From Pseudooceanicola lipolyticus (GTDB lineage: Bacteria; Pseudomonadota; Alphaproteobacteria; Rhodobacterales; Rhodobacteraceae): a stretch of DNA of 64,000 bases. The DNA lies in NCBI RefSeq assembly GCF_002786325.1, contig NZ_PGTB01000003.1, positions 1-64,000 on the forward strand. Direction: 5' to 3'. Shown here piece by piece: positions 1 through 64,000 of the stretch (the first letter of the stretch is position 1; the number at the start of each line of letters is the position of its first letter). The position numbers and the translations under genes were made by a program. Under the pieces are notes generated by a model that did no database searches, had not been told where the DNA came from, and saw only the letters and a program-made list of their open reading frames with translations.

Positions 1-1
1 C

Positions 2-1735
2 AAACCGAAACCCATGATTATCAAGATCAAACCCGCAGACTCTCGTTATGAACGAGGGACCGAAGGGGGGCAGGTCATGCCCGACAGCGCCCGTGAACTT
101 GGCCTCGCCGATTTCTGGGACGGCCTTGGGAACCTGGAAGAAGACGACAAGATAGTCATTGCTGTCGAAATCGAAGAATTTGACTCTGATCTCGATATCC
201 TTGCTCTGCTCACGGACTTCCGCCTCGACGATGACCCCGACACGGTCCGCCTGACCTACGAATGTCGCGCACGACCGGGATTAGGCAGTGCACCAACATC
301 GGACAACGACCTGGAGTTCATTTGCTTCGGCGGTGAAAGCGAGACGAAACGTTTCGGCCATGACCTCCGCCGCCGCCTGACCATGGACCTGTTGCCAGCT
401 CTTCGTGACGCTGAAGGTGACCTCGCGGCGTGGCGCCGATCGCCTCTACGCCCGCTCATCGAGGAAGCTTTCGCCGACATCGACCAGGCAGATCTTGATG
501 AAATCGGTGAAGCAATCGAGGAAGCCACCGAAAAATTGACGGCGTTCCCGAGTGTAGGGGAACTTGAGACAGACCTCGGTCAACTCTTTGCAGCCATGAG
601 CGGTCCCAAGCAGGATGTCAAACCACGACTTGGCTTTGGCGCCACTGATGTCACACGCCTTTTTCGTAACATAAGGCTGCTGATCGATGACGGCAGGCGG
701 TCCATCAATGACGCAAGCCTCGGCTCGGCCAACATCATGTTCCTGAGCCTCAAGATGCTGGAACTGAGCAGGCTGATTGCGGAGAACCATCGCGATCATA
801 CGCTATTGGCCATCGAAGAACCTGAAGCCCACCTTCACCCGCATCTACAACGATCAGTTTATCGACACCTTTTTCAGTCAGTTGATAATCCTGATCAGCA
901 GAAGCAGATGTCAGTGCTACTGACTTCGCACTCGCCGCATATTGCCAGCGTTGCGCCGTTGCGTTCCATTCTCTTGCTCAAAGAGAAAACTGACGAGGGC
1001 ACGACCGGCTGCTCTACAGCGTCGATAAGACTGACAGATGATGAGGTCGACGATCTCACGCGGTATCTGGATGTGACGCGTGCTGAGATGCTTTTCGCCC
1101 GCGGTATCATTTTGGTCGAAGGCGACGCAGAAAAATTCCTTGTCCCACTCTTCGCTGAGGCTCTTGGCTGTTCGCTCGATATGCTCGGAATTACCGTGTG
1201 CTCAGTCGCCGGGACAAATTTCACGCCCTATGCGAAATTTTTGACCTCCCTGGACATACCCTTCTCGATCATCACAGATTGGGATCCAATGCCGAAGAGC
1301 AAACCCTTGGCCGTAAGTCGAGGAATCAAACTTGCGGTCGCGATCGAGCGCGCCAGAACAAAAAAAATCCCAAGAGCGCTCGCAAAGGAATTGGAAGACA
1401 TCGCCGAAAACAAGGATGAAGACGATCTCGCAGGTCGCTTCGAAGATCTCGGCATCTATACGAACATCCGCACTCTTGAGACAGATCTGTACGAAGACGG
1501 GTTCGCAGCCGACATTCTCGACACGCTCAATGAAGGAAAGTGGAGCAAGGCGAGACAAGCGCAGATCGATGCCTGGATTGCCGATCACGACAGTATCGAC
1601 CACAACCAAATGCTCAAGCTGATCGATGTGGTTGGGAAAGGGCGCTTTGCACAACGCCTTGCCTCAAAAATCGAGGGGCGAAAGCCCCCGCGCTATATCG
1701 AAGATGCTATCCGGTATGTGGTGAACCGTGTCTGA
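2..1735 (+). CDS. gajA: OLD-family ATPase/TOPRIM nuclease, GajA-like (5' end outside window)
   Basis: The reading frame is open to the window edge, so the N-terminus with the Walker A motif lies upstream and only about 577 residues are visible. The remaining part shows the ABC-type Walker B region (IEEPEAHLHPHLQ, about residue 270) and a C-terminal TOPRIM domain with ILVEGDAEKFL (catalytic Glu, about 370) and IITDWDP (acidic DxD-like, about 420). This order defines OLD (overcoming lysogenization defect) nucleases. The stop overlaps the next gene, a UvrD-like helicase, by 8 nt; an OLD nuclease directly followed by such a helicase is the Gabija defence pair, in which GajA cuts DNA when nucleotides are depleted. 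Assignment to Gabija is inferred from domain order; a different OLD-helicase pair is the alternative. Confidence 0.8.
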   Translation, partial: KPKPMIIKIKPADSRYERGTEGGQVMPDSARELGLADFWDGLGNLEEDDKIVIAVEIEEFDSDLDILALLTDFRLDDDPDTVRLTYECRARPGLGSAPTSDNDLEFICFGGESETKRFGHDLRRRLTMDLLPALRDAEGDLAAWRRSPLRPLIEEAFADIDQADLDEIGEAIEEATEKLTAFPSVGELETDLGQLFAAMSGPKQDVKPRLGFGATDVTRLFRNIRLLIDDGRRSINDASLGSANIMFLSLKMLELSRLIAENHRDHTLLAIEEPEAHLHPHLQRSVYRHLFQSVDNPDQQKQMSVLLTSHSPHIASVAPLRSILLLKEKTDEGTTGCSTASIRLTDDEVDDLTRYLDVTRAEMLFARGIILVEGDAEKFLVPLFAEALGCSLDMLGITVCSVAGTNFTPYAKFLTSLDIPFSIITDWDPMPKSKPLAVSRGIKLAVAIERARTKKIPRALAKELEDIAENKDEDDLAGRFEDLGIYTNIRTLETDLYEDGFAADILDTLNEGKWSKARQAQIDAWIADHDSIDHNQMLKLIDVVGKGRFAQRLASKIEGRKPPRYIEDAIRYVVNRV

Positions 1736-3509
1736 CGCGTCCATCTATCTAAATGCCGCCGAAGATCTACGGGCTAATCCTGCACAATGGGCCGCCTACG
1801 AATCTCAAGGACACTGTGTTGTCCTTGCCGGTCCAGGTAGCGGGAAGACAAAGACCTTGACCGTGAAATTGGCACGTCTTCTGGCCGAAGATATTCAGGA
1901 GCCACGGGGCCTCGCCTGCATCACCTACAACAATGAATGCGCCCGGGAGCTCGAAACCAGGCTATCAGCGCTCGGCATAGAGGCCGGAAGAAGAGCGTTT
2001 ATTGGGACGGTCCACTCCTTCTCCCTAACACAGATCGTCCTACCGTATGCCAAGGCAGCAGACATGGGGCTCCCCGACGAGTTTTGCGTCGCAACCCGCG
2101 CGGAGCGGCGTCAAGCATTGGAAACCGCTTATAGGAAGGTGATTGGCGGGCGTGACAACCCACAACAGCTCGATTTCACGATGGGCACATACCGCCGATC
2201 CATTCTGAACAGAAGCAGCGCGGAATGGCGTGAAACTGATCCCGAGATGGCCGCATTGGTGGAGGCCTTTGAGGCCGAACTCAGGGCAATTGGACGAATT
2301 GATTTTGACGATATGCCTCTTCTGGCCGTCAGGGCGCTGCGCGAGCATGAATGGCTGCAGCGCGCCATTCTCGCCAAGTACCCAGTCCTTGTTGTCGATG
2401 AATATCAAGACCTCGGAAGAGCGCTCCATCGTATGGTCATGGGTTTGTGTTTCAGTACTGGGATGAGGCTTTTCGCAGTCGGAGACGCCGACCAATCCAT
2501 CTATGAATTCAACGGGGCGAACCCGCAGCTTCTTCGCGACCTGGCGGCCCGTGATGACGTCGAATGTGTGCGGTTGCGGCTGAACTACCGATCTGGATCG
2601 AAGATTGTAGAAGCATCCAGTTTTGCGCTTGGCGAAGCGCGAGACTACAAGGCGGTTGACGATGCGGAGGAAGGCACGGTCTATTTTCACCCTCAGCAGG
2701 GTAGCTACGAACACCAGGCCGCAGAGGTCTTCAGGACAGTCATCGCTGACATCGCCAAACGACATCCGGATTTGGAGCCCGGAGACATCGCTATCCTCTA
2801 CCCAGCTGCCTGGCTAGGCGACAAAGTTGCCGAAGTAGCTCAGAAGGTTGGCTTGTCAGTTATCAGAACTGATACGAACGCAATATATCCTCGCGCTAGC
2901 CGCTTGATGCGCTGGCTGGAAAGCTGTGCGAAATGGTGTTCGGGCGGATGGCAAACAGGAACACCGCGATTCAACCATCTGGTCAACGAAGGCGCACGCC
3001 TGTTCGCTGAAGAGATCAACACACCAGAGACGCACCTTACCTTCCAACGAGCGCTAATGGAATGCCTCTGGTCGCGGCGCGATGGCGCCTTGGTACTGCG
3101 AAAGTGGCTGCCCGATGTTCGTGCGGCAGTAATTAAAGACCTGATGGTCAAGTGTCGCTCAATGAAAGATGAGGGCGAAACTTTGGACACTTTCATCGCG
3201 CGCACCCAAGCAGGCAAAGATTGTGAAGATATGACTGTCAGTCAGTTCGCCGGCCAAAGCGAAGGGAACGACAGCCTGCATCTTTCAACACTTCACAGTG
3301 CCAAGGGTCGAGAATTCCCGATCGTCATCATGTTTGGCATGGATCAGGGGAGCATTCCGAGAAAAGATTCCACCCCGTCACAGAAGTTGGAAGCTCGACG
3401 CCTTTTCTACGTGGGATTTACGCGAGCCAAATCGGAAGTACACATCATGCATTCTAGCTCGCGCCCGTCGCCTTTCATGACCGAACTTGCCGCACGCCTT
3501 GATCAATAG
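1728..3509 (+). CDS. gajB: UvrD/PcrA-like superfamily 1 helicase, GajB-like
   Basis: The 593-residue protein carries the SF1 helicase motifs in order: Walker A GPGSGKTKT (about 36), Walker B VVDEYQDLGR (about 222), motif III VGDADQSIYEFNG (about 253), motif IV LNYRSG (about 288), motif V LHSAKGREFP (about 525) and motif VI LFYVGFTRAK (about 562). It starts with GTG inside the end of the OLD nuclease gene (8-nt overlap), so the two are probably translationally coupled. It is somewhat longer than typical GajB (about 500 aa). In Gabija the helicase partner is thought to sense or unwind DNA for GajA. The helicase call is secure; the defence role rests on the pairing. Confidence 0.85.
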   Translation: MSDASIYLNAAEDLRANPAQWAAYESQGHCVVLAGPGSGKTKTLTVKLARLLAEDIQEPRGLACITYNNECARELETRLSALGIEAGRRAFIGTVHSFSLTQIVLPYAKAADMGLPDEFCVATRAERRQALETAYRKVIGGRDNPQQLDFTMGTYRRSILNRSSAEWRETDPEMAALVEAFEAELRAIGRIDFDDMPLLAVRALREHEWLQRAILAKYPVLVVDEYQDLGRALHRMVMGLCFSTGMRLFAVGDADQSIYEFNGANPQLLRDLAARDDVECVRLRLNYRSGSKIVEASSFALGEARDYKAVDDAEEGTVYFHPQQGSYEHQAAEVFRTVIADIAKRHPDLEPGDIAILYPAAWLGDKVAEVAQKVGLSVIRTDTNAIYPRASRLMRWLESCAKWCSGGWQTGTPRFNHLVNEGARLFAEEINTPETHLTFQRALMECLWSRRDGALVLRKWLPDVRAAVIKDLMVKCRSMKDEGETLDTFIARTQAGKDCEDMTVSQFAGQSEGNDSLHLSTLHSAKGREFPIVIMFGMDQGSIPRKDSTPSQKLEARRLFYVGFTRAKSEVHIMHSSSRPSPFMTELAARLDQ

Positions 3510-3593
3510 GAAAACTGCGTAGCGGCGACAGCGAACATATGCTTTTGTTAGAATGCCGATATCCATGGGCTGTGCAGCGGACGCGCGGCAACT

Positions 3594-4205
3594 TTACAGG
3601 GTTCTCGGCTCAGCTGCACCTACCACGCCTGCATCCTCCAACTGCTCTCGATCGGGAAGATCGCGCAGGCTCTCTAACCCGAATGCGACAAGGAACTGCT
3701 CGGTCGTCACAAAGGTATACGGCGCCCCACGCCGAGGCGACCTTGGCCCAGTCCCGATCAAGTCGCGCGCATGCAGTCGCCCAATCTGGTCGCGGCTGAT
3801 CTCCTTGCCGAAGATGTCCTTGAGCCCGTCGCGTGTGATCGGCTGGTGGTAAGCGATGGCGGCCAGGACCGCGACGTCGAATTCGCTCAGGTCCAACAAT
3901 TGGTCCCCGATATCTGCCGCCGCGCGGATCGCGGGGGCGTAGGCGGCGCGCGTGCGGAACATCCAGCCGCCAGCGACCTGGGCGATCTCGAAGGCCCGCC
4001 CTTCCAGATCGGCGGCGAGGTCCTCGACCAGAAGGTCGACCGAAGCCCCCTGCCCCACCACGCGTGCCAGGTCGTCGCGCGGCACCGGCGAAGCTGAGGC
4101 AAAGAGCACCGCCTCGATCCGGCGCATCCATTCCCGCCAGCGCAGCTCGGGTGGCAGGTCGGGCAACCCGCGATCCAGTTCGGGGTCAGAGCGATCCTTC
4201 GCCAT
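3594..4205 (-). CDS. ScpB-like segregation/condensation protein
   Basis: The 203-residue protein matches the ScpB winged-helix family: the middle part (RRIEAVLFASASPVPRDDL, then LSEFDVAVLAAIAYHQPITR) is the typical ScpB signature of two winged helices. Chromosomal ScpB bridges the SMC-ScpA complex; no scpA or smc is nearby, so this plasmid copy may act on its own as a DNA-binding or maintenance factor. It lies 2 nt downstream of a DUF1403 gene on the same strand, and this pair next to a tyrosine recombinase suggests a plasmid maintenance role. Confidence 0.75.
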   Translation of the reverse strand: MAKDRSDPELDRGLPDLPPELRWREWMRRIEAVLFASASPVPRDDLARVVGQGASVDLLVEDLAADLEGRAFEIAQVAGGWMFRTRAAYAPAIRAAADIGDQLLDLSEFDVAVLAAIAYHQPITRDGLKDIFGKEISRDQIGRLHARDLIGTGPRSPRRGAPYTFVTTEQFLVAFGLESLRDLPDREQLEDAGVVGAAEPRTL

Positions 4206-4207
4206 CG

Positions 4208-5092
4208 CTACACCCCGTAAAGCCGGAAGGTGTCGCGCCCGGTCAGCTCGCGCACCGCGCCGAGGTCGACCAGCCGGTCGCAGAGCCGCCGTGCGGCCCG
4301 GTCCGGCAAAGGCAAGGCCGAGGCCGCGATCGCATCGCAGGTCAGGAACATCTCCACTGCCTCGCCGGACGCCTTTGCCCGCAGCTTGGGTGCGACAGCC
4401 TTCAGATGCGCCGCCCGACGCGCGAGGTCGGTGGAGAGACGCACGCCCTCGACCGCTGAGGCGATAAGCGCACGATGGCAGGCGAAGCGAAGATCATCGC
4501 CTTGCTTGCGCAGGTCAGCCCGTTTCAGGCCAGTCGCCAGCAGCGGCACGAGATGATCCCAACTGAGAGATTGGGCGAGGGCGGCATCCGCGAGGATCAG
4601 CCCTGCTATTTCTGCGCGCGGCGCCTCGCGCAGAACGGCTTCCAGCGCCATCGCGGCCCGGGTCACGGGCGCCCCTTTCCCTGCATCGAGCCACGTCGCG
4701 ATCTGGCCCGGCTCGAAGGCCGGCAAGGCTCGACCCAGAGCCTTGATCGACACCGGCCGCTCCGCCGCGCGCCGCCATGCCAAGCAGGTTTCACCGGCCG
4801 GTCCGGGCAAGTCGCCCGGGCGCAGCAGGTGGAGCGCGTCGCGTAGCTCCCCCGCCCGCTCAGGACGACCAGAAAGCGCCACACAGGCCTCCGCCGCACG
4901 AAGCGCGAGCCGATCCCGCAACAAGGCGTGGGGCACGTCCACGCGTTCGAACACAAGATGCAGCTGGCAAAGCGCAGCACCCGAAAAGAACACAGCATCT
5001 TCAAGGGCTTCCGCGCGCGCGGAAGAGATCCAGGAGGGTATCCCGGACGGGGTGCCAAGGGCGCTGAGGGGATCCGGCCGGACAGGTGTCAT
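4208..5092 (-). CDS. DUF1403 family protein
   Basis: The 294-residue, Ala/Arg-rich, mostly helical protein resembles DUF1403 as known from alphaproteobacterial plasmids (conserved stretch EDAVFFSGAALCQLHLV near residue 31, and the C-terminal RLCDRLVDLGAVRELTGR). No catalytic motif is apparent and the function is unknown. It forms a pair with the ScpB-like gene downstream (2-nt gap) and is divergent from the integrase at 5471, which suggests that the three genes form one plasmid-maintenance or mobile module. Confidence 0.65.
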   Translation of the reverse strand: MTPVRPDPLSALGTPSGIPSWISSARAEALEDAVFFSGAALCQLHLVFERVDVPHALLRDRLALRAAEACVALSGRPERAGELRDALHLLRPGDLPGPAGETCLAWRRAAERPVSIKALGRALPAFEPGQIATWLDAGKGAPVTRAAMALEAVLREAPRAEIAGLILADAALAQSLSWDHLVPLLATGLKRADLRKQGDDLRFACHRALIASAVEGVRLSTDLARRAAHLKAVAPKLRAKASGEAVEMFLTCDAIAASALPLPDRAARRLCDRLVDLGAVRELTGRDTFRLYGV

Positions 5093-5470
5093 GGGCGGAT
5101 CCTACAGGAGCGCGGCGGTTGAGGCCATCTTTTCCGCCGGAAAACGCCGCAGGCTGCGGCCGGTCCTCATGTCCAATAAGTTTGCCTTATCGGACAACCG
5201 GAGATAGGCTGCAAGAAATACGGATCGCGTTCACAGTTCATCACTGGATTCACGTTTCATGACTGGATTCTCAACCTTTCAGGCACTTGGTCCGCGAGAG
5301 CGGCAGGGATTCGTGAGATTCCGGAGCGGTATTTATGAGGCTGGCCGAGTCGGAATTCGTGAGACTCGATCTGGCGCCTGGTGGTGTCGGCCCATCAGCG
5401 TGGTCTCTCGCCGATCTGAGTGCGCTCACACGCGACAGAGAGCCGCCAACGTTATCAGAGGGACTCCATC
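5093..5470. other. Intergenic region between DUF1403 gene and integrase, with short repeats
   Basis: No gene was found here. Besides the dif-like repeat at 5170-5196 it contains a palindrome TTTTCCGCCGGAAAA (about 5128), a 15-base direct repeat with one mismatch (TTCATCACTGGATTC at 5237-5251 and TTCATGACTGGATTC at 5256-5270, 19-bp period), and two exact copies of ATTCGTGAGA (5309-5318 and 5355-5364). The repeats may be recombinase arm-binding sites or operators for the divergent promoters that must lie here. Confidence 0.5.
5170..5196. repeat. dif-like 11-5-11 inverted repeat
   Basis: Two 11-base arms (TGTCCAATAAG and CTTATCGGACA) face each other across a 5-base centre (TTTGC); the arms match at 10 of 11 positions. 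This is the architecture of a tyrosine-recombinase core site (dif is 11-6-11). The repeat lies 275 bp upstream of the tyrosine recombinase at 5471, so it is a candidate crossover or dimer-resolution site. A transcriptional operator is the alternative. Confidence 0.45.
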
Positions 5471-6508
5471 ATGAGCACTGACGAAAGACCGATCGCCCTT
5501 CCGGACCACGTCGCCGGCTCCGGGACGCTGGATCGCCTCGTCGACACGGCCCGCGAATATGCCCGGGCGGCCGCGTCGGAGAACACCCTGAAGGCCTATG
5601 CGAAAGACTGGGCACATTTCACCCGCTGGTGCCGGATGAAGGGCACCGAGCCGCTGCCGCCCGTGCCCGAGATGATCGGGCTCTACCTCGCCGACCTGGC
5701 TTCCGGGGCGGGCCCCTCCCCTGCTCTATCGGTTAGCACCATAGACCGCCGTCTGTCGGGCCTTGCCTGGAGCTACGCGCAGCGGGGATTCACCCTTGAT
5801 CGAAAAAACCGTCACATCGCCACCGTGCTGGCCGGGATCAAGCGCAAGCATGCGTGCCCGCCGGTGCAGAAGGAAGCGATCCTGGCCGAGGACATCGTCG
5901 CCATGGTGGCCACCCTGCCCCACGATCTCCGAGGTTTGCGCGACCGGGCCCTCCTGCTTTTGGGCTACGCCGGAGGCCTTCGCCGCTCGGAAATCGTCAG
6001 CCTCGACGTCCACAAGGACGACACGCCGGAGTCGGGCGGCTGGGTCGAGATCCTGGACGGCAAGGACGGTGGCGGCGCCCTCCTGACGCTGAATGCCAAG
6101 ACCGGCTGGCGCGAGGTCGAGGTGGGCCGCGGCTCAAAGGACCAGACCTGCCCCGTGCACGCGCTGGAGCAATGGCTGCATTTCGCGAAGATCGACTTCG
6201 GTCCTGTCTTTGTCGGGATCTCGCGCGATGGCAAAAGGGCATCCGAAACGAGGCTCAACGACAAGCATGTCGCGCGGCTGATCAAGCGCACGGTCCTCGA
6301 CGCCGGGCTCCGCGCGGAGCTGCCCGAGAAAGACCGGCTCGCCCTGTTCTCCGGTCATTCGCTGCGCGCCGGCCTCGCCAGTTCGGCCGAGGTCGACGAG
6401 CGCTACGTCCAGAAACATCTGGGCCACGCCTCGGCTGAGATGACCCGCCGCTACCAGCGCCGTCGTGACCGATTCCGGGTGAACCTGACCAAGGCTGCGG
6501 GGCTGTGA
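5471..6508 (+). CDS. Tyrosine recombinase / site-specific integrase
   Basis: The 345-residue protein has an N-terminal SAM-like core-binding domain (ENTLKAYAKDWAHFTRWC, about 35-55) and a C-terminal catalytic domain with Arg in GGLRRSEI (about 173), HSLRAG (about 300), HLGH (about 317) and the nucleophile Tyr in MTRRYQRR (about 326). The ATG at 5471 is chosen because a GAGGG motif lies about 9 nt upstream; the open frame extends further back to 5420 without such a signal. It probably resolves plasmid multimers or mobilises the ScpB/DUF1403 module; the dif-like repeat just upstream is a candidate target. Confidence 0.9.
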   Translation: MSTDERPIALPDHVAGSGTLDRLVDTAREYARAAASENTLKAYAKDWAHFTRWCRMKGTEPLPPVPEMIGLYLADLASGAGPSPALSVSTIDRRLSGLAWSYAQRGFTLDRKNRHIATVLAGIKRKHACPPVQKEAILAEDIVAMVATLPHDLRGLRDRALLLLGYAGGLRRSEIVSLDVHKDDTPESGGWVEILDGKDGGGALLTLNAKTGWREVEVGRGSKDQTCPVHALEQWLHFAKIDFGPVFVGISRDGKRASETRLNDKHVARLIKRTVLDAGLRAELPEKDRLALFSGHSLRAGLASSAEVDERYVQKHLGHASAEMTRRYQRRRDRFRVNLTKAAGL

Positions 6509-6789
6509 CGCGGAGATGAAGCCTAGGCTCTGAACACGCCATACGTACCCATAGCAAGTAGGCTAACCGCGATTGCCAAGTTGATCGCGTTGTCCTTTTC
6601 GGATAGCGCGGCACCATGAAGATACCCGCCTCATTGCCGCGACTGAAGGGCTTACGCTTTCCTCGTGAAACCATCAGCTATGCGGGGTGGTCCTGCCCTT
6701 TTTCATTTCCTGCTGCATGATGATCGCTTCGCTGATCCTCGGTTTTGCGCAGGAAGACCTCGACCATGTCAACCCCCGGTAAGTTCCCC

Positions 6790-7617
6790 GGGCTCGACAG
6801 CTTCTGAGGACAAGCATCTGTCCAGCCTCTGCCGGCCTGGCCAGTTTCACGATCGAAGGCGCGCCGTTGTCCGCAAACGAGATCGAGTCGCCGGTCGTCG
6901 CCTCTCTGGCCCACTGGCAGTCTCTGCCGCAGCGGCGAAGCCACGCGATTGCCGAACTGATGCTCGCGGCCCGCGCGGGCAAGCCGCCGCTGATGGCGCG
7001 CACCCTGACCACTGGTATGACCCGCTGTTCCACGGCATCGAGGTTGAGGACCGCGGCCAATGGCGCCGTTTTCCCATCGAGATCGTCCGCGGTACCTACG
7101 GCCGGCGCGAAGACGTGCTGGATATCGCCCCGCCCCTGACCGAATGGCCGCAGAGATGGGGCGCTTCTTTGACTGGCTGGAGCAGGATCGCCACTCCCTG
7201 CCGTTCTCCCTGTCCCGCTAGATCGAAAGTGAGAAGCGGGGCTATTATTCGGCACTTCAGGCGGGGCGGCAGGTTTAGGGCGACAGCATCGACGCGACAC
7301 CCTTTGTGCTGTGGTTGCTGGATCGGCTCGAGGTCGGGGTGACACAAGCCGCCCGCGAGGTGTAGTTCTTTGTCCGTCGGAACGCCTTCTTGACGCCTCA
7401 TGCCGCCCTTCCGCGCCGGGAGCTGGCCGTTCTGCGCCGCCTCTTTGAAGAAGGACAGGACAGAGCCGAGCTGGGTATCTCGGCCGCGTCCTACGGCAAG
7501 ATCGCGCGAGCTTCTCTGGCAAGCGCAACCCGTGATCTGGCAGAGCTGGAAGGTAAGGGCGCCATGGCGCGTGCGGCTGACGGCGGACGGTCCACGCGGT
7601 ATCTGTTGAATTGGTAA
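6790..7617 (+). pseudogene. Decayed Fic-family protein gene
   Basis: Fragments in different frames line up with the order of a Fic protein. They are an N-terminal piece (NEIESPVVASLAHWQSLPQR, about 6873), a middle piece (WRRFPIEIVRGTYGRRED, about 7060), RFFDWLEQDRHSLP after a frameshift near 7150, then IESEKRGYYSALQ, TPFVLWLLDRLE, and an intact C-terminal winged-helix part (7390-7617, ending STRYLLNW). At least three in-frame stops interrupt it (near 7220, 7276 and 7363), and the segment that should hold the HPFxxGNGR catalytic motif is missing. The gene therefore cannot encode an active AMP-transferase. The 280 bases upstream (6509-6790) show nothing recognisable. Confidence 0.7.
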
Positions 7618-7707
7618 ACCTGGGCAGGTCGGATGTTGGCCATGGCCAACTTTGGCCGAATAATACGAACCCGGGGCGAGCCTACTCCCAGCGTCATGAC
7701 GGCTTGA

Positions 7708-8841
7708 TTAGACGACTTGGCCATGGCCAACTTTCGCTGCCCCATGGTCTCGCAAGACGGCCAGGAAATAGCGATCCGGTTGTTCGATCCGATCCGCTTG
7801 CTCTGCGATGCGATCAAGCTGTTTCAGGGTCGTTTCTAGCCCTAGAGATGTGAGTGCACGGGTGAGGGTTAGCTGGTCTATTCTCAGCATCTGGGCAAAG
7901 TCATGGAGCACATCGCGCAGTGCCCCCACGGATCGCGGGATATCGGGATAAAAGACTGACAGTGTCGGCAGGTTTGCCCAGACCTGTGCCACGGACACCT
8001 GCGCTATTTTTTTTGTTTCTGAATCTTCTGGTTCTTTGTGCCGGACGTTTTGCCCGTCTGTGCCGGGCGTTTCGTCTGTATCGGCATGTTTTGCCAGGTC
8101 CGCTACCGCGTCCTGCGCCGCGGGCAGTTTCGGTTCAGCGGCCAGGAGGACGCCGCGCAGACGTTCCATGATCTGGCGCGCTTCAATCCGGGTCAGGCTG
8201 ACGCGGCGCAGGCCATTGCGCAGCCCATCGACGAAGGCATGGGTCGCGTCGTCCAGCTCAAGCGCAAGGCAGCGGGCACGCAGGGACTGGATGCAGGCCC
8301 TGAGACCGCGAAGTTCGGCGATCTCGTTGCGCTTTTCCGCGGCGCGGGTCAGCATGTCATGGGACCGGGCGAGGAGGGGCGACAGGTCGATCCCGAAAGC
8401 ACCGATGATCTTGCCGCCGCGCTGCACGGGAAATCGCTTGCCGTTCGCGCTGTCGCGCCGCTCGATCAGGCCGATCTGCTCGAAACGCTCCAGGTGCCGT
8501 CGCAGTTGCCGCTCGGTGATGCCCTTGGCGCGAAAGCACAGCGTCTCGTTGGCCGCGAACACCGTCAGCAGCATGTTGGGCGAGATCGGAAGCTCGACAC
8601 CGGTTTTCTGCTCCTTGCAGGGCAGGCAGCTGAGGAGGGCATCCAGCACCATCACGCCGGACGATCGCAGCCCCAGGTCACGGGATAGAGTATTGAGGGC
8701 GGCCATCAGATCGCGCCGCCGGACGGGCCTGAAGGCGGGTTGTTGGGTAATCGTTCCCAGTCCCGCAAAGCCGCAGCACTGCGAGTCGGCACAGGCAGGC
8801 TGTGCCTCGGCCCAAAGGGCCGAACCTCTGATCTCTTCCAT
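7708..8841 (-). CDS. repC: Plasmid replication initiator RepC
   Basis: The 377-residue protein is the third gene of a repA-repB-repC set. It has the RepC-type N-terminal DNA-binding domain (FRPVRRRDLMAALNTLSRDL near 38, and a winged-helix stretch ITERQLRRHLERFEQIGLIERR near 128) and a C-terminal segment after an acidic linker. RepC binds the origin, which in repABC plasmids usually lies within repC itself. A 222-bp gap with a strong terminator on the opposite strand separates it from repB, as expected for control by an antisense RNA. Confidence 0.88.
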   Translation of the reverse strand: MEEIRGSALWAEAQPACADSQCCGFAGLGTITQQPAFRPVRRRDLMAALNTLSRDLGLRSSGVMVLDALLSCLPCKEQKTGVELPISPNMLLTVFAANETLCFRAKGITERQLRRHLERFEQIGLIERRDSANGKRFPVQRGGKIIGAFGIDLSPLLARSHDMLTRAAEKRNEIAELRGLRACIQSLRARCLALELDDATHAFVDGLRNGLRRVSLTRIEARQIMERLRGVLLAAEPKLPAAQDAVADLAKHADTDETPGTDGQNVRHKEPEDSETKKIAQVSVAQVWANLPTLSVFYPDIPRSVGALRDVLHDFAQMLRIDQLTLTRALTSLGLETTLKQLDRIAEQADRIEQPDRYFLAVLRDHGAAKVGHGQVV

Positions 8842-8889
8842 CTGATTTCAGCGGGCAAACCGATACTGTTCACCGAAGGGGTGTTGCAG

Positions 8890-8974
8890 GATCCAAATTT
8901 TAGGGGTACCAAAATAGTGCTAGTAGATCGGGACCCTCTGGAGTGCTTAACCGCCTTCGGGGGGTTTCTTTTTG
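8890..8974 (+). ncRNA. Candidate repABC antisense RNA (incompatibility ctRNA)
   Basis: In repABC plasmids a small counter-transcribed RNA from the repB-repC gap, read opposite to the operon, lowers repC expression. Here the operon is on the minus strand, and the plus strand of the gap ends in an intrinsic terminator at 8949-8973: AACCGCC, a TTCG loop, GGGGGTT, then a T run. No plus-strand gene upstream needs that terminator. The 5' end is a guess; I could not place a convincing promoter. Confidence 0.55.
8949..8973 (+). terminator. Intrinsic terminator of the candidate ctRNA
   Basis: A 7-base-pair GC-rich stem with one G-G mismatch and a TTCG tetraloop is followed by TTTCTTTTT on the plus strand. 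Confidence 0.65.
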
Positions 8975-9063
8975 CCTGTAACTGCCTCCTGGTTGCTCTT
9001 TTTTGCCTCTGGTATCACCAGGTTGACCATGGACAACCTAGCAATTTCAATGTGTTACGCGTT

Positions 9064-10005
9064 TTATCCCCGTGACGACTTCCATTCGTCGTAGAGTGCC
9101 TGCAAACGCGCTTCCACAAATCCGATGAATTCCTTTTCCGCGTTATCCGCGACCTCGATGGTCATGCGGAGGCCTCGGGCCTTGCTGATGACCGGGCCTG
9201 CCGCTATCCGTCGTTGCGGGGCAGGGGAGGGGGCTGGGCGTTTCTCCGACGCCTGCAGCGCGGCGATCAGCCTGGTCAGCTTTTCGGTCGGCGTGCCCGT
9301 CTCGGGGACGAGCGTCAGGAGGTCGTTCCCGCCGGGGGCCCCGTCATCCTTGAGCAGACGCCGCAATTCCAGCCAGGGACGGCGGCCTGCATCATGTGCC
9401 GCACCGATGGCATAGATCACAGCATCGGGGACTTCGCGTGCCACGCCGACCAGCTTGCTGAGGGTTCCCTTGTCCACGGCAAGAACCTCGCCGATCTCGG
9501 CGCGGGAAAAGCCTTGCTCTTCCAGCCGGCTGGCAAAGATTGCCTGTTCGATAAAGCTCCGCTCCAGCCGGGCCGAGTTTTCCAGCGCCTGCGAGACGAG
9601 CGCCTCGCGCTGGTCCATCTCCTTGACGTAGGCCTTGACCTTGAGCCCAAGTGCACGACAGGCGGCGATCCGGCGGCGGCCATAGACGACTTCGTACCGC
9701 GGTCCGGACCCGCGGCGATAGCGCAGAAGCGCCGGCAGCTGCTGACCCGACGCACGGATCGACTCCATCAGGTCTTCCAGACCCACGGTCACGTCGAAGC
9801 GGTCGGCAATCTCGCTGTCTGCAATCTCGGCCGGGTCGATTTCTTGTGCGGCTTGCGCCGACACTTGTGATAGCACGTCCGACATGCTTTTGAGCGAGCG
9901 TGGGGCAGGGGAGGGATCGGCTGCCTTTTGCGGGGCAGGGGCGGTCTCCTCGGGCTTACGGGTGCCCATCTGGGCCAGGCTCTTGGCCAGCAAATCACGC
10001 TTCAT
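9064..10005 (-). CDS. repB: Plasmid partition protein RepB (ParB family)
   Basis: The 313-residue protein has the ParB N-terminal domain with the CTP/Arg patch (YEVVYGRRRIAACRALGL, about 107-124), followed by the helix-turn-helix (GFSRAEIGEVLAVDKGTLSKLV, about 169-190) and a C-terminal dimerisation part. RepB binds parS and works with RepA to segregate the plasmid. The ATG at 10005 is preferred over an in-frame GTG at 10017 because GGAGG precedes it by 5 nt. The gene overlaps the end of repA by 11 nt. Confidence 0.9.
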   Translation of the reverse strand: MKRDLLAKSLAQMGTRKPEETAPAPQKAADPSPAPRSLKSMSDVLSQVSAQAAQEIDPAEIADSEIADRFDVTVGLEDLMESIRASGQQLPALLRYRRGSGPRYEVVYGRRRIAACRALGLKVKAYVKEMDQREALVSQALENSARLERSFIEQAIFASRLEEQGFSRAEIGEVLAVDKGTLSKLVGVAREVPDAVIYAIGAAHDAGRRPWLELRRLLKDDGAPGGNDLLTLVPETGTPTEKLTRLIAALQASEKRPAPSPAPQRRIAAGPVISKARGLRMTIEVADNAEKEFIGFVEARLQALYDEWKSSRG

Positions 10006-11197
10006 CGGTGCCTCCACGGTTCCACGCGGCCTGGATCATCTTCTCGATGTCGTTGGAAAAGCCGATGACGGATTCCAGCGCCCGGTCATAGGTCTTGCGG
10101 TTCTTCGAGCCGCCAAGTTCGACCTCGAAGATTGTCTTCTGCGCCAGGCCCGCCTCGCTCACGGCCGAGGATTTGACAAAGGGCGTCGGGATCACGCTGT
10201 CCCCCAGCAGCTGCCGGATCCATTCGGACAGGTCCTGCTGCGTGCTGATCGCGGTATCGAAGCGGGTCAGCAGATAGGCAAAGTTGTCGTAGCTCCCGAC
10301 GCCGCCATTGGAATCCAGCACCTCGAGGATGCCGGACGCCATGGTCAGGAATTGGCTGGCCGAGGCGAGGTCGACCCGCTCGGGGATGATCGTCATAAGC
10401 AGCGAGGTCGAGGCACAGACTGCCGACATCGTCAGGTAGCCAAGCTGGGGCGGGCAGTCGATCAGCACGATGTCATAGTCGTCTTCGACCTGGCGAAGCG
10501 GCTCACGGATCCGGTTGAAGAACACCGGCTGCTCGCCCCGGCTGAGTGCCGTGGGCGTTTCGGTCTCGAATTCCGACAGCATGATGCCGCCCGGCACGAG
10601 GTCGAGATTGGGAAAATAGGTGGTGCGCAGCACATCCGTCAGGGGCACGCGGGTCGTGTCGCCCTCGTTGTAGCGGATCGCGTCGTAAAGCGTGCCACCC
10701 TCGCGGAAATCGATTTCCGGCTGGTAGCCGAAGAAGGTGGTCAGCGAGGCCTGCGGATCCGCGTCGATCAGCAGTACGCGATACCCCCGCAGCGCCAGGC
10801 GCATCCCCAGGGTGACGGTCGTCGTGGTCTTGCTGGACCCGCCCTTGAAGTTCACGGTCGACCAGATCTGCAGCTTGTCGCCAGCCTTGCGCCCCGGCAT
10901 GAACTGGAAAGGGTCCTTGGCGGTCTGTGACAGGATCTGGCGGATATTCAGTATGTCCTCGCCGGTATAGAGCCGTTTGTTGCCCGGGCCCTGAAATACA
11001 TCGGGCAGCTTGCCGTCGAAATGCGCCTTGCGGAGGTAGCCGTCGGACACGCGCAGTAATTCCGCGACCTCGGAGGTCGTGAAGCTGCGCAGCGTCTTCT
11101 CCTCCTTGGGGGCAAGGAAGAGTTTCGACATATGTTCGAGCGCTTCGGAGAGACGCTCTGCATCGGCCTTGAGCTTGTCGTGTAGTACCGGGTGCAT
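9995..11197 (-). CDS. repA: Plasmid partition ATPase RepA (ParA family)
   Basis: The 400-residue protein has an N-terminal winged-helix/MerR-like domain (FTTSEVAELLRVSDGYLRKA, about 39-58) and a ParA ATPase domain with deviant Walker A (NFKGGSSKTTTTV, about 117), LLIDADPQAS (about 143) and IVLIDCPPQLG (about 244). RepA drives partition and represses its own operon. The start at 11197 (MHPVLHDKL) is chosen over an upstream in-frame ATG because family members begin at this position. It is the first gene of repABC. Confidence 0.92.
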   Translation of the reverse strand: MHPVLHDKLKADAERLSEALEHMSKLFLAPKEEKTLRSFTTSEVAELLRVSDGYLRKAHFDGKLPDVFQGPGNKRLYTGEDILNIRQILSQTAKDPFQFMPGRKAGDKLQIWSTVNFKGGSSKTTTTVTLGMRLALRGYRVLLIDADPQASLTTFFGYQPEIDFREGGTLYDAIRYNEGDTTRVPLTDVLRTTYFPNLDLVPGGIMLSEFETETPTALSRGEQPVFFNRIREPLRQVEDDYDIVLIDCPPQLGYLTMSAVCASTSLLMTIIPERVDLASASQFLTMASGILEVLDSNGGVGSYDNFAYLLTRFDTAISTQQDLSEWIRQLLGDSVIPTPFVKSSAVSEAGLAQKTIFEVELGGSKNRKTYDRALESVIGFSNDIEKMIQAAWNRGGTDEA

Positions 11198-11223
11198 AGA
11201 ATTCCGCCTGTCGCTTGCCGTTT

Positions 11224-11306
11224 GTTTTCGCGTTACTTTGACGAGACAGCTGCTCGGACTGCTCAGGAAACGCATTGCTTGGCGTTAGTATGGTTTTCGC
11301 GTTACT
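11224..11306. repeat. 14-bp direct repeat pair upstream of repA
   Basis: GTTTTCGCGTTACT occurs exactly at 11224-11237 and 11293-11306, in the region where the repABC promoter, the RepA operator and parS sites are expected. Between them lies a near-palindrome with a CAGCTG core (about 11242-11256), similar in style to repABC parS cores. The assignment as operator or centromere is inference from position. Confidence 0.5.
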
Positions 11307-12433
11307 AGGTATGACGGCGGCGTGATCAAATCTCAAGCATATTCGTGTCTGACCTGGGGCTGTTGCAGGGAAAACAGGCTCGAACAAGGCGATTTGCGGT
11401 TGATCCGATGCTGAAGGCAGATGCTGTAAGTCGTTGGAATACAGCTGTTTCATGGCGTTCAGCATTGTCTGTTCAAGGGATTTTGCGCCAGCGCCGTGAC
11501 AGTCGGCAGTGCCGGTTTCATAACGGCAGTAACGCTGTTCGCGTCAAATTTCCATGGTTCTGTGCCGGCGATCCCTGCAATGCGATTCTGGAGTCGGGAT
11601 ACATTTGGTGTGCGGCGAGGCCGCAGCCGTTACCGGCCCCGTGGTCGGGGCGGGCACGCTGGTCGCAGCGACCTGCCAGTCGAGCAACGCGGGAGAGGGG
11701 GCCCGCGCATGCAGGGACGCTGCGCGGGTACTGTCGCAAACTTTCGACTTTCTTTGCGCGCGTGATATGTCAGCGTGGCCCTGCCAACAAAACCGCACGG
11801 ATCGTCTGGGCTGTCATGTCCAAACAAGAGGTTTACAAGCCAGCATGAGGCTTCGGGGTGCATGAAAAACGCCCCATACGAGTTGCAAAGGCAATCGCAG
11901 TGATGATGATCTTTGCCGCCGCAAACGGAACACCCCGTGGCATTGCCAGGGCAGCATAGCCCAATAAGTTGATAGGGATCCGGTTCGCGGACTTCATCAG
12001 GGCCAGCGGCATATGCGCCGCGCAAACAGGCCGGACAAATGACCGCTACACAAAAAGATCACAAACACAGAAGAAAACTCTTGCAAAACAGGGGCTGTCC
12101 ACAAATGGCGATGCCATCTCACGGCATCCCGCAGATCGCAGCGCTTCAGACTGGGGCAGGGGGCTTTGATCCTCCGTGGATACTCTCGAATAGCCTATCA
12201 GGGGCACGGAAAAGGGCCGTTTGCAATTTCAGATACCACTAATAAACGACCGTTTGTAAACAGAGGCAAGGGCGCTCTTTGTGGTGCTGCAAATCAAGAA
12301 CCCCTTGGTTTTCATATGCTGAGCGCGATCAGAGAGATATCGCAGACCACCGCGCGCGCGTGCTATATAGGGTGTGCAGGCGCACCCTAACAAAACATTT
12401 TGGTAAAATGCAAAAGCGCCATATTTTGCACAT
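11307..12433. other. Gene-poor region between repA and the DUF1612-type gene
   Basis: Open frames here (for example 11345-11848 plus and 11630-12025 minus) have no recognisable domains, no good start signals and unusual composition, so I do not call genes. The right end holds an imperfect hairpin GGGTGTGC/GCGCACCC (about 12370-12387) and an inverted repeat at 12409-12430. The stretch probably carries the repABC control region and decayed sequence. Confidence 0.5.
12409..12430. promoter_or_regulatory. Perfect inverted repeat over the start of the DUF1612-type gene
   Basis: TGCAAAA at 12409-12415 and TTTTGCA at 12424-12430 are perfect 7-bp arms with 8 bases between them, ending 3 nt before the ATG at 12434. 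The position over the expected ribosome-binding site suggests an operator, possibly bound by the HTH protein itself. Confidence 0.4.
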
Positions 12434-13513
12434 ATGAAGCCTCAAGTACCTACGCAGTATAGTAAATTGGACGATCCTCTAGTTGATGCGGAGGGGATTG
12501 AAGAGACGTCCGAGGACGACCTGTGGTTCCTGCCCGGTCCAATAGAAGTGGAGCCGGATTATCTGCCGCCCGGACCGAGGGCAGAGTTGCGTGAAACCGC
12601 GGTCCTCGACGATTGGCGGAAGGCGGAGGCAGGTAATGCCGCCCGTCTTGCCCGTGTGGCTAGCCGGATTGGCGCGCTGGATGACCGTCTGCACCGTGGC
12701 CCGGAAGGCTGGCGGCTCAGGCTCGCCCTGATGGAGGCGGCAGACCTCAGCTGGTTTGTGGGTGACCGAATTGGCCCGGATCGGCTGGCGCTTTGGATAT
12801 CCATGCGCTTGTCCGGGGTGCAGGACGACATCGCAGCGCTCGCGCGTGTCGGATGGGCGGTGCGCCGTCTGACAGGCGGTCCCGGTCCAGAGGTGGACTT
12901 ATCCGTTTTCCTCGATCGCCGTGACCCTGAAAACATGGCCAATGAAGCCGAGCCCTTTGCGGATCGCGCGGTCGGTTGGCTTGACCTGATGGCGCAAGCC
13001 GCCCACCTGCATTCGATTACACGCGCCTGCATGGGGTTTCACCTCTGGAACCTTGCGGGCCTCGGGCAACAGGACGACCGGATGGAAGCGGCGGTTACCG
13101 CCGCACGCATTGCCGCGAGCGAAGGCCCGAATTTGAATGGGGGGGCCATCTTTGCGCCTCTGGCTATGCGCGGGGCAGGGGGGCTGCGCGCCAGTGGCCC
13201 ACCTGCCGAGCGCTTGCAGCGTTGGCTCGAGGGAATGGAAACAGCATGCCTGACCGCGATGCGGCACCTCGACGATATCCAGGCATGGTCAGCGCGGGCG
13301 GACAACATGATGGCACCGCTCTCTGGCAAGACACCACCTGCATTGCGCGCGGTGCTGACCGAATGGCCCGTCGTCTCCGCTCCAATGGCCGAGACCCTGA
13401 CCGGTGCCAGCCGCGCCGCCGTCCAGCGCAACCTTGCTTGGATGGAAGCGCAAGGTCTAATCCGCGAGGTGACCGAACAGGTGCGTTTCCGCATGTGGCG
13501 GGCGATGCCATGA
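12434..13513 (+). CDS. DUF1612/helix-turn-helix plasmid protein (RHE_PE00001-like)
   Basis: The 359-residue protein matches the DUF1612-plus-HTH family seen on rhizobial and roseobacter plasmids. The central part is helical (LALMEAADLSWFVGDRIG, about 97), and the C-terminus has a winged-helix (ETLTGASRAAVQRNLAWMEAQGLIREV, about 317-343) like that of Fic-type or ParB-type regulators. The function is unknown; proximity to repABC and the inverted repeat at its start suggest a plasmid-borne regulator. Confidence 0.7.
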   Translation: MKPQVPTQYSKLDDPLVDAEGIEETSEDDLWFLPGPIEVEPDYLPPGPRAELRETAVLDDWRKAEAGNAARLARVASRIGALDDRLHRGPEGWRLRLALMEAADLSWFVGDRIGPDRLALWISMRLSGVQDDIAALARVGWAVRRLTGGPGPEVDLSVFLDRRDPENMANEAEPFADRAVGWLDLMAQAAHLHSITRACMGFHLWNLAGLGQQDDRMEAAVTAARIAASEGPNLNGGAIFAPLAMRGAGGLRASGPPAERLQRWLEGMETACLTAMRHLDDIQAWSARADNMMAPLSGKTPPALRAVLTEWPVVSAPMAETLTGASRAAVQRNLAWMEAQGLIREVTEQVRFRMWRAMP

Positions 13514-13840
13514 AACACCTCTAAAGAAGCACTCGTTTTGGTGCGTAACATCTGTTGATAGTTCAACGGAGGACCAGAATCGTGACAGACCAAAAATATG
13601 AGACAGTCGATTTCGACGTGCGGCTCAGAAATAGTAGTCAGATGGATTTGCGGTGTTTTCACCTATCTGTGGGATCCTCTAGTCGCTCTAGCCTCAAATT
13701 CTTTATTTCGAAATCACGAAAGAATAAGTCTCTTGGGCGCACAAACTGGGGCACGAAAATTGCGATCTCCCCGTGGACAGACGGGGTCAGTTTATAGAGC
13801 TGGGCGACCGCCCCATGAAGCCGAGACAGCCGATCACCGC
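13514..13840. other. Boundary between plasmid backbone and metal island
   Basis: An 80-codon open frame at 13555-13797 has no recognisable features and is probably not a gene. A hairpin at 13769-13786 (CCCCGT, GGACAG loop, ACGGGG) could terminate the minus-strand ZIP operon, but it lacks a clean T run. Nothing else was seen. Confidence 0.4.
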
Positions 13841-15022
13841 TCAGATCTTGATCAATGCCGCCGTCGCGTACATGAAGGCGATGCCGCCCAGAAACCCGAC
13901 CAGTACGGCTGGTGACATCAGCGCCGCCTGCCTGTCGGCGTTTTGACGGACAAGGTAGGCGCTGACCTCGACCATGACTTGCAGGATCGCACCCGCTCCG
14001 ACGGCGAGTGCCAGTGCCGACCATTGCGGCGCGTAGGCGAGGCTGCCCGCCCACATTCCAAGGACGGCCGGGCCACCGGCGAGCACCGTCAGGACGGCGA
14101 AAATCCAGATCGTGGGCCGGGCACGAAGCATCGGGGCGGCGAGGCCGATGCCCTCGGTGACATTGTGCAAGGCAAAGCCTAGGACGAGGAAAGTTCCAAG
14201 CCCCGCCGACCCGGCGGCGAATGCGCCGCCGATTGCCAGCCCTTCGCCGAAGTTGTGAAGCCCGATCCCGAGGGCAATGTAGAACGCAAGCGCGATGCCT
14301 TCCGGATTGCCGCGCCAGCGCCCGATCGCCATCAGCAGCAGAAAGCTTGCCAGCGCCGCCAGCCAGACCATGGCGGAGCCTTGGAATATCGCCGCCGCAT
14401 CGCCGGACAACTTCAGCGCTTCCGCAGTCATGTCGATCAGCAGGAAGGCCAGCAACCCAACCGTCAGGGCGAGCAGAAAGTTCATCCCGCTTCGCCCGAC
14501 GCCCTTCATGGCCGGATAGAACATCAGGCCAAGCGCCACCGGCAACAGGCCGACGATCGCACCGATCACTGCCTGCAGCCGGAGTTGACCCCAGGTGGGA
14601 CTTGGCGTCGAGACGGCGACCCCGATCTCATGCCCGAAGGTCGCGCCCGTGTTGGTCAGCAGGTTGACGTGATGGGCCTCGCCGAGAACCCACGGATATG
14701 GAATTCGCAACCAGACCGCTTCGCCGCGGGCAATCGGCCCCGCGGGCTCCTGAGTGAAGGTCCAGTAGGCGTCGTCCACTGCGACCTGCGCGACCACCAT
14801 TGCTTCCGATCCGCCGGCGCGCACACTGAGCGAAATCCCCGACCCATCGAGGATCGTCCGTTCGACCGTCAACGCCTCGACCGGGGGCGCGCCATTGTTG
14901 AAGCCGCGCAGCGGATCGAGCGAGGCAATCCACACGAAAGCCCCCAGCATGACGGCCAGCGGCACGAGAACGAGAAGCAGGCGGGTCATTGGCGGGCGGC
15001 TTTGTTCGGTCTGATCGGTCAT
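13841..15022 (-). CDS. ZIP-family metal transporter with periplasmic N-terminal domain
   Basis: This 393-residue protein has one N-terminal membrane segment (about 14-30), an extracytoplasmic domain of about 130 residues, then seven to eight membrane segments with the ZIP metal-site motifs HNFGEG (about 260) and HNVTEG (about 288). ZIP proteins import Mn, Zn or Fe. The start codon overlaps the stop of the multicopper oxidase upstream (ATGA), so the two are co-translated. The divergent MntR gene and its operator-like dyad suggest manganese as substrate. The extra periplasmic domain is unusual for ZIP proteins and may accept metal from the partner oxidase. Confidence 0.85.
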   Translation of the reverse strand: MTDQTEQSRPPMTRLLLVLVPLAVMLGAFVWIASLDPLRGFNNGAPPVEALTVERTILDGSGISLSVRAGGSEAMVVAQVAVDDAYWTFTQEPAGPIARGEAVWLRIPYPWVLGEAHHVNLLTNTGATFGHEIGVAVSTPSPTWGQLRLQAVIGAIVGLLPVALGLMFYPAMKGVGRSGMNFLLALTVGLLAFLLIDMTAEALKLSGDAAAIFQGSAMVWLAALASFLLLMAIGRWRGNPEGIALAFYIALGIGLHNFGEGLAIGGAFAAGSAGLGTFLVLGFALHNVTEGIGLAAPMLRARPTIWIFAVLTVLAGGPAVLGMWAGSLAYAPQWSALALAVGAGAILQVMVEVSAYLVRQNADRQAALMSPAVLVGFLGGIAFMYATAALIKI

Positions 15023-16227
15023 GCTCCGGCCTCCCGCACGTCGAAAAAGCCCATCCAGCCTAGTTCGGTGAACTCGGCCTGATGGGCATGGAACATGTAC
15101 AATCCATCCTCGTGGTCAGCGAAACTGAACTCGAGGATGCCGCGCTGCGCCTGACACTGCATGATCACATCGACCGTGCGCAGGGTCGGCGTGAGTTGCG
15201 AACCGGTGTCGTAGTAGTCGAAGAAATTGCCGTGCAGATGGAACGAGTTGATCGGGTCGAACTCGGTCGCATTCATGAGGTAGATACGGACCGGGCGCGA
15301 CTTGTCGATCCGGATAGGCGCGTTCATGTAAGCTTGGCCGACCGTATTGACGGCATAGACCTCGTTCTCGCCGTCGAAATTGGTGTCAAAGCCGTTCATC
15401 ACCATCGCCAGTTCCTGCCATTCGGCGTTTTCCGGGCTGCCCAGCACGCGCGACGCGGCGATTGCCGCAAATTCGGGGTGGCGCGCCGGATCAGGGTCGA
15501 CCACGAAAAGTCCGTACATGCCCTTATGCATGTGCCGTTTCAGCGGCAGGGCATGGCAGTGATAGAGATGACAGCCGAAGGGCTTGGCATCGAACTCATA
15601 GACGAACTCCTCACCCGGATCGATCAGCCCGGCGCCTTGAACGCCGTCCATCTGCGCCGAGTGAATGCCGTGAAAATGCATGGAATGCGGGTGTGAACCG
15701 AGGTTGCGAAAGACGATCCGTAGCCGTTCGCCTTCTTTGGCGCGCAGGGCGGGGCCGGGAACGCGGCCGTTGAACGTCCAGGCGGGAAAGAAAACGCCGG
15801 GAGCGATCTCGATCTCCACGTCGATGACGTCCACCTCAAACGTTCGTAACGTGCGCCCATCCGGCAGAACTTCGGTCTGGCCTGTCTCCCAGTCGGTCAG
15901 CATGGCCGTCGGGTCGAACCCGTTCCGGGCGTGGTCGACCTGGCCGACCATCGTCATGTTGCCATGCGCCATGCCACTGTCATGGGCCGAATACGGATCG
16001 ACCGCCCCGCCGGGCATCGCATGCCCCGCCATCGGGTCGGGCGTTGCCTGGGATTGCGCGCGGCTCGCGGCCCCGGCCGCTCCGCCGGCAGCCACTAGAC
16101 CGCCGACCAACAACGCGCGTCGCGACGCCGATACTGGCTCCGTGACCATTGCAGGTGGCGCTGTGGGCCGAGATGTCTCCACGGCGGACGACACATCGCG
16201 CCCTCGCTTGCTGGTATCGGCAGGCAT
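15019..16227 (-). CDS. Two-domain multicopper oxidase, Tat-exported
   Basis: The 402-residue protein begins with a Tat-like signal ([15 protein letters not shown]). It contains the copper motifs HSMHFHG (about 180), a type 1 site [17 protein letters not shown] (about 222), SFHLHG (about 336) and MFHAHQ (about 385), in two cupredoxin domains, the layout of two-domain laccases or nitrite-reductase relatives. The ATG at 16227 has GAAGGGA upstream; the open frame extends to 16260 without a signal. It is transcribed with a ZIP transporter and opposite mntR, so a role in manganese or iron oxidation before or after transport is likely; copper detoxification is the alternative. Confidence 0.85.
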
Positions 16228-16277
16228 GGACGTGGTCCCTTCAAATGACACGCAGGCCAAAGTCCCGGCGCAAAAAG

Positions 16278-16291
16278 TTAGCTTCGGCTAA
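16278..16291. promoter_or_regulatory. MntR/DtxR-type operator dyad
   Basis: TTAGCTTCGGCTAA is a perfect inverted repeat (TTAGC, TTCG, GCTAA) in the 116-bp gap between mntR and the divergent multicopper oxidase-ZIP operon. DtxR-family regulators bind dyads of this kind. Metal-dependent repression of both directions is inferred. Confidence 0.6.
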
Positions 16292-16343
16292 TAATCATCG
16301 CTTAGGCTTTACGAGTCAATCCCGATCGTGCGAGGGTGGCGGC

Positions 16344-16796
16344 ATGACGAACGATGAGAACCATGAATCAACGCAGGCAGAGGCGCGCGCGGTTGAAACC
16401 CGCGCCGAGGCCTTCATCGGTGTGCGCGAAGCGCGGCGCAGCGAAGTGGCGGAAGACTATGTCGAATTGATCGCTGAGCTGATCCACGAGAACGGCGAGG
16501 CCCGGCCGGTCGATATTGCGGCACGCATGGGCGTGACCGCGCCAACAGTCGCCAAGACGCTTGGCCGTCTGGCGCGGGACGGCCTGATCACTCGCGCGAA
16601 ATACCGCTCGGTCTTCCTGACTGAGGAAGGTCGGGCGCTTGCCAAGGAATGCAGACATCGCCACGAGATCGTCTTGCGGTTTCTCCTGAGCCTCGGGCTC
16701 GACCCCGAGACCGCGGAACGCGATGCCGAAGGCATCGAGCACCATGTCAGCGAACGGACGCTTGCCCTATTCGCGGCGTTTTCCCAGCGGTCATAG
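16344..16796 (+). CDS. mntR: Manganese-responsive transcriptional regulator MntR (DtxR family)
   Basis: The 150-residue protein has the DtxR/MntR winged helix ([20 protein letters not shown], then [20 protein letters not shown], about 36-85) and the C-terminal metal-binding and dimer helices ([19 protein letters not shown], about 108-126, and [10 protein letters not shown], about 134). It lacks the SH3 domain of DtxR, as MntR does. ATG 16344 follows GAGGG by 7 nt. It is divergent from the oxidase/ZIP operon across the TTAGC/GCTAA dyad and probably represses it when Mn is plentiful. Confidence 0.88.
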
Positions 16797-16895
16797 GCAG
16801 GTGGTTGCCGCTGCGACAAGTCGGTTGGCCGAGGTTCCAAGAAACGTGATTTTGTGCCGCTGGCATTCGGATCGCGTGGGTAGTAGATCAAGATC

Positions 16896-17240
16896 ATGAG
16901 ACAATGGGCGCGCCTTATCTGCATTCTCTCGCTGGTGGCTTTTGCCATCGGCGCGGTCGCGCAGTCTGCTGGCTCAATTGCCATGGCCTCGTCAATGGTC
17001 TCCACGGATGGCGGCATGATGGCGATGGAAAATTGCGACGCCTGCGGCAGCTTGGAAGACGGTAAGATGGGTTCCGTCTGTGATTTTGTGTGCAATGCCG
17101 CGGGAATGGCCGCTCTTCTTTCGATCCCGGCTGGTACCAGCCCGATCGCTGCCACCGCAGCACATGAAATCCAGCTCGTGGACGTTCCGCACGGAATATC
17201 CGGCCCCCCGGCCAAGCAACCTCCTCGGGTCTACCTCTGA
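16896..17240 (+). CDS. Small secreted Cys/Met-containing protein upstream of multicopper oxidase
   Basis: The 114-residue protein has a signal peptide (residues 1-30) and a mature part with CDACG and CDFVC cysteine pairs plus Met clusters, which suggests periplasmic metal binding. Its placement directly before a multicopper oxidase is repeated at 39732, where another small Cys/Met protein precedes a paralogous oxidase. No family was recognised. Confidence 0.6.
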   Translation: MRQWARLICILSLVAFAIGAVAQSAGSIAMASSMVSTDGGMMAMENCDACGSLEDGKMGSVCDFVCNAAGMAALLSIPAGTSPIAATAAHEIQLVDVPHGISGPPAKQPPRVYL

Positions 17241-17376
17241 TCTGACACACGGCGCCTGATTGCGCTTCGTGAGTTTCCCCGTGCCGGACGCCCTCAAATG
17301 GGCGTTTGCGCGGATCCATGAACGTCGCCACGCAATTGCTTTGGCGGCGTACAGTGAAATCAGAGAGTGTTCATCC

Positions 17377-18822
17377 ATGTCCTACCAAATCAATTCCCTT
17401 TTCAGTCGCCGATCATTTCTTGCAACGTCCTTGGCGGGTATCGGCGCCACGGCTTTCGGAAAGCCCCTGCGCGCCGAACCGCAAATCCGCAGCTTTTCGC
17501 TGCGCCCCGCGCCGGGACAGGCAAGGCTGGTCCCAGAACCTTATCCCGCAACCCCCGTTTGGGGCTTCAACGGTCAGGTTCCCGGCCCGGAGCTACGGGT
17601 TCGGCAAAGCGATCGGCTGCGCATCGTCGTCACAAACGGTCTGGACGAGGAAACCACCGTACATTGGCACGGACTTCGTCTGCCGAACGCGATGGATGGG
17701 GTTCCACACCTGACGCAGCAGCCGATCGCACCCAGAGAAACCTTTATCTACGAGTTCGACGCGATCGATGCCGGGACCTTCTGGTATCACCCCCACCAGC
17801 GCAGTTTCGAGCAGGTCGGACGTGGGCTGGCCGGACCGCTCATCATTGACGAATCCAACCCGCCGCAGGTCGACCGCGATGTCACCTGGCTGCTTGACGA
17901 CTGGCGGCTGACGCAAGACGCGGCGATTGCGGATGACTTCGGCGCAGCCATGGACATGAGCCATGCGGGCCGTCTGGGCAATACTGTCACGATAAATGGG
18001 CGTGTTCCCGATGTCTTCGTGGTGCGGCAAGGCGAACGTATCCGGTTGCGGCTGATCAATGCCGCCAACGCCCGCATCTTCGCGCTCGACTTCGGCGACC
18101 TTCCCGCGCGCATCATTGCACTCGACGGCCAGCCGGTCACCCCGCACGCTGCGCTTGACGGTGTCGTGGTTCTTGGCCCGGCGATGCGTGCGGACATCAT
18201 GCTCGATTGCCCTGCCGACCCCGGAACCAGGCTGCAAATCGTCGACCGCGCCTATCGTGACAATGAATTCAACCTGCTGGATGTCGTATTTGACGAAACG
18301 CCCCTGCGTGCCACGCCGCCGGAATGGGAAATTGCCCTTCCAGCCAATCCGCTGATCGAACCTGATCTGAACGCAGCCCGTCGTCATGAAATCTTGTTCA
18401 CCGGGGGCATGATGGGCGCCATGGTCGAGCGCCAGATGGGCCTGAGTCAGTCCGGCAGCATGATGGGCGGAATGATGGGTGGCGTTGTGGGTGGCGGCAT
18501 GTGGTTCGTCAATGGCGTCGCGGCCGAAGGGCACATGCTCGACCCCTTCCTAACATTGGAGCGCGACGCGAGCCATATCCTCCAAATGACGAACGCCACT
18601 GCCTTCGACCATCCGATCCACCTGCACGGCCACTCCTTCCGAGTCATCAGCCGCGATGGGGTGCCGACCGATTTCCGCGAATGGCAAGATACCGTGCTGA
18701 TCGCGCCGCGCGAGCAAGTGGAAATCGCCCTGGTCGCCGACAATCCCGGAGACTGGATGTTCCATTGCCACATCCTCGAGCACCAGGCGGCCGGGATGAT
18801 GGGCGTGATCCGCGTCGCATGA
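17377..18822 (+). CDS. Multicopper oxidase (CumA/CueO-like), Tat-exported
   Basis: The 481-residue protein starts with a Tat signal (SRRSFLATSLAG). It has the four copper motifs HWHGL (about 97), WYHPHQ (about 137), HPIHLHGHSF (about 411) and HCHILEHQAAGMM (about 464), and a Met-rich loop (about 347-370) like the one that guides Cu(I) in CueO. The probable job is oxidation of Cu(I) to Cu(II) in the periplasm. The start at 17377 fits the signal peptide; the open frame runs back to 17260. It overlaps the next gene by ATGA and heads an MCO-BNR-DUF411-cytochrome c operon. Confidence 0.9.
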   Translation: MSYQINSLFSRRSFLATSLAGIGATAFGKPLRAEPQIRSFSLRPAPGQARLVPEPYPATPVWGFNGQVPGPELRVRQSDRLRIVVTNGLDEETTVHWHGLRLPNAMDGVPHLTQQPIAPRETFIYEFDAIDAGTFWYHPHQRSFEQVGRGLAGPLIIDESNPPQVDRDVTWLLDDWRLTQDAAIADDFGAAMDMSHAGRLGNTVTINGRVPDVFVVRQGERIRLRLINAANARIFALDFGDLPARIIALDGQPVTPHAALDGVVVLGPAMRADIMLDCPADPGTRLQIVDRAYRDNEFNLLDVVFDETPLRATPPEWEIALPANPLIEPDLNAARRHEILFTGGMMGAMVERQMGLSQSGSMMGGMMGGVVGGGMWFVNGVAAEGHMLDPFLTLERDASHILQMTNATAFDHPIHLHGHSFRVISRDGVPTDFREWQDTVLIAPREQVEIALVADNPGDWMFHCHILEHQAAGMMGVIRVA

Positions 18823-19769
18823 GCAGGGGAACATGCAGATTGAAGTCGATTGAGATTGGATGTCGGCCAAACCGGCGCAAGGTACTCATCGCGGCACTCA
18901 GTATCGGCGTCGCTTCGATGTTGCCGGGGTTCGCACTCGCGGCGAGCGATGGTGATCCAGCGGCTCTTGCCTTTGATGGCGATACCATCCTGCTGGCGAG
19001 AGGAGGGCTGTTCGTCAGTAATAATGGCGGCCGGACTTGGACCGCGACAGAAACACCGGGGAACGTGCTGTCGCTGGCGACCCATCGCGACCGGCCCGGC
19101 CGTGTGGTCGCAGGGTTGGCCGAGGGCGGTGTCAGCATTTCCGAAGATGGGGGCGCTTCGTGGCGCGTCAGCGACGCTCGCTTGCCTGACGGAGAAATCA
19201 CTGCCGTTGCTATCGCCTCGCGGAACCCGGACATGATCTATGCCTCGCTTCGCGGCGACGGGTTGTGGAAGAGCGAAGACGCCGGTGCAACCTGGTCGCT
19301 CGCCATGGACCGCCCCTGGCTCGACAACGCAGAGCGCGATCCTCTTGCTCTGGCTTCGGTCGAGCTTGAAACCGGCATGGGCGGGATCTGGATCTATGCG
19401 GGCACCGAAGTTGGCCTAACGCGGGTGCCCGATTGCTTTTGTCGCTGGCAGGACGTGCAGCCAGGCAACGCGATGGACGCATTGGTTGCGGGTGAAGCCC
19501 CACCGTCCGAAGCGCCATTGCCTGGAGGTGAACCGATCCTGTCGCTGGCCAGTGCCCCCTCGGCGCCGGAAGTGATGTACGCCGCGCTGCCCTTGGGCCT
19601 CTGGGCATCGCAGGACGGCGGAGTCATCTGGCAAAAGCGGGCCAGCAAAGCTGCGACCGCTGTTGCGGTTCATCCAAGAGACGAGACCTACATCGCTGCC
19701 CTGTTGGGCGGCATCTTGAAAATCAGCCGTGACGGCGGCGCAACCTGGATCGAAACAGGAGAACAATGA
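18819..19769 (+). CDS. Exported beta-propeller (BNR/sialidase-like) protein
   Basis: The 316-residue protein has a signal peptide (about 20-42) and repeated BNR blades with the Asp-box pattern SxDGGxTW: SNNGGRTW, SEDGGASW, SEDAGATW, SQDGGVIW and SRDGGATW. Such propellers act as binding scaffolds or glycosidase-like folds; no sialidase catalytic set was found. It is coupled to the oxidase before it and to the DUF411 gene after it (ATGA overlaps at both ends), so it belongs to the periplasmic copper module. Confidence 0.75.
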   Translation: MSRGTCRLKSIEIGCRPNRRKVLIAALSIGVASMLPGFALAASDGDPAALAFDGDTILLARGGLFVSNNGGRTWTATETPGNVLSLATHRDRPGRVVAGLAEGGVSISEDGGASWRVSDARLPDGEITAVAIASRNPDMIYASLRGDGLWKSEDAGATWSLAMDRPWLDNAERDPLALASVELETGMGGIWIYAGTEVGLTRVPDCFCRWQDVQPGNAMDALVAGEAPPSEAPLPGGEPILSLASAPSAPEVMYAALPLGLWASQDGGVIWQKRASKAATAVAVHPRDETYIAALLGGILKISRDGGATWIETGEQ

Positions 19770-20263
19770 TGGAGAAAATGATGCAGAGAAGAAACGCGCT
19801 TGGCCTGATTGGCAGCGGCATTGTCGGAATGGTGGGCCTGTCCACATCGGCCTGGGCGCAAGCGACAGGCGATATGGCACCCGATTTGGCGGGCAACGAA
19901 AGGCAGATCACCATCTGGAGCGATCCGGGCTGCGGCTGCTGTGATGCCTATGGGGATTATCTCGAAGAACACGGCTTTACCGTTACGCGTGTGGATGACC
20001 GCGACTTCGACAAACGCTCGGTCGAAGTCGGTGTGCCCGCCCAGGGCATCGGCTGCCACTTGGCCGAGATCGACGGCTACTATGTCAGTGGTCTCGTCCC
20101 CGTCGACATCATCGATCGGCTGCTGGAAACCCGTCCGGCGATAACGGGTATCACCTTGCCGGGAATGCCCGCGAACGCGCCGGGCATGGCTGCGGTCAAG
20201 TCAGGCACGCTAAGGACCTACGCCTTTGGCCCAGACGGAATTTCAATTTATGCCGATGAATGA
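19766..20263 (+). CDS. DUF411 metal-binding protein (paralogue 1)
   Basis: The 165-residue exported protein has a thioredoxin-like DUF411 domain with DPGCGCCDAY (about 53), a conserved Cys in GIGCHLAEIDGYYVSGLVP (about 95) and LPGMPANAPGM (about 131). DUF411 proteins occur in copper and silver clusters and are thought to bind Cu in the periplasm. Two paralogues lie at 31817 and 41641. It overlaps the genes on both sides. Confidence 0.85.
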   Translation: MMEKMMQRRNALGLIGSGIVGMVGLSTSAWAQATGDMAPDLAGNERQITIWSDPGCGCCDAYGDYLEEHGFTVTRVDDRDFDKRSVEVGVPAQGIGCHLAEIDGYYVSGLVPVDIIDRLLETRPAITGITLPGMPANAPGMAAVKSGTLRTYAFGPDGISIYADE

Positions 20264-20777
20264 AGGGCCGAAAGATCGATCGGCGAAGTGTACGGTCAGG
20301 CGGTCAGTGCATCTCGCTGCCCTAGTGTCCGCGCTCGCGACCACCGGCGTTGTGGTGCTGGCCCAATCGGAACCGGTTGACCCGCGTGTCGAGGGACTGA
20401 CGTTTTTGGGAGAGCCCGTGCTTGCATCCCAGGTCATGGCAGGGCAACAGCTTTATGCGGACAACTGCGCCAGTTGCCATGGTGCCAGCCTCGAGGGTCA
20501 GCCCGATTGGCGTCGTCGTCTTGACACAGGAAGAATGCCGGCCCCGCCGCATGATGACTCAGGCCACACTTGGCACCATTCAGACCGCATGCTTTTTCAG
20601 ATCACTAAAGGCGGGGTCGGGGCCGTCGTGCCGGGATACGAGAGCGACATGCCGGCCTTCGGAGAGGATCTGACAGACGCAGAGATCGCGGCTATCCTCG
20701 TCTACATCAAGAGCACCTGGCCTGAGCGACAACGTGAGTTCCAAGCCGAAGTTTCGGCCAATGACACGGGCGGGTGA
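20256..20777 (+). CDS. Class I c-type cytochrome (paralogue 1)
   Basis: The 173-residue protein has a signal anchor (about 15-35) and one haem site CASCHGA (about 70), with a distal Met likely in ESDMPAF. The stretch from CASCH to TWHH is nearly the same as in the cytochrome at 42464. The start is chosen at the ATG overlapping the DUF411 stop; an earlier in-frame ATG at 20226 is possible. It may take electrons from the multicopper oxidase reaction or act as a copper-linked electron carrier. Confidence 0.85.
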   Translation: MNEGPKDRSAKCTVRRSVHLAALVSALATTGVVVLAQSEPVDPRVEGLTFLGEPVLASQVMAGQQLYADNCASCHGASLEGQPDWRRRLDTGRMPAPPHDDSGHTWHHSDRMLFQITKGGVGAVVPGYESDMPAFGEDLTDAEIAAILVYIKSTWPERQREFQAEVSANDTGG

Positions 20778-21068
20778 AGATCGACAGGGTGTCAGGATAG
20801 TATCTTTCGACCAAAACCGATCCACCGGGGGACCAATTCGGCAAATCTGTCCTACTCCGCCCCCTGACTCCCGCTTTACCACGCTAATTCGGACCTGACC
20901 TGGTTGGCCGTTAACCCGCCCGCAAGGCAAGCATGTGCTACCAGGGTCGCGTGCATGCGTTCACGAAAATTTACCCTTGAACCTCTAGCCACTAGAAGTC
21001 CTATCTAGTCGACGAGAATGTATATCGTTCTTGCCATTGATCGCCGGTGGGAACCGAAAGGGTACGAC
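20778..21068. other. Intergenic region with metal-responsive promoter
   Basis: No gene was found. The right part holds the MerR-type promoter at 20977-21007; nothing else was recognised. Confidence 0.5.
20977..21007 (+). promoter_or_regulatory. MerR-type promoter (CadR/PbrR/ZntR-like), upstream of L,D-transpeptidase
   Basis: TTGAAC (20977-20982) and TATCTA (21002-21007) are separated by 19 bp. The spacer carries the dyad CCTCTAG-CCA-CTAGAAG (20982-20998). The over-long spacer with a centred dyad is the hallmark of MerR-family activation by DNA twisting. Confidence 0.75.
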
Positions 21069-21731
21069 ATGCTGACAAGACGACACTTTATTCAAACGAC
21101 AACAGCGCTCTTTTCGGCGACTGTGGCCAACCCTGTGTTTGCCGATAGCTGGCCCACCGAGGCGCAGAAGGCTGAATGGGACGCGCAAGTCAGCCCGCCC
21201 GGCTTCGATCCGGCCACGTCAAACCCTTGGGGACTACACCCACGTTTCTTGCCTCAGCGTGTGGACGCGAAGGACGGCCTCGTGCCGGGAGACATCCATG
21301 TCGATGCGGTCGCGCGGTATCTCTACCACATTGAGGAGGGTGGAACCGCGATGCGCTACGGCGTGGCGATCGCGCGGGGCAACCTCTACGAGCCGGGTGT
21401 TTATAACATCAAGCGCAAGGTCAGGTGGCCGCACTGGACGCCAACACAAAACATGATCGAACGCGATCCCGTGAACGCACAATGGGCCGATGGGATGGAA
21501 CCAGGGCCGGAAAACGCTCTCGGGTCACGGGCGCTCTATCTCTATGTCGGTGATCGCGACACCTATCTTCGGATACACGGCACACCCTATCCGAGAAGCA
21601 TCGGCGGTCGTGCGAGTTCGGGTTGCGTGCGGATGGTTATGGCACACATCAACGAGCTTTATCCGAACGTCGAGATCGGATCGACAGCACATCTTTATTC
21701 GGCTGAGGACAGCGTTACCGCGAGAAGTTGA
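21069..21731 (+). CDS. L,D-transpeptidase (YkuD family), exported
   Basis: The 220-residue protein has a signal peptide (about 1-24; a near-Tat start TRRHFI) and a YkuD domain with the catalytic His in RIHGTPYP (about 176) and Cys in SSGCVRM (about 192). It should form 3-3 cross-links or attach proteins to peptidoglycan. ATG 21069 has GAAAGGG upstream. It is a single-gene unit behind a Zn/Cd/Pb-type MerR promoter, which suggests wall remodelling under metal stress. Confidence 0.88.
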   Translation: MLTRRHFIQTTTALFSATVANPVFADSWPTEAQKAEWDAQVSPPGFDPATSNPWGLHPRFLPQRVDAKDGLVPGDIHVDAVARYLYHIEEGGTAMRYGVAIARGNLYEPGVYNIKRKVRWPHWTPTQNMIERDPVNAQWADGMEPGPENALGSRALYLYVGDRDTYLRIHGTPYPRSIGGRASSGCVRMVMAHINELYPNVEIGSTAHLYSAEDSVTARS

Positions 21732-21778
21732 ATGAGGTAATTAACTCTCAGCGCATTGATGTGACGTGCGGGTCGTCG

Positions 21779-22063
21779 TCACACTTCCCGCGCGACGCAG
21801 ATAGGGTTGCCGTTCGCCGTGCGCAGCGGCAGCAAGGTCGTTTCAACGGGGCCGCTGTGTTCGTACCAGTAGCACCCGTCCTCGGGCACCAAGCGCGCGG
21901 TTGCAACATCCTGACCCGGGGCAGCCATTGCAATCACGGCTTCGGGAACGTTGCCCCGCTGGTCTGCCGCGTCGCCCGGCCCAGTCGGCTGGACTGCGCA
22001 TCCGGCCGTAAGCGACAGCACCACTGCAACCATCATTTTTTGCTTCAGCATCAAAACCCGCAT
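21779..22063 (-). CDS. Small putative lipoprotein
   Basis: The 94-residue protein starts at an ATG preceded by AAAGGAAG and has a lipobox (LTAGC, about 22). The mature part (about 70 residues) is short, with one more Cys pair; no domain was recognised. It is convergent with the L,D-transpeptidase and divergent from zntA, so its promoter is near the zntA promoter. Maturation would need LspA and Lnt, which are encoded at 30.5 kb. Confidence 0.6.
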   Translation of the reverse strand: MRVLMLKQKMMVAVVLSLTAGCAVQPTGPGDAADQRGNVPEAVIAMAAPGQDVATARLVPEDGCYWYEHSGPVETTLLPLRTANGNPICVAREV

Positions 22064-22182
22064 CAAGCTTCCTTTCGTGACTGTTTTTCTTTGCAGCGGC
22101 TGTTCATGCCTCAAGGCGTGATGGAGCCGGTCGCCGCATCCTCTAGCAATAAAACAAACTGAAATACCACCGTATTTTGCTC

Positions 22183-22213
22183 TTGAAGCTCTAGCTACTG
22201 TAGGGGCTATGTC
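22183..22213 (+). promoter_or_regulatory. MerR-type promoter (CadR/PbrR/ZntR-like), upstream of zntA
   Basis: TTGAAG (22183-22188), a 19-bp spacer with the dyad CTCTAG-CTA-CTGTAG (22189-22203), and TATGTC (22208-22213) lie 33 bp before the zntA start. The same pattern occurs at three other sites in the island. Confidence 0.75.
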
Positions 22214-22245
22214 TTGGTAAAGCACCCGAATCCAGAGGTCCATTC

Positions 22246-24600
22246 ATGCCGTCCGACACCCATCGTCACGACCACGATCACGCCGAAGATGCCCAGACAA
22301 GCGGCGGCAGCTGCTGCGGGAGCGCCGGAACGTGCGGCGACATCGTTCCGGCGACGCCCGCGCCAGAGGGCGGGCGCAGTTTTCAGGTGGCCGGCCTCGA
22401 TTGCGCCGAGGAGGTAGCAATCCTGAACAAGGTGGTCGGCCCGAAGATCGGTGGGGCCGAGCATCTCGCGTTCGACGTGATCAATGGACGGATGACTATT
22501 CTCGACAGCGCCAAGAGTGTATCGGACGGCGAAATTGCAGAACTGGTCGCAAGCACCGGCATGACCGCCAAGCCCTGGGATGCCGAAAAAGCGTCGGTCG
22601 ACCAGGCGGCCCATCTTGCACGACAGCGGCTGTTTACGGCGCTCAGTGGCGGCTTCTGGGCCGCGGGTTTTCTGTGGCACATCATCGAGACCGGCATGGG
22701 CGGGGCGCTCGGCCTCTTCGCGGGTCACGGCGAAGCGCCGATGCCACTGGTCGAGGCAGGGCTATTCGCGGTTGCGATCCTGTTCGGTGTCTGGCTCGTG
22801 GCACCCAAGGCATGGTCGTCCGCTCGGCGGCTGTCGCCCGACATGAACCTGCTCATGGTAGTCGCAGTCGCGGGTGCAATTGGCCTCGGCGAATTTTTCG
22901 AGGCGGCGACGGTCGCGTTCTTCTTCTCGCTCTCGCTTTTCCTCGAAAGCTGGAGCGTCGGGCGTGCGAGGAATGCGGTTTCAGCTCTGCTCGACCTGGC
23001 GCCGCCGACGGCAAGAGTTCTTTATGATGACGGATCGGAAGCGGACGTTCCGGCTTCTGCGGTTGCTATCAACGCACGTTTCGTCGTGCGCGGCGGAGAC
23101 CGCATCCCATTGGATGGTGAGGTTGTCGATGGGGCAGGGGCCGTCGATCAGGCGCCAATCACCGGAGAGAGTGCGCTGGTCCCAAAGGAACGGGGCGACG
23201 ATGTTTATGCCGGTACGATCAACGGCGAAGGCACACTGACGGTGCGCGCCACGAAGGCCGCCTCGGACACCGTCTTGGCCAAGATCATCCGCATGGTCGG
23301 CGACGCCCATGCCCGCCGCGCGCCGGTGGAGCAATGGGTGGCGAAGTTCGCCCGCATCTACACGCCTATCGTCATGGCTCTCGCCATTGCAATTGCCCTG
23401 CTGCCGCCGCTCATTTTCGGTGGGGCTTGGGATTATTGGTTCTACAATGCACTCGTGCTGCTGGTGATCGCCTGCCCGTGTGCTCTGGTCATCTCGACAC
23501 CGGTCTCCATCGTCGCCGCACTCACCGCCTCAGCGCGGGCCGGGGTGCTGATCAAGGGCGGTGCATATGTTGAGGCACCGGGCAAGACCACTGCACTGGC
23601 CATGGACAAGACCGGCACGATCACCATGGGCGAGCCCGAGGTGGCGGCGGTGCATCCGCTGGGTAGAGCATCGGCGCAGGATCTGATGACCCTCGCCGCG
23701 GGGCTCGAGGCACGTTCCTCGCATCCCTTGGCGCGCGCCATTCTCGCGCGGGCAGAAGCCGACGGCATCAAGGTGTCCGCCGCGGAAGATACCCGAACCG
23801 TTCCTGGTAGGGGACTTGAAGGACGCACTGACGGCCGGTCGATCTGGCTAGGGTCGGACCGGTTTGCCGAGGAGAAGGGTTTCGGCGACGCCATTCCGAA
23901 GGATTTGCGCGACCGCATCGAAGGGGCTGGCAGCACCCTTGTTGCCGTGGGCGACGACACCGGCGTGACCGGCATCCTTGAATTGCGCGACCGTATCCGC
24001 CCCGACGCCAAGGGCATCGTGGCACAGCTCCACGCGCAAGGCGTGAAGACCATCGTCATGCTGACGGGCGACAACGAGCGGACAGCGCGCGCTGTTGCCG
24101 CCGAGGTCGGCATCGACGAGGTCCGTGCCGAGCTTCTGCCCGAAGACAAGGTGACAGCCATCGAAGAACTGGTCGAAACGCATGACATGGTGGCCATGAT
24201 CGGCGACGGGGTGAACGACGCCCCCGCCATGGCGCGCGCGCATTACGCCATCGCGATGGGTGCTGTTGGTTCGGACGCGGCAATCGAGACGGCGGATATT
24301 GCCCTGATGACCGACGACCTCGGCAAGGTGCCTTGGCTGATCGGTCATTCGCGCCGGACAATGTCGATTATCCATCAGAACATCGGTATTTCCTTGGCGA
24401 CCAAGGGCGTTTTCGTTGTCGCTACCGCGTTCGGACTGGCATCGATGTGGGGCGCTATTGCAGCCGACGTAGGAGTGTCATTGCTGGTGGTGGCCAACGC
24501 CCTGCGCCTGCTTAACAGCCAAGAGGCCAAGGCGCCGCCGTCCGCCGGTGAACAGGTTGGCGAAGGCTTGGCCAAAGGGGCGCTGGCACATGGTCATTGA
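22246..24600 (+). CDS. zntA: Zn/Cd/Pb-exporting P1B-type ATPase
   Basis: The 784-residue protein begins with a His- and Cys-rich tail, then a degenerate metal-binding domain (GLDCAEE, about 49). Membrane segments, the CPC ion motif (VIACPCALVIS, about 410), the phosphorylation site DKTGT (about 451) and GDGVNDAPA (about 656) follow. CPC with GLDCAEE points to the divalent Zn/Cd/Pb subgroup (ZntA/CadA/PbrA) rather than Cu. It stands behind its own 19-bp-spacer MerR promoter. A relic of the 3' end of a second copy lies at 24929-25041. Confidence 0.9.
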   Translation: MPSDTHRHDHDHAEDAQTSGGSCCGSAGTCGDIVPATPAPEGGRSFQVAGLDCAEEVAILNKVVGPKIGGAEHLAFDVINGRMTILDSAKSVSDGEIAELVASTGMTAKPWDAEKASVDQAAHLARQRLFTALSGGFWAAGFLWHIIETGMGGALGLFAGHGEAPMPLVEAGLFAVAILFGVWLVAPKAWSSARRLSPDMNLLMVVAVAGAIGLGEFFEAATVAFFFSLSLFLESWSVGRARNAVSALLDLAPPTARVLYDDGSEADVPASAVAINARFVVRGGDRIPLDGEVVDGAGAVDQAPITGESALVPKERGDDVYAGTINGEGTLTVRATKAASDTVLAKIIRMVGDAHARRAPVEQWVAKFARIYTPIVMALAIAIALLPPLIFGGAWDYWFYNALVLLVIACPCALVISTPVSIVAALTASARAGVLIKGGAYVEAPGKTTALAMDKTGTITMGEPEVAAVHPLGRASAQDLMTLAAGLEARSSHPLARAILARAEADGIKVSAAEDTRTVPGRGLEGRTDGRSIWLGSDRFAEEKGFGDAIPKDLRDRIEGAGSTLVAVGDDTGVTGILELRDRIRPDAKGIVAQLHAQGVKTIVMLTGDNERTARAVAAEVGIDEVRAELLPEDKVTAIEELVETHDMVAMIGDGVNDAPAMARAHYAIAMGAVGSDAAIETADIALMTDDLGKVPWLIGHSRRTMSIIHQNIGISLATKGVFVVATAFGLASMWGAIAADVGVSLLVVANALRLLNSQEAKAPPSAGEQVGEGLAKGALAHGH

Positions 24601-24634
24601 ACTGGGAGAACCCGGAAAGGAGCCGAGACGAGAC

Positions 24635-24922
24635 ATGAGCGTGAAGGGCAGGATGATGTGTCCGGTTTGCGAGGTGCCCTTGAGCATGAGCGACCGCCAG
24701 GGGATCGAGATCGACTTCTGTCCCGATTGCCGGGGTGTCTGGCTCGACCGGGGCGAACTGGACAAGATCATCGAGCGTTCGGCACCCGATGTGGCGCCTC
24801 AGCGGGTGCCTGAGCCGCGCGGCTACGACGATGATCGCGGCTACCGGCGCCGACAGCACGGCGGCGGCGACGGCAAGCACGGCTATCGGCGCAAATCCTG
24901 GCTTCACGAGTTGTTCGATTAA
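24635..24922 (+). CDS. TFIIB-type zinc-ribbon protein
   Basis: The 95-residue protein has a zinc ribbon CPVC-x(n)-CPDCRGVWLDRGELDKII (first Cys about residue 9) followed by an Arg/Gly/His-rich tail. The family binds one zinc through four cysteines; its role is unknown. It starts 34 nt after zntA, with GGAG about 12 nt before the chosen ATG, and an earlier in-frame ATG at 24590 would overlap zntA. It probably shares the zntA transcript. Confidence 0.75.
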   Translation: MSVKGRMMCPVCEVPLSMSDRQGIEIDFCPDCRGVWLDRGELDKIIERSAPDVAPQRVPEPRGYDDDRGYRRRQHGGGDGKHGYRRKSWLHELFD

Positions 24923-24928
24923 GGCTTG

Positions 24929-25041
24929 CTGTGGCCTCCCTGCCGGTCGCCCTCAAGGCGCTGCGGTAGGCCCGCAAGCCATTCAGCGGTGAGCAGGTTG
25001 GTCCAGAGATGGCAAAGGCCGCGCTTGCCCACGGACATTGA
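24929..25041 (+). pseudogene. 3' remnant of a second zntA-like gene
   Basis: Translated in one frame, this stretch reads VASLPVALKALR, stop, ARKPF, then SGEQVGPEMAKAALAHGH and a stop. The intact zntA upstream ends VSLLVVANALRLL...SAGEQVGEGLAKGALAHGH. The match covers the last 35 or so residues including the His tail, with one in-frame stop. It is best explained as the leftover end of a diverged second copy after recombination or deletion. Confidence 0.7.
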
Positions 25042-25104
25042 TCACGCAGCATTTGCAAGGTAACGTAATGTCCATATCAGACCTCACGAAAGAGGCATCG
25101 AGCA

Positions 25105-25617
25105 GTGAAAACCATCCGATTTCCCCGCCGCGCCGTCCTGTTGGGCGGGTTGGCAGCGTTTTTGTCTGGCTGTGCCAGCAAGTTCCGCAGCTATGGCGGA
25201 CCCGAGGTGACCCGTGTTCGGCTTTACAAGGGGCAGCGTTTGCTTGTTCTGGACGGAGCCGATCGCGTATTGCAAACCTATCCGGTCGGGCTGGGTTTCG
25301 CTCCTGAGGGTCACAAGCAATTCGAGGGAGACGGCCGGACCCCTGAGGGCGCTTACGTAGTCGATAAGCGCAACCCCGACAGTACGTATCATCTTTCGGT
25401 TGGCATCTCCTATCCGAATGAGGCCGACATAGCCTTCGCTGAAGCGCAGGGCCTTTCCCCCGGCGGCGACATCTTCATCCATGGTGGTCCACGCCCAGGG
25501 ATCGACCCAACGGATGTCCGCGACTGGACAGCTGGCTGCATCGCGGTCACAGATCGGCAGATCGAGGACATCTATGCAATGGTGAAAGACGGAACACCGA
25601 TCGACATCTACGCCTGA
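25105..25617 (+). CDS. L,D-transpeptidase lipoprotein (YafK/ErfK type)
   Basis: The 170-residue protein has a lipobox (FLSGC, Cys about 22) and a YkuD-type domain with FIHGGP (His about 126) and WTAGCIAVT (Cys about 147). The GCIAVT variant resembles the YafK branch, whose members can act as amidases rather than transferases. It starts at GTG 25105, with AGAGG 10 nt upstream. It is downstream of zntA and may be read from the same promoter. The next 219 bases hold nothing recognisable. Confidence 0.8.
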   Translation: MKTIRFPRRAVLLGGLAAFLSGCASKFRSYGGPEVTRVRLYKGQRLLVLDGADRVLQTYPVGLGFAPEGHKQFEGDGRTPEGAYVVDKRNPDSTYHLSVGISYPNEADIAFAEAQGLSPGGDIFIHGGPRPGIDPTDVRDWTAGCIAVTDRQIEDIYAMVKDGTPIDIYA

Positions 25618-25836
25618 TGGGAGGAGATGATCTTCCGTCAGATCAGGAAAATCGTCGGCACAGGGCCACGTTGATCACTTCGATGGCGATCACGGCCAAA
25701 GTGACGCTCGCCGCCGTGGGCCAGCGCAAGCACCCGGTACGCGTAAGGACACTACAATATGTGTCCGGCCGTGGCAGTGGCGAAACAGGCGGGCCCTAGC
25801 GGAGAAGAATGCGTCTGGTCTCATGTCGAATTCAAT

Positions 25837-26838
25837 CTATCCGAGGGCATAGACGATGGTCACGACGGTAATCATGACAACCATGAACATGGAGAATGCG
25901 CCAAGGGCGAGCGTACGGCCCATGTCCCGGTTCGGCTTCTCTACTTTCAGACGCAGTTCCTCCGCGGTTTCCGGAAACTCGAGCGCCGCCGCATTCGATT
26001 GGCGCATCAGGTCGTAGCGGGACGTCCAGCGCCGTTCCTCCGCCGCGTTCCAGCCGTTCAGCACCAGAATGATTGCCGCGATGAGAACCATCGACGACGG
26101 GACCCAGATTACGTAGCCACCGATTGTCTCGTCAGCCAAGGCGCGAAGTCGACCACCGCTCGCTGCGATGATTTCTGATCCATAGAGGGGCACCTCCTTG
26201 AGCGTTTTCAGGGAGCCCAGAAGGATGTTGGAAACGACCACCAGGAACCCTGACATCAGCCGAGCGCCGCGCCGCGCTCCTTCAGGCGGATCACGCAGAT
26301 CGAACAGCATAGCAAAGTACCAAAGCCCAGCAAGCACCATAGACAGATGTGCCAGCGCTTCCATCGCCGCAATACGTTGTGTAAGGGCGTAGATCATCGG
26401 GATCTGCCAGACGAAAAGCGCACCAATCAACAAGGAGGTGGCAGATGCAGGAAGCGCCAAGAATCGCGGGATGCGCGCACGCCCAATCGCGGCAAGGCGT
26501 CGGCGCCCTTCCCTTTTCAATCCGGCTTGAAGGCCAAGCCAGGGCTGAGAAACCGCGATAAGAAGCGGTCCTACCAGTCGCAGAAGAAGATGCTCGACCT
26601 GATGTACCGAAAACAGACTGTGCCCCAATGGCGCGAGCGGCCCGTTCGTCGCGACGAGGACGGCTGCGAGGCCGACAAAGAAGGCGGTTCGACGCCAACC
26701 AGAAACCCTTCCGAGACAGCGAGCGTGTATTTTGAGCCCACGCAAAAACAGCCATACTGTAAGACCGACAACAATGAGCGACACCGGTGACAGCACATAG
26801 CCGAAAGGGTCGTAAAGGAAGAAGAAGTTCGTGATCAT
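25837..26838 (-). CDS. CtaG-like cytochrome oxidase assembly membrane protein
   Basis: The 333-residue protein has about seven membrane segments and conserved caa3_CtaG features: a hydrophobic run with SVHQVEHLLLRLVGPLLIA (about 76-94), VWQIPMIYAL, and AALAHLSMVLAGLWYF. CtaG-type proteins help assemble copper-containing cytochrome oxidases. It starts at the ATG overlapping the previous stop (ATGA), and is the last gene of the 13-gene operon. Confidence 0.8.
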   Translation of the reverse strand: MITNFFFLYDPFGYVLSPVSLIVVGLTVWLFLRGLKIHARCLGRVSGWRRTAFFVGLAAVLVATNGPLAPLGHSLFSVHQVEHLLLRLVGPLLIAVSQPWLGLQAGLKREGRRRLAAIGRARIPRFLALPASATSLLIGALFVWQIPMIYALTQRIAAMEALAHLSMVLAGLWYFAMLFDLRDPPEGARRGARLMSGFLVVVSNILLGSLKTLKEVPLYGSEIIAASGGRLRALADETIGGYVIWVPSSMVLIAAIILVLNGWNAAEERRWTSRYDLMRQSNAAALEFPETAEELRLKVEKPNRDMGRTLALGAFSMFMVVMITVVTIVYALG

Positions 26839-28772
26839 TCGCTCTGGCCCTCGCTCATCCGAGGGTTGTCGGAGGTAGCCGGTGTGAGCCGCGAGGTCCC
26901 GGAAGCGCCGCCACGGGCCAGTGACAGATCGGTCGACATGGCGAGGTATTCGCCTTGTATCCACGAGGGAAAGAGATTGTCGTAGAATCGAGATAGCGGA
27001 TGTCCCGACTGTCCGGCGGGCGTGATGTAGTATGATCCCGCTGCTTCCGATATCGACATGACCGCCTGAAAATTGCTTCCGGCACTCACAAGGAATGGAC
27101 GGTCTTCTTCAACACCAAATGATGTCAAGAATTGCGTAAACGGATCGCCTGAAATCGGCGCTTGAAGGGACAGCAGGTCGGTCAGCAACCCACGTGAACT
27201 GATCGGCGACCACTGCATGTCCAATCTATGCTCCTCCCCCCAGGTCCACGTCGAGGGATCGCGCCCATATCGATCGACCAGCCAGCCAAGGGCATCATCC
27301 AGGGCCACGCGAACCTGCTCCTCGCATGTCTCGCGAGGTGAGGATAGGCGGATGTCGCACCAGATTGCGCTACCGCGACGATCGCTGAGTACCGCATAAA
27401 GAAAGTTCGGGTTCGGACGGGTCCAGAGTTGCTGCGCTGCCGGAAATTCGTCTTTCAAAATGCGCTGCTGCAAAGCCCGGAGCCAAGTCCAGAACAGCAG
27501 AGGTTCCGGTGAATAGCGATCCATGTCGCCATTCCACGACGCAAGCCTGTCCAGTAGTTCACGACGAAGGTCGTTCGCATCGGTGCCTTCGATGCTGTCT
27601 CTGGACTGCACGAACCAAAGCTCCTTCGCCATCAGGGGCAGCAGGGTTCGCGCCACGGTACTTACGGTGTCCCTTTGAACACCGATGGCGCCTTCAGTCG
27701 AGAAGATCGATTGCCGCGCTTCAAGCTCCGCCAGTCGAATGTCGCGAAATGACAACGCTCGTACGGCTTCCTCTTTTGGCCATCGGGCAACGGTCTCTCG
27801 GTCAATGGCCAATGCCTCCATGCCTTTCGGCAACATGTCTGCGGCAACTCCGATGGCATCGGTCGCGTCGGCCGAACGCGTGAACAGCTCCAGCATCGTC
27901 AGGAAACCTGCCGCCTGCACGGGTGACGGCCCCCTTGGTGCCTCCTCGTCTGGCACGGGAAATGACCGGAAGGCCCAGGCGACGCGCGTATTGCGACCGA
28001 CAATAACGAAAGGTACGCCCGGCATCGTGGCCCCTATGGCCGGCCCTGTCGAAAACTGAAGATCGGCGAGATACCATTCCGAGGGCAGCGACAGGGAACC
28101 GCTGATATCGGCGGCGAGAATTGGTGTCCCGGCAGCGGTTCGGTCACCGTCTATCGCCCATGCATCGAGGCGCTGCTGCGGATCAGTCGCAAATAGTTCG
28201 AGCACTTTTGGTCGATCCGACGGTATAATTGCACTTGATAAGCTCGGCGTTCCTTTCCGTGCGCTTTCCGGTCGCAGGCCATTCAGGAAAGACCGGGCAA
28301 TCCTCAGGCTATCGCCAGGTGTCCAGGCATCGATCGACCGTTCGTCTGCGATCAACAGTTCCGGCGAGCCTCTGCCGCGCCCTCCCGCCGACACCAGCTC
28401 GAGCCACGCATTGACGCCGGCGGCATAGGATTCGAGCGCGTCTGAGACCGCTGGCGCAACGGACAATGTCTCATCGGATGGCCAAGAAGCTTCGGCCATT
28501 CGCCTTGCCCTTAACAGCTGACCGAGTCGGTCTTGCGCATGAACGAAGCCGATCGCGAAATAGACATCCGCGGCGGAACTCGCGGTAATGTGCGGGATTG
28601 CCGAGGCATCTCGCAGAATATCGACCGGTCCACCTAAGCCTGCTACCGAGAAGTCCTCGTTGTAGTCGGGAACGGATGCGCTCAGCAGAAAATAGACCAA
28701 CCCGGAACCAACCGATGCCGTGATACAGATCGCCAAGAACCCGTACAGTAATATGTTGAAAAGACGTCTCAC
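26835..28772 (-). CDS. Penicillin-acylase-family protein lacking the nucleophile
   Basis: The 645-residue protein has an N-terminal membrane anchor (about 7-30). Family landmarks are FVHAQDRLGQL (about 76-86), AIDGDRTAAGTPILAAD (about 207-223) and GRNTRVAWAF (about 262). Active members have Gly-Ser-Asn just before the AxxGxRTxxGxP stretch, where Ser becomes the N-terminal nucleophile after self-cleavage. Here the matching residues read RLDAWAI, so Ser is replaced. It is also shorter than usual (about 750-850 aa). It is therefore probably not an active acylase and may serve as a binding protein in the envelope operon. Confidence 0.75.
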   Translation of the reverse strand: MRRLFNILLYGFLAICITASVGSGLVYFLLSASVPDYNEDFSVAGLGGPVDILRDASAIPHITASSAADVYFAIGFVHAQDRLGQLLRARRMAEASWPSDETLSVAPAVSDALESYAAGVNAWLELVSAGGRGRGSPELLIADERSIDAWTPGDSLRIARSFLNGLRPESARKGTPSLSSAIIPSDRPKVLELFATDPQQRLDAWAIDGDRTAAGTPILAADISGSLSLPSEWYLADLQFSTGPAIGATMPGVPFVIVGRNTRVAWAFRSFPVPDEEAPRGPSPVQAAGFLTMLELFTRSADATDAIGVAADMLPKGMEALAIDRETVARWPKEEAVRALSFRDIRLAELEARQSIFSTEGAIGVQRDTVSTVARTLLPLMAKELWFVQSRDSIEGTDANDLRRELLDRLASWNGDMDRYSPEPLLFWTWLRALQQRILKDEFPAAQQLWTRPNPNFLYAVLSDRRGSAIWCDIRLSSPRETCEEQVRVALDDALGWLVDRYGRDPSTWTWGEEHRLDMQWSPISSRGLLTDLLSLQAPISGDPFTQFLTSFGVEEDRPFLVSAGSNFQAVMSISEAAGSYYITPAGQSGHPLSRFYDNLFPSWIQGEYLAMSTDLSLARGGASGTSRLTPATSDNPRMSEGQSE

Positions 28773-28796
28773 GTCGGTGCCGTTTCGAAACCCTTC

Positions 28797-28964
28797 TCAT
28801 GCAAAGATGCGCAAGAGGACCACCGAAACGAAATAGGTGAGAAGACCGAAGGCGATCGCCGAACTCGCCGCATACTGGAGGATATCCAGCCGGTTTCCTT
28901 TTCGGCGTCGCGCCAGATTTCCACCCCAGATCGCACCCGCGACAATGCCCGCGATTACCAGCAT
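28797..28964 (-). CDS. Small two-segment membrane protein
   Basis: The 55-residue protein has a hydrophobic N-terminus with a Gly zipper (IAGIVAGAIWGG), a basic loop (ARRRKGNRLD) and a second membrane segment. I recall similar short proteins being labelled apolipoprotein acyltransferase only because they lie next to lnt, as here; it has no acyltransferase motif. It overlaps the 3' end of lnt by 10 nt. Confidence 0.65.
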   Translation of the reverse strand: MLVIAGIVAGAIWGGNLARRRKGNRLDILQYAASSAIAFGLLTYFVSVVLLRIFA

Positions 28965-30568
28965 GACTTTTTCTCCGTTCTTGTTCTCTTGTTGCACCGG
29001 TGTGTGCCGACCAGACCTGCAGCCAGTCCCACGGCCCAAGTAGTGAAGATGAGAGCCAGCAGCGCCCAGTCGCCGAAGCGCGCATAGAGCGTTGACGGAT
29101 GAGCAGAGGGCAGAGCCGCATCTATTACACCGGTTTCTCCGTTGCCGAGCCGCGCGACGAGGTCACCGTTCGCGTCGATGACCGCGGAGATGCCCGTATT
29201 CGCGGCTCGGATGACAGGAAGGCCTTCCTCTACGGCGCGCATCCGTGCGGAAGCCAGATGCTGCTCGGGTCCGATGCTGGTGCCGAACCAGGCGTCGTTT
29301 GTCGCGTTGAAAATCCAGTCAGGTCGGAACAGGTCGTCGACCACATGGCCTGGGAAGATGATCTCATAGCAGATCGCCACGGCGACCAGCGGCAGACCCG
29401 GAAGCGCAAGCGTTCGCGGGCCCGGACCGGGCGTAAAGTCGCCCAGCCCCGCTGTCAGCCGCTCGATCGGCAACCAGCCGCGGAATGGCACGTATTCGCC
29501 GAAGGGCACGAGATGGTGTTTCGCGTATCCGGTCAGGATTCTGCCGGTCTCGTCAAATGCCTGAACCGTGTTGAAATATCGGGTGCCATCCTCGCTCGGT
29601 ACACGGTCCGGCACACCTGTGAGCAGCACCCTGCCGTCTTGCAGCGCAGCGGCAATGCGGGCCCGGGCCTCCGTATCCTCATCGAGGAAACCCGGAAAGG
29701 CGGTTTCCGGCCAGAGAAGAACGTCGAAATCGCCGGGCCGGGTTGAAAGCTCAAGATAGCGCGCGAAGGTCGCCTCGCGGTTCTCGGGCGCCCATTTCTC
29801 CCCTTGGGGAATGTTGCCCTGAACGATGCGCAGGTCGACACCGGGTGGCTGTTGTGTATCCGACTGGAGGTTAAGCGTCCCGACGGCCCAAATAGCCGCG
29901 ATGCCGGCCAGCGCCATGAGCGAAACGGTCAATCGTTGCCGCCCGGACGCCATGACAGCCGCGCCGGGGAGTACCGCGACGAACACGGTGAGAAAGCTTA
30001 GCCCATAGCTTCCGACCCAGGCGGCGGTCTGGCGAAGGGCGGCGTAGTCTACAAGTGCGTAGCCGGCGAGGTTCCATGGAAACCCTGTCAGAACGTGACC
30101 ACGCAACCACTCTGCCACGGTCCAGGAGGTCGCGAACGCGAGGCAGGCCAAGAGACTGCCCATGGCTCCGCGCCGCGTGATTTCGGCGAAAAGCGCGGCG
30201 GCAATGGCCGGGAAAATCGCGAGACCTGCGGACAATCCCGCGACGGCCGGGATCGCCATCGTCCCGAACCGCTCGGCCTCGACGTAAAAACTTTCCGCGA
30301 TCCACGAAATCCCGAAACCGAACTGGCCAAGACCAAACGCCCAGCCGACGAGGAAAGCGCGCCCGAAGGAGAGATCGCGAAGACCGACAAACAACGCGGA
30401 ATAGGCAACGGGAACAAGCAGGAGAAGCGAGAAAGGCGGGAAAGTCAGAACGGTCAGCGCCCCGGCGACGAAACCAAGCGTCATCCGCGAAAGCAAACGG
30501 TGGCGCAGTGCTATGCGGTTCAGAATTTCCGGCTTCACGATTTGATCGGACGCCGCACGCTGATCCAT
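28955..30568 (-). CDS. lnt: Apolipoprotein N-acyltransferase
   Basis: The 537-residue protein has about seven membrane segments in its first half and a nitrilase-like catalytic domain with Glu in LWPETAFPG (about 287), Lys in YAKHHLVPFGEY (about 350) and Cys in AICYEIIFPG (about 404), the complete Lnt triad. It adds the third acyl chain to lipoproteins at the inner membrane. The start at 30568 overlaps the lspA end by 34 nt; upstream in-frame starts lie deeper in lspA. An accessory copy in a metal operon is unusual. Confidence 0.92.
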   Translation of the reverse strand: MDQRAASDQIVKPEILNRIALRHRLLSRMTLGFVAGALTVLTFPPFSLLLLVPVAYSALFVGLRDLSFGRAFLVGWAFGLGQFGFGISWIAESFYVEAERFGTMAIPAVAGLSAGLAIFPAIAAALFAEITRRGAMGSLLACLAFATSWTVAEWLRGHVLTGFPWNLAGYALVDYAALRQTAAWVGSYGLSFLTVFVAVLPGAAVMASGRQRLTVSLMALAGIAAIWAVGTLNLQSDTQQPPGVDLRIVQGNIPQGEKWAPENREATFARYLELSTRPGDFDVLLWPETAFPGFLDEDTEARARIAAALQDGRVLLTGVPDRVPSEDGTRYFNTVQAFDETGRILTGYAKHHLVPFGEYVPFRGWLPIERLTAGLGDFTPGPGPRTLALPGLPLVAVAICYEIIFPGHVVDDLFRPDWIFNATNDAWFGTSIGPEQHLASARMRAVEEGLPVIRAANTGISAVIDANGDLVARLGNGETGVIDAALPSAHPSTLYARFGDWALLALIFTTWAVGLAAGLVGTHRCNKRTRTEKKSCW

Positions 30569-31017
30569 GGCGCGGCGAGCAAGAGCCCCACGCCACTGAC
30601 AACAAATATATCGGCCATGTTGAAGGCAGGCCAATGTGTTGTGACAATGTAGAAATCGAGAAAGTCTGTTACAGCCCGATACCGCACACGATCGATAACA
30701 TTGCCCAAGGCTCCGCCAATGATCGCGCCATAGGCAAGTGTTTCGACCGCATTATCGGCGCGAAACAGCATAACCCCCAGCCAAACACAGATGGCAAGAG
30801 CGAGAGCGATGAGGCTCCACCACGGCGCGCCGCCCAACATCCCGAAAGTCACGCCGTCATTACGATAAAAGACGAGGTTGAATCCCGGAAACACGGGAAT
30901 CCCGGCGCTTAAAGTGACGGCATTCGCAACGACAATGGCTTTGGTGATCTGATCGATCGCGAACGCAGCAAGTGCTGCGAAGACGCCGATCATCGGAGAT
31001 ACCTTGTTTAGTGACAT
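30535..31017 (-). CDS. lspA: Lipoprotein signal peptidase (signal peptidase II)
   Basis: The 160-residue, four-segment membrane protein has the LspA motifs FAIDQITKAI (about 19), RNDGVTFGML (about 52) and both catalytic Asp regions, GGALGNVIDRVRY (about 106) and FNMADIFVVSG (about 131). It cleaves prolipoproteins before their modified Cys. An LspA gene (pbrC) is also part of the known pbr lead-resistance operon of Cupriavidus, which fits the Zn/Cd/Pb-type regulator here. It starts 4 nt after the ZIP gene. Confidence 0.92.
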   Translation of the reverse strand: MSLNKVSPMIGVFAALAAFAIDQITKAIVVANAVTLSAGIPVFPGFNLVFYRNDGVTFGMLGGAPWWSLIALALAICVWLGVMLFRADNAVETLAYGAIIGGALGNVIDRVRYRAVTDFLDFYIVTTHWPAFNMADIFVVSGVGLLLAAPWISVRRPIKS

Positions 31018-31021
31018 TGCC

Positions 31022-31804
31022 TCATCCCAACCAGACATCAAGGAACAGCATCAGAACGAGCCCGACTGCGAGACCGAGCGTCGCCCTGTTCTGATGGCCG
31101 CTGCGATGGGTTTCGGGGATGATTTCGTGGCTAATGACGTAGAGCATTGCGCCCGCGGCAAAGGCCAGACCCCATGGAAGCAGCGGTTCCGACAGTGTGA
31201 TGATGCCGGCCCCGAGCAGACCGCCAATCGGCTCGACCATGCCAGTCAGCGCCGCGATGCCCCAGGCGCGCAGCTTCGGATATCCCTCGCCCAGCAGAGA
31301 TACAGCGACGGCCAATCCTTCGGGCGCATTCTGAAGCCCGATGCCGATGGCGAGCGGCAGACCGCCCTCCATACCTCCGGATCCGAAGCCGACCCCCACG
31401 GCAAGGCCTTCGGGGAAGTTGTGGATCGTGATCGCAATGATGAACAGCCAGACCCGCCGCAGAGACGCCGCTTCGGGCCCTTCGCGTCCCGTCTTGAAGT
31501 GCTCGTGCGGCAGCTTTTCGTTCATCATGGCGACAGCCCCCATGCCCAAGAGGATCGAGACGCATACGATGGCCGCAGGCATCGCACCGTTCTCGAACAT
31601 CGGCTCGGCCGCATCCAATGCCGGGATGATCAGCGAAAAGAAGGAAGCGGCGAGCATCACACCGGCAGCGAAGCCGAGCGACAGATCGCGTGTGGCCCGC
31701 GACGGGATGCGTCCAAACAACACGGGAACTGCTCCGACTGCCGTGAGCGATCCGGCGGCAAGGCTTCCGAGGAAGCCGAGCATGATCGGAGAGAGGTTTT
31801 CCAT
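31022..31804 (-). CDS. ZIP-family metal transporter (ZupT/GufA-like)
   Basis: The 260-residue protein has eight predicted membrane segments and the ZIP sites TIHNFPEGLAVG (about 122-133) and LQNAPEGLAVA (about 152-162), with a cytoplasmic His loop (PHEHFK) before them. Such proteins move Zn and other divalent cations inward or across the inner membrane. It lacks the extra periplasmic domain of the ZIP at 13841. It lies in the 13-gene operon between DUF411 and lspA. Confidence 0.88.
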   Translation of the reverse strand: MENLSPIMLGFLGSLAAGSLTAVGAVPVLFGRIPSRATRDLSLGFAAGVMLAASFFSLIIPALDAAEPMFENGAMPAAIVCVSILLGMGAVAMMNEKLPHEHFKTGREGPEAASLRRVWLFIIAITIHNFPEGLAVGVGFGSGGMEGGLPLAIGIGLQNAPEGLAVAVSLLGEGYPKLRAWGIAALTGMVEPIGGLLGAGIITLSEPLLPWGLAFAAGAMLYVISHEIIPETHRSGHQNRATLGLAVGLVLMLFLDVWLG

Positions 31805-31816
31805 GGGCGGGCCAGA

Positions 31817-32272
31817 TTATCCTTCGGCGTAGCTCGAAAAGACTTCCGTCGACCCGTCCTCGCGGATGAGGATGACATCATAGGCCTCGCGGTCGTCTTC
31901 TGGCCCCATGCCGGGCGAGCCATAGGGCATCCCAGGCACGGCGAGACCGACTGCGTCCGGGCGCTCATCGAGAAGGCGGCGGATGTCAGCGGCCGGTACA
32001 TGGCCTTCGATCACGTAGCCGTCAATGAGCGCGGTGTGGCAGGAGACCATGCGCTGCGGCACGCCGTTGTCGAGCTTGAAGCGAACCAGCGACCCACCGA
32101 ACATGTCCTGGCCGGTCGGCACAAAACCGTTCTCTTCGAGGTGGTTCATCCACGAGAGGCAGCAGCCGCAACCGTTGGTCTTGCGGACGTCGATCGCCGT
32201 TGCCTCTGCGAGGGCCTGGGCCGCTGGGAACAGGGCGAGCGTGATGGCAAGAGCTTGCGTCATGCGTTTCAT
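31817..32272 (-). CDS. DUF411 metal-binding protein (paralogue 2)
   Basis: The 151-residue protein has a signal peptide (about 1-22), the Cys motif TNGCGCCLSW (about 32), a conserved Cys in MVSCHTALIDGYVIEGHVP (about 77) and VPGMPYGSPGMG (about 117). It resembles the paralogues at 19766 and 41641. It is the only DUF411 gene in the Zn/Cd/Pb-type operon. Confidence 0.85.
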   Translation of the reverse strand: MKRMTQALAITLALFPAAQALAEATAIDVRKTNGCGCCLSWMNHLEENGFVPTGQDMFGGSLVRFKLDNGVPQRMVSCHTALIDGYVIEGHVPAADIRRLLDERPDAVGLAVPGMPYGSPGMGPEDDREAYDVILIREDGSTEVFSSYAEG

Positions 32273-32275
32273 GGG

Positions 32276-33649
32276 TCAGAGCCTTTCGGTTGTCGTTTTG
32301 GCAATCTCGCTGCCGAGGTTTTCATTCAGAAGCGCCCGCGCCTCGGCCAGACGCGAGAGCGCGGCGGTATCATCCGCATCGCTCTCGGCCGCTTCGGCGA
32401 GCCGGTCGTCAGAGAGGGGGTCAGTCGGGCGCCCATCCACGAGCACCTCATAGTGCAGGTTCGGACCTGTCGCCGTGCCAGTCGCGCCGACGCGGCCGAT
32501 CACGTCTCCCGCCGCAACGCGTTGGCCTTGTACCAAGTCTTCCGGCACGGCGCTCAGATGCGCGTAGCGCGTCATGGTGTCGGAGCCGTGCAAGATTTCG
32601 ACCACGCGACCATATCCGCCGCGCCAGCCGATGAAATTGACCCGCCCCGGTGCCGTCGCTTGAACCGGTGTCCCACGTGCCGCTGCGAAATCGACGCCGG
32701 TGTGCATCCGGACGTTGCCAAAGACCGGATGCGTGCGGCGCCCGAACACCGAGCTGAGGCGCGCACCCTCGACCGGCTGTGCGAAGACGCGCAGCACCTC
32801 GCCATCGACGTAGATCGTCGCCTGACCGCTGCCGTCGTCAGGCCATACGATCTCATAGAGCGAACCGCCGATCTCCAATGCCGCGAAGGCAAGATCGGGT
32901 TGTCCGATCCTGTCCTCGCCCACACGCGCCTCGCGCCAGAGAAGCCTTAGTGTCTCGCCACCGGCCATCTCGCGGCGGAAATCCACGGTCCCACCCAGCA
33001 TCTGCGCAAGGTCCACGGAAAAACGGGCGGGTATGCCGGCTTCGTCGAGTGCCGCGAAGATCGAGCTGTCGATCACGGCTTCGCCGGCAAGGGTTACGAT
33101 CTCCGGATCCGGAGCCACGACCTGTGTGGACAACTGCTCGCCGAAAACCACCTCGATCCGCACTCCGTCCTCGACGGCGAGTGAGACGGTGCGGGGGCTG
33201 CCGTCCACGGTCGAAGCAACAGTGACCGAGTGCCCCGGCCGCAGCCGTCGCAGATCGTATTCCGCGCCAAGCGCGAGGGCAACTTCGGCTCTGTCAGGTG
33301 CCGCAAGACCAGCTTCAGACAGCAAGAAATCGAGCGTCTCGCCAGGTGCAATGTCGCGCGACCATGTCGACAGGGGTGGCTTGATCGCCTGCACGGGCCT
33401 GTCGGCAAACGCGACCTGCAGAAGGGGCAGGGGGCCGAGGTCGGGTGCATCTTCTGCCCATGCCGTCGCGGGCAGCGTCACGAGGATGTCAACGTTTTGG
33501 GGAGCTTCAGGACCTTGGGGCATCCATTTACCTGCCGAGGCAAGTTCCGGCGGCACGGGTTCTTTCGACATGAAATCAGAGAGGGCGATAGCCGCTCCCG
33601 AAACCATCCCCGCAATTGCGACACAAGCCGCCATAGTTCTGAGCCTCAT
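32276..33649 (-). CDS. M23-family metallopeptidase
   Basis: The 457-residue protein has an N-terminal anchor or signal, a LysM/SH3-like middle and a C-terminal M23 (lysostaphin-type) domain with the Zn ligands HTGVDF (His and Asp, about 325) and LHYEVLVDG (about 405). This set is typical of MepM/NlpD-type endopeptidases that cut peptidoglycan cross-links. The start is the ATG overlapping the Sco stop (ATGA); longer in-frame extensions into the sco gene are shadows. It adds a wall-cutting function to an operon that also holds lipoprotein enzymes. Confidence 0.88.
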   Translation of the reverse strand: MRLRTMAACVAIAGMVSGAAIALSDFMSKEPVPPELASAGKWMPQGPEAPQNVDILVTLPATAWAEDAPDLGPLPLLQVAFADRPVQAIKPPLSTWSRDIAPGETLDFLLSEAGLAAPDRAEVALALGAEYDLRRLRPGHSVTVASTVDGSPRTVSLAVEDGVRIEVVFGEQLSTQVVAPDPEIVTLAGEAVIDSSIFAALDEAGIPARFSVDLAQMLGGTVDFRREMAGGETLRLLWREARVGEDRIGQPDLAFAALEIGGSLYEIVWPDDGSGQATIYVDGEVLRVFAQPVEGARLSSVFGRRTHPVFGNVRMHTGVDFAAARGTPVQATAPGRVNFIGWRGGYGRVVEILHGSDTMTRYAHLSAVPEDLVQGQRVAAGDVIGRVGATGTATGPNLHYEVLVDGRPTDPLSDDRLAEAAESDADDTAALSRLAEARALLNENLGSEIAKTTTERL

Positions 33650-34272
33650 GTCGCCCCCTCCGTTTCTTCTTCCAGCGCGCGGCGAATTTTCGGCACCGCG
33701 AATTCTCTGGGTTCGTGATAGTCGATCATGGTGACGAACCGCCCAGAGGCTGCGAACAGGAAGACGCTCGCGCTGTGGTTCATCGTGGAATCGCCGCTCT
33801 CCGTCGGCACCCTTTCGTAGGTGGCGTGGAAGCCGTCCGCGACGCGCGCTATCTGCTCCTCCGGCCCCGTCCAGCCACGGATCGCAGGATGGAAGTAGCC
33901 GACATATTCGGCCATCGTTTCGACGGTGTCGCGCTCGGGATCGACCGTGATGAAAACCACGTTCATCTCGCCGGCCTCGTCTCCCAGATCGTCGAGCCAT
34001 CCCGAAATGTCAGAAAGCGTGGTCGGGCAGACATCGGGACAGTAGGTGAAGCCGAAGAACGCCATCGTCGGGCGCCCGATCAGGGTTTCCGGCCCGACCG
34101 CGTTGCCCTCATGATCCGTCAGACGGAAATCCATCTCGGTCAGAGCCACAGGCCGCTGCCCGACAGGTTCGGGTCCACCCGCACCATCGACCTGCCACCA
34201 ACCGACGAAGAGCATCAGGGCGACCGCCCCGACACCGGCCACGCCATACCCCAGGATCGCCCGTCGTCGCAT
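33646..34272 (-). CDS. SCO1/SenC-family copper chaperone (paralogue 1)
   Basis: The 208-residue protein has an N-terminal membrane anchor (about 9-28) and a thioredoxin-like domain with the Cu-binding CPDVCP motif (about 78) and a distal His, probably in STMNHSASVF. Sco proteins load the CuA site of cytochrome oxidase or act as thiol reductants. Its start overlaps the stop of the PCu(A)C gene (TGATG). Confidence 0.9.
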   Translation of the reverse strand: MRRRAILGYGVAGVGAVALMLFVGWWQVDGAGGPEPVGQRPVALTEMDFRLTDHEGNAVGPETLIGRPTMAFFGFTYCPDVCPTTLSDISGWLDDLGDEAGEMNVVFITVDPERDTVETMAEYVGYFHPAIRGWTGPEEQIARVADGFHATYERVPTESGDSTMNHSASVFLFAASGRFVTMIDYHEPREFAVPKIRRALEEETEGAT

Positions 34273-34739
34273 CAATTTCGGGGGCCACGAGCGGCAATAC
34301 CTCTCACTCTCACGTTGACTGGCATACGTCCGCCGTCGTCGAACAGGAGATCGAGTTGAATGCTGTCGCCCTCAACAAGCGGTTCTTGCAAACCCATCAA
34401 CATGATATGCAGACCGCCTGGCTCGAAAACCAAATCGTTGCCCGGCCTGAGAAGAATTTCCCCCGCAGGCTCCATGGTCGAGATCCCATTTGCGTCGATT
34501 TTCAAGCGGTGTGCTTCGGCGCGTTTAGCTATCGTGGTCTCAAAGCCGATCAGTTTCACGGCGTCGCCGCCTGTGTTTCTCAGTGTGAAGTAAACGGCAG
34601 CCGGGCGGCTGACGCCAATTGTAGCCCGGGCCCAAACGTCATCGACCAAGATTTCCTGCGAGTCGGCCGCAACGGGCGTCGAAAGCCCTCCAAAGGTCAA
34701 AAGCGCGGCCAGCGCGCCAGTCAAAATCTTTTCTTTCAT
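34272..34739 (-). CDS. PCu(A)C periplasmic copper chaperone
   Basis: The 155-residue protein has a signal peptide (about 1-25) and the PCu(A)C fold with the H(M)X10MX21HXM-like ligands EAHRLKIDANGISTME (about 75-90) and GGLHIMLMGL (about 109). It carries Cu(I) to Sco and oxidase; here it sits directly before a Sco gene, which is the classical arrangement. Confidence 0.9.
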   Translation of the reverse strand: MKEKILTGALAALLTFGGLSTPVAADSQEILVDDVWARATIGVSRPAAVYFTLRNTGGDAVKLIGFETTIAKRAEAHRLKIDANGISTMEPAGEILLRPGNDLVFEPGGLHIMLMGLQEPLVEGDSIQLDLLFDDGGRMPVNVRVRGIAARGPRN

Positions 34740-34762
34740 CGTTCTGATCCTGCCCTTTCCAT

Positions 34763-35422
34763 TCAGCTTTGCGCGGCAGCGACTTCGGCAGCCACCAATC
34801 GGCGCAGTTCTGCCTCCCCGAACGGATCGAGCGGCTTGCCGTTCACGAAGAATGTGGGCGTCTGGCGAATTCCCACGGTCTCGACGTCAGCACGATCCTG
34901 GTTCAGGATCGCCACGACATCGGGTGCCAGCATTTGCGTGCGCGCGGCCTCGGCATCGAGTCCGGCCGTGGCGGCGATCTGAAGGATCAGGCCAGGCGCC
35001 GGGGCACCGTGCGACGCCCATCTCGGCTGTTCCCGCAGAACGGCCTCGAGCACCGGCACGTAAACGTCCTGCATGCGCGCCGCCTCGAGCACGCGGATCG
35101 CTTCCTCGGATGCCGCGCCGTGGAAGGGCGTGTAGCGGATCACGACGCGGACAGCATCCCCATGCTCGGCCATGATGTCCTTCACGATGGGATGAAAGGC
35201 GCGACAGGCCTCGCAGGCCGGATCGAAGAATTCGACGATCGTGACGGGCGCTTCCGCAGGCCCGAGGATGGGCGAGTAGGGGCGGATCATCGCGTCCGCG
35301 AGTTCCGGCGCAACAGGCTCCGCTTCGGTCACCGGGCCGGGGCGGGTTGCAAACCAGGTGGCTCCGCCGAAACCGGCGACGCCGAGGGCGAGAACGGACA
35401 GGATCAGGCCGCGTCGGTTCAT
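34763..35422 (-). CDS. DsbA-like thiol oxidase
   Basis: The 219-residue protein has an N-terminal anchor and a DsbA-type thioredoxin fold with active site FDPACEACRAFHP (CEAC, about 71) and cis-Pro in RQTPTFFVNGKPLDPFG (about 188). It oxidises periplasmic thiols and pairs with the DsbB gene upstream (ATGA overlap). Confidence 0.88.
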   Translation of the reverse strand: MNRRGLILSVLALGVAGFGGATWFATRPGPVTEAEPVAPELADAMIRPYSPILGPAEAPVTIVEFFDPACEACRAFHPIVKDIMAEHGDAVRVVIRYTPFHGAASEEAIRVLEAARMQDVYVPVLEAVLREQPRWASHGAPAPGLILQIAATAGLDAEAARTQMLAPDVVAILNQDRADVETVGIRQTPTFFVNGKPLDPFGEAELRRLVAAEVAAAQS

Positions 35423-35841
35423 GTTCGTGTGTCCTTCAATGAAAGGGCCGACAGCGCCCCGATCAGCGCGAAGGCGGCGAGCGCCATCAGCGGGATCGGG
35501 ACGCCGAAGACCAGTTGGTTGTCATCGGTGCAAGAGGGGCCGGTGGCCGTGCAGGGCTGGATGCGTTCGGGAACAAGACCGACGTACAGCCCCATGTGCC
35601 AGAGGGCGATTGCGCCGCCGCCAAGCGCCAATGCGATGCCGTAGCGTCCCACGCGGCCGTCCCGCCACCAAAGGCCGAGCCCGAGGAGAATGGCCAAGGG
35701 GAACATGAAGGCGCGCTGGAACCAGCACAGCACACAGGGCGTCTGCCCCAGCACCTCGCCGATGAAAAGCACGGCAAGCGAGGCGACGAGCGCGATGATC
35801 CACGCCAGCCCGAGGGCTGTTTCTCCGGATATGCGGTTCAT
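35419..35841 (-). CDS. dsbB: Disulfide bond formation protein B
   Basis: The 140-residue protein has four membrane segments, the first Cys pair TPCVLCWFQR (about 34-43) and a second Cys pair in the periplasmic loop (IQPCTATGPSC, about 94-104), as in DsbB, which reoxidises DsbA with quinone. ATG 35841 matches the family start. It couples the operon to the respiratory quinone pool. Confidence 0.9.
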   Translation of the reverse strand: MNRISGETALGLAWIIALVASLAVLFIGEVLGQTPCVLCWFQRAFMFPLAILLGLGLWWRDGRVGRYGIALALGGGAIALWHMGLYVGLVPERIQPCTATGPSCTDDNQLVFGVPIPLMALAAFALIGALSALSLKDTRT

Positions 35842-35846
35842 GTCGG

Positions 35847-36449
35847 TCAAATCCTCTCTTCCAGATCGGCGAGGATCTCTTCGGCCGGGGTGCCATAGGG
35901 CCATGAGTCGGCAAAACCTGCCTCGGGGTCGAAGAGGAACAGATGCGACGTGTGGCCCATCGTGTACCCATCCGGCGCTGCGGCCTCTTCGACGCGCTCA
36001 AAGAAGATTGGAAACGTCTCGGACGTGGCGGCGATCTGTTCCGGCGTGCCCGTCAGCCCGATGATGCCCGCATCGAACAGCGGGACGTATTCGGCGAGTG
36101 CTGGGGGCGTGTCTCGTTCAGGGTCGATTGTTATGAAAATCGGCTGGACCTTGGCGGCATCGTCGCCCAGACCGTCCATCACCGCCGCGACCTCTGACAG
36201 GGTCGTCGGGCAGACGTCGGGGCAGTTGGTAAAGCCGAAAAAAACCAGCATCCAGCGCCCCGCAAAGTCCTCCTCGGTTTGAACCATACCCTGGTGGTCC
36301 GTCAGTTCGAACTCAGCGAAAAAAGGCGGTTCGGCGTCGGTTCGGGCGCTATCGGCACGATAATCGGACCATAGCAAAAGCCATACGAAGGCAAGCGCTG
36401 CCACGCCTGCCAAAACCCAAAGAAACTTCTGTGCCGATGTAAGGGACAA
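35847..36449 (-). CDS. SCO1/SenC-family copper chaperone (paralogue 2), first gene of the 13-gene operon
   Basis: The 200-residue protein has an N-terminal anchor (about 9-27), the CPDVCP motif (about 76) and a distal His in MGHTSHLFLF (about 167). The only start that keeps the anchor is TTG at 36449, which is preceded by AGG-rich sequence; no upstream ATG exists in this frame. It lies 36 nt after the -10 of the minus-strand MerR-type promoter at 36485-36515. Confidence 0.85.
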   Translation of the reverse strand: MSLTSAQKFLWVLAGVAALAFVWLLLWSDYRADSARTDAEPPFFAEFELTDHQGMVQTEEDFAGRWMLVFFGFTNCPDVCPTTLSEVAAVMDGLGDDAAKVQPIFITIDPERDTPPALAEYVPLFDAGIIGLTGTPEQIAATSETFPIFFERVEEAAAPDGYTMGHTSHLFLFDPEAGFADSWPYGTPAEEILADLEERI

Positions 36450-36484
36450 TCCTGTTTGCCTGTTTTTGATTCTTATTGCATGTG

Positions 36485-36515
36485 CGGATACATCCTCTAG
36501 CCGCTAGAGGTTCAA
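36485..36515 (-). promoter_or_regulatory. MerR-type promoter of the 13-gene envelope operon
   Basis: On the minus strand TTGAAC (36515-36510), a 19-bp spacer with the perfect dyad CTCTAG-CGG-CTAGAG (36509-36495), and TATCCG (36490-36485) form a MerR-type promoter. It lies in the gap between the operon and the divergent MerR-family gene at 36621, so it is also the likely autoregulatory site. Confidence 0.78.
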
Positions 36516-36620
36516 GCACGAAATTATGGTATAGCTTGAACTCACGCGTCTGTGAATCCGACACTTGTTTATTCCGACGGCAAAACCTACACAAACTGTA
36601 CCTTTTTCATGGAGGCGAAA

Positions 36621-37049
36621 ATGCTCACGATCGGTACTCTGTCAAAGAAGACTGGCACAAAAGTGCAGACCATCCGGTACTACGAACAGATCGGACTCAT
36701 GCCCGAACCTGGCAGGACCGAAGGCGGACAGAGGCGCTACGACAATGCACAGCTTGATCGACTGTCCTTCATCCGCCACTCGCGACAACTCGGTTTCTCG
36801 CTCGTTGCGATCCGCGAGCTGCTCGACCTCAGCGACCATCCCAACCGGCCCTGTGATGAGGCTGATGCCATCGCGCGTCGCCAGCTCAAACAGGTGGAGC
36901 AGCGCATGGCCCGCCTGAAGGCGCTGCGAACGGAACTGAAACGCATGGTTCACGAATGCAGCGGCGGGCGGACGGGAGATTGCAAGGTGCTTGAGGTGTT
37001 GCGGGACCATTCGGAATGCTTGACCGAACACGAGGAAATCGGGGCCTGA
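36621..37049 (+). CDS. MerR-family Zn/Cd/Pb-type metal sensor
   Basis: The 142-residue protein has the MerR HTH (TIGTLSKKTGTKVQTIRYYE, about 3-22), a dimer helix and a C-terminal metal loop HECSGGRTGDC. Cys78, Cys113 and Cys121 match the ligands of divalent-metal sensors (ZntR, CadR, PbrR); Cu(I) sensors have Ser in place of Cys78. ATG 36621 has GGAGG 6 nt upstream. It is divergent from the 13-gene operon and is followed by a CDF transporter. The exact metal cannot be decided from sequence. Confidence 0.9.
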   Translation: MLTIGTLSKKTGTKVQTIRYYEQIGLMPEPGRTEGGQRRYDNAQLDRLSFIRHSRQLGFSLVAIRELLDLSDHPNRPCDEADAIARRQLKQVEQRMARLKALRTELKRMVHECSGGRTGDCKVLEVLRDHSECLTEHEEIGA

Positions 37050-37131
37050 AGGAATTCAGCCAACATTCCGGCTGGAACGCAGATCAGCCGCAGAAGTTAA
37101 TGTGTCGTACAACACAAGCTGGAACCACAAA

Positions 37132-37731
37132 ATGGCCGCTAGACAAGATTCAATGGAGAGACGGACGCTTTGGATCGTTCTGGCGCTCAATATCGGTTTG
37201 GCCGTGGCCTTTTTCGCAACAGGCGCCTTCGGCGATTCAAGTGCCCTGATCGCCAACGGGCTCGATAACCTCTCCGACAGCTTCGTCTACGCGATCAGCC
37301 TTTTCGCTTTGTCCCGATCCGCCAAATGGAAACGCGGGGCGGCGAACGTTTCCGGCGGGCTGCTGATCCTGTTCGCTGCAGGCATCCTCTACGATGCGTG
37401 GCGCCGCTACATCGGTGGGTCAGATCCGCTCGGGACGATCATGCTTGCAATGGCCCTGATCGCGGCGGCTATCAACGCAGTCTGCGTTTGGCTGCTCGCT
37501 AAGCTCAAAAATCCAAATGTCAACATCCGCGCGGCCAACACCTTCAGTTACAACGATTTCGCCGCGAACCTCGGGATCGTCGTGGCCGGTGGCCTCGTCG
37601 CCTGGCTAGGAACCAACTGGCCGGACCTTGTCGTCGGTGTGATCGTCGCCGGGATCGCGGCCTGGGGCGGTATCGACATCCTGCGCGACGCACACGGCGA
37701 ACACCACAAAGCGGTTCACACGGACAAATAG
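37132..37731 (+). CDS. Cation diffusion facilitator-like transporter, short form
   Basis: The 199-residue protein has five to six membrane segments and the CDF signature ALIANGLDNLSDSFVYAISL (about 38-57; Asp pair) with a second site YNDFAANLGIVVAG (about 140). It lacks the C-terminal cytoplasmic domain of full CDF proteins. The start is uncertain: GTG 37102, ATG 37132 or ATG 37153; 37132 has GGAA 8 nt upstream. It follows the MerR gene by 82 bp and probably shares its transcript. Confidence 0.8.
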   Translation: MAARQDSMERRTLWIVLALNIGLAVAFFATGAFGDSSALIANGLDNLSDSFVYAISLFALSRSAKWKRGAANVSGGLLILFAAGILYDAWRRYIGGSDPLGTIMLAMALIAAAINAVCVWLLAKLKNPNVNIRAANTFSYNDFAANLGIVVAGGLVAWLGTNWPDLVVGVIVAGIAAWGGIDILRDAHGEHHKAVHTDK

Positions 37732-37760
37732 TTGCGGGAGATTCTTTCTGAAAGAAAGGG

Positions 37761-37791
37761 TTGAAGCTATAGTGACTATAGCAACTAGTCT
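37761..37791 (+). promoter_or_regulatory. MerR-type promoter (CadR/PbrR-like), upstream of transglutaminase and CDF
   Basis: TTGAAG (37761-37766), a 19-bp spacer with the perfect dyad CTATAG-TGA-CTATAG (37767-37781), and TAGTCT (37786-37791). The CTATAG arms resemble CadR and PbrR operators most closely. Confidence 0.72.
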
Positions 37792-37826
37792 TGTTCCAAG
37801 ACGATTCGAGGAGCGACCCGTTGCAG

Positions 37827-38582
37827 ATGACCGACCCCCTACTTGTACCCACCAAACTACTGGATTTTGATGCCGCGCCTCTTGCGCATCTAATTGAGAA
37901 CCGCAGCTGGCGCGGCTTATCCGAATACGATCGGATCGGAGCTGCCTATGATTTCGTTCGGAATGAAATCGCGTTCGGATACAATCGAGCTGACGACATC
38001 CCCGCATCCGAAGTGCTTTCCGACGGCTACGGGCAGTGCAATACCAAAGGCACGCTCTTGATGGCGCTGCTGCGTGGTGTCGGCATTCGTTGCCGGTTGC
38101 ATGGGTTTACGATCCACAAAGGCTTGCAGCGCGGTGTTGTCCCTGAGCTGGTGTATCCGCTTGCTCCGCAGGAAATTCTCCACTCATGGGTCGAGATCGA
38201 ATTTCAAGGTGCCTGGATCAACCTTGAAGGCTTCATCCTGGATGACGCTTTCCTCAAAGTCCTGCAAACGTCTTTCTCGGACACGGACAGTCTCTGCGGT
38301 TATGGCGCGGGCACGGATTGCCTTGGCGCGCCTCCCGTCGCCTGGAACGGAGAAGATACCTACATTCAGAAAACCGGCATCGTGCAGGATTTCGGCGTGT
38401 TTGATACGCCGGACGCCTTCTATTTTTCCCATGAGCAATCCTTTGGATGGCTGCGTGGTGCCCTTTACCGTCATATCATACGCCACTGGATGAATGCGCG
38501 CGTTCGTGGTTTCCGCAGCGACCGCCTCAAGACTGACCGACGCGCGACACACGCGCATGAGGAGCCTGCCAATGCCACATGA
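37827..38582 (+). CDS. Transglutaminase-like cysteine protease-fold protein
   Basis: The 251-residue protein has the transglutaminase core: Cys in DGYGQCNTKGTLLMALLRG (about 60-78), His in ILHSWVEIEFQG (about 111-122) and Asp or Asn in LEGFILDD. There is no signal peptide, so it is probably cytoplasmic. A TTG at 37821 has better ribosome-site spacing (GAGGAG, 7 nt) than the chosen ATG. It overlaps the following CDF gene by 11 nt. The family includes proteases and peptide-modifying enzymes; the substrate is unknown. Confidence 0.8.
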   Translation: MTDPLLVPTKLLDFDAAPLAHLIENRSWRGLSEYDRIGAAYDFVRNEIAFGYNRADDIPASEVLSDGYGQCNTKGTLLMALLRGVGIRCRLHGFTIHKGLQRGVVPELVYPLAPQEILHSWVEIEFQGAWINLEGFILDDAFLKVLQTSFSDTDSLCGYGAGTDCLGAPPVAWNGEDTYIQKTGIVQDFGVFDTPDAFYFSHEQSFGWLRGALYRHIIRHWMNARVRGFRSDRLKTDRRATHAHEEPANAT

Positions 38583-39528
38583 CCACGGGCACGCGCATAT
38601 CGATCCGGATTCCGGCGATCGGCGGGTTGCCATCGCGATCTGGGCGAACGGGCTTCTTACCGTTGCGCAAACCGTCGGGGGCATATTCTCGGGCAGTCTG
38701 GCACTGATCGCCGATGCGCTGCACAACTTTTCCGATATGGCCTCGCTTGTCATTGCCTTCGCCGCACGCAAGATCGCGCGCCGCCCAGCCGATGAGCGCA
38801 TGACCTTCGGCTATGGTCGGGTCGAAATCGTCGCAGCCCTGGTTAACTACACCACCCTGATTTTGATCGGCTTCTACCTGATCTACGAAGGTGGCATGCG
38901 CATGATTGATCCACCCGAAGTCATGGGTTGGACCGTCGTCATTCTCGGTGGAATTGCGCTTGTGGTCGACACGCTGACCGCAATGCTGACCTATTCGATG
39001 CAGAAGGGCAGCGTGAACATCCGCGCGCTTTTCCTGCATAACCTGTCGGACGCGCTTGCTTCGGTCGCGGTTATCGTCGCTGGGTCGCTGATCATCCTTT
39101 ACGACATGCGTTGGGTCGATCCTGCCATCACCATCGGCATCGCGATCTACATCCTGTATCTGTCTTTCACTGAAATAGGCGGCCCAATCCGAACCCTGAT
39201 GCTCGGGAGCCCGCCGGACATCGACAACGAGGCCGTCGTCGAAGCGATGCGGAAAGTCGAAGGCGTCGCCGACGTCCACCACGTCCATCTCTGGCAAATG
39301 CAAGAGCACGAGGCTGCGCTCGACTGTCATGTCGTCGTGGCAGCCGAGGGGTGGTCGAAGATTGAAGAGATCAAGAGCGCGATCAAGAAGCGGCTGAAGG
39401 GAGAATTCGGCATCAGCCATTCCAGCCTCGAATTCGAGCACGAGGATCGCGCTCATCAGAACGCCGATCTCTATGGTCACGGTAATTCGAGAGATGGGGA
39501 GGAAACTCATACTCACGAAAAAAGCTGA
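38572..39528 (+). CDS. Cation diffusion facilitator CzcD-like (Zn/Cd export)
   Basis: The 318-residue protein has a His-rich N-terminus (HDHGHAHID), six membrane segments with the CDF site SLALIADALHNFSDMASLVI (about 42-61; HNFSD), the second site LHNLSDALAS (about 152) and a C-terminal domain ending in a His-rich tail. It exports Zn or Cd using protons. It is co-transcribed with the transglutaminase-like gene from the MerR-type promoter at 37761. The 200 bases after it hold only the CueR-type promoter. Confidence 0.9.
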   Translation: MPHDHGHAHIDPDSGDRRVAIAIWANGLLTVAQTVGGIFSGSLALIADALHNFSDMASLVIAFAARKIARRPADERMTFGYGRVEIVAALVNYTTLILIGFYLIYEGGMRMIDPPEVMGWTVVILGGIALVVDTLTAMLTYSMQKGSVNIRALFLHNLSDALASVAVIVAGSLIILYDMRWVDPAITIGIAIYILYLSFTEIGGPIRTLMLGSPPDIDNEAVVEAMRKVEGVADVHHVHLWQMQEHEAALDCHVVVAAEGWSKIEEIKSAIKKRLKGEFGISHSSLEFEHEDRAHQNADLYGHGNSRDGEETHTHEKS

Positions 39529-39693
39529 CCGAGCATGAGGATATCATTTCCTCAATTGCGACGGCAAGTTGACGTCGACCAACGTCAAGTGGACTGATGA
39601 ACCTTTGCATGAGCAACTGGCTGCGAAGGGCAGTAGCGAAGGTCTGAGGCGGATACACTACAGGGGTATCACGTCCAAGTTACAGAATGTCAC

Positions 39694-39724
39694 TTGACCT
39701 CCCCTTGCTGGAAGGTTGTAGCAG
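39694..39724 (+). promoter_or_regulatory. CueR-type promoter upstream of the copper oxidase operon
   Basis: TTGACC (39694-39699), a 19-bp spacer with TCCCCTTGCTGGAAGG, and TAGCAG (39719-39724). The CCTTGCTGGAAGG half matches CueR operators closely. If transcription starts about 7 nt downstream it begins at or next to the ATG at 39732. Confidence 0.72.
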
Positions 39725-39731
39725 TAACTGT

Positions 39732-40085
39732 ATGACCTGCGTTTTTCGCCTTGTTTTGATTCTCATGCTGACCTTCGGTGCAGTGACTGCGCCGGATATG
39801 TCGTCGGCCAGTATGTCAATCACGGCTATGGCGCAGATGGAACCCACCGAAAGCGCGGATGGCCGTTGCGGCGGGTGCGATCCCACCGGATTTGCTGAGG
39901 GCACTGCCTGTGAAGGTGGGCGTCCTGTTCCTTGCGGCTCCAGCGGTACTTCTGGCCTCCTTGCCAAGATGCCGTCAGCGCGGCTCACGAGGCCTTTTGG
40001 TACTGCCGTCCGGGGTGCCGAACCTCTGATCTCACTCGGCACGAATCCGTCGCTTGATCCATTCCCTCCCAAACTGCCTGTCTGA
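39732..40085 (+). CDS. Small secreted Cys-rich protein upstream of multicopper oxidase
   Basis: The 117-residue protein has a signal peptide (about 1-25) and a mature part with CGGC and further Cys residues and several Met. It is the positional counterpart of the small protein at 16896. The longer open frame from 39687 runs through the promoter, so the ATG at 39732 is the earliest plausible start; the mRNA may be leaderless. No family was recognised. Confidence 0.55.
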   Translation: MTCVFRLVLILMLTFGAVTAPDMSSASMSITAMAQMEPTESADGRCGGCDPTGFAEGTACEGGRPVPCGSSGTSGLLAKMPSARLTRPFGTAVRGAEPLISLGTNPSLDPFPPKLPV

Positions 40086-40175
40086 ACCTGAAACCGGCCT
40101 CGCCTGCTGCGAGGCCTGATTGTTGCCTTGGCCGAAGCTGGCTGAGTGCGACCCTTTCAGATCAAGGCAGTTGCG

Positions 40176-41615
40176 ATGATCCTCCACAGACCGATTTCAC
40201 GAAGGCACGTGCTTCGCACAGGTGCCGCATTCACAGCCCTATCCGCTCTATCACCTGCACGAATGGCGATGGCCGATCCAACAGGGGACCCCTTCGTGCT
40301 ACGCGCGGCATCCGGACAGGCCGCCCTGCGACCGTTGCCATACGGCCCGACTAATGTCTGGAGCTATAGCGGATCCGTCCCCGGACCTGAAATCAGGGTC
40401 CGGCAAGGCGACCGTATCCGGGTTCTGGCTCAGAATGGGTTGGATGAAGGGACCACAATCCACTGGCATGGCATCCGCACGCCCAATTCGATGGACGGGG
40501 TGCCGTTCCTCACGCAGGACCCGATCCCCGTCGCGGGCGAATTCCTTTACGAATTCGATGCGCTGGATGCGGGCACGTTCTGGTACCATCCGCACCAGCG
40601 CAGTTCCGAACAGGTCGGACGCGGCCTTTACGGGCCGCTGATCGTCGAGGAGGCGGACCCGATCCGTGTGGATCGGGACCTGACCTGGATGCTGGACGAC
40701 TGGCGCATGACGCGGGCGGGGCAGTTGTCGGATGACTTCGGCAACCGCCATGACGCGATGCACGGCGGTCGTATTGGCAATTCCGTGACCATCAACGGTG
40801 AGATCCCCGAACGGATCTCGGTGCAATCCGGTGAGCGCATCCGCTTGCGGCTAATCAACGCGGCGAACGCGCGGATATTCGGGCTGGATTTTGGAGATTT
40901 TGAACCAGTCGTGGTCGCGTTGGACGGTCAACCCGTGACGCCCCATGCCCCTGACGGCGGGGTCGTGGTGATCGGCCCGGCGATGCGTGTCGATCTGGTA
41001 ATCGACATGACCGGCAAACCCGGAGAGGCCGTCACGGTCACCGATGTCTTCTACGAAGGCCTCGAATACCGTCTGGTCGATCTCGTCTACGGGCCTGACA
41101 GGCTGCGGGACAGTGTGCCGGATTGGTCGATGGACCTGCCGCCCAACCCGCTGGCCGAACCGGACATGGCGTCGGCCGCGCGGCACCAGATCGTCTTCAA
41201 CGGCGGAATGATGGGGCAGATGATGATGGGCAGCGGTATGGGGTCGATGATGGACCAGATGCGCGAGGGCAACATGTGGTTCATCAACGGAGAAGCCGCG
41301 ACGGGTCATATGATGGACCCCTTGCTGGTCCTGCCGCAGGGCACGTCGCACGTGTTCGAGATGGATAATCGCACCGCCTGGCACCATCCGATCCATTTTC
41401 ACGGGCATTCGTTCCGTGTGATCGCCCGCAACGGACAACCGACTCGGTATCGCGAATGGCAGGACACCGTCCTGATGGCACCCGAAGAACGGGTCGAGAT
41501 CGCCTTCGCCGCGGACAATCCCGGTGACTGGATGTTCCATTGCCACATTCTGGAACACCAGGCGGCGGGCATGATGGGCGTCATCCGTGTCGAACCTGGT
41601 ACGACCAAAACCTGA
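40176..41615 (+). CDS. Multicopper oxidase (CumA/CueO-like), paralogue of 17377
   Basis: The 479-residue protein has a Tat-type signal (SRRHVLRTGAAF), HWHGI (about 98), WYHPHQ (about 138), HPIHFHGHSF (about 409), HCHILEHQAAGMM (about 461) and a Met-rich loop (about 345-370). The sequence is alignable with the oxidase at 17377 over its whole length, so the two are duplicates. ATG 40176 fits the signal peptide; an upstream GTG at 40146 is possible. The expected role is periplasmic Cu(I) oxidation, induced through CueR. Confidence 0.9.
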   Translation: MILHRPISRRHVLRTGAAFTALSALSPARMAMADPTGDPFVLRAASGQAALRPLPYGPTNVWSYSGSVPGPEIRVRQGDRIRVLAQNGLDEGTTIHWHGIRTPNSMDGVPFLTQDPIPVAGEFLYEFDALDAGTFWYHPHQRSSEQVGRGLYGPLIVEEADPIRVDRDLTWMLDDWRMTRAGQLSDDFGNRHDAMHGGRIGNSVTINGEIPERISVQSGERIRLRLINAANARIFGLDFGDFEPVVVALDGQPVTPHAPDGGVVVIGPAMRVDLVIDMTGKPGEAVTVTDVFYEGLEYRLVDLVYGPDRLRDSVPDWSMDLPPNPLAEPDMASAARHQIVFNGGMMGQMMMGSGMGSMMDQMREGNMWFINGEAATGHMMDPLLVLPQGTSHVFEMDNRTAWHHPIHFHGHSFRVIARNGQPTRYREWQDTVLMAPEERVEIAFAADNPGDWMFHCHILEHQAAGMMGVIRVEPGTTKT

Positions 41616-41640
41616 AACTCACACACTTAGGACCATGAAA

Positions 41641-42108
41641 ATGAATGAACCGATAAAGAAGATACTTGGATTTGCCAGCCTCGGCACGGCAGGTGCCGTC
41701 GCCGTCCTTGCGATGAGCCTGAATGCCGCGCCTGCCGCGGCGCAGGAGGTCACGCTCTACAAGAACCCACAATGCGGATGTTGCGAGAGTTACGCGGACT
41801 ATCTGCGCGAGAACGGTTTCACGGTGGAGGTGAAGCCGACCCACGATCTGGCGCAGATCAGCCGCGATGCGGGCATCCCGGATGACTTCCAAGGCTGCCA
41901 CACAGGCTTTTTGGACGATTACGTCATCAGCGGCCACGTGCCGATTGATGTCGTCAACAGGCTGCTGGAAGAGCGCCCGGAAATTGCCGGTGTGACTCTT
42001 CCCGGCATGCCATTGGGGTCGCCGGGTATGGGCGGCGCGAAACAGGAGCCCTTCAAGATTTACACCGTCGAGGAAGGTGTGAGCCCGACCGTATATTCGG
42101 TCGAATGA
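41641..42108 (+). CDS. DUF411 metal-binding protein (paralogue 3)
   Basis: The 155-residue exported protein has NPQCGCCESY (about 43), a conserved Cys in FQGCHTGFLDDYVISGHVP (about 81) and LPGMPLGSPGMGG (about 117). ATG 41641 is preferred to the ATG at 41635 because AGGA then lies 8 nt upstream. It follows the oxidase by 25 nt, matching the order of the first copper module. Confidence 0.85.
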   Translation: MNEPIKKILGFASLGTAGAVAVLAMSLNAAPAAAQEVTLYKNPQCGCCESYADYLRENGFTVEVKPTHDLAQISRDAGIPDDFQGCHTGFLDDYVISGHVPIDVVNRLLEERPEIAGVTLPGMPLGSPGMGGAKQEPFKIYTVEEGVSPTVYSVE

Positions 42109-42165
42109 TCAATCGCGCGGTCTGGTGCGAACCCGTGCCAGACCGGTTTCAAGGGAAAACAAAGG

Positions 42166-42309
42166 ATGGAATGCATGATGATGGACGGTGGAATGATGGG
42201 CGGCGGCATGATGATTGCGATGGGCCTCGTCTGGTTGCTGATCGTGGGTGTGCTGGTGCTCGCGGCGATCGCCTTGGTCAAATACATCCGCTCGGACAGC
42301 GGAAAATAG
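42166..42309 (+). CDS. Tiny Met-rich single-pass membrane protein (47 aa)
   Basis: The ATG at 42166 has GGGA 9 nt upstream and opens a 47-codon frame. The product has a Met-rich N-terminus (MECMMMDGGMMGGGMM) and one membrane segment (GLVWLLIVGVLVLAAIALV) ending in a basic tail. Short Met-rich membrane peptides of this kind often accompany copper oxidases. It could help anchor or hand over Cu(I). Confidence 0.7.
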   Translation: MECMMMDGGMMGGGMMIAMGLVWLLIVGVLVLAAIALVKYIRSDSGK

Positions 42310-42321
42310 AGATGTGCCAGA

Positions 42322-42480
42322 ATGCGGATTGAGGGTGCCAGCAGCGGCGACAGCCTGTTGTCGATGGGGTTGGTCTGGGCGCTTTGCGTCCTGCTTGTCC
42401 TGTCGTCGCTCGCGGCACTAATCGTCCTCTGTAGGTGGCTCGTAACAAGAAGGCGGAAACTCAGTGAAAAACACGATTAG
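42322..42480 (+). CDS. Second tiny single-pass membrane protein (52 aa)
   Basis: The frame opens at ATG 42322, 12 nt after the previous stop. The product has one membrane segment that begins MGLVWALCVLLVL, echoing MGLVWLLIVGVLVL of its neighbour, and a basic C-terminus (TRRRKLSEKHD). It overlaps the cytochrome c start by 17 nt. The ribosome site is weak, so the start is less sure. Confidence 0.55.
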   Translation: MRIEGASSGDSLLSMGLVWALCVLLVLSSLAALIVLCRWLVTRRRKLSEKHD

Positions 42481-42889
42481 GCTCTCGGCTGTCCTGCTCG
42501 CCACAACGGTTTTGCCCGTAGCGGCGCAGAGCGACGTGCTCATGGGCGAGCGCCTTTATCAAGAGAATTGTGCCAGTTGCCATGGGGCAAACCTGGAGGG
42601 GCAATCAGATTGGCGCACACGATTGCCGAACGGCAGGTTGCCTGCCCCGCCGCACGACGCCTCCGGCCATACCTGGCATCACCCCGACCGCGTATTGCTC
42701 GACATCGTGAAACGCGGACCGGCGGCGATTGTCGGGAACGGGTACGAAAGCGACATGCCCGGATATGAGGATGTGCTGACAGACGATGAGATCACGGCGA
42801 TCATTGACTACATCAAGAGCACATGGCCCAACCGGATCCGCGCGTCGAAGGAAAGCCGATCCCTTGCCGATGAGCAGGCGCAGCCATGA
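42464..42889 (+). CDS. Class I c-type cytochrome (paralogue 2)
   Basis: The 141-residue protein has a signal peptide (about 1-21), haem site CASCHGA (about 36) and a likely Met ligand in YESDMPGY. It is close to the cytochrome at 20256 (shared LEGQ, PAPPHD, GHTWHH, IKSTWP). GTG 42464 follows AGGCGG by 7 nt. Together with oxidase and DUF411 it forms the second copy of the copper module. Confidence 0.88.
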   Translation: MKNTIRLSAVLLATTVLPVAAQSDVLMGERLYQENCASCHGANLEGQSDWRTRLPNGRLPAPPHDASGHTWHHPDRVLLDIVKRGPAAIVGNGYESDMPGYEDVLTDDEITAIIDYIKSTWPNRIRASKESRSLADEQAQP

Positions 42890-43482
42890 CGGAAGAGGTC
42901 GAGGGAAATGCCGACCCTGTGTCGCGACGTAGTATCTCCGGGTTCGTGCTGGTTCCGCTGATAGCTTTTGCCCTCATGGTCCTGTTCGGTTGGGGGCTTT
43001 TCAGGGGTGGCGACGACTTGCCGTCGGCACTTCTCGGCAAACCCGTGCCCGACTTCGCGCTGCCCCCGGTGCTCGGCCGAGAAGAAGGTCTTTCGACGCA
43101 GGACCTGATCGGACACGTGTCACTGGTGAACGTCTTCGCCTCGTGGTGTGTGCCCTGCCGTGCCGAACACCCGTTGTTCATGGAGTTGAGTGCAACCGGT
43201 GAGGTGCCGCTCTACGGAATCAACTACAAGGACCCGCCCGATCAGGCGCGCGCCTGGCTCGACGAGTTGGGTGATCCCTACGCGCGCATCGGGGCCGACA
43301 TCAACGGACGCGCCGGTATCGAATGGGGCGTCTATGGCGTGCCCGAAACCTACGTCATCGCGCCCGACGGCATCATCGCCTACCGCCATGTTGGTCCGAT
43401 CACACGAGCAATCCTGCAGGAAACGCTGCTGCCGATCGTCCGTGACCACAAAACCCAATCCGCCAAGGAGAAAACGCCATGA
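42886..43482 (+). CDS. CcmG/DsbE-like thioredoxin
   Basis: The 198-residue protein has an N-terminal anchor (about 18-40) and a thioredoxin fold with WCVPC (about 86) and GVPETYVI (about 147), as in CcmG, which reduces apocytochrome c thiols for haem attachment. It starts inside the cytochrome c stop (ATGA), consistent with service to that cytochrome. Confidence 0.85.
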   Translation: MTEEVEGNADPVSRRSISGFVLVPLIAFALMVLFGWGLFRGGDDLPSALLGKPVPDFALPPVLGREEGLSTQDLIGHVSLVNVFASWCVPCRAEHPLFMELSATGEVPLYGINYKDPPDQARAWLDELGDPYARIGADINGRAGIEWGVYGVPETYVIAPDGIIAYRHVGPITRAILQETLLPIVRDHKTQSAKEKTP

Positions 43483-43991
43483 AAAATCTGAAACCGGCGC
43501 TGATCGCCTGGGCACTGTCCGTCGGCGCGGCTTTCGCGACACCGCAAGGGTTTGCACTTCACGACACCCCGAAGCCTGTCGCCAATGTGCGCTACGAGAA
43601 AGATGACGGCAGCCGCGGAGACATGGAAGATTTTCGCGGCAAAGTGATCCTCGTGAATGTCTGGGCAACCTGGTGCGTCCCCTGCCGCGAAGAGATGCCG
43701 ACGCTCGATGCGCTTCAGGCGGAACTTGGCGGCGACGACTTCGAAGTGGTTGCCCTTTCCATCGACCGGGCCGGATCACAAATCGTTCGGCGTTTCTACG
43801 ACGAGATCGGTGTCACCAATCTCAATATGTATGTCGACCAGACCATGCTTTCGATGACCGCGCTGCGCACCGTTGGCCTGCCGACGACGATCCTGATCGA
43901 CGCGCAGGGGCGGGAGCTCGGGCGACTGGTCGGCCCGGCCGAATGGGATGATCCCGAGATGGTGTCCTTTTTGCGAAGCTTTATTGAATGA
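43479..43991 (+). CDS. TlpA-like periplasmic thioredoxin
   Basis: The 170-residue exported protein has WCVPCREEMP (about 65) and GLPTTILID (about 138). TlpA reduces Sco and CuA-site cysteines in alphaproteobacteria. It overlaps the CcmG-like gene (ATGA) and is the last gene of the copper module that begins at 39732. Confidence 0.87.
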   Translation: MKNLKPALIAWALSVGAAFATPQGFALHDTPKPVANVRYEKDDGSRGDMEDFRGKVILVNVWATWCVPCREEMPTLDALQAELGGDDFEVVALSIDRAGSQIVRRFYDEIGVTNLNMYVDQTMLSMTALRTVGLPTTILIDAQGRELGRLVGPAEWDDPEMVSFLRSFIE

Positions 43992-44018
43992 ATCCTAGCA
44001 AAAGTCCACTGCTCACCC

Positions 44019-44049
44019 TTGACCTTCCAGTTACTGGAATGACTAGCTT
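44019..44049 (+). promoter_or_regulatory. CueR-type promoter upstream of small Cys-rich membrane protein
   Basis: TTGACC (44019-44024), a 19-bp spacer with the perfect dyad TTCCAG-TTA-CTGGAA (44025-44039), and TAGCTT (44044-44049). Confidence 0.75.
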
Positions 44050-44073
44050 TTAATCATCGAAAGGACTTTCTGG

Positions 44074-44355
44074 ATGACCGAAATATCACCTTCCAACATT
44101 GCGGGTGCCGCCAACATCGAAAGCGCAGGAAATTGGCCCAGGTGGTTGACGCGCAGACGATTGCTGTTCGTCGGTGCGGCAACCGTGATGGGGGGCGGCA
44201 TGGCCCTGAACTGGGGATGGCTCACCGCGATCGGGCTCGCGCCTGTTCTGGTCTCGCTGGCCCCCTGTGCCGCGATGTGCGGCCTGGGTCTGTGCATGAA
44301 GGGCGGGTCTGGAAAGGGATGCTCCAACTCGCCGGACGGGGCGTCTCCCGACTGA
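44074..44355 (+). CDS. Small Cys-rich membrane protein
   Basis: The 93-residue protein has two membrane segments (about 29-44 and 49-70) with APCAAMCGLGLC near the second and a further Cys at the end. Clustered Cys at a membrane suggests metal binding. It is first in the unit behind a clear CueR-type promoter. No family was recognised. Confidence 0.65.
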   Translation: MTEISPSNIAGAANIESAGNWPRWLTRRRLLFVGAATVMGGGMALNWGWLTAIGLAPVLVSLAPCAAMCGLGLCMKGGSGKGCSNSPDGASPD

Positions 44356-44395
44356 GTTCTTTCGATAACCACACGATCAACCCAAGGAGAAAACC

Positions 44396-44668
44396 ATGAG
44401 AAAAACATTTACAACTTTCGTCGTTGCGACGGCCCTTACCGCAAGTGCATTTGCCGTCAGCGCCCAGGAACAGACCACGCCGGAAACGGGCGAAATGATG
44501 CAGAATGAGGGGGCCATGCAAGGCGGCATGATGGACGGCGACATGATGGGCATGATGAAGATGATGGCCGAAATGAAACCCATGATGGAAGCCTGCACCG
44601 AGATGATGGCGTCCATGACCGAGAATATGGACGGCGGCATGATGCCGTCGGAAAAGTCTGACGGCTAG
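44396..44668 (+). CDS. Met-rich secreted protein
   Basis: The 90-residue protein has a signal peptide (about 1-23) and a mature part with 21 Met, mostly as MM pairs (GGMMDGDMM, MKMMAEMKPMM), and one Cys. Such Met-rich peptides bind Cu(I) or Ag(I) in the periplasm. It lies in the CueR-driven unit. Confidence 0.7.
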   Translation: MRKTFTTFVVATALTASAFAVSAQEQTTPETGEMMQNEGAMQGGMMDGDMMGMMKMMAEMKPMMEACTEMMASMTENMDGGMMPSEKSDG

Positions 44669-44676
44669 ATTTGCCC

Positions 44677-44710
44677 AAATGCCTGTCGGTCAACGGATCG
44701 GCAGGCATTT
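44677..44710. terminator. Perfect 9-bp hairpin between Met-rich gene and Sco gene
   Basis: AAATGCCTG (44677-44685) and CAGGCATTT (44702-44710) form a perfect stem with a 16-base loop. Read on the plus strand it ends in ATTTATTG, so it is a weak terminator or an mRNA processing and stability element that lets the downstream genes be expressed differently. Confidence 0.5.
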
Positions 44711-44728
44711 ATTGTAAGGATACAAGAA

Positions 44729-45424
44729 TTGACAGCACTGACACGGCGCGCCGCTTTAGCGATACTCGCGGCCACGATTTCGTCTCCGGCCTTCGCCAAT
44801 CATCCGGGGGAAAACCTGGATGCGCGCATGTTCGAGATGGAGCCCTACTTCCAAGCCATCGATGCCGCGCAGGCTCCGGGTTTCGAGCTGCAGGATTCCG
44901 AGGGGAATCCCGTGCGCCTGTCGGATTTCAGCGACAAGGTGGTCATCCTTCATTTCATCTATGCCAACTGCCCGGATATCTGCCCGCTCCATGCGGAAAA
45001 GATCGCGGCGGTCCAGGCTTCGATCAACTACGGGCCGATGAAGGAGCTTGTGCAGTTCATCTCGATCACGACCGATCCTGTGAACGACACGCCAGACGTG
45101 TTGCGCGATTACTCGGACCGGCATGGGCTCGATCCAAGCAATTGGGTTATTCTAACCAAACGTCCCGATCAGACTGAAAATGCAACGCGCGTTCTGGCGC
45201 GGGACTATGGGCTGGAGTTCACGATGACCGCCGACAGCGACATGATGATGCACGGAGCGGTCACCCATGTCGTGGACATCGGCGGGCGGTTCGCTGCAAA
45301 ATTCCATGGCATGGACTTCAAGAACGTGAACCTGATCCTCTATGTCAGCGAGTTGACCAACAACGCCCAGCATCGACGCCGGGAGCCCAGCTGGTGGGAC
45401 CGGCTGACAGGTGTGTTTCAATGA
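44729..45424 (+). CDS. SCO1/SenC-family protein (paralogue 3)
   Basis: The 231-residue protein has a signal peptide (about 1-23) and a Sco domain with ANCPDICPLHAEKI (about 83-96) and a distal His in HGAVTHVVDI (about 174). It begins with TTG, supported by AAGGA 8 nt upstream. It is coupled to a membrane protein and ccdA downstream. Confidence 0.85.
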   Translation: MTALTRRAALAILAATISSPAFANHPGENLDARMFEMEPYFQAIDAAQAPGFELQDSEGNPVRLSDFSDKVVILHFIYANCPDICPLHAEKIAAVQASINYGPMKELVQFISITTDPVNDTPDVLRDYSDRHGLDPSNWVILTKRPDQTENATRVLARDYGLEFTMTADSDMMMHGAVTHVVDIGGRFAAKFHGMDFKNVNLILYVSELTNNAQHRRREPSWWDRLTGVFQ

Positions 45425-45912
45425 GTGTCGTCGCGACTGGCGTCAGGCTGTCCTCGACAGACGGAATTTCCCTGACAGCTCTGCGTCGGTATTTTGCGGT
45501 GATCATCCCGGCCAACTTGATCTGGGAGTTCGCGCATATGCCGCTCTACACGATATGGAACGAGGGCACCTGGGGTGAGATTGTCTTCGCAGCCGTCCAT
45601 TGCACGGGTGGTGATATCCTGATCGCCATGAGCGCGCTGATGCTTGCCCTCATGCTGTCGGGCTGGGGCTGGCCCCTGGTCGCCTCGACGCGGCGGTCTG
45701 TGACCGTCCTGACGGTGGTGTTCGGGCTCGGATACACGCTGTTCAGCGAATGGCTCAACATCGTGATCCGCGCCGCCTGGGCCTATTCGGACCTGATGCC
45801 AATCATTCCGGTCCTCGATGCGGGCCTGTCACCTGTGTTGCAATGGATCGTGGTCCCGCTGGTCGCGTTCTGGTGGGCCGTGTGGCCCTTCAGCACCGAG
45901 CGTGACGCGTGA
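45421..45912 (+). CDS. Uncharacterised four-segment membrane protein
   Basis: The 163-residue protein has about four membrane segments and conserved-looking motifs IPANLIWEFAHMPLYTIW and a HCTGGDI stretch. I recognise no family. The start at 45421 overlaps the Sco stop (ATGA) and the end overlaps ccdA (TGATG), so it is part of a Sco-membrane protein-CcdA unit and may take part in copper or thiol transfer. Confidence 0.65.
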   Translation: MSVVATGVRLSSTDGISLTALRRYFAVIIPANLIWEFAHMPLYTIWNEGTWGEIVFAAVHCTGGDILIAMSALMLALMLSGWGWPLVASTRRSVTVLTVVFGLGYTLFSEWLNIVIRAAWAYSDLMPIIPVLDAGLSPVLQWIVVPLVAFWWAVWPFSTERDA

Positions 45913-46649
45913 TGGACATCTCCGGCATCGGCATCTTCGCGGCCTTTCTGGCGGGGGCCATTTCGTTCCTGTCGCCTTGCGTCCTGCCGCTTGTGCCGGG
46001 CTATGTCTCGTACATCGCAGGGCAGCCGGATTTGCGCATGACGCGGTCGGTCGGCTTGCGGGCGCGCGCCGGGGCGCTCGGGTTGAGTGCCTGCTTTGTC
46101 TTGGGCTTTTCGACGGTCTTCGTCGCCCTCGGGGCCGGGGCCAGCGCGCTCGGATCCCTGCTGCTGACATGGCGCACCGAGCTGAACTATCTCGGCGGCG
46201 CGATCATCATTCTGTTCGGACTGGTCATGCTGGGTGTCTTTCGTCTCAATGCGTTCTCGCGCGATACCCGTTTCAATCTCGACATTCCCGGCGGTCGCCC
46301 GTTTGGGGCCTACGTGCTGGGACTGGCCTTCGCCTTTGGCTGGACACCTTGCATCGGACCGATCCTCGGCGCGATCCTGACACTCAGTTCGACCTCCGGC
46401 GGCATGTCGGACGGCATCTGGCTGCTGTCGATCTATTCCGCTGGTCTGGGGGTGCCTTTCCTGCTGGCTGCGCTGTTCACCGACGCCATCGCCGCGCGGG
46501 TAAGGCAGATCGGCAAGGCCGGTCGCTGGCTCTACAAGGGCGCGGGTGTTGCCATGATCATCATGGGAGTTGCCATCATGACCGGGCAACTGTCACGGTT
46601 TGCCTATTGGCTGCTGGGGACGTTTCCCTTTCTCGCGACGATCGGCTGA
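45912..46649 (+). CDS. ccdA: CcdA-type thiol-reductant transporter
   Basis: The 245-residue protein has six membrane segments with the redox Cys in FLSPCVLPLVPGYVSY (about 21-36) and FGWTPCIGPILGAIL (about 142-156). CcdA carries electrons from cytoplasmic thioredoxin to periplasmic thioredoxins such as CcmG and TlpA, both encoded just upstream. It ends the plus-strand copper block; a hairpin without T run follows at 46686-46707. Confidence 0.92.
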   Translation: MDISGIGIFAAFLAGAISFLSPCVLPLVPGYVSYIAGQPDLRMTRSVGLRARAGALGLSACFVLGFSTVFVALGAGASALGSLLLTWRTELNYLGGAIIILFGLVMLGVFRLNAFSRDTRFNLDIPGGRPFGAYVLGLAFAFGWTPCIGPILGAILTLSSTSGGMSDGIWLLSIYSAGLGVPFLLAALFTDAIAARVRQIGKAGRWLYKGAGVAMIIMGVAIMTGQLSRFAYWLLGTFPFLATIG

Positions 46650-46752
46650 CGAACCTCGAACCAGCTCTTGGCGTGATGGCTGATAAGTGGGGATCATCTC
46701 CCCCACTCAAAAAGGTCGTACACGCCGCGCCCCTATAGAGGTCGCGGGGCCG

Positions 46753-47517
46753 TCAGCCGATCAGGTAGACCCGGATCGGCATCCAGATACCCATGATCAT
46801 CATCATCAGGTTCTCGGTGAGCGAGACGAACCCTAGTGGCACGTTGCTGTCCCCCCCGACGCAGGCGCATTTCAACTCGCGCTTGTCGATATAGACCGCC
46901 TTGAAGACCGAAACTGCACCGACCGTTCCGATGAAGAGGGCCACGGGAGCCGAAAGCCAGGTGAGCGCCCCGGCGACCATAAGGATGCCGGCGAAGGCCT
47001 CTCCGAAGGGATAAAGATAGCCGTAGCGCACCCAGCGGCGCGCCAGCAGGTCGTAATTCAGGAACATGGTCGAAAAGCTTTCGACGTCCTGAAGTTTCTG
47101 CACTGCAAGCAAGCACATCGAGATCGAGATGAACCATTCCAGCGCACGCAGGCTGAGGATGGTTCCAAAGCTGTACCACGACAGGCCGAGCGCCATCAGA
47201 AACGCGATGGCAAAGATCGCGATCACCGGCTGATAGGAGGTGTCCGAGCGCTCGCTTTCCGGCGCGTCGAGGCCGAAATGGACCCGCAGATCGTCGTAGC
47301 CGCCAATCCGCTTGTCGCCGATCCAGGTCTGCGGCGTGGTCTCGACCCCGTGCTTTTCCATGAAGGCATCGGTTTCCTCACGTGTCGTCAGGTGATGATC
47401 CTCGACCTCGTACCCTTCCCGTTCGAGCAGGTCTTTGGACTTGAGACCATAAGGGCAAAGATGATCCTGCATGACCATCCGGTAGAGTTGGGCTGATTTC
47501 GATGCGTCTTTCGGCAT
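46753..47517 (-). CDS. Glutaredoxin-MauE (DoxX-like) fusion protein
   Basis: The 254-residue protein begins with a glutaredoxin-like domain (HLCPYGLKSKDLLEREGYE, about 18-36, then TTPQTWIGDKRIGGYDDL), with a single active-site Cys. Four membrane segments of the MauE/DoxX type follow, with CACVGG near the fourth. The fusion joins a thiol domain in the cytoplasm to a membrane redox carrier. It lies downstream of the DUF305 gene. Confidence 0.8.
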   Translation of the reverse strand: MPKDASKSAQLYRMVMQDHLCPYGLKSKDLLEREGYEVEDHHLTTREETDAFMEKHGVETTPQTWIGDKRIGGYDDLRVHFGLDAPESERSDTSYQPVIAIFAIAFLMALGLSWYSFGTILSLRALEWFISISMCLLAVQKLQDVESFSTMFLNYDLLARRWVRYGYLYPFGEAFAGILMVAGALTWLSAPVALFIGTVGAVSVFKAVYIDKRELKCACVGGDSNVPLGFVSLTENLMMMIMGIWMPIRVYLIG

Positions 47518-47539
47518 GGTGTTTCCTCCAGTTTCTGGT

Positions 47540-48412
47540 TCAGGCACCGCAACCGTAATATCCGCGATACCCTGCACGCAGACCGGACCCAAGTTCGAGA
47601 ACGAGATCGGCGTCCTGCATTTCGCCACTATTTGCGTCCAATGTGCCGGTTCCGCTCGGCGCGCTCAACGCCACTGTCATGCCCTCCGTGCCCCAAGTGC
47701 TTCCGGCGTCGCCAGCCTCCAGCCGCACCAGATCGCCGCTGATCTTGGCGAGAGCTACACTCCCACCGTCGATGCGGCCCACCGCCAGCGCAGGCCTGCT
47801 TGTGGTGGTGTAGGTGAACGTGCACGCGGGGCCGCCGGGAAACATCTGAGCAATGTCCTCCGAAGTAAGAAATTCGAGGTCGAGAATGGCGACTTCCGGG
47901 GTTGATAGCGCCTCGTCGAGGCTCACGATCTGCGCCGGTCCGCTTTCTGACTGTGCCGGACTGTCACCGTTGGCGTCGATATCGTTCACCAGATAACGCA
48001 TCTCGGCGATTTCCTTGTCCTGCGCATAGATGATCTCATCCGCCAGCTTGCGCACGCGCGGGTCCGAGATATCGGCGCGGCTGGAGGTCATGATCGCGAT
48101 CGAGTGGTGCGGGATCATTGCCCGCATGTAGCTGGTGTCGCCCACCGTCACCTGGCTGCGGACCAGCCAAAGGGAGGCGGCAAAGACCACAGCGGCACCG
48201 ATGAAGATGGCGGCGTTAGCCATCTTGCTGGAATACATCGACAGCATGAAGCCCAGCATGATGATCGCCATGGTGGCACCCATCAGGAGAGCCATGTAGG
48301 CCCGCGTTTCCGACCAGAACACATGCGTCCAGAGGTAGGTATTGAGATACATCAGACCGAACATGACGACGGTAGATGTGGCGATCATCGCGAAAAAGCG
48401 GCCATATGACAT
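47540..48412 (-). CDS. DUF305 protein with N-terminal membrane segments
   Basis: The 290-residue protein has three membrane segments (to about 85) and then a DUF305-type region MIPHHSIAIMTSSRADI (about 98-114) with EIAEMRYLV (about 133). The C-terminal half is a separate Gly/Ala-rich exported domain with a CTFTYT stretch and a final YYGCGA. DUF305 proteins occur in copper clusters. It lies upstream of the glutaredoxin-MauE gene. Confidence 0.75.
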   Translation of the reverse strand: MSYGRFFAMIATSTVVMFGLMYLNTYLWTHVFWSETRAYMALLMGATMAIIMLGFMLSMYSSKMANAAIFIGAAVVFAASLWLVRSQVTVGDTSYMRAMIPHHSIAIMTSSRADISDPRVRKLADEIIYAQDKEIAEMRYLVNDIDANGDSPAQSESGPAQIVSLDEALSTPEVAILDLEFLTSEDIAQMFPGGPACTFTYTTTSRPALAVGRIDGGSVALAKISGDLVRLEAGDAGSTWGTEGMTVALSAPSGTGTLDANSGEMQDADLVLELGSGLRAGYRGYYGCGA

Positions 48413-48544
48413 GAAGTTGTCCTCTCTCGAAATCGTGAAGTCTAAAGGTGGAACAACTTTCCCGCGCTGGAATGTTCCGAAATAGCTGCAGCCAGTCGCA
48501 CCTTATGGGTGGCGCTGCCCGCTGCGGGACGTATCTAAGCCCGC

Positions 48545-48964
48545 TTAATCCGCTGCCCTGGCGGTCCGGGTCTTATCCTCTTCCATCGCCAGATCTGCGA
48601 GAATCGGACAATTAGGCCTGTGATCGCCAGCGCAGGCATCGACAAGGTGCGACAACGTCGCGCGCATCTCGGTCAGTTCTGCGATTTTCCGGTCGATCCG
48701 GTCGAGGTGTTCCTCGGCGATCTGCTTGACCTCCGCGCTGGCGCGGTCGGTATCGGCATAGAGTTTCAGCAGGCTCCGGCAGTCCTCGATGGTGAAGCCA
48801 AGCGCACGCGCTCGCCCGAGAAACGCCAACTTGTGGACGTCGCTCTGTCGAAAGCTGCGATAGCCGTTCGCGCTGCGCAGCGGCTCGACCAGCCCGATGT
48901 CCTCGTAGTAGCGGATGGTCTTCGCAGGAAGGCCGGACAGGTCGGCCACGTCTCCGATATTCAT
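48545..48964 (-). CDS. cueR: Copper-responsive MerR-family regulator CueR
   Basis: The 139-residue protein has the MerR HTH (NIGDVADLSGLPAKTIRYYE, about 2-21), Ser76 where divalent sensors have Cys, and the metal loop with Cys111 and Cys119 (DACAGDHRPNCPIL), the Cu(I)/Ag(I)/Au(I) pattern. It lies 19 bp after copA and is probably co-transcribed with it. Its likely targets are the TTCC/GGAA-dyad promoters at 39694, 44019, 51519 and 51578. Confidence 0.92.
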   Translation of the reverse strand: MNIGDVADLSGLPAKTIRYYEDIGLVEPLRSANGYRSFRQSDVHKLAFLGRARALGFTIEDCRSLLKLYADTDRASAEVKQIAEEHLDRIDRKIAELTEMRATLSHLVDACAGDHRPNCPILADLAMEEDKTRTARAAD

Positions 48965-48983
48965 GATCGTCTTCTCCTTGTTT

Positions 48984-51491
<2,508 letters not shown>

Positions 51492-51518
51492 GGGTGACTC
51501 CTGATCCTGGTCCTCCGA

Positions 51519-51549
51519 GAGATAAGGGTTCCATTCGCTGGAAGGTCAA
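51519..51549 (-). promoter_or_regulatory. CueR-type promoter of copA
   Basis: On the minus strand TTGACC (51549-51544), a 19-bp spacer with TTCCAGCGAATGGAA (51543-51529), and TATCTC (51524-51519), 28 bp before the copA start. Confidence 0.82.
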
Positions 51550-51577
51550 CAGATGCATCGAGGAATTTTTTCGGGCA

Positions 51578-51608
51578 TTGACCTTCCCATAGGGGAACGA
51601 CCTAGATG
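51578..51608 (+). promoter_or_regulatory. CueR-type promoter of copZ
   Basis: TTGACC (51578-51583), a 19-bp spacer with TTCCCATAGGGGAA (51584-51597), and TAGATG (51603-51608). It is divergent from the copA promoter with 28 bp between the two -35 elements. Confidence 0.8.
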
Positions 51609-51631
51609 GCAGCAGTAAGAAGGAGATCGTG

Positions 51632-51832
51632 ATGATCAGGTTCAGCGTGCCGGACATGAACTGCGGACATTGCACCGCGTCGATAGAGAAGGCCATTGTG
51701 ACGATAGACCCACACGCGACTGTCACCTGTGACCTAACTGCGCGTTCCGTCGAGGTAGATAGCGCATTGGATGAAAACGCTCTGAAGGCAGCGATTCACG
51801 ATGCGGGCTACGGATCGCAAAGACTGAGTTAG
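51632..51832 (+). CDS. copZ: CopZ-like copper metallochaperone
   Basis: The 66-residue HMA-fold protein has the Cu(I) motif MNCGHCTASIE (about 10-20). It brings Cu(I) to CopA, encoded divergently. ATG 51632 is chosen over the GTG at 51629; AAGGAG lies 6-7 nt upstream. Confidence 0.9.
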   Translation: MIRFSVPDMNCGHCTASIEKAIVTIDPHATVTCDLTARSVEVDSALDENALKAAIHDAGYGSQRLS

Positions 51833-52018
51833 TCCCGGCACTCCCAGTCATTTCTGAAGTACTCACTACCATTTTCGCGTCTTCTGTCTGACTGGTGAAC
51901 GTTGCTATGTATCTATTGCGCAACAGTTTTGAGCGCTCGCAGCGAGAATTCGCCTGCCTCGCTAGATTGTGCCAAACCTTCCCGCGCTGTAAGCGTTGAC
52001 TAATTTGTCAAAACGTCC

Positions 52019-52453
52019 ATGTTGCCGTTCATGAGAATGCGTGTCGCCACTTCGGTATGGGTGAAATTCCTCACTTGCTTCGCTTTTGCGTTGGCATTGG
52101 TTCTGTCTCCACCTTCTGCGGCACACGCGGCCTCAGGAATGCATGATGGTCAGCATTCTGGATCGATCAGCTCCCTTCTCAGCGAACCGACAGTTGGTCA
52201 GGGAACTGACATCCACGCCGACCACATGAAACACCCGGCGACAGTTGACGTGGATGACATATCCTCCGACATGGGTGAAACAGAGCATCAATCAACTCAG
52301 TGTTGTAACGGAATATGCATTTCTGTCGTCATTCCAGACGCAGACTTGGTATTCCCGGATCCTATTGCTGCGAAAGAATATATGATCCTGAGCGGTCAGG
52401 CGCATTCCGTCGAAACATCAGGGTTTCTGCGGCCCCCTCGATTCCTGATCTGA
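52019..52453 (+). CDS. Exported His/Met/Cys-containing protein (CopL-like, unassigned)
   Basis: The 144-residue protein has a signal peptide (about 10-38) followed by a His- and Met-rich region (MHDGQHSGS, HADHMKHP) and a Cys motif QCCNGICISV (about 97). The composition suggests periplasmic metal binding, and it leads a probable copper export unit with a lipoprotein and a TolC-like protein. An ATG at 52031 is an alternative start. Confidence 0.6.
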   Translation: MLPFMRMRVATSVWVKFLTCFAFALALVLSPPSAAHAASGMHDGQHSGSISSLLSEPTVGQGTDIHADHMKHPATVDVDDISSDMGETEHQSTQCCNGICISVVIPDADLVFPDPIAAKEYMILSGQAHSVETSGFLRPPRFLI

Positions 52454-52526
52454 AACGGCGCCCAATCCGGGTGTGAGCCTTGCGCAGACTCTGCGTGAGA
52501 CATCGTTCATCAATCAGGATACCTTC

Positions 52527-52748
52527 ATGAAAATTCATCTACTCATGGGGGCTTCGGCCCTCGGGCTTGGCGCATGCGCCTATGAGCCTACCCCTTTGCC
52601 CTCCGTTGCGACACAACAGGCTGTCGTCAACGCGACCGTTTCGTCTCCGATCAACTATCAAGATCCATTGGCTGGCTACACCTATCGTGGTCCGACCGGC
52701 CCCCGTGATTGGCGGTCTGTCAATCAAGAGCAGACGGAGGGCAACTGA
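52527..52748 (+). CDS. Small putative lipoprotein
   Basis: The 73-residue protein has a lipobox (LGLGACAY, Cys about 17) and a short mature part containing DPLAGYTYRGPTGPRDWRSV. No domain was recognised. Its stop overlaps the start of the TolC-like gene (TGATG). Confidence 0.6.
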   Translation: MKIHLLMGASALGLGACAYEPTPLPSVATQQAVVNATVSSPINYQDPLAGYTYRGPTGPRDWRSVNQEQTEGN

Positions 52749-54214
52749 TGCGGGTATCTAAGATTCCGCTGGTTCTTGGCTTTCCACTTTTCTTGGGTGC
52801 CTGCGCTACCGCAGTACCGGTAAGCTACACCGAACCGAAGGCCGGTTTTGCCAATGTGGCCAGCCAGATTACGCCAGCGATCGGCAAACGGACCGTGTTT
52901 GCGGAAACGCAGGCCGAAAACGAAGCTCTCAAGAAACAGGTGCACAGCATGGTGCATCGGAAGACGATCTCGGCCGATACGGCGGTTCAGGTTGCGCTGC
53001 TGAACAATAAGGGTCTGCAAGCGTCTTACGCCAATGTTGGCCTCTCGGCCGCTGAGGCTTGGCAGCAATCGACGCCGGAAAACCCGATCGTCTCAATTGG
53101 TGTCTTGGGAATCGGTGCGCCTGAACTCGGTGCCTACAGGGCGATCGAAGGGCTGATCCGGTCGAACGTCCTCGATGCCACCACGCGTAAACAGCGTATG
53201 GCCATTGCTGATGCAAGCTTCAGGCAGGCTCAGCTCAATGCCGTGAACGACACACTCGCACTGGCAAATCAGACGCGAAAGGCATGGGTCGATGCAGTCG
53301 CCGCCTTCGAGGCAGTGAGTTATCTGCGGCGCGCGAAAGCGACCTCTGACGCCGGCTCTGAACTGGCGATGAGGTTGGGCGAGACCGGCGCACTCAACAA
53401 AGCTGGGCAGGCCCGCGAACAGGCATTCAATGCCGAACTGGCGGGGCAACTTGCACAGGCACGATTGAACGCCACTCGGTCCAAGGAGGCTTTGACCAGG
53501 TTGATGGGTCTCTGGGGCACCGAAGTCGATTACTATGTGCCAGATGCCCTTCCTGCACTGCCGCGTTCTGTCGGCCGTGTGACCGACATCGAGGCCAAGG
53601 CGCTCCGAAACCGGGTGGATCTCCGTGTTGCCAAACTTGGCCTGGAAGCGCAGGCCAAGGCGTTTGGTCTGACCGACCAGACCCGCATTGTCAGCGATCT
53701 GGAGATCGTTGCGGGAGCCGAATTTGAGCGTGAAGTTGAAGGCAGTGGCGACATTGAAACCAAGACTTTGCCTCAGGTGGAAGTGGAGTTCGCGATCCCG
53801 ATCTACGACACCGGCAAGGCCCGGATGCGCAAGGCGGAATTGTCTTATCTTCAAGCGGCCAACGTGCTCGCAGAGAAGGCCGTGAACGTCCGGTCTGAAG
53901 CGCGCGGTGCTGAAGCCTCTTATCATGCCGCATACAAAATCGCGCGCCACTACCGCGACGTTCTGGTGCCGCTACGCACGACCGTCGAAGAAGAGGGTTT
54001 GCTGTCCTACAACGGCATGATCACCAACACTTTCGAGCTGCTGACTGATGTGCGCGAGAAACTTGCCGCATCCCTGGAAGCGGCAAATGCAAAACGCGAA
54101 TTCTATATGGCACAGGCCGATCTGACCGCCGCGATCTATGGCGGCGGCGAAGGCGGCGGTGGTGCTGGTGGAGAAGGCGCATCACTTGCCGCCGGTGGCG
54201 GCGCAGGACACTGA
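52748..54214 (+). CDS. TolC-family outer-membrane efflux lipoprotein
   Basis: The 488-residue protein has a lipobox (FLGACATAV, Cys about 17) and two TolC-type helical halves (LLNNKGLQASYANVGLSAAEAW, about 85; VEVEFAIPIYDTGKARMRKAEL, about 353), and ends in a Gly-rich tail. Such proteins form the outer-membrane channel of metal or drug pumps. No RND pump or membrane fusion protein is encoded nearby; it lies between a lipoprotein and a multicopper oxidase. Confidence 0.85.
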   Translation: MRVSKIPLVLGFPLFLGACATAVPVSYTEPKAGFANVASQITPAIGKRTVFAETQAENEALKKQVHSMVHRKTISADTAVQVALLNNKGLQASYANVGLSAAEAWQQSTPENPIVSIGVLGIGAPELGAYRAIEGLIRSNVLDATTRKQRMAIADASFRQAQLNAVNDTLALANQTRKAWVDAVAAFEAVSYLRRAKATSDAGSELAMRLGETGALNKAGQAREQAFNAELAGQLAQARLNATRSKEALTRLMGLWGTEVDYYVPDALPALPRSVGRVTDIEAKALRNRVDLRVAKLGLEAQAKAFGLTDQTRIVSDLEIVAGAEFEREVEGSGDIETKTLPQVEVEFAIPIYDTGKARMRKAELSYLQAANVLAEKAVNVRSEARGAEASYHAAYKIARHYRDVLVPLRTTVEEEGLLSYNGMITNTFELLTDVREKLAASLEAANAKREFYMAQADLTAAIYGGGEGGGGAGGEGASLAAGGGAGH

Positions 54215-54225
54215 AAGGAACTGAC

Positions 54226-55584
54226 ATGTTGAACAGACGTCAATTACTCGGAGCCGGCGCCGCAGGTGCAACGCTGGTCTCTTCAAAAGCCTGGGGTCAA
54301 ACCCTGAACATGGGCCTCCCCGAAGCCGCGCAGATGGACAGTGCGGCAACGGCGATTACGGCGCGTCCGTCGTCAGGGCCGGACTACACACCTGTGGTCA
54401 CGCTGAACGGGTGGACCCTGCCGCACCGGATGAACAACGGGGTCAAGGAATTTCACCTCGTCGCCGAACCGGTAGAGCGCGAACTTGCAGACGGCATGAT
54501 TGCGCATCTGTGGGGCTACAACGGCCAGTCCACCGGTCCAACGATCGAAGCAGTCGAAGGCGACCGGATCCGCATCTACGTCACCAACAAGCTGCCGGAA
54601 GGCACCACGGTGCATTGGCACGGGCTCATCCTGCCCTCGGGCATGGATGGGGTCTCCGGGTTGAGTCATCCCAGCATCCCGCCAGGGAAAACGTTTGTCT
54701 ACGAATTCGACTTGGTGAAGTCCGGCACGTTCATGTACCACCCCCATGGCGACGAAATGACCCAGATGGCGATGGGGATGATGGGCATGTTCGTGGTCCA
54801 CCCCAAGGACCCATCGTTTATGCCGGTGGATCGCGATTTTCTTATCATGCTGAATGCCTTTGACATCGATCCCGGCACATACGTGCCCCGCATCATGACG
54901 ATGACGGACTTCAACCTGTGGACGTGGAACAGTCGGATCTTCCCCGACATCGATCCGCTGGTCGTGAACAAGGGCGACAAGGTGCGCGTACGCGTCGGCA
55001 ACCTCACGATGACAAACCACCCGATCCACATGCACGGCTATGACTTCAAGGTCACCTGTACGGATGGCGGATGGGTGCCCGAGGCGGCGCAATGGCCAGA
55101 GGTCAGCATCGACATTCCCGTGGGCGCGATGCGCGCCTATGAGTTCGTCGCGGACCATCTGGGTGACTGGGCAATCCACTGCCACAAGTCGCACCACACG
55201 ATGAATGCCATGGGTCACGATGTGCCGACGTTCATCGGGGTCAACAAGAAACCACTGACCCAGAAGATCCGTCAGTTCCAGCCGGAATACATGCCCATGG
55301 GCATGTCCGGCATGGGGGACATGGCGAAAATGGAAATGCCGCTGCCTGACAACACTATCCCCATGATGACGGGTTGGGGGCCCTACGGCCCCATCGAGAT
55401 GGGCGGCATGTTTTCGGTCGTAAAGGTGCGGGACGGCATCGACGCGGACGATTACTCCGATCCCGGCTGGTACGAAAATCCTCCGGGCGAGATGGCCTAC
55501 GAATGGACCGGCGAATTGCCCGAGTTTGCCTCGAACAACAGTCCCAAGACCATTCTCACACCAAAGCCAAACTCGAAGGGCTGA
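54226..55584 (+). CDS. Multicopper oxidase (PcoA/CopA-oxidase-like), Tat-exported
   Basis: The 452-residue protein has a Tat-like signal (NRRQLLGAGAAG), HWHGL (about 128), MYHPHGDEM (about 169), HPIHMHGYDF (about 265) and HCHKSHHTMNAM (about 324), with Met-rich stretches (about 362-385). It diverges from the CumA-like pair at 17377 and 40176. It is 11 nt after the TolC-like gene. Periplasmic Cu(I) oxidation is the likely role. Confidence 0.9.
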   Translation: MLNRRQLLGAGAAGATLVSSKAWGQTLNMGLPEAAQMDSAATAITARPSSGPDYTPVVTLNGWTLPHRMNNGVKEFHLVAEPVERELADGMIAHLWGYNGQSTGPTIEAVEGDRIRIYVTNKLPEGTTVHWHGLILPSGMDGVSGLSHPSIPPGKTFVYEFDLVKSGTFMYHPHGDEMTQMAMGMMGMFVVHPKDPSFMPVDRDFLIMLNAFDIDPGTYVPRIMTMTDFNLWTWNSRIFPDIDPLVVNKGDKVRVRVGNLTMTNHPIHMHGYDFKVTCTDGGWVPEAAQWPEVSIDIPVGAMRAYEFVADHLGDWAIHCHKSHHTMNAMGHDVPTFIGVNKKPLTQKIRQFQPEYMPMGMSGMGDMAKMEMPLPDNTIPMMTGWGPYGPIEMGGMFSVVKVRDGIDADDYSDPGWYENPPGEMAYEWTGELPEFASNNSPKTILTPKPNSKG

Positions 55585-55630
55585 ACGGCCCTTCGTCAAC
55601 TCCAACCAAACCAACTTACAGGACAATGAA

Positions 55631-56347
55631 ATGAGAAATCTTCTTTTGACGACAAGCTTCGCGTTGGTGCTTTCGGCACCAGCATTTGCCGCAGGCACAC
55701 ATGATGGCGGGCACGGTGAGACCAAGCCGACCGCCATGATGATCGGCATGCCGGGTGAAGCCGCCAATGTGGACCGCACAATTGATGTCACTCTGCTCGA
55801 AAACGACGAAGGCGAAATGCTGATCGAGAGCGAAGAGATGACCATCAAGGAGGGTGAAACCATCCGCTTCAACATCACGAACAAGGGTGAGCTGGAGCAT
55901 GAATTCGTCCTTGATACAGTCGAGCGCAACGCCGAGCACAAGATCGAAATGGCCAAGATGGATATGGAACACGACGACCCGAACCGAATCCGTCTCGATG
56001 CGGGCGCTTCGGGTGAGGTCGTCTGGACGTTCGCGAATGCTGGTACGTTCGAAGCGGCGTGCCTAATTCCGGGTCACTACGAATCCGGCATGCACCGAGC
56101 GGTCTCAGTGGGGGACCAGATGGCTCAGGCTGACGTGGAATACACGAGCGGGACCATCAAGAAGATCGACGCCAAGGCCGGCAAGGTCACAATCATCCAC
56201 GGCCCGCTGGTCAACCTCGACATGCCCGCGATGACCATGGTGTTCCGCGCCGACGAGGCAATGATGGCCAAGATGTCCGAAGGTCAGGACATCGAATTCG
56301 TCGCAGACCGCGTGAAGGGAAAACTGACCGTCACACAGATGAAGTGA
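55631..56347 (+). CDS. Cupredoxin-CusF fusion protein
   Basis: The 238-residue exported protein joins a cupredoxin domain (blue-copper ligands LEHEFVLD, about 93, and CLIPGHYESGM, about 145) to a C-terminal CusF domain (HGPLVNLDMPAMTMVFR, about 193-209, with Trp replaced by Phe). Both halves bind copper, so it may pass Cu between the oxidase and an exporter. A strong terminator follows. Confidence 0.88.
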   Translation: MRNLLLTTSFALVLSAPAFAAGTHDGGHGETKPTAMMIGMPGEAANVDRTIDVTLLENDEGEMLIESEEMTIKEGETIRFNITNKGELEHEFVLDTVERNAEHKIEMAKMDMEHDDPNRIRLDAGASGEVVWTFANAGTFEAACLIPGHYESGMHRAVSVGDQMAQADVEYTSGTIKKIDAKAGKVTIIHGPLVNLDMPAMTMVFRADEAMMAKMSEGQDIEFVADRVKGKLTVTQMK

Positions 56348-56358
56348 TGACAGTTAGT

Positions 56359-56393
56359 GGGGCCGGGGCAATCACCCCGGCCCCAACTTTTTG
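56359..56393 (+). terminator. Strong intrinsic terminator
   Basis: A perfect 10-bp stem GGGGCCGGGG/CCCCGGCCCC (56359-56368 and 56375-56384) is followed by AACTTTTTG. It ends the TolC-oxidase-cupredoxin unit. Confidence 0.88.
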
Positions 56394-56453
56394 AGGCGTT
56401 ACTCTGCAAGCAAGAATATCTCGTAAAATCAAGCGCTACGGAGGTAGCCGAGC

Positions 56454-56987
56454 ATGATGAATTTCCTGAAAACCTGCACCACCGCCCTTATGCTCGTCTT
56501 TCCGGCTTTCTCAGTGAACGCTTCCAGTGGCAAAGGCCAGCAACCTCATGCGCGGGCCTTCGAAGTGCCTGGCCATAATCCGATCGGGAAACCCGGCGAT
56601 GGCTCCACTTTCGACAGGTCGATCGAAATATCCATCAGGGAGACAGAAAGCGGATACATGCTTTTCGAGCCGGACGCGATCCAGATTGAAAAGGGATCGG
56701 TCGTTCGGTTTTTGATCGGCAATACGGGCGCTCTGGATCACGAGTTCTTTCTCGGCTCCTTTGACGAAATTGCGAAACATCAGCAGTGGATGCGCGAACA
56801 CCCCGATATGCAACATGATCGCGCCAACTCGGTTTTGATCCCAAGTGGACAAAATGCCGAGCTGGTCTGGGAGTTCTCCGATATGACGAACCTGGAGTTC
56901 GTATGCTTGATACCCGGCCACCGGGAAGCGGGCATGTGGGGCGTCATCATCGTGCACGATCACCTTGCGCCGAAATCCAAGGGTTAG
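56454..56987 (+). CDS. Exported cupredoxin
   Basis: The 177-residue protein has a signal peptide (about 1-24) and a cupredoxin fold with DHEFFLGS (about 101) and CLIPGHREAGMW (about 154). It is related to the N-terminal half of the fusion protein at 55631 but lacks CusF. It is separated from that gene by the strong terminator and followed by an ABC-type membrane protein. Confidence 0.8.
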   Translation: MMNFLKTCTTALMLVFPAFSVNASSGKGQQPHARAFEVPGHNPIGKPGDGSTFDRSIEISIRETESGYMLFEPDAIQIEKGSVVRFLIGNTGALDHEFFLGSFDEIAKHQQWMREHPDMQHDRANSVLIPSGQNAELVWEFSDMTNLEFVCLIPGHREAGMWGVIIVHDHLAPKSKG

Positions 56988-56995
56988 AATTTTTG

Positions 56996-58318
56996 ATGTC
57001 ACTCCTGGACAGGTATCACGTGCTTGTACACAACGTATCTGCCGCGTTCGGGTACGACTACAGCGATGCGACGCCAGACTGGGTTCACCCGTTCATTCAT
57101 CTGATACTGGTCTTGGCACCAGCGCTGCTGATCACTGTCGGCTCATATCTTGCTATTCGCGGCATTCTCAAGCTTTGGAAGCGCCGTCACACCCCCACGT
57201 TCCACCCTGAACCCATACGGGGGCTTGAAGGCAGTCTTTTCAGCACGGTCCTGCGCTACTCCAGAAGGCAGCAGGCATTGATGATTGTAGTCAGCCTCAT
57301 CGCGATGCCTATTCTATATTTGACCCTCGAACTGCCAAAGCAGATCGTAAACAACGCTTTGGATTCTGATCATTTCCCCGTTGCCGTTTTGGGACGAGAC
57401 GTCGATCAGGTCGTTTTCCTAATGCTTCTCTGTGGTCTCTACCTTTTGGCGATCATCCTGAATGGGCTAAACAAATATGGCCTTAACGTGTTCAAGGGAT
57501 ATGTAGCTGAGCGTTTTTTGCGGCGCTTCCGGCTGCTGGTCTATCGGCAATGGCGCAGCGATCCCGACTCCCGAAACCAGAGCGAAATCGTCCCTATTCT
57601 CGCACAGGAAGTTGAGCCCATAGGTGGCTTCGCGGCAGATGTCCTCACGCTGCCAATCCTACAAGGTGGTACACTGTTGACGATCCTGTTTTTCATGTTC
57701 GTTCAGGACCCTGTGTTGGGTGCCGCCGCACTGACCGTGCTGCCAATCCAGCTCGTGCTGCTGCCCAAGCTACAGCGGCGAGTCAACGCCCTTTCACGTA
57801 CAAGAATCAAGGAAGTCCGACAGCTCGGCAGACAGCTTAGCGAACAGCTGCATGAACGGCAGGTCAATCCGACCGGACTGCTACCGGCCGGAGCGAGTTT
57901 TAGAGAGCTTGAGCACGTCCGCAGGAAGATTTTCCGCCTGAAGTTCTTCATCAAGGCCCTCAACAATTTTCTAACCGCGCTGACCCCATTCCTGTTCTAC
58001 TCATTGGGAGGATATTTCGTCATCGAAGGGCGTATTACACTCGGTGCCCTGGTGGCCGTCCTAGCCGCACACAAAGACTTCTCGGCACCGCTTAAAGAAC
58101 TCTTCAATTACTATCAGACGCTGGAAGACACGCGGATCCGGTACCACGAAATCACGACCTTTTTCAACAAATCGATCCAGCAATCCGCAATTGTTCAAGC
58201 AGACAACACCATGCCGCAGGAGGTCAGTCAATTCGAGCAAGCCCAACTGAGATACCCGGCTTCGTCTCTAAAAAGGCAGGGGGCCATCGCAACATCACGA
58301 GAGAGTTTGATAGTATGA
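56996..58318 (+). CDS. ABC exporter transmembrane domain without ATPase domain
   Basis: The 440-residue protein has an N-terminal hydrophobic segment (about 37-55) and a type I ABC exporter membrane domain (about 80-410; FKGYVAERFLRRFRLLVYRQW, EPIGGFAADVLTLPILQGG). It stops about 30 residues after the point where the ATPase domain should begin, and no Walker A is present here or in the next genes. The stop overlaps the cytochrome c start (ATGA), so the truncation is built into the operon. It would need an ATPase from elsewhere or have another role. Confidence 0.75.
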   Translation: MSLLDRYHVLVHNVSAAFGYDYSDATPDWVHPFIHLILVLAPALLITVGSYLAIRGILKLWKRRHTPTFHPEPIRGLEGSLFSTVLRYSRRQQALMIVVSLIAMPILYLTLELPKQIVNNALDSDHFPVAVLGRDVDQVVFLMLLCGLYLLAIILNGLNKYGLNVFKGYVAERFLRRFRLLVYRQWRSDPDSRNQSEIVPILAQEVEPIGGFAADVLTLPILQGGTLLTILFFMFVQDPVLGAAALTVLPIQLVLLPKLQRRVNALSRTRIKEVRQLGRQLSEQLHERQVNPTGLLPAGASFRELEHVRRKIFRLKFFIKALNNFLTALTPFLFYSLGGYFVIEGRITLGALVAVLAAHKDFSAPLKELFNYYQTLEDTRIRYHEITTFFNKSIQQSAIVQADNTMPQEVSQFEQAQLRYPASSLKRQGAIATSRESLIV

Positions 58319-58755
58319 AATGGGCAGCGATATTTTTTGCTCTGGTCGCCGTCGCTGCAGCAGTATGGTTCATTGTGCAACCGAGCCACACTCGGACGGG
58401 CGCCCAGAGGCAGGACAGCATCGCGCTTCCCGCGGGTGCTCTCGCTACTGTCAAGCTACCAAACAGTTTCACAGAGCAGGAGCAAATCGGCGCAAGCGCT
58501 TATGATGCGGTCTGTTCCGCTTGCCATGGCCGAAACGCGCAGGGCCAAGATGGCGTCGCTCCTCCGCTTGTTCACAAGATCTATGAACCCAGCCACCACG
58601 GCGACATGGCGTTTGTCCTCGCAGCGCAGAATGGAGTTCGGGCGCACCACTGGGAATTTGGCAACATGCCAGCGGTTGAAGGCGTGACGCGCTCAGACAT
58701 CCTTGCTATCGTGGCGTACATTCGAGCTTTGCAGCGGGCCAACGGAATTGACTAA
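58315..58755 (+). CDS. Class I c-type cytochrome (paralogue 3)
   Basis: The 146-residue protein has an N-terminal anchor (about 3-20), haem site CSACHG (about 67) and a likely Met ligand in FGNMPAVEGV (about 116). It differs clearly from the other two cytochromes. It overlaps the preceding ABC-type gene and is followed by a sialidase-like gene. Confidence 0.87.
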   Translation: MKWAAIFFALVAVAAAVWFIVQPSHTRTGAQRQDSIALPAGALATVKLPNSFTEQEQIGASAYDAVCSACHGRNAQGQDGVAPPLVHKIYEPSHHGDMAFVLAAQNGVRAHHWEFGNMPAVEGVTRSDILAIVAYIRALQRANGID

Positions 58756-58849
58756 GCATTTTCGTCGGTCAAAAGAATGGGAGTTGGCGCACGGTCAATC
58801 AGCATTTGGTTTGCCACAGAAAAGCAATAACGGTGGGAAAATTCTGTTC

Positions 58850-59230
58850 ATGATTAAATATTCTGCTGCGTCGACTCTGATCCTTGGTGCATTGTTCGCT
58901 TCGTCCACCGCATCATACGCGGAGGAAACCGGATTATTCAGATTGACCGACCGCGGATCACCTGTTGGCATCAATGCTCGCGAACCATCACTCGCACCCT
59001 TGTCGGATGGCAGGGTTTTGCTGAGCTGGACCGAAGAAAGCGGAACCGAAGCGGAAGTTCGCATGGCCATCCTCAACGGCAGTGAGTGGTCGGACGTCCG
59101 CACAATTAATGTATCGTCAAAGACTTACATCAACTGGGCCGACTTCCCTTCGGTAGTGGCGCTTGCTGGTGGCGGTTTGGCGGCACAATGGCTAGGGTCA
59201 GGATGCATTGATTTCAGTTGCGCTGCGTGA
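58850..59230 (+). pseudogene. Sialidase-like exported protein, 3' part removed by IS insertion
   Basis: The frame starts at ATG 58850 with a signal peptide (about 1-23) and a sialidase/BNR-type N-terminal part (REPSLAPLSDGRVLLSW, about 46-62; ALAGGGLAAQWL). The IS element begins at 59195, and the frame then runs 36 nt into the element to a stop. Beyond the IS at 60027 no continuation of this protein exists, so the insertion also marks a deletion or rearrangement. Confidence 0.7.
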
Positions 59231-59258
59231 TTCACGCCTCCGAAAACGGAGCGATGAC

Positions 59259-59606
59259 ATGAGCGATCTCTTCTGGCTGACCGACGCGCAGATGGCACGT
59301 TTGGCTCCCTTCTTTCCCAAGTCACACGGGAAGCCCCGGGTTGATGACAAGCGAGTGCTGAGCGGGATTATCTTCATCAATCGCAATGGCTTGCGTTGGC
59401 GTGACGCTCCTGCTGCATATGGTCCTCACAAAACACTTTACAGCCGCTGGAAGCGTTGGAGCGAAAAGGGGATCTTCGCGCGGATGATGGCCGGACTGGC
59501 GGCGGAACACGGTGAGAAGACGACCGTGATGATCGACGCGACACACCTCAAGGCTCACCGAACGGCGACCAGCATGGCCGTCAAAAAGGGGGGCGTGGTC
59601 GCCTGA
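59259..59606 (+). CDS. IS5-family transposase, OrfA part
   Basis: The 115-residue product has the IS5 N-terminal HTH region (LFWLTDAQMARLAPFF, NRNGLRWRDAPA) and the first catalytic Asp in MIDATHLKAH. A slippery run AAAAAGGGGGG (59583-59593) would move ribosomes -1 into the second frame, giving the full DDE transposase. Confidence 0.85.
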   Translation: MSDLFWLTDAQMARLAPFFPKSHGKPRVDDKRVLSGIIFINRNGLRWRDAPAAYGPHKTLYSRWKRWSEKGIFARMMAGLAAEHGEKTTVMIDATHLKAHRTATSMAVKKGGVVA

Positions 59607-59626
59607 TTGGTCGCACCAAGGGCGGC

Positions 59627-60016
59627 ATGAACACCAAGCTGCACGCCATCTGCGACAGTCAGGGACGACCGATCGACCTGTTCGTCACCGCTGGACAGGT
59701 CAGCGACTACATCGGCGCACGGGCGCTGCTCGGTGGCCTGCCAAACGTCAAATGGCTACTCGGGGATCGCGGCTATGATGCTGACTGGTTCAGAGAAGCG
59801 TTGCAGGACAAGGGGATACGTGCCTGCATCCCAGGACGGAAGAAACGCAAGACGCCGGTCAAATATGACAAGCGGAGATACAAACGGCGTAACCGCATCG
59901 AAATCATGTTCGGCAGGCTCAAGGACTGGCGGCGCGTCGCGACCCGCTATGACCGATGCCCCAAGGTGTTCCTCTCAGCCATCGCCCTCGCGGCTCTCGT
60001 CATTTACTGGTTATGA
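59627..60016 (+). CDS. IS5-family transposase, OrfB part
   Basis: The 129-residue product carries the second Asp in LLGDRGYDADWFR and the Glu in NRIEIMFGRLKDWRR. It is read mainly as the C-terminal half of the frameshift fusion; the joining frame opens near 59594 (GRLIGRTKGG). Confidence 0.85.
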   Translation: MNTKLHAICDSQGRPIDLFVTAGQVSDYIGARALLGGLPNVKWLLGDRGYDADWFREALQDKGIRACIPGRKKRKTPVKYDKRRYKRRNRIEIMFGRLKDWRRVATRYDRCPKVFLSAIALAALVIYWL

Positions 60017-60060
60017 ATCCTGACCCTAGCGCAAGATTTCACCATAGAAATCTTCCTCTA

Positions 60061-60474
60061 TCACCTCCCTGCGGAAGATTTCCTGGCGGCGCCGGCATAG
60101 CCGGTGCCGCCAGCGTTTGGTCGATAATCCAAGAAGAGTTCGCCGGTATCCTTCATGGCGACACTTTGCGGACGAAACCCATCATCGCCCTGACCAGCTT
60201 TGCCCGGCTCTGTCGTCTCCAGCACTTGTTGGTAGTCGTAAGCCGCGGCTCGCGCATCATCTCTGATCCGGCCCGACGTTTCGTTCAGACAGTTCAGATA
60301 ATCCTCGACCTCGCTGAAGTAGCGCCGAAACTCCGCCCGTACCTCAGCACCGGAAAGCCCGGCATCGAGAAGGTGTGCAGCCTCTGGCCTGATAGGCTCG
60401 ATACACAGTTCTTGGGCCGTCCCAGAAACCGTGAGAGCAGCCACGATGGCCGCCGATAAGATGAGCGGTTTCAT
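60061..60474 (-). CDS. Hypothetical exported protein downstream of repC-like gene
   Basis: The 137-residue protein has a signal peptide (about 1-20) and a Cys pair (LCIEPIRPEA, about 23; LNCLNE, about 61), with a helical middle. It overlaps the repC-like gene start region by 1 nt, so it is in the same operon. A hairpin at its 3' end (GGCGGCGCCGGC/GCCGGTGCCGCC, about 60085-60112) lies inside the coding end. No family was recognised. Confidence 0.6.
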   Translation of the reverse strand: MKPLILSAAIVAALTVSGTAQELCIEPIRPEAAHLLDAGLSGAEVRAEFRRYFSEVEDYLNCLNETSGRIRDDARAAAYDYQQVLETTEPGKAGQGDDGFRPQSVAMKDTGELFLDYRPNAGGTGYAGAARKSSAGR

Positions 60475-61700
60475 CAGCGCCTCCTGCTCCGTTCATTCAG
60501 CCCGATCAGGCTTCCCATGATGTTCAAAGAACCGGTCCGCTGCGCCCGCACCATACCGCGCAGATACGCCCCTGCCGAAAGGATGGTGATCTCCGGATCG
60601 GCAACCTTGGCATCGGTGATCAGAACACAAAGCATCGCTGCATCCTCCTCAAGCACGCCCACGGCCTCATCCCAGGCAGATTGGTGGATACCCAACTCAG
60701 GTAGACGCTTCTGCGCGGCGATCACGAAGGAATGGAAATCCAGCCTGCCGCGCTTCTGTCGCTCGATGTCGAGCCACATCTTCATCTCTTCGGAACAAAG
60801 GCCGTACAGACGGTCACAGCCAAGTTTCTGAATGAATTTGGACTTGTGCGCCTCGCTGGCCACCCCATCCTGTCTTTCTAAGCAACGGACGCGGCCGCTA
60901 GGCTGCGGCCCAGAAACGGTGGATCGCGTGGGCTTGCCCACGCTCCGCGTATCGTTATGGTCGTTACAAGGTACTTCGTTAGAATCTTGAGTTGTATCTT
61001 GTATATGAGAGCGCTCGTTGTCGAGCGATCGATCATGCGTTTCGTGCAGCAAGTTAGACGCAGAAATCGTCAGCGCTTCGGCTTCAGCCTCGTGGTTCTG
61101 AAGCTCTTCGAGCGACATCCGATGAAGCGCCTGGCCTGACGGCCACCCTGCGAAATTCTGATGGATGCGCTCGACCTCTGCTGCCAGCCTATGACACCCG
61201 ACCAGCTCGCGCAGGATACCTTTTAGGTGCCGCTTATGCGAGCTGCGCTGCCCTCGCAGGCGGGCATGAGCCCTGCGATCTGCCTCGATCTCGTCGCGCA
61301 GAGACAGAAACTCTTCGACGCGCGCGATCGCCACGCCGAAGAAGACGCCGCAACCGGAGAAGCCGGACCGCGCCCCATTGGCCATGGTCCGCTTCTCGAT
61401 GAGCCCCGCGCGGACAAGCGCCGCCTCGTGTTGCCGGATACGACAGGCCGTGACGCCACGCTTGTGCGCGATCTCGTTCTGGCTGAGGTAACAGCAGGGT
61501 TCATCTACGCCGCACTTGAACGCGCTCGGCCTGGTCGACGCAATCATGGTGCGAAAGGTCATCATCGCGGCAGCACCGACGCCAAGGCAGGAAGCAACCG
61601 CGTCCACAAGCGCGACAAAGCCGTCACGCTCCATGCCGCGTGGAAGCGTTGGTTTGACGGCCTCGCACCGTCGGGCAGGCAAAGATTGGGGTACATGCAT
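60474..61700 (-). CDS. Solitary RepC-like replication initiator
   Basis: The 408-residue protein resembles the RepC N-terminal domain: FVALVDAVASCLGVGAAAMMTF (about 28-49), the winged-helix stretch LSQNEIAHKRGVTACRIRQHE (about 70-90) and EEFLSLRDEIEADRRAH (about 126). A divergent, polar central region and a C-terminal helical domain follow. No repA or repB lies nearby. The start at 61700 is chosen over an in-frame upstream start at 61784. It could be a second replicon fused into this molecule; the function as initiator is inferred from domain layout. Confidence 0.75.
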   Translation of the reverse strand: MHVPQSLPARRCEAVKPTLPRGMERDGFVALVDAVASCLGVGAAAMMTFRTMIASTRPSAFKCGVDEPCCYLSQNEIAHKRGVTACRIRQHEAALVRAGLIEKRTMANGARSGFSGCGVFFGVAIARVEEFLSLRDEIEADRRAHARLRGQRSSHKRHLKGILRELVGCHRLAAEVERIHQNFAGWPSGQALHRMSLEELQNHEAEAEALTISASNLLHETHDRSLDNERSHIQDTTQDSNEVPCNDHNDTRSVGKPTRSTVSGPQPSGRVRCLERQDGVASEAHKSKFIQKLGCDRLYGLCSEEMKMWLDIERQKRGRLDFHSFVIAAQKRLPELGIHQSAWDEAVGVLEEDAAMLCVLITDAKVADPEITILSAGAYLRGMVRAQRTGSLNIMGSLIGLNERSRRR

Positions 61701-61769
61701 CTCTTCGTTCCTCGTTCGTCTGAAGCGAGGCGGCGGCAGGCAAACGTCTACAGGTCGCAAAAATGCGTT

Positions 61770-61888
61770 TTGACTTGCCTGCAAGGTTGGGAAGCTGATA
61801 GGCTAAATCATGATTACGGATGATTACGGGCTTGCCGGCCCTAAGTCCCTCAGCCCCCGTGGAAGGTTGCCGCCTTCGCGGGGGTTTT
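61770..61888 (+). ncRNA. Candidate antisense RNA upstream of the solitary repC-like gene
   Basis: The plus strand ends in a strong intrinsic terminator at 61854-61888 although no plus-strand gene precedes it. A TTGACT (61770-61775) is a possible -35; the -10 is unclear (GATAGGCTAAAT at 61797 is the best stretch). The transcript would lie against the leader of the repC-like gene, as for control of plasmid copy number. Confidence 0.4.
61854..61888 (+). terminator. Intrinsic terminator opposite to the repC-like leader
   Basis: CCCCCG (61854-61859) pairs with CGGGGG (61879-61884), and GAAGG pairs with CCTTC inside, followed by TTTT. Confidence 0.75.
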
Positions 61889-61989
61889 ACGCTCTAAAGT
61901 CCTTGCTGCTCCTCTTTGTCACGGCCTTCCTGGCCGCATTCTTGCGCCCTTGGCGTACCCAGCATCGGCGATGCCAGCACCTGCGGTGA

Positions 61990-62694
61990 TCAGTAATTCA
62001 CCTGCTCGTAGCCATAGTTTCCCTGGTAGTCGGTCCACTCGATGAAGACGGCCCTCCGGTAGAGGCTCGGACAGCTTTCGCCCCAACTGGTGAGACCTTC
62101 GAATGCGTCCGGCAGTGACGTCACCGACCCGCTGTACCAGCTGAAGTCGCCCTGCACCCCATATGTGCCGACGCGGACCTTTTCGCTTTGGCGACAGTCG
62201 CCATCACCGCTTTCTCGTTGCCGGGCATACTCTACGTTGTAGACGCGGATGGAGCGAACGAAGTCATACTCAGCCCCGCTGATGTCGACATCGGCCACGC
62301 CGTTGTCATCGGCATAATCCGCGATCAGGGACAGCATCTCGTCCCGCTCCGACCTCGGGGGAAGCACCCCCTCGACAACTGCCGAGAATGGCGGCGGAGC
62401 CGAAGGTCTAGGCCTGCCGAACGCCTCATGAAGGAGCGGCAAAGCCCTCTCATCTTCAGGTGGGCGGTAGCCCACGCCCAAGGGGCAATTCCAGATCTGC
62501 AGGGGCGGCTCCACCGGCCAGGGCGTGATCCTGCTGATGAAGACAGATCGCGCCTCGTTGCACTCGGTGCTTCCGGGCCAGCCTCCCGCCAGACAGATCA
62601 GGATCGCGCAGTCTACTTGGTAAGCTTGCGCAGCGGGAGGTGCCGCCAGGAGTAAGCTCGTACAGGTCAGGGCGGTCGCGGCACCGCGCTTCAT
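61990..62694 (-). CDS. Hypothetical exported Cys-rich plasmid protein
   Basis: The 234-residue protein has a signal peptide (about 1-24) and conserved-looking CAILICLAGGWPGSTEC (about 29-45) and RITPWPVEPPLQIWNCP (about 54-70), then a repeat-free C-terminal half with two more Cys. I have seen similar proteins near conjugation genes of Rhodobacterales plasmids, which fits the VirB1-like gene nearby, but no function is known. The start is the ATG that begins the signal peptide. Confidence 0.65.
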   Translation of the reverse strand: MKRGAATALTCTSLLLAAPPAAQAYQVDCAILICLAGGWPGSTECNEARSVFISRITPWPVEPPLQIWNCPLGVGYRPPEDERALPLLHEAFGRPRPSAPPPFSAVVEGVLPPRSERDEMLSLIADYADDNGVADVDISGAEYDFVRSIRVYNVEYARQRESGDGDCRQSEKVRVGTYGVQGDFSWYSGSVTSLPDAFEGLTSWGESCPSLYRRAVFIEWTDYQGNYGYEQVNY

Positions 62695-63008
62695 CGCGTG
62701 TCCAAAATATAACAAACCTTCTGGCTCCCTCGGAACTTCACTCGGCATGTCCCCGCCGTCGCTCCGCTCTCGGGATGGTCACAGCTGGGTGATCATCCTA
62801 TAGCCGAGGGAGGCAAGGATAGCGCCAAACTTCCAGAGGAAGCGCTATTTGTCAAATACGCTTGATGTCACCTAGGCGCTTGTATCAGCTATAGGCGAAT
62901 TTATGTCTTTTGGCGCTTTTTTCAAATTTGGGCTTTAACGTTGAAAAAAGTCGTGATTCAAGGATACGCAGCACCTGTCCAGAAAATCCCAACGACAGGT
63001 GTCAGCCA
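62695..63008. other. Intergenic region with a perfect 10-bp inverted repeat
   Basis: CTTTTTTCAA (62916-62925) and TTGAAAAAAG (62941-62950) are perfect arms 15 bases apart in an AT-rich stretch between divergent genes. It may be an operator for the conjugation operon that starts at 63009. Nothing else was recognised. Confidence 0.45.
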
Positions 63009-63293
63009 ATGTGGAACCCACGCGTGATTACGACTGATGCAGTGCAAAACTTCCTCGAGAAGGGTGGCAAGCTCGACTACCGCCCGATTCACACCCCAAA
63101 AGGATGGAACTGGGAGCTCTGGGCTGTTCAGACGAACGGCGCGGCCAGCCCGGTCATTTCCTCGAAGACTGGCGAAGCCCGCGTCTTCAAGTCTTCCGAC
63201 GCGCTGGTCAGCTTCCACATGCGCATCTTCCCCGACGCCGAAGGCGTCTGGGTGCCTGCCCCGAAATCTGGACAAGACGAAGACACCGAGTGA
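63009..63293 (+). CDS. Small hypothetical protein at the start of a conjugation-type operon
   Basis: The 94-residue protein has no signal peptide and is hydrophilic, with a segment KGWNWELWAVQTNG near residue 29. No family was recognised. Its stop overlaps a possible GTG start (GTGA) of the next gene. Confidence 0.55.
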   Translation: MWNPRVITTDAVQNFLEKGGKLDYRPIHTPKGWNWELWAVQTNGAASPVISSKTGEARVFKSSDALVSFHMRIFPDAEGVWVPAPKSGQDEDTE

Positions 63294-63981
63294 TCGCCTC
63301 GGCGCTGCGCGCTGGCTGATCCTCCGACCGCTCTGCGGTTCTCTCCTCTCCCTCTCGATCCTTTCCGCATTCACCGTCGGCTCACCGCGCCTTGCGCTGG
63401 CTGAGCCCATGAATGCCACCGCGTTCCGGGCCGTCGCCGAAAACTGCGCGCCCGGTGTCGCCCCCTCCATCATGGAAAAGCTCGTCGCCGCCGAAAGCGG
63501 CTTCAACCCGTTCGCCATCGGCGTAAACGGACCGGATCGGGCGTCCTATGCGCCGCGCTCCGCCAATGAGGCCGCACAGATCGCCGCCCGCTTGATTGCC
63601 GAGGGCAAGTCCATCGACATGGGCCTCGGGCAAATCAACAGCGCCAACCTGTCCTGGCTCGGGCTGACGCCTGCCACCGTGTTCGATGCCTGCCGCAATC
63701 TGACGGCGGCGGAAACCGTGCTGCGCGACGGCTATGACCGGGCGCGCGATGCCGGAGCGGACCAAACGCAGGCCCTGTACCAGGCGCTTTCTTCCTACAA
63801 CACCGGCTCTTTCACGCGTGGTTTCCACAACGGCTATGTGGCCCGCGTGCTGGGAGAGGGGTCCGTGACCGCCCCCTCGTACGACAAGCGGTCACCCTCC
63901 CTGAGCGACGACAAGGACAGCGCGAAACGATGGGACGTGTTCGGCGCGGCCACCGGATCGAACGCCTTGGTTTTCCAATAG
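63290..63981 (+). CDS. VirB1-like lytic transglycosylase, apparent frameshift near the start
   Basis: The product (about 230 aa) has an SLT domain: MEKLVAAESGFNPFAIGVN with the catalytic Glu, GLGQINSANLSWLG, and a C-terminal SSYNTGSF. It should open the peptidoglycan for a type IV secretion channel. The frame with the signal peptide (SLLSLSILSAF) has no ATG, GTG or TTG before it. A GTG at 63290, overlapping the previous stop, would fit but is in another frame, and a single base missing near 63314 would join them. The first ATG in frame is 63409, after the signal peptide. Confidence 0.75.
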
Positions 63982-63993
63982 AAGGACGCAACC

Positions 63994-64000
63994 ATGAAGA
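63994..64000 (+). CDS. Start of next gene, cut by window edge
   Basis: ATGAAGA at the window end follows GAAGGA by 6 nt, 12 nt after the transglycosylase stop. In VirB-type operons the pilin gene (virB2) follows virB1, so this is probably its first codons; too short to test. Confidence 0.4.

Follow-up and report, generated by a model that had tools for sequence, protein, structure and literature searches.

The operon described here lies in a window of 64,000 nucleotides, the whole stretch of Pseudooceanicola lipolyticus DNA that was analyzed. It comprises thirteen closely packed genes on the minus strand and the promoter that heads them:

36488..36516, minus strand: operon promoter, with the perfect dyad CCTCTAG-CCG-CTAGAGG at 36494-36510 within TTGAAC-N19-TATCCG
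35847..36449, minus strand: Sco_a (SCO1/SenC; Pfam)
35419..35841, minus strand: DsbB (Pfam)
34763..35422, minus strand: DsbA-like thioredoxin-fold protein (Pfam)
34272..34739, minus strand: PCu(A)C copper chaperone, divergent allele (Pfam)
33646..34272, minus strand: Sco_b (SCO1/SenC; Pfam)
32276..33649, minus strand: M23 peptidase, MepM/Shy-like (Pfam; NCBIfam matches below cut-offs)
31817..32272, minus strand: DUF411 protein with CGCC (Pfam; PDB 6wis, E 2.7e-33)
31022..31804, minus strand: ZIP family transporter (Pfam)
30535..31017, minus strand: LspA, signal peptidase II (Pfam; motifs GN.IDRV and FN.AD kept)
28955..30568, minus strand: Lnt, apolipoprotein N-acyltransferase (Pfam; motifs WPET, KxxLVPFGEY and ICYE kept)
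28797..28961, minus strand: 54-aa protein with hydrophobic stretches, assigned to no family (sequence scans)
26835..28772, minus strand: penicillin-acylase relative of 645 aa, without the nucleophile Ser (Pfam PF01804, alignment)
25837..26838, minus strand: Caa3-type CtaG (Pfam)

The preliminary description had claimed thirteen tightly spaced minus-strand genes from 36449 to 25837 behind a single promoter of the MerR type whose dyad is perfect. All of these ORFs are present, with gaps of at most 24 bp, and the dyad was located. From the coordinates, the junctions in bp (minus denoting overlap) are Sco_a/DsbB +5, DsbB/DsbA -4, DsbA/PCu(A)C +23, PCu(A)C/Sco_b -1, Sco_b/M23 -4, M23/DUF411 +3, DUF411/ZIP +12, ZIP/LspA +4, LspA/Lnt -34 (with the Lnt ATG at 30568), Lnt/small gene -7, small gene/acylase relative +24 and acylase relative/CtaG -4. 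A RefSeq relative of Sco_a uses a later start.

Twelve of the 13 operon proteins score above their Pfam cut-offs, and the Pfam scan gave no match for the 54-aa protein. Lnt and LspA retain the catalytic motifs in alignments to 5n6m and 6ryo, given the residues that we take to be catalytic. Cys and His counts of the plasmid Lnt, LspA and the L,D-transpeptidase listed below do not differ clearly from those of other copies in the genome (for the transpeptidase, 3 of 5 other loci could be aligned), and nothing in them points to metal-proofed isozymes. No Pfam match to Lit or Lgt occurs among the thirteen operon proteins; lgt is annotated further off in two of the loci surveyed, L049 and L067.

The promoter box is also found upstream of three further units, which the preliminary description did not include. 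These units and their neighbors are as follows:

20976..21004, plus strand: second promoter copy, 1 mismatch (pattern search)
21018..21731, plus strand: L,D-transpeptidase (YkuD; Pfam), with the box upstream in 22/22 copies of two orthologues
22182..22210, plus strand: third promoter copy, 3 mismatches (pattern search)
22246..24600, plus strand: Cd/Zn/Pb-type P-ATPase (Pfam, profile score), with the box upstream in 30/30
25105..25617, plus strand: second YkuD protein, lipobox LSGC (Pfam), with a box of its own in 0/30
36624..37049, plus strand: MerR-family regulator, divergent from the operon (Pfam MerR domains; best structures 5gpe and CadR 6jgv)
37102..37731, plus strand: small CDF-like transporter adjoining the regulator (Pfam), with the box upstream in 1/21
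37760..37788, plus strand: fourth promoter copy, 6 mismatches to the operon box (pattern search)
37791..38582, plus strand: transglutaminase-like protein (Pfam), with the box upstream in 22/23
38494..39528, plus strand: CDF exporter, its ORF overlapping the transglutaminase gene and its true start probably further in

The four units share the form TTGAA[C/G]-N19-TA together with the dyad, and each spacer is 19 bp. As in MerR-type regulons, the regulator gene lies beside a target and the promoters combine a spacer of the 19-20 bp class with a dyad. Dyads with at most 3 mismatches occur five times in the window compared with 1.17 expected, a number reached by 1 of 100 shuffles. Genome-wide, the promoter pattern has five matches, four of them at these units, and the reversed control has none. 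The transglutaminase box is weak, with 6-7 mismatches in most loci and 7 in Tritonibacter mobilis; the one locus of 23 without it (L049) has an IS66 element in between. That the L,D-transpeptidase, the ATPase and the transglutaminase-CDF pair carry the operon box strengthens the reading of the locus as a putative regulon.

Among 35 sources surveyed, the box is found upstream of Sco_a in 31/31 loci and at 0/385 internal gene starts, although the loci are related and these counts are therefore not independent. No box with 7 mismatches or better occurs inside the operon, and the scanned region holds one sigma-70-like site (2.2 expected) and eight terminator-like sites (10.8 expected). A split operon was rejected on these grounds, and the claimed architecture of one promoter stands: the thirteen genes are predicted to form one transcript.

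The gene order is not unique to this organism, in agreement with the expectation of a conserved order. At least 80% of an 11.3-kb stretch is held by 48 of 111 matching plasmid records, and of the 27 genome loci found via the acylase-like gene, 23 keep the complete thirteen-gene order and four keep a part of it. By these matches the regulon is plasmid-borne among marine bacteria and predicted to be transmissible. The conserved unit is smaller than first described: the order recurs, but the variants share a core of about ten genes, from Sco to Lnt, and the small gene, CtaG and the acylase relative are not always present. In Dinoroseobacter shibae DFL 12, two plasmids each bear the ten-gene core, and T. 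mobilis BBCC367, for which a multi-metal proteome is published, carries all thirteen genes on a plasmid. A search of titles and abstract openings in the open-licence literature found no description of the operon as a unit, and the available text of PMC12016528 does not mention it. According to PMC9426580, a 102-kb D. shibae plasmid, which may or may not be one of those with the operon, is linked to slight silver resistance and to no difference for Cu, Co or Zn.

Because the operon includes two Sco proteins, PCu(A)C, CtaG, DUF411 and DsbA/DsbB, it might instead be a module for copper supply and respiration. Such a module would mainly mature c-type cytochromes, copper oxidases and enzymes of denitrification, with metal control coupling this work to metal status and with LspA, Lnt and the wall genes serving lipoprotein or cytochrome clients. 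Transposon mutants of D. shibae with impaired growth under anaerobic, denitrifying conditions can be assigned by position to CcdA and to two cation transporters adjoining the ten-gene core, but no core mutant is among those reported in the accessible part of that study (PMC4886583). Moreover, CtaG is missing from several variants, and the module would not explain why the L,D-transpeptidase, the ATPase and the CDF share the box. We consider this explanation possible but unlikely.

The MerR-family regulator reaches no NCBIfam equivalog cut-off. Its best score is to CueR (TIGR02044, 115.3 of the 147.4 bits required); its score to CadR/PbrR (TIGR02047) is 109 of 151.45 bits. Three of its Cys residues fall on the Cys positions of 5gpe and 6jgv, PbrR/CadR structures in which these residues presumably bind the metal. 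The ATPase that has the box upstream scores above the Cd-type cut-off, and its Cu score of 383.6 lies below the cut-off of 397. On the basis of the aligned Cys residues and the ATPase type, the regulator is likely to be a divalent-type sensor. The proposed control by Zn, Cd or Pb is retained as to sensor type, but the regulator falls short of every equivalog cut-off. Alternately, the protein might sense Cu(I) or mixed metals and govern a usual copper-resistance operon, as the copper chaperones, the top-ranking CueR score and the narrow margin of the ATPase below its Cu cut-off could suggest. This is improbable given the PbrR/CadR-like Cys residues, and CueR control in particular is disfavored because the regulator scores below the CueR cut-off and a separate CueR at 48545-48964 in the window exceeds it (161.1 bits). 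Also, in the accessible part of the T. mobilis proteome study (PMC6308992), CzcD PEPIB2_31 was detected in just one of 16 conditions, 1 mM Zn; from the order of locus tags, this protein would be the CDF encoded after the transglutaminase on the operon plasmid. The same source reports CutE (Lnt), from whichever copy, at 1 and 5 mM Cu.

Recombination has left its mark on the operon. The PCu(A)C of the window matches those of 22 of 23 loci at 45-55%, and by this divergence its allele has been swapped in place. Values of dS form a mosaic along the operon, and at locus L085 a block from M23 to Lnt is 93-99% identical, the 5' half is different and no box is found at 6 mismatches. If useful genes had loosely piled up downstream of a metal promoter on plasmids, with no joint function, this would account for the mosaic, the swapped allele, the rearranged 5' half of L085 and the optional 3' genes. 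Such a pile-up is very improbable given that the order mostly survives recombination, that most comparisons indicate purifying selection, and that the separate L,D-transpeptidase has the same box.

The penicillin-acylase relative belongs to its fold family by sequence (PF01804, 289.4 bits against a cut-off of 21.3), as first described, but the reading of it has changed. The nucleophile Ser expected as the first residue of the beta chain, whose loss had not been noted earlier, is missing in 29/29 copies, the aligner opening a gap at exactly this position. The residue before [D/N]AW is Leu in 27/27 aligned copies and also in loci L072 and L073, whereas chromosomal forms have GASN in 8/8 of those shown. 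An active acylase was rejected for lack of the nucleophile, and the protein is very probably not an enzyme; it is mostly under purifying selection. An AlphaFold2 structure based on 16 close relatives was unusable (mean pLDDT 35.3).

The interpretation that we modestly favor is that a MerR-type regulator controls a transmissible regulon by which the cell survives a thiol-seeking divalent metal of the Zn/Cd/Pb class, zinc being favored, through metal export and added copies of envelope functions. The metal-bound regulator would activate the four promoters with 19-bp spacers, and hence the envelope operon, the L,D-transpeptidase, the Cd/Zn/Pb-type ATPase and the transglutaminase-CDF pair. The transporters would reduce cytosolic metal, and the operon would supply extra periplasmic machinery with thiol or metal sites: DsbA and DsbB for disulfide formation, Sco, PCu(A)C and CtaG for copper delivery to oxidases, LspA and Lnt for lipoprotein maturation, and M23, with the L,D-transpeptidase, for wall turnover. 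The extra dosage may make up for metal-poisoned envelope functions; metal identity, induction and this replacement by dosage are our inferences. Copper is reported to harm L,D-transpeptidases, lipoprotein maturation and disulfides (PMC9302775) and to impair lipoprotein acylation, cutE being lnt (PMC6538781). The envelope targets in these publications are those of copper, whereas the sensor looks to be of the Zn/Cd/Pb type. More tentatively, the plasmid regulon may follow a "spare parts" strategy, in which it pumps metal, senses cytosolic divalent metal and adds copies of metal-poisoned enzymes for lipoprotein maturation, L,D-cross-linking, disulfides and copper-site assembly, and in which the nucleophile-less acylase fold has a binding or scaffolding role while anchored in the membrane.

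Metal resistance is mostly described as export or sequestration. The cad, znt and pbr systems are MerR-controlled Zn/Cd/Pb operons that share with this locus a MerR regulator, a dyad promoter with 19-bp spacing, a Cd/Zn/Pb-type ATPase and, in pbr, an LspA gene. In contrast, here thirteen envelope genes make up the main operon, whose box is also used by the L,D-transpeptidase and the transglutaminase-CDF pair. A cluster on a megaplasmid of Stutzerimonas zhaodongensis (cadR, CDF, ZIP, lnt, lspA) also places a MerR-type regulator beside CDF, ZIP, Lnt and LspA. However, its Lnt and LspA are only 34-38% identical, its nearest box has 8 mismatches, and no Sco, Dsb, PCu(A)C, M23, DUF411, acylase relative or CtaG is annotated in the stretch. 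The copper-induced mobile lit2-lgt2 operon of Listeria and Enterococcus (PMC8275575, citing Armbruster 2019) likewise joins extra lipoprotein-processing genes to metal resistance genes in a mobile, metal-induced element, induction being predicted in our case. It differs in being Gram-positive and in encoding Lit2 and Lgt2 rather than LspA and Lnt, and wall, disulfide and copper-site genes are unmentioned in the accessible part of that source. The NlpE/Cpx response of E. coli also ties metal stress to lipoprotein maturation, but is a chromosomal two-component response to envelope damage and not a metal-sensing plasmid cassette (PMC6538781).

D. shibae DFL 12 and T. mobilis BBCC367 make the regulon reading directly testable. 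If it is true, one switch would govern the exporters, the L,D-transpeptidase and the envelope operon of thirteen genes, and replacing damaged envelope functions would be a resistance strategy in its own right.

The operon is real, conserved and carried on plasmids. Its thirteen closely spaced minus-strand genes are all open; several overlap slightly, and no gap exceeds 24 bp. Pfam searches returned the families expected from the preliminary description: SCO1/SenC (twice), DsbB, DsbA-like thioredoxin, PCuAC, M23, DUF411, ZIP, LspA, Lnt, penicillin amidase and Caa3_CtaG. The 54-amino-acid protein matched no Pfam family in this search. The MerR-type promoter with a perfect dyad (the "box") is also present as described, reading CTTGAAC-N19-TAT and CCTCTAG-N3-CTAGAGG in the interval that separates the operon from the divergently oriented MerR gene. 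The contig that holds the window, C303, is 121.8 kb long. The principal features are:

36449 to 25837, minus strand: the operon (Sco_a, DsbB, DsbA, PCu(A)C, Sco_b, M23, DUF411, ZIP, LspA, Lnt, a small gene, an acylase relative, CtaG)
36488-36516, minus strand: operon promoter, containing the dyad (36494-36510)
36624-37049, plus strand: divergent MerR gene
37102-37731, plus strand: small CDF-like gene
20982: dyad site before an L,D-transpeptidase gene
22188: dyad site before a Cd/Zn/Pb-type P-ATPase gene
13042 and 13676: weak dyad sites
37760: site added by a longer promoter pattern, immediately upstream of a transglutaminase-like gene, itself overlapping a CDF exporter gene

DNA matches to the operon occur in 111 plasmid records, 48 of which contain at least 80% of its 11.3 kb; Pseudosulfitobacter contributes 38 of the 111, nearly identical among the matches listed. 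The proposed search for the same gene order elsewhere found all thirteen genes in order at 23 of 27 species-genome loci and a consistent part at the other four, the acylase-like gene being present by construction because these loci were found through its protein. Variant loci, gathered by a search with Lnt, carry the core of about ten genes from Sco to Lnt and differ in the last three. All three are missing from Phaeobacter inhibens pP70_a, P. pseudonitzschiae P2 has only the small gene, and D. shibae pDFL36-01 lacks the acylase relative and CtaG but has a relative of the small gene that is not annotated. D. shibae DFL 12 has the core on two plasmids, and at least 80% of the D. shibae core is covered in 41 of 139 matching records. 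L072, a locus on a 5.56-Mb contig, lacks CtaG. At 1e-100, the acylase relative is found in 11 of 395 genomes of the family and the M23 gene in 4 of 385 genomes of the class (own genome included in both), the other three M23 loci (L085, L086 and L087) belonging to other families. In L085 (genome G605; 5437-14287 of a 2.75-Mb contig), the M23-to-Lnt block is 93-99% identical, the 5' half looks unrelated and has another gene order (CDF, DsbB, DsbA, Sco, PCuAC), and no box was found at 6 mismatches. L086 has no ZIP match, and L087 no DUF411 or ZIP match. Judged from these genomes, gene order is conserved strongly, not absolutely.

The predicted regulon is larger than previously described, with the L,D-transpeptidase, ATPase and transglutaminase-CDF genes lying behind the same box. 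Five dyads with at most 3 mismatches occur in the window, versus 1.17 expected. A pattern covering these sites matches the 5.23-Mb assembly five times at up to 1 mismatch, four of the matches being at the operon, L,D-transpeptidase, ATPase and transglutaminase; because the pattern was derived from the window's own sites, recovering them is no test, and its rarity elsewhere is. The only match outside the window (L054, G000:C400:16897-16923) adjoins a MerR homologue (49%) and a CDF gene, and the reversed pattern has no match in the assembly. The window contains 6 matches up to 6 mismatches, 7 at 7 and 12 at 8, versus 0, 1 and 5 in the reversed window.

The box was also sought in the 220 bp preceding each gene in 35 sources, whose relatedness means that the counts overstate independent evidence. 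It was present before Sco_a in 31 of 31 cases (at most 4 mismatches), the ATPase in 30 of 30 and two L,D-transpeptidase orthologues in 22 of 22 (both at most 5), a third transpeptidase in 3 of 3 (at most 6), and the transglutaminase in 22 of 23 (at most 7). The single exception is a Sulfitobacter faviae plasmid (L049), in which an IS66 element separates box and gene. In the same survey, the box preceded none of 385 internal operon genes, 0 of 30 copies of a flanking lipoprotein transpeptidase, 0 of 2 of a fourth transpeptidase and 1 of 21 of the small CDF. A lineage at 66% identity retains boxes of altered sequence at the same places.

On both sides of the operon (17260-20777 and 40146-46646), the window also encodes multicopper oxidases, two further DUF411 proteins, a cytochrome c, redoxins, another Sco (the third) and a protein of the DsbD/CcdA type, and a second small unit on C303 (L084, G000:C303:102272-104000) encodes relatives of DUF411 (66%), LspA (53%) and CDF (38%). 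On the S. faviae plasmid (4849-7800 and 31048-38138), three L,D-transpeptidases precede the ATPase; lgt is found further on, together with another P-ATPase, CDF and a Rieske protein.

Zinc is favoured as the putative inducing metal. Among known structures, the regulator aligns best with 5gpe (PbrR) and with CadR, and it retains their three cysteines; it scores below every equivalog cut-off, its highest score being for CueR (115.3 of 147.4), followed by CadR/PbrR (109 of 151.45). The box-linked ATPase exceeds the Cd-type cut-off (509.6 versus 313.5) and falls just below that for Cu (383.6 versus 397). The island seems also to hold a separate copper circuit: a true CueR (161.1; 48545-48964) adjoins a P-ATPase with HMA domains (pair, 48545-51491), and a differently spelled MerR-type box, CTTCCAGTTACTGGAA (44018-44046), is presumably CueR-like. 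The full operon and its neighbours are present in T. mobilis BBCC367, in which the transglutaminase-CDF box has 7 mismatches and the CDF gene that follows the transglutaminase comes 31st among the RS tags. According to the available text of a study of this strain under 16 conditions, including Cu, Zn, Ni and Co, CzcD PEPIB2_31, from its number probably this same CDF, was detected at 1 mM Zn only, and CutE (copy unspecified) was reported at 1 and 5 mM Cu (PMC6308992).

Over seven locus pairs, dN/dS is at most 0.38 for the operon genes, except for the acylase relative and CtaG in the two L040 pairs (0.45-0.65), in which dS of 0.02-0.03 means that the ratios rest on few changes. Between L038 and L037, the genes Sco_a to Lnt have dS of 0.71-1.48, and the last three genes, small gene to CtaG, only 0.09-0.22, showing that whole blocks are exchanged in place by recombination. 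PCu(A)C of the window (34272-34739) shares 45-55% identity with 22 of 23 loci and 100% with L022, and its operon neighbours mostly exceed 90% in close loci; on the S. faviae plasmid, the DNA match runs through PCu(A)C in one piece. By these comparisons, it is a divergent allele, swapped in place.

An active acylase was considered and rejected. The cassette protein has 645 amino acids versus 776-793 in chromosomal full-length homologues (open frames, two truncated ones apart). Each of the 27 cassette copies aligned, like L072 and L073, has Leu immediately before [D/N]AW; at that position, the Ser of GASN stands in all 8 chromosomal forms among the matches listed. An alignment gap here implies that Ser was replaced or deleted. 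The cassette form likewise lacks the peptide preceding Ser and a segment that follows GRNxxxAW. Lacking the nucleophile, the protein very probably has no hydrolase activity. In five of the seven locus pairs, its dN/dS is 0.20-0.23, which indicates that it is kept.

Published copper targets include L,D-transpeptidases, lipoprotein maturation and disulfides, according to the part of one article available (PMC9302775), and another, likewise in part, describes lipoprotein acylation as impaired by copper and equates cutE with lnt (PMC6538781). The regulon comprises genes for L,D-transpeptidation, lipoprotein maturation and disulfides, as well as exporters and chaperones for copper sites. An increased dosage of envelope functions would be the simplest mechanism, because LspA and Lnt motifs are retained and Cys/His content gives no sign of metal-proofing. 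Elsewhere in the genome, LspA occurs twice more, once on C303, and Lnt gives two partial matches on other contigs; YkuD is present at eight places in all. The main weakness of this reading is a zinc-type sensor set against copper-type targets. A function in respiration is kept alive by D. shibae mutants that grow poorly under anaerobic denitrifying conditions, whose positions, as given in the available part of the source (PMC4886583), map by coordinates to CcdA and two cation transporters adjoining the core. For the operon and its regulon together, we infer the function of a new form of MerR-controlled metal resistance.
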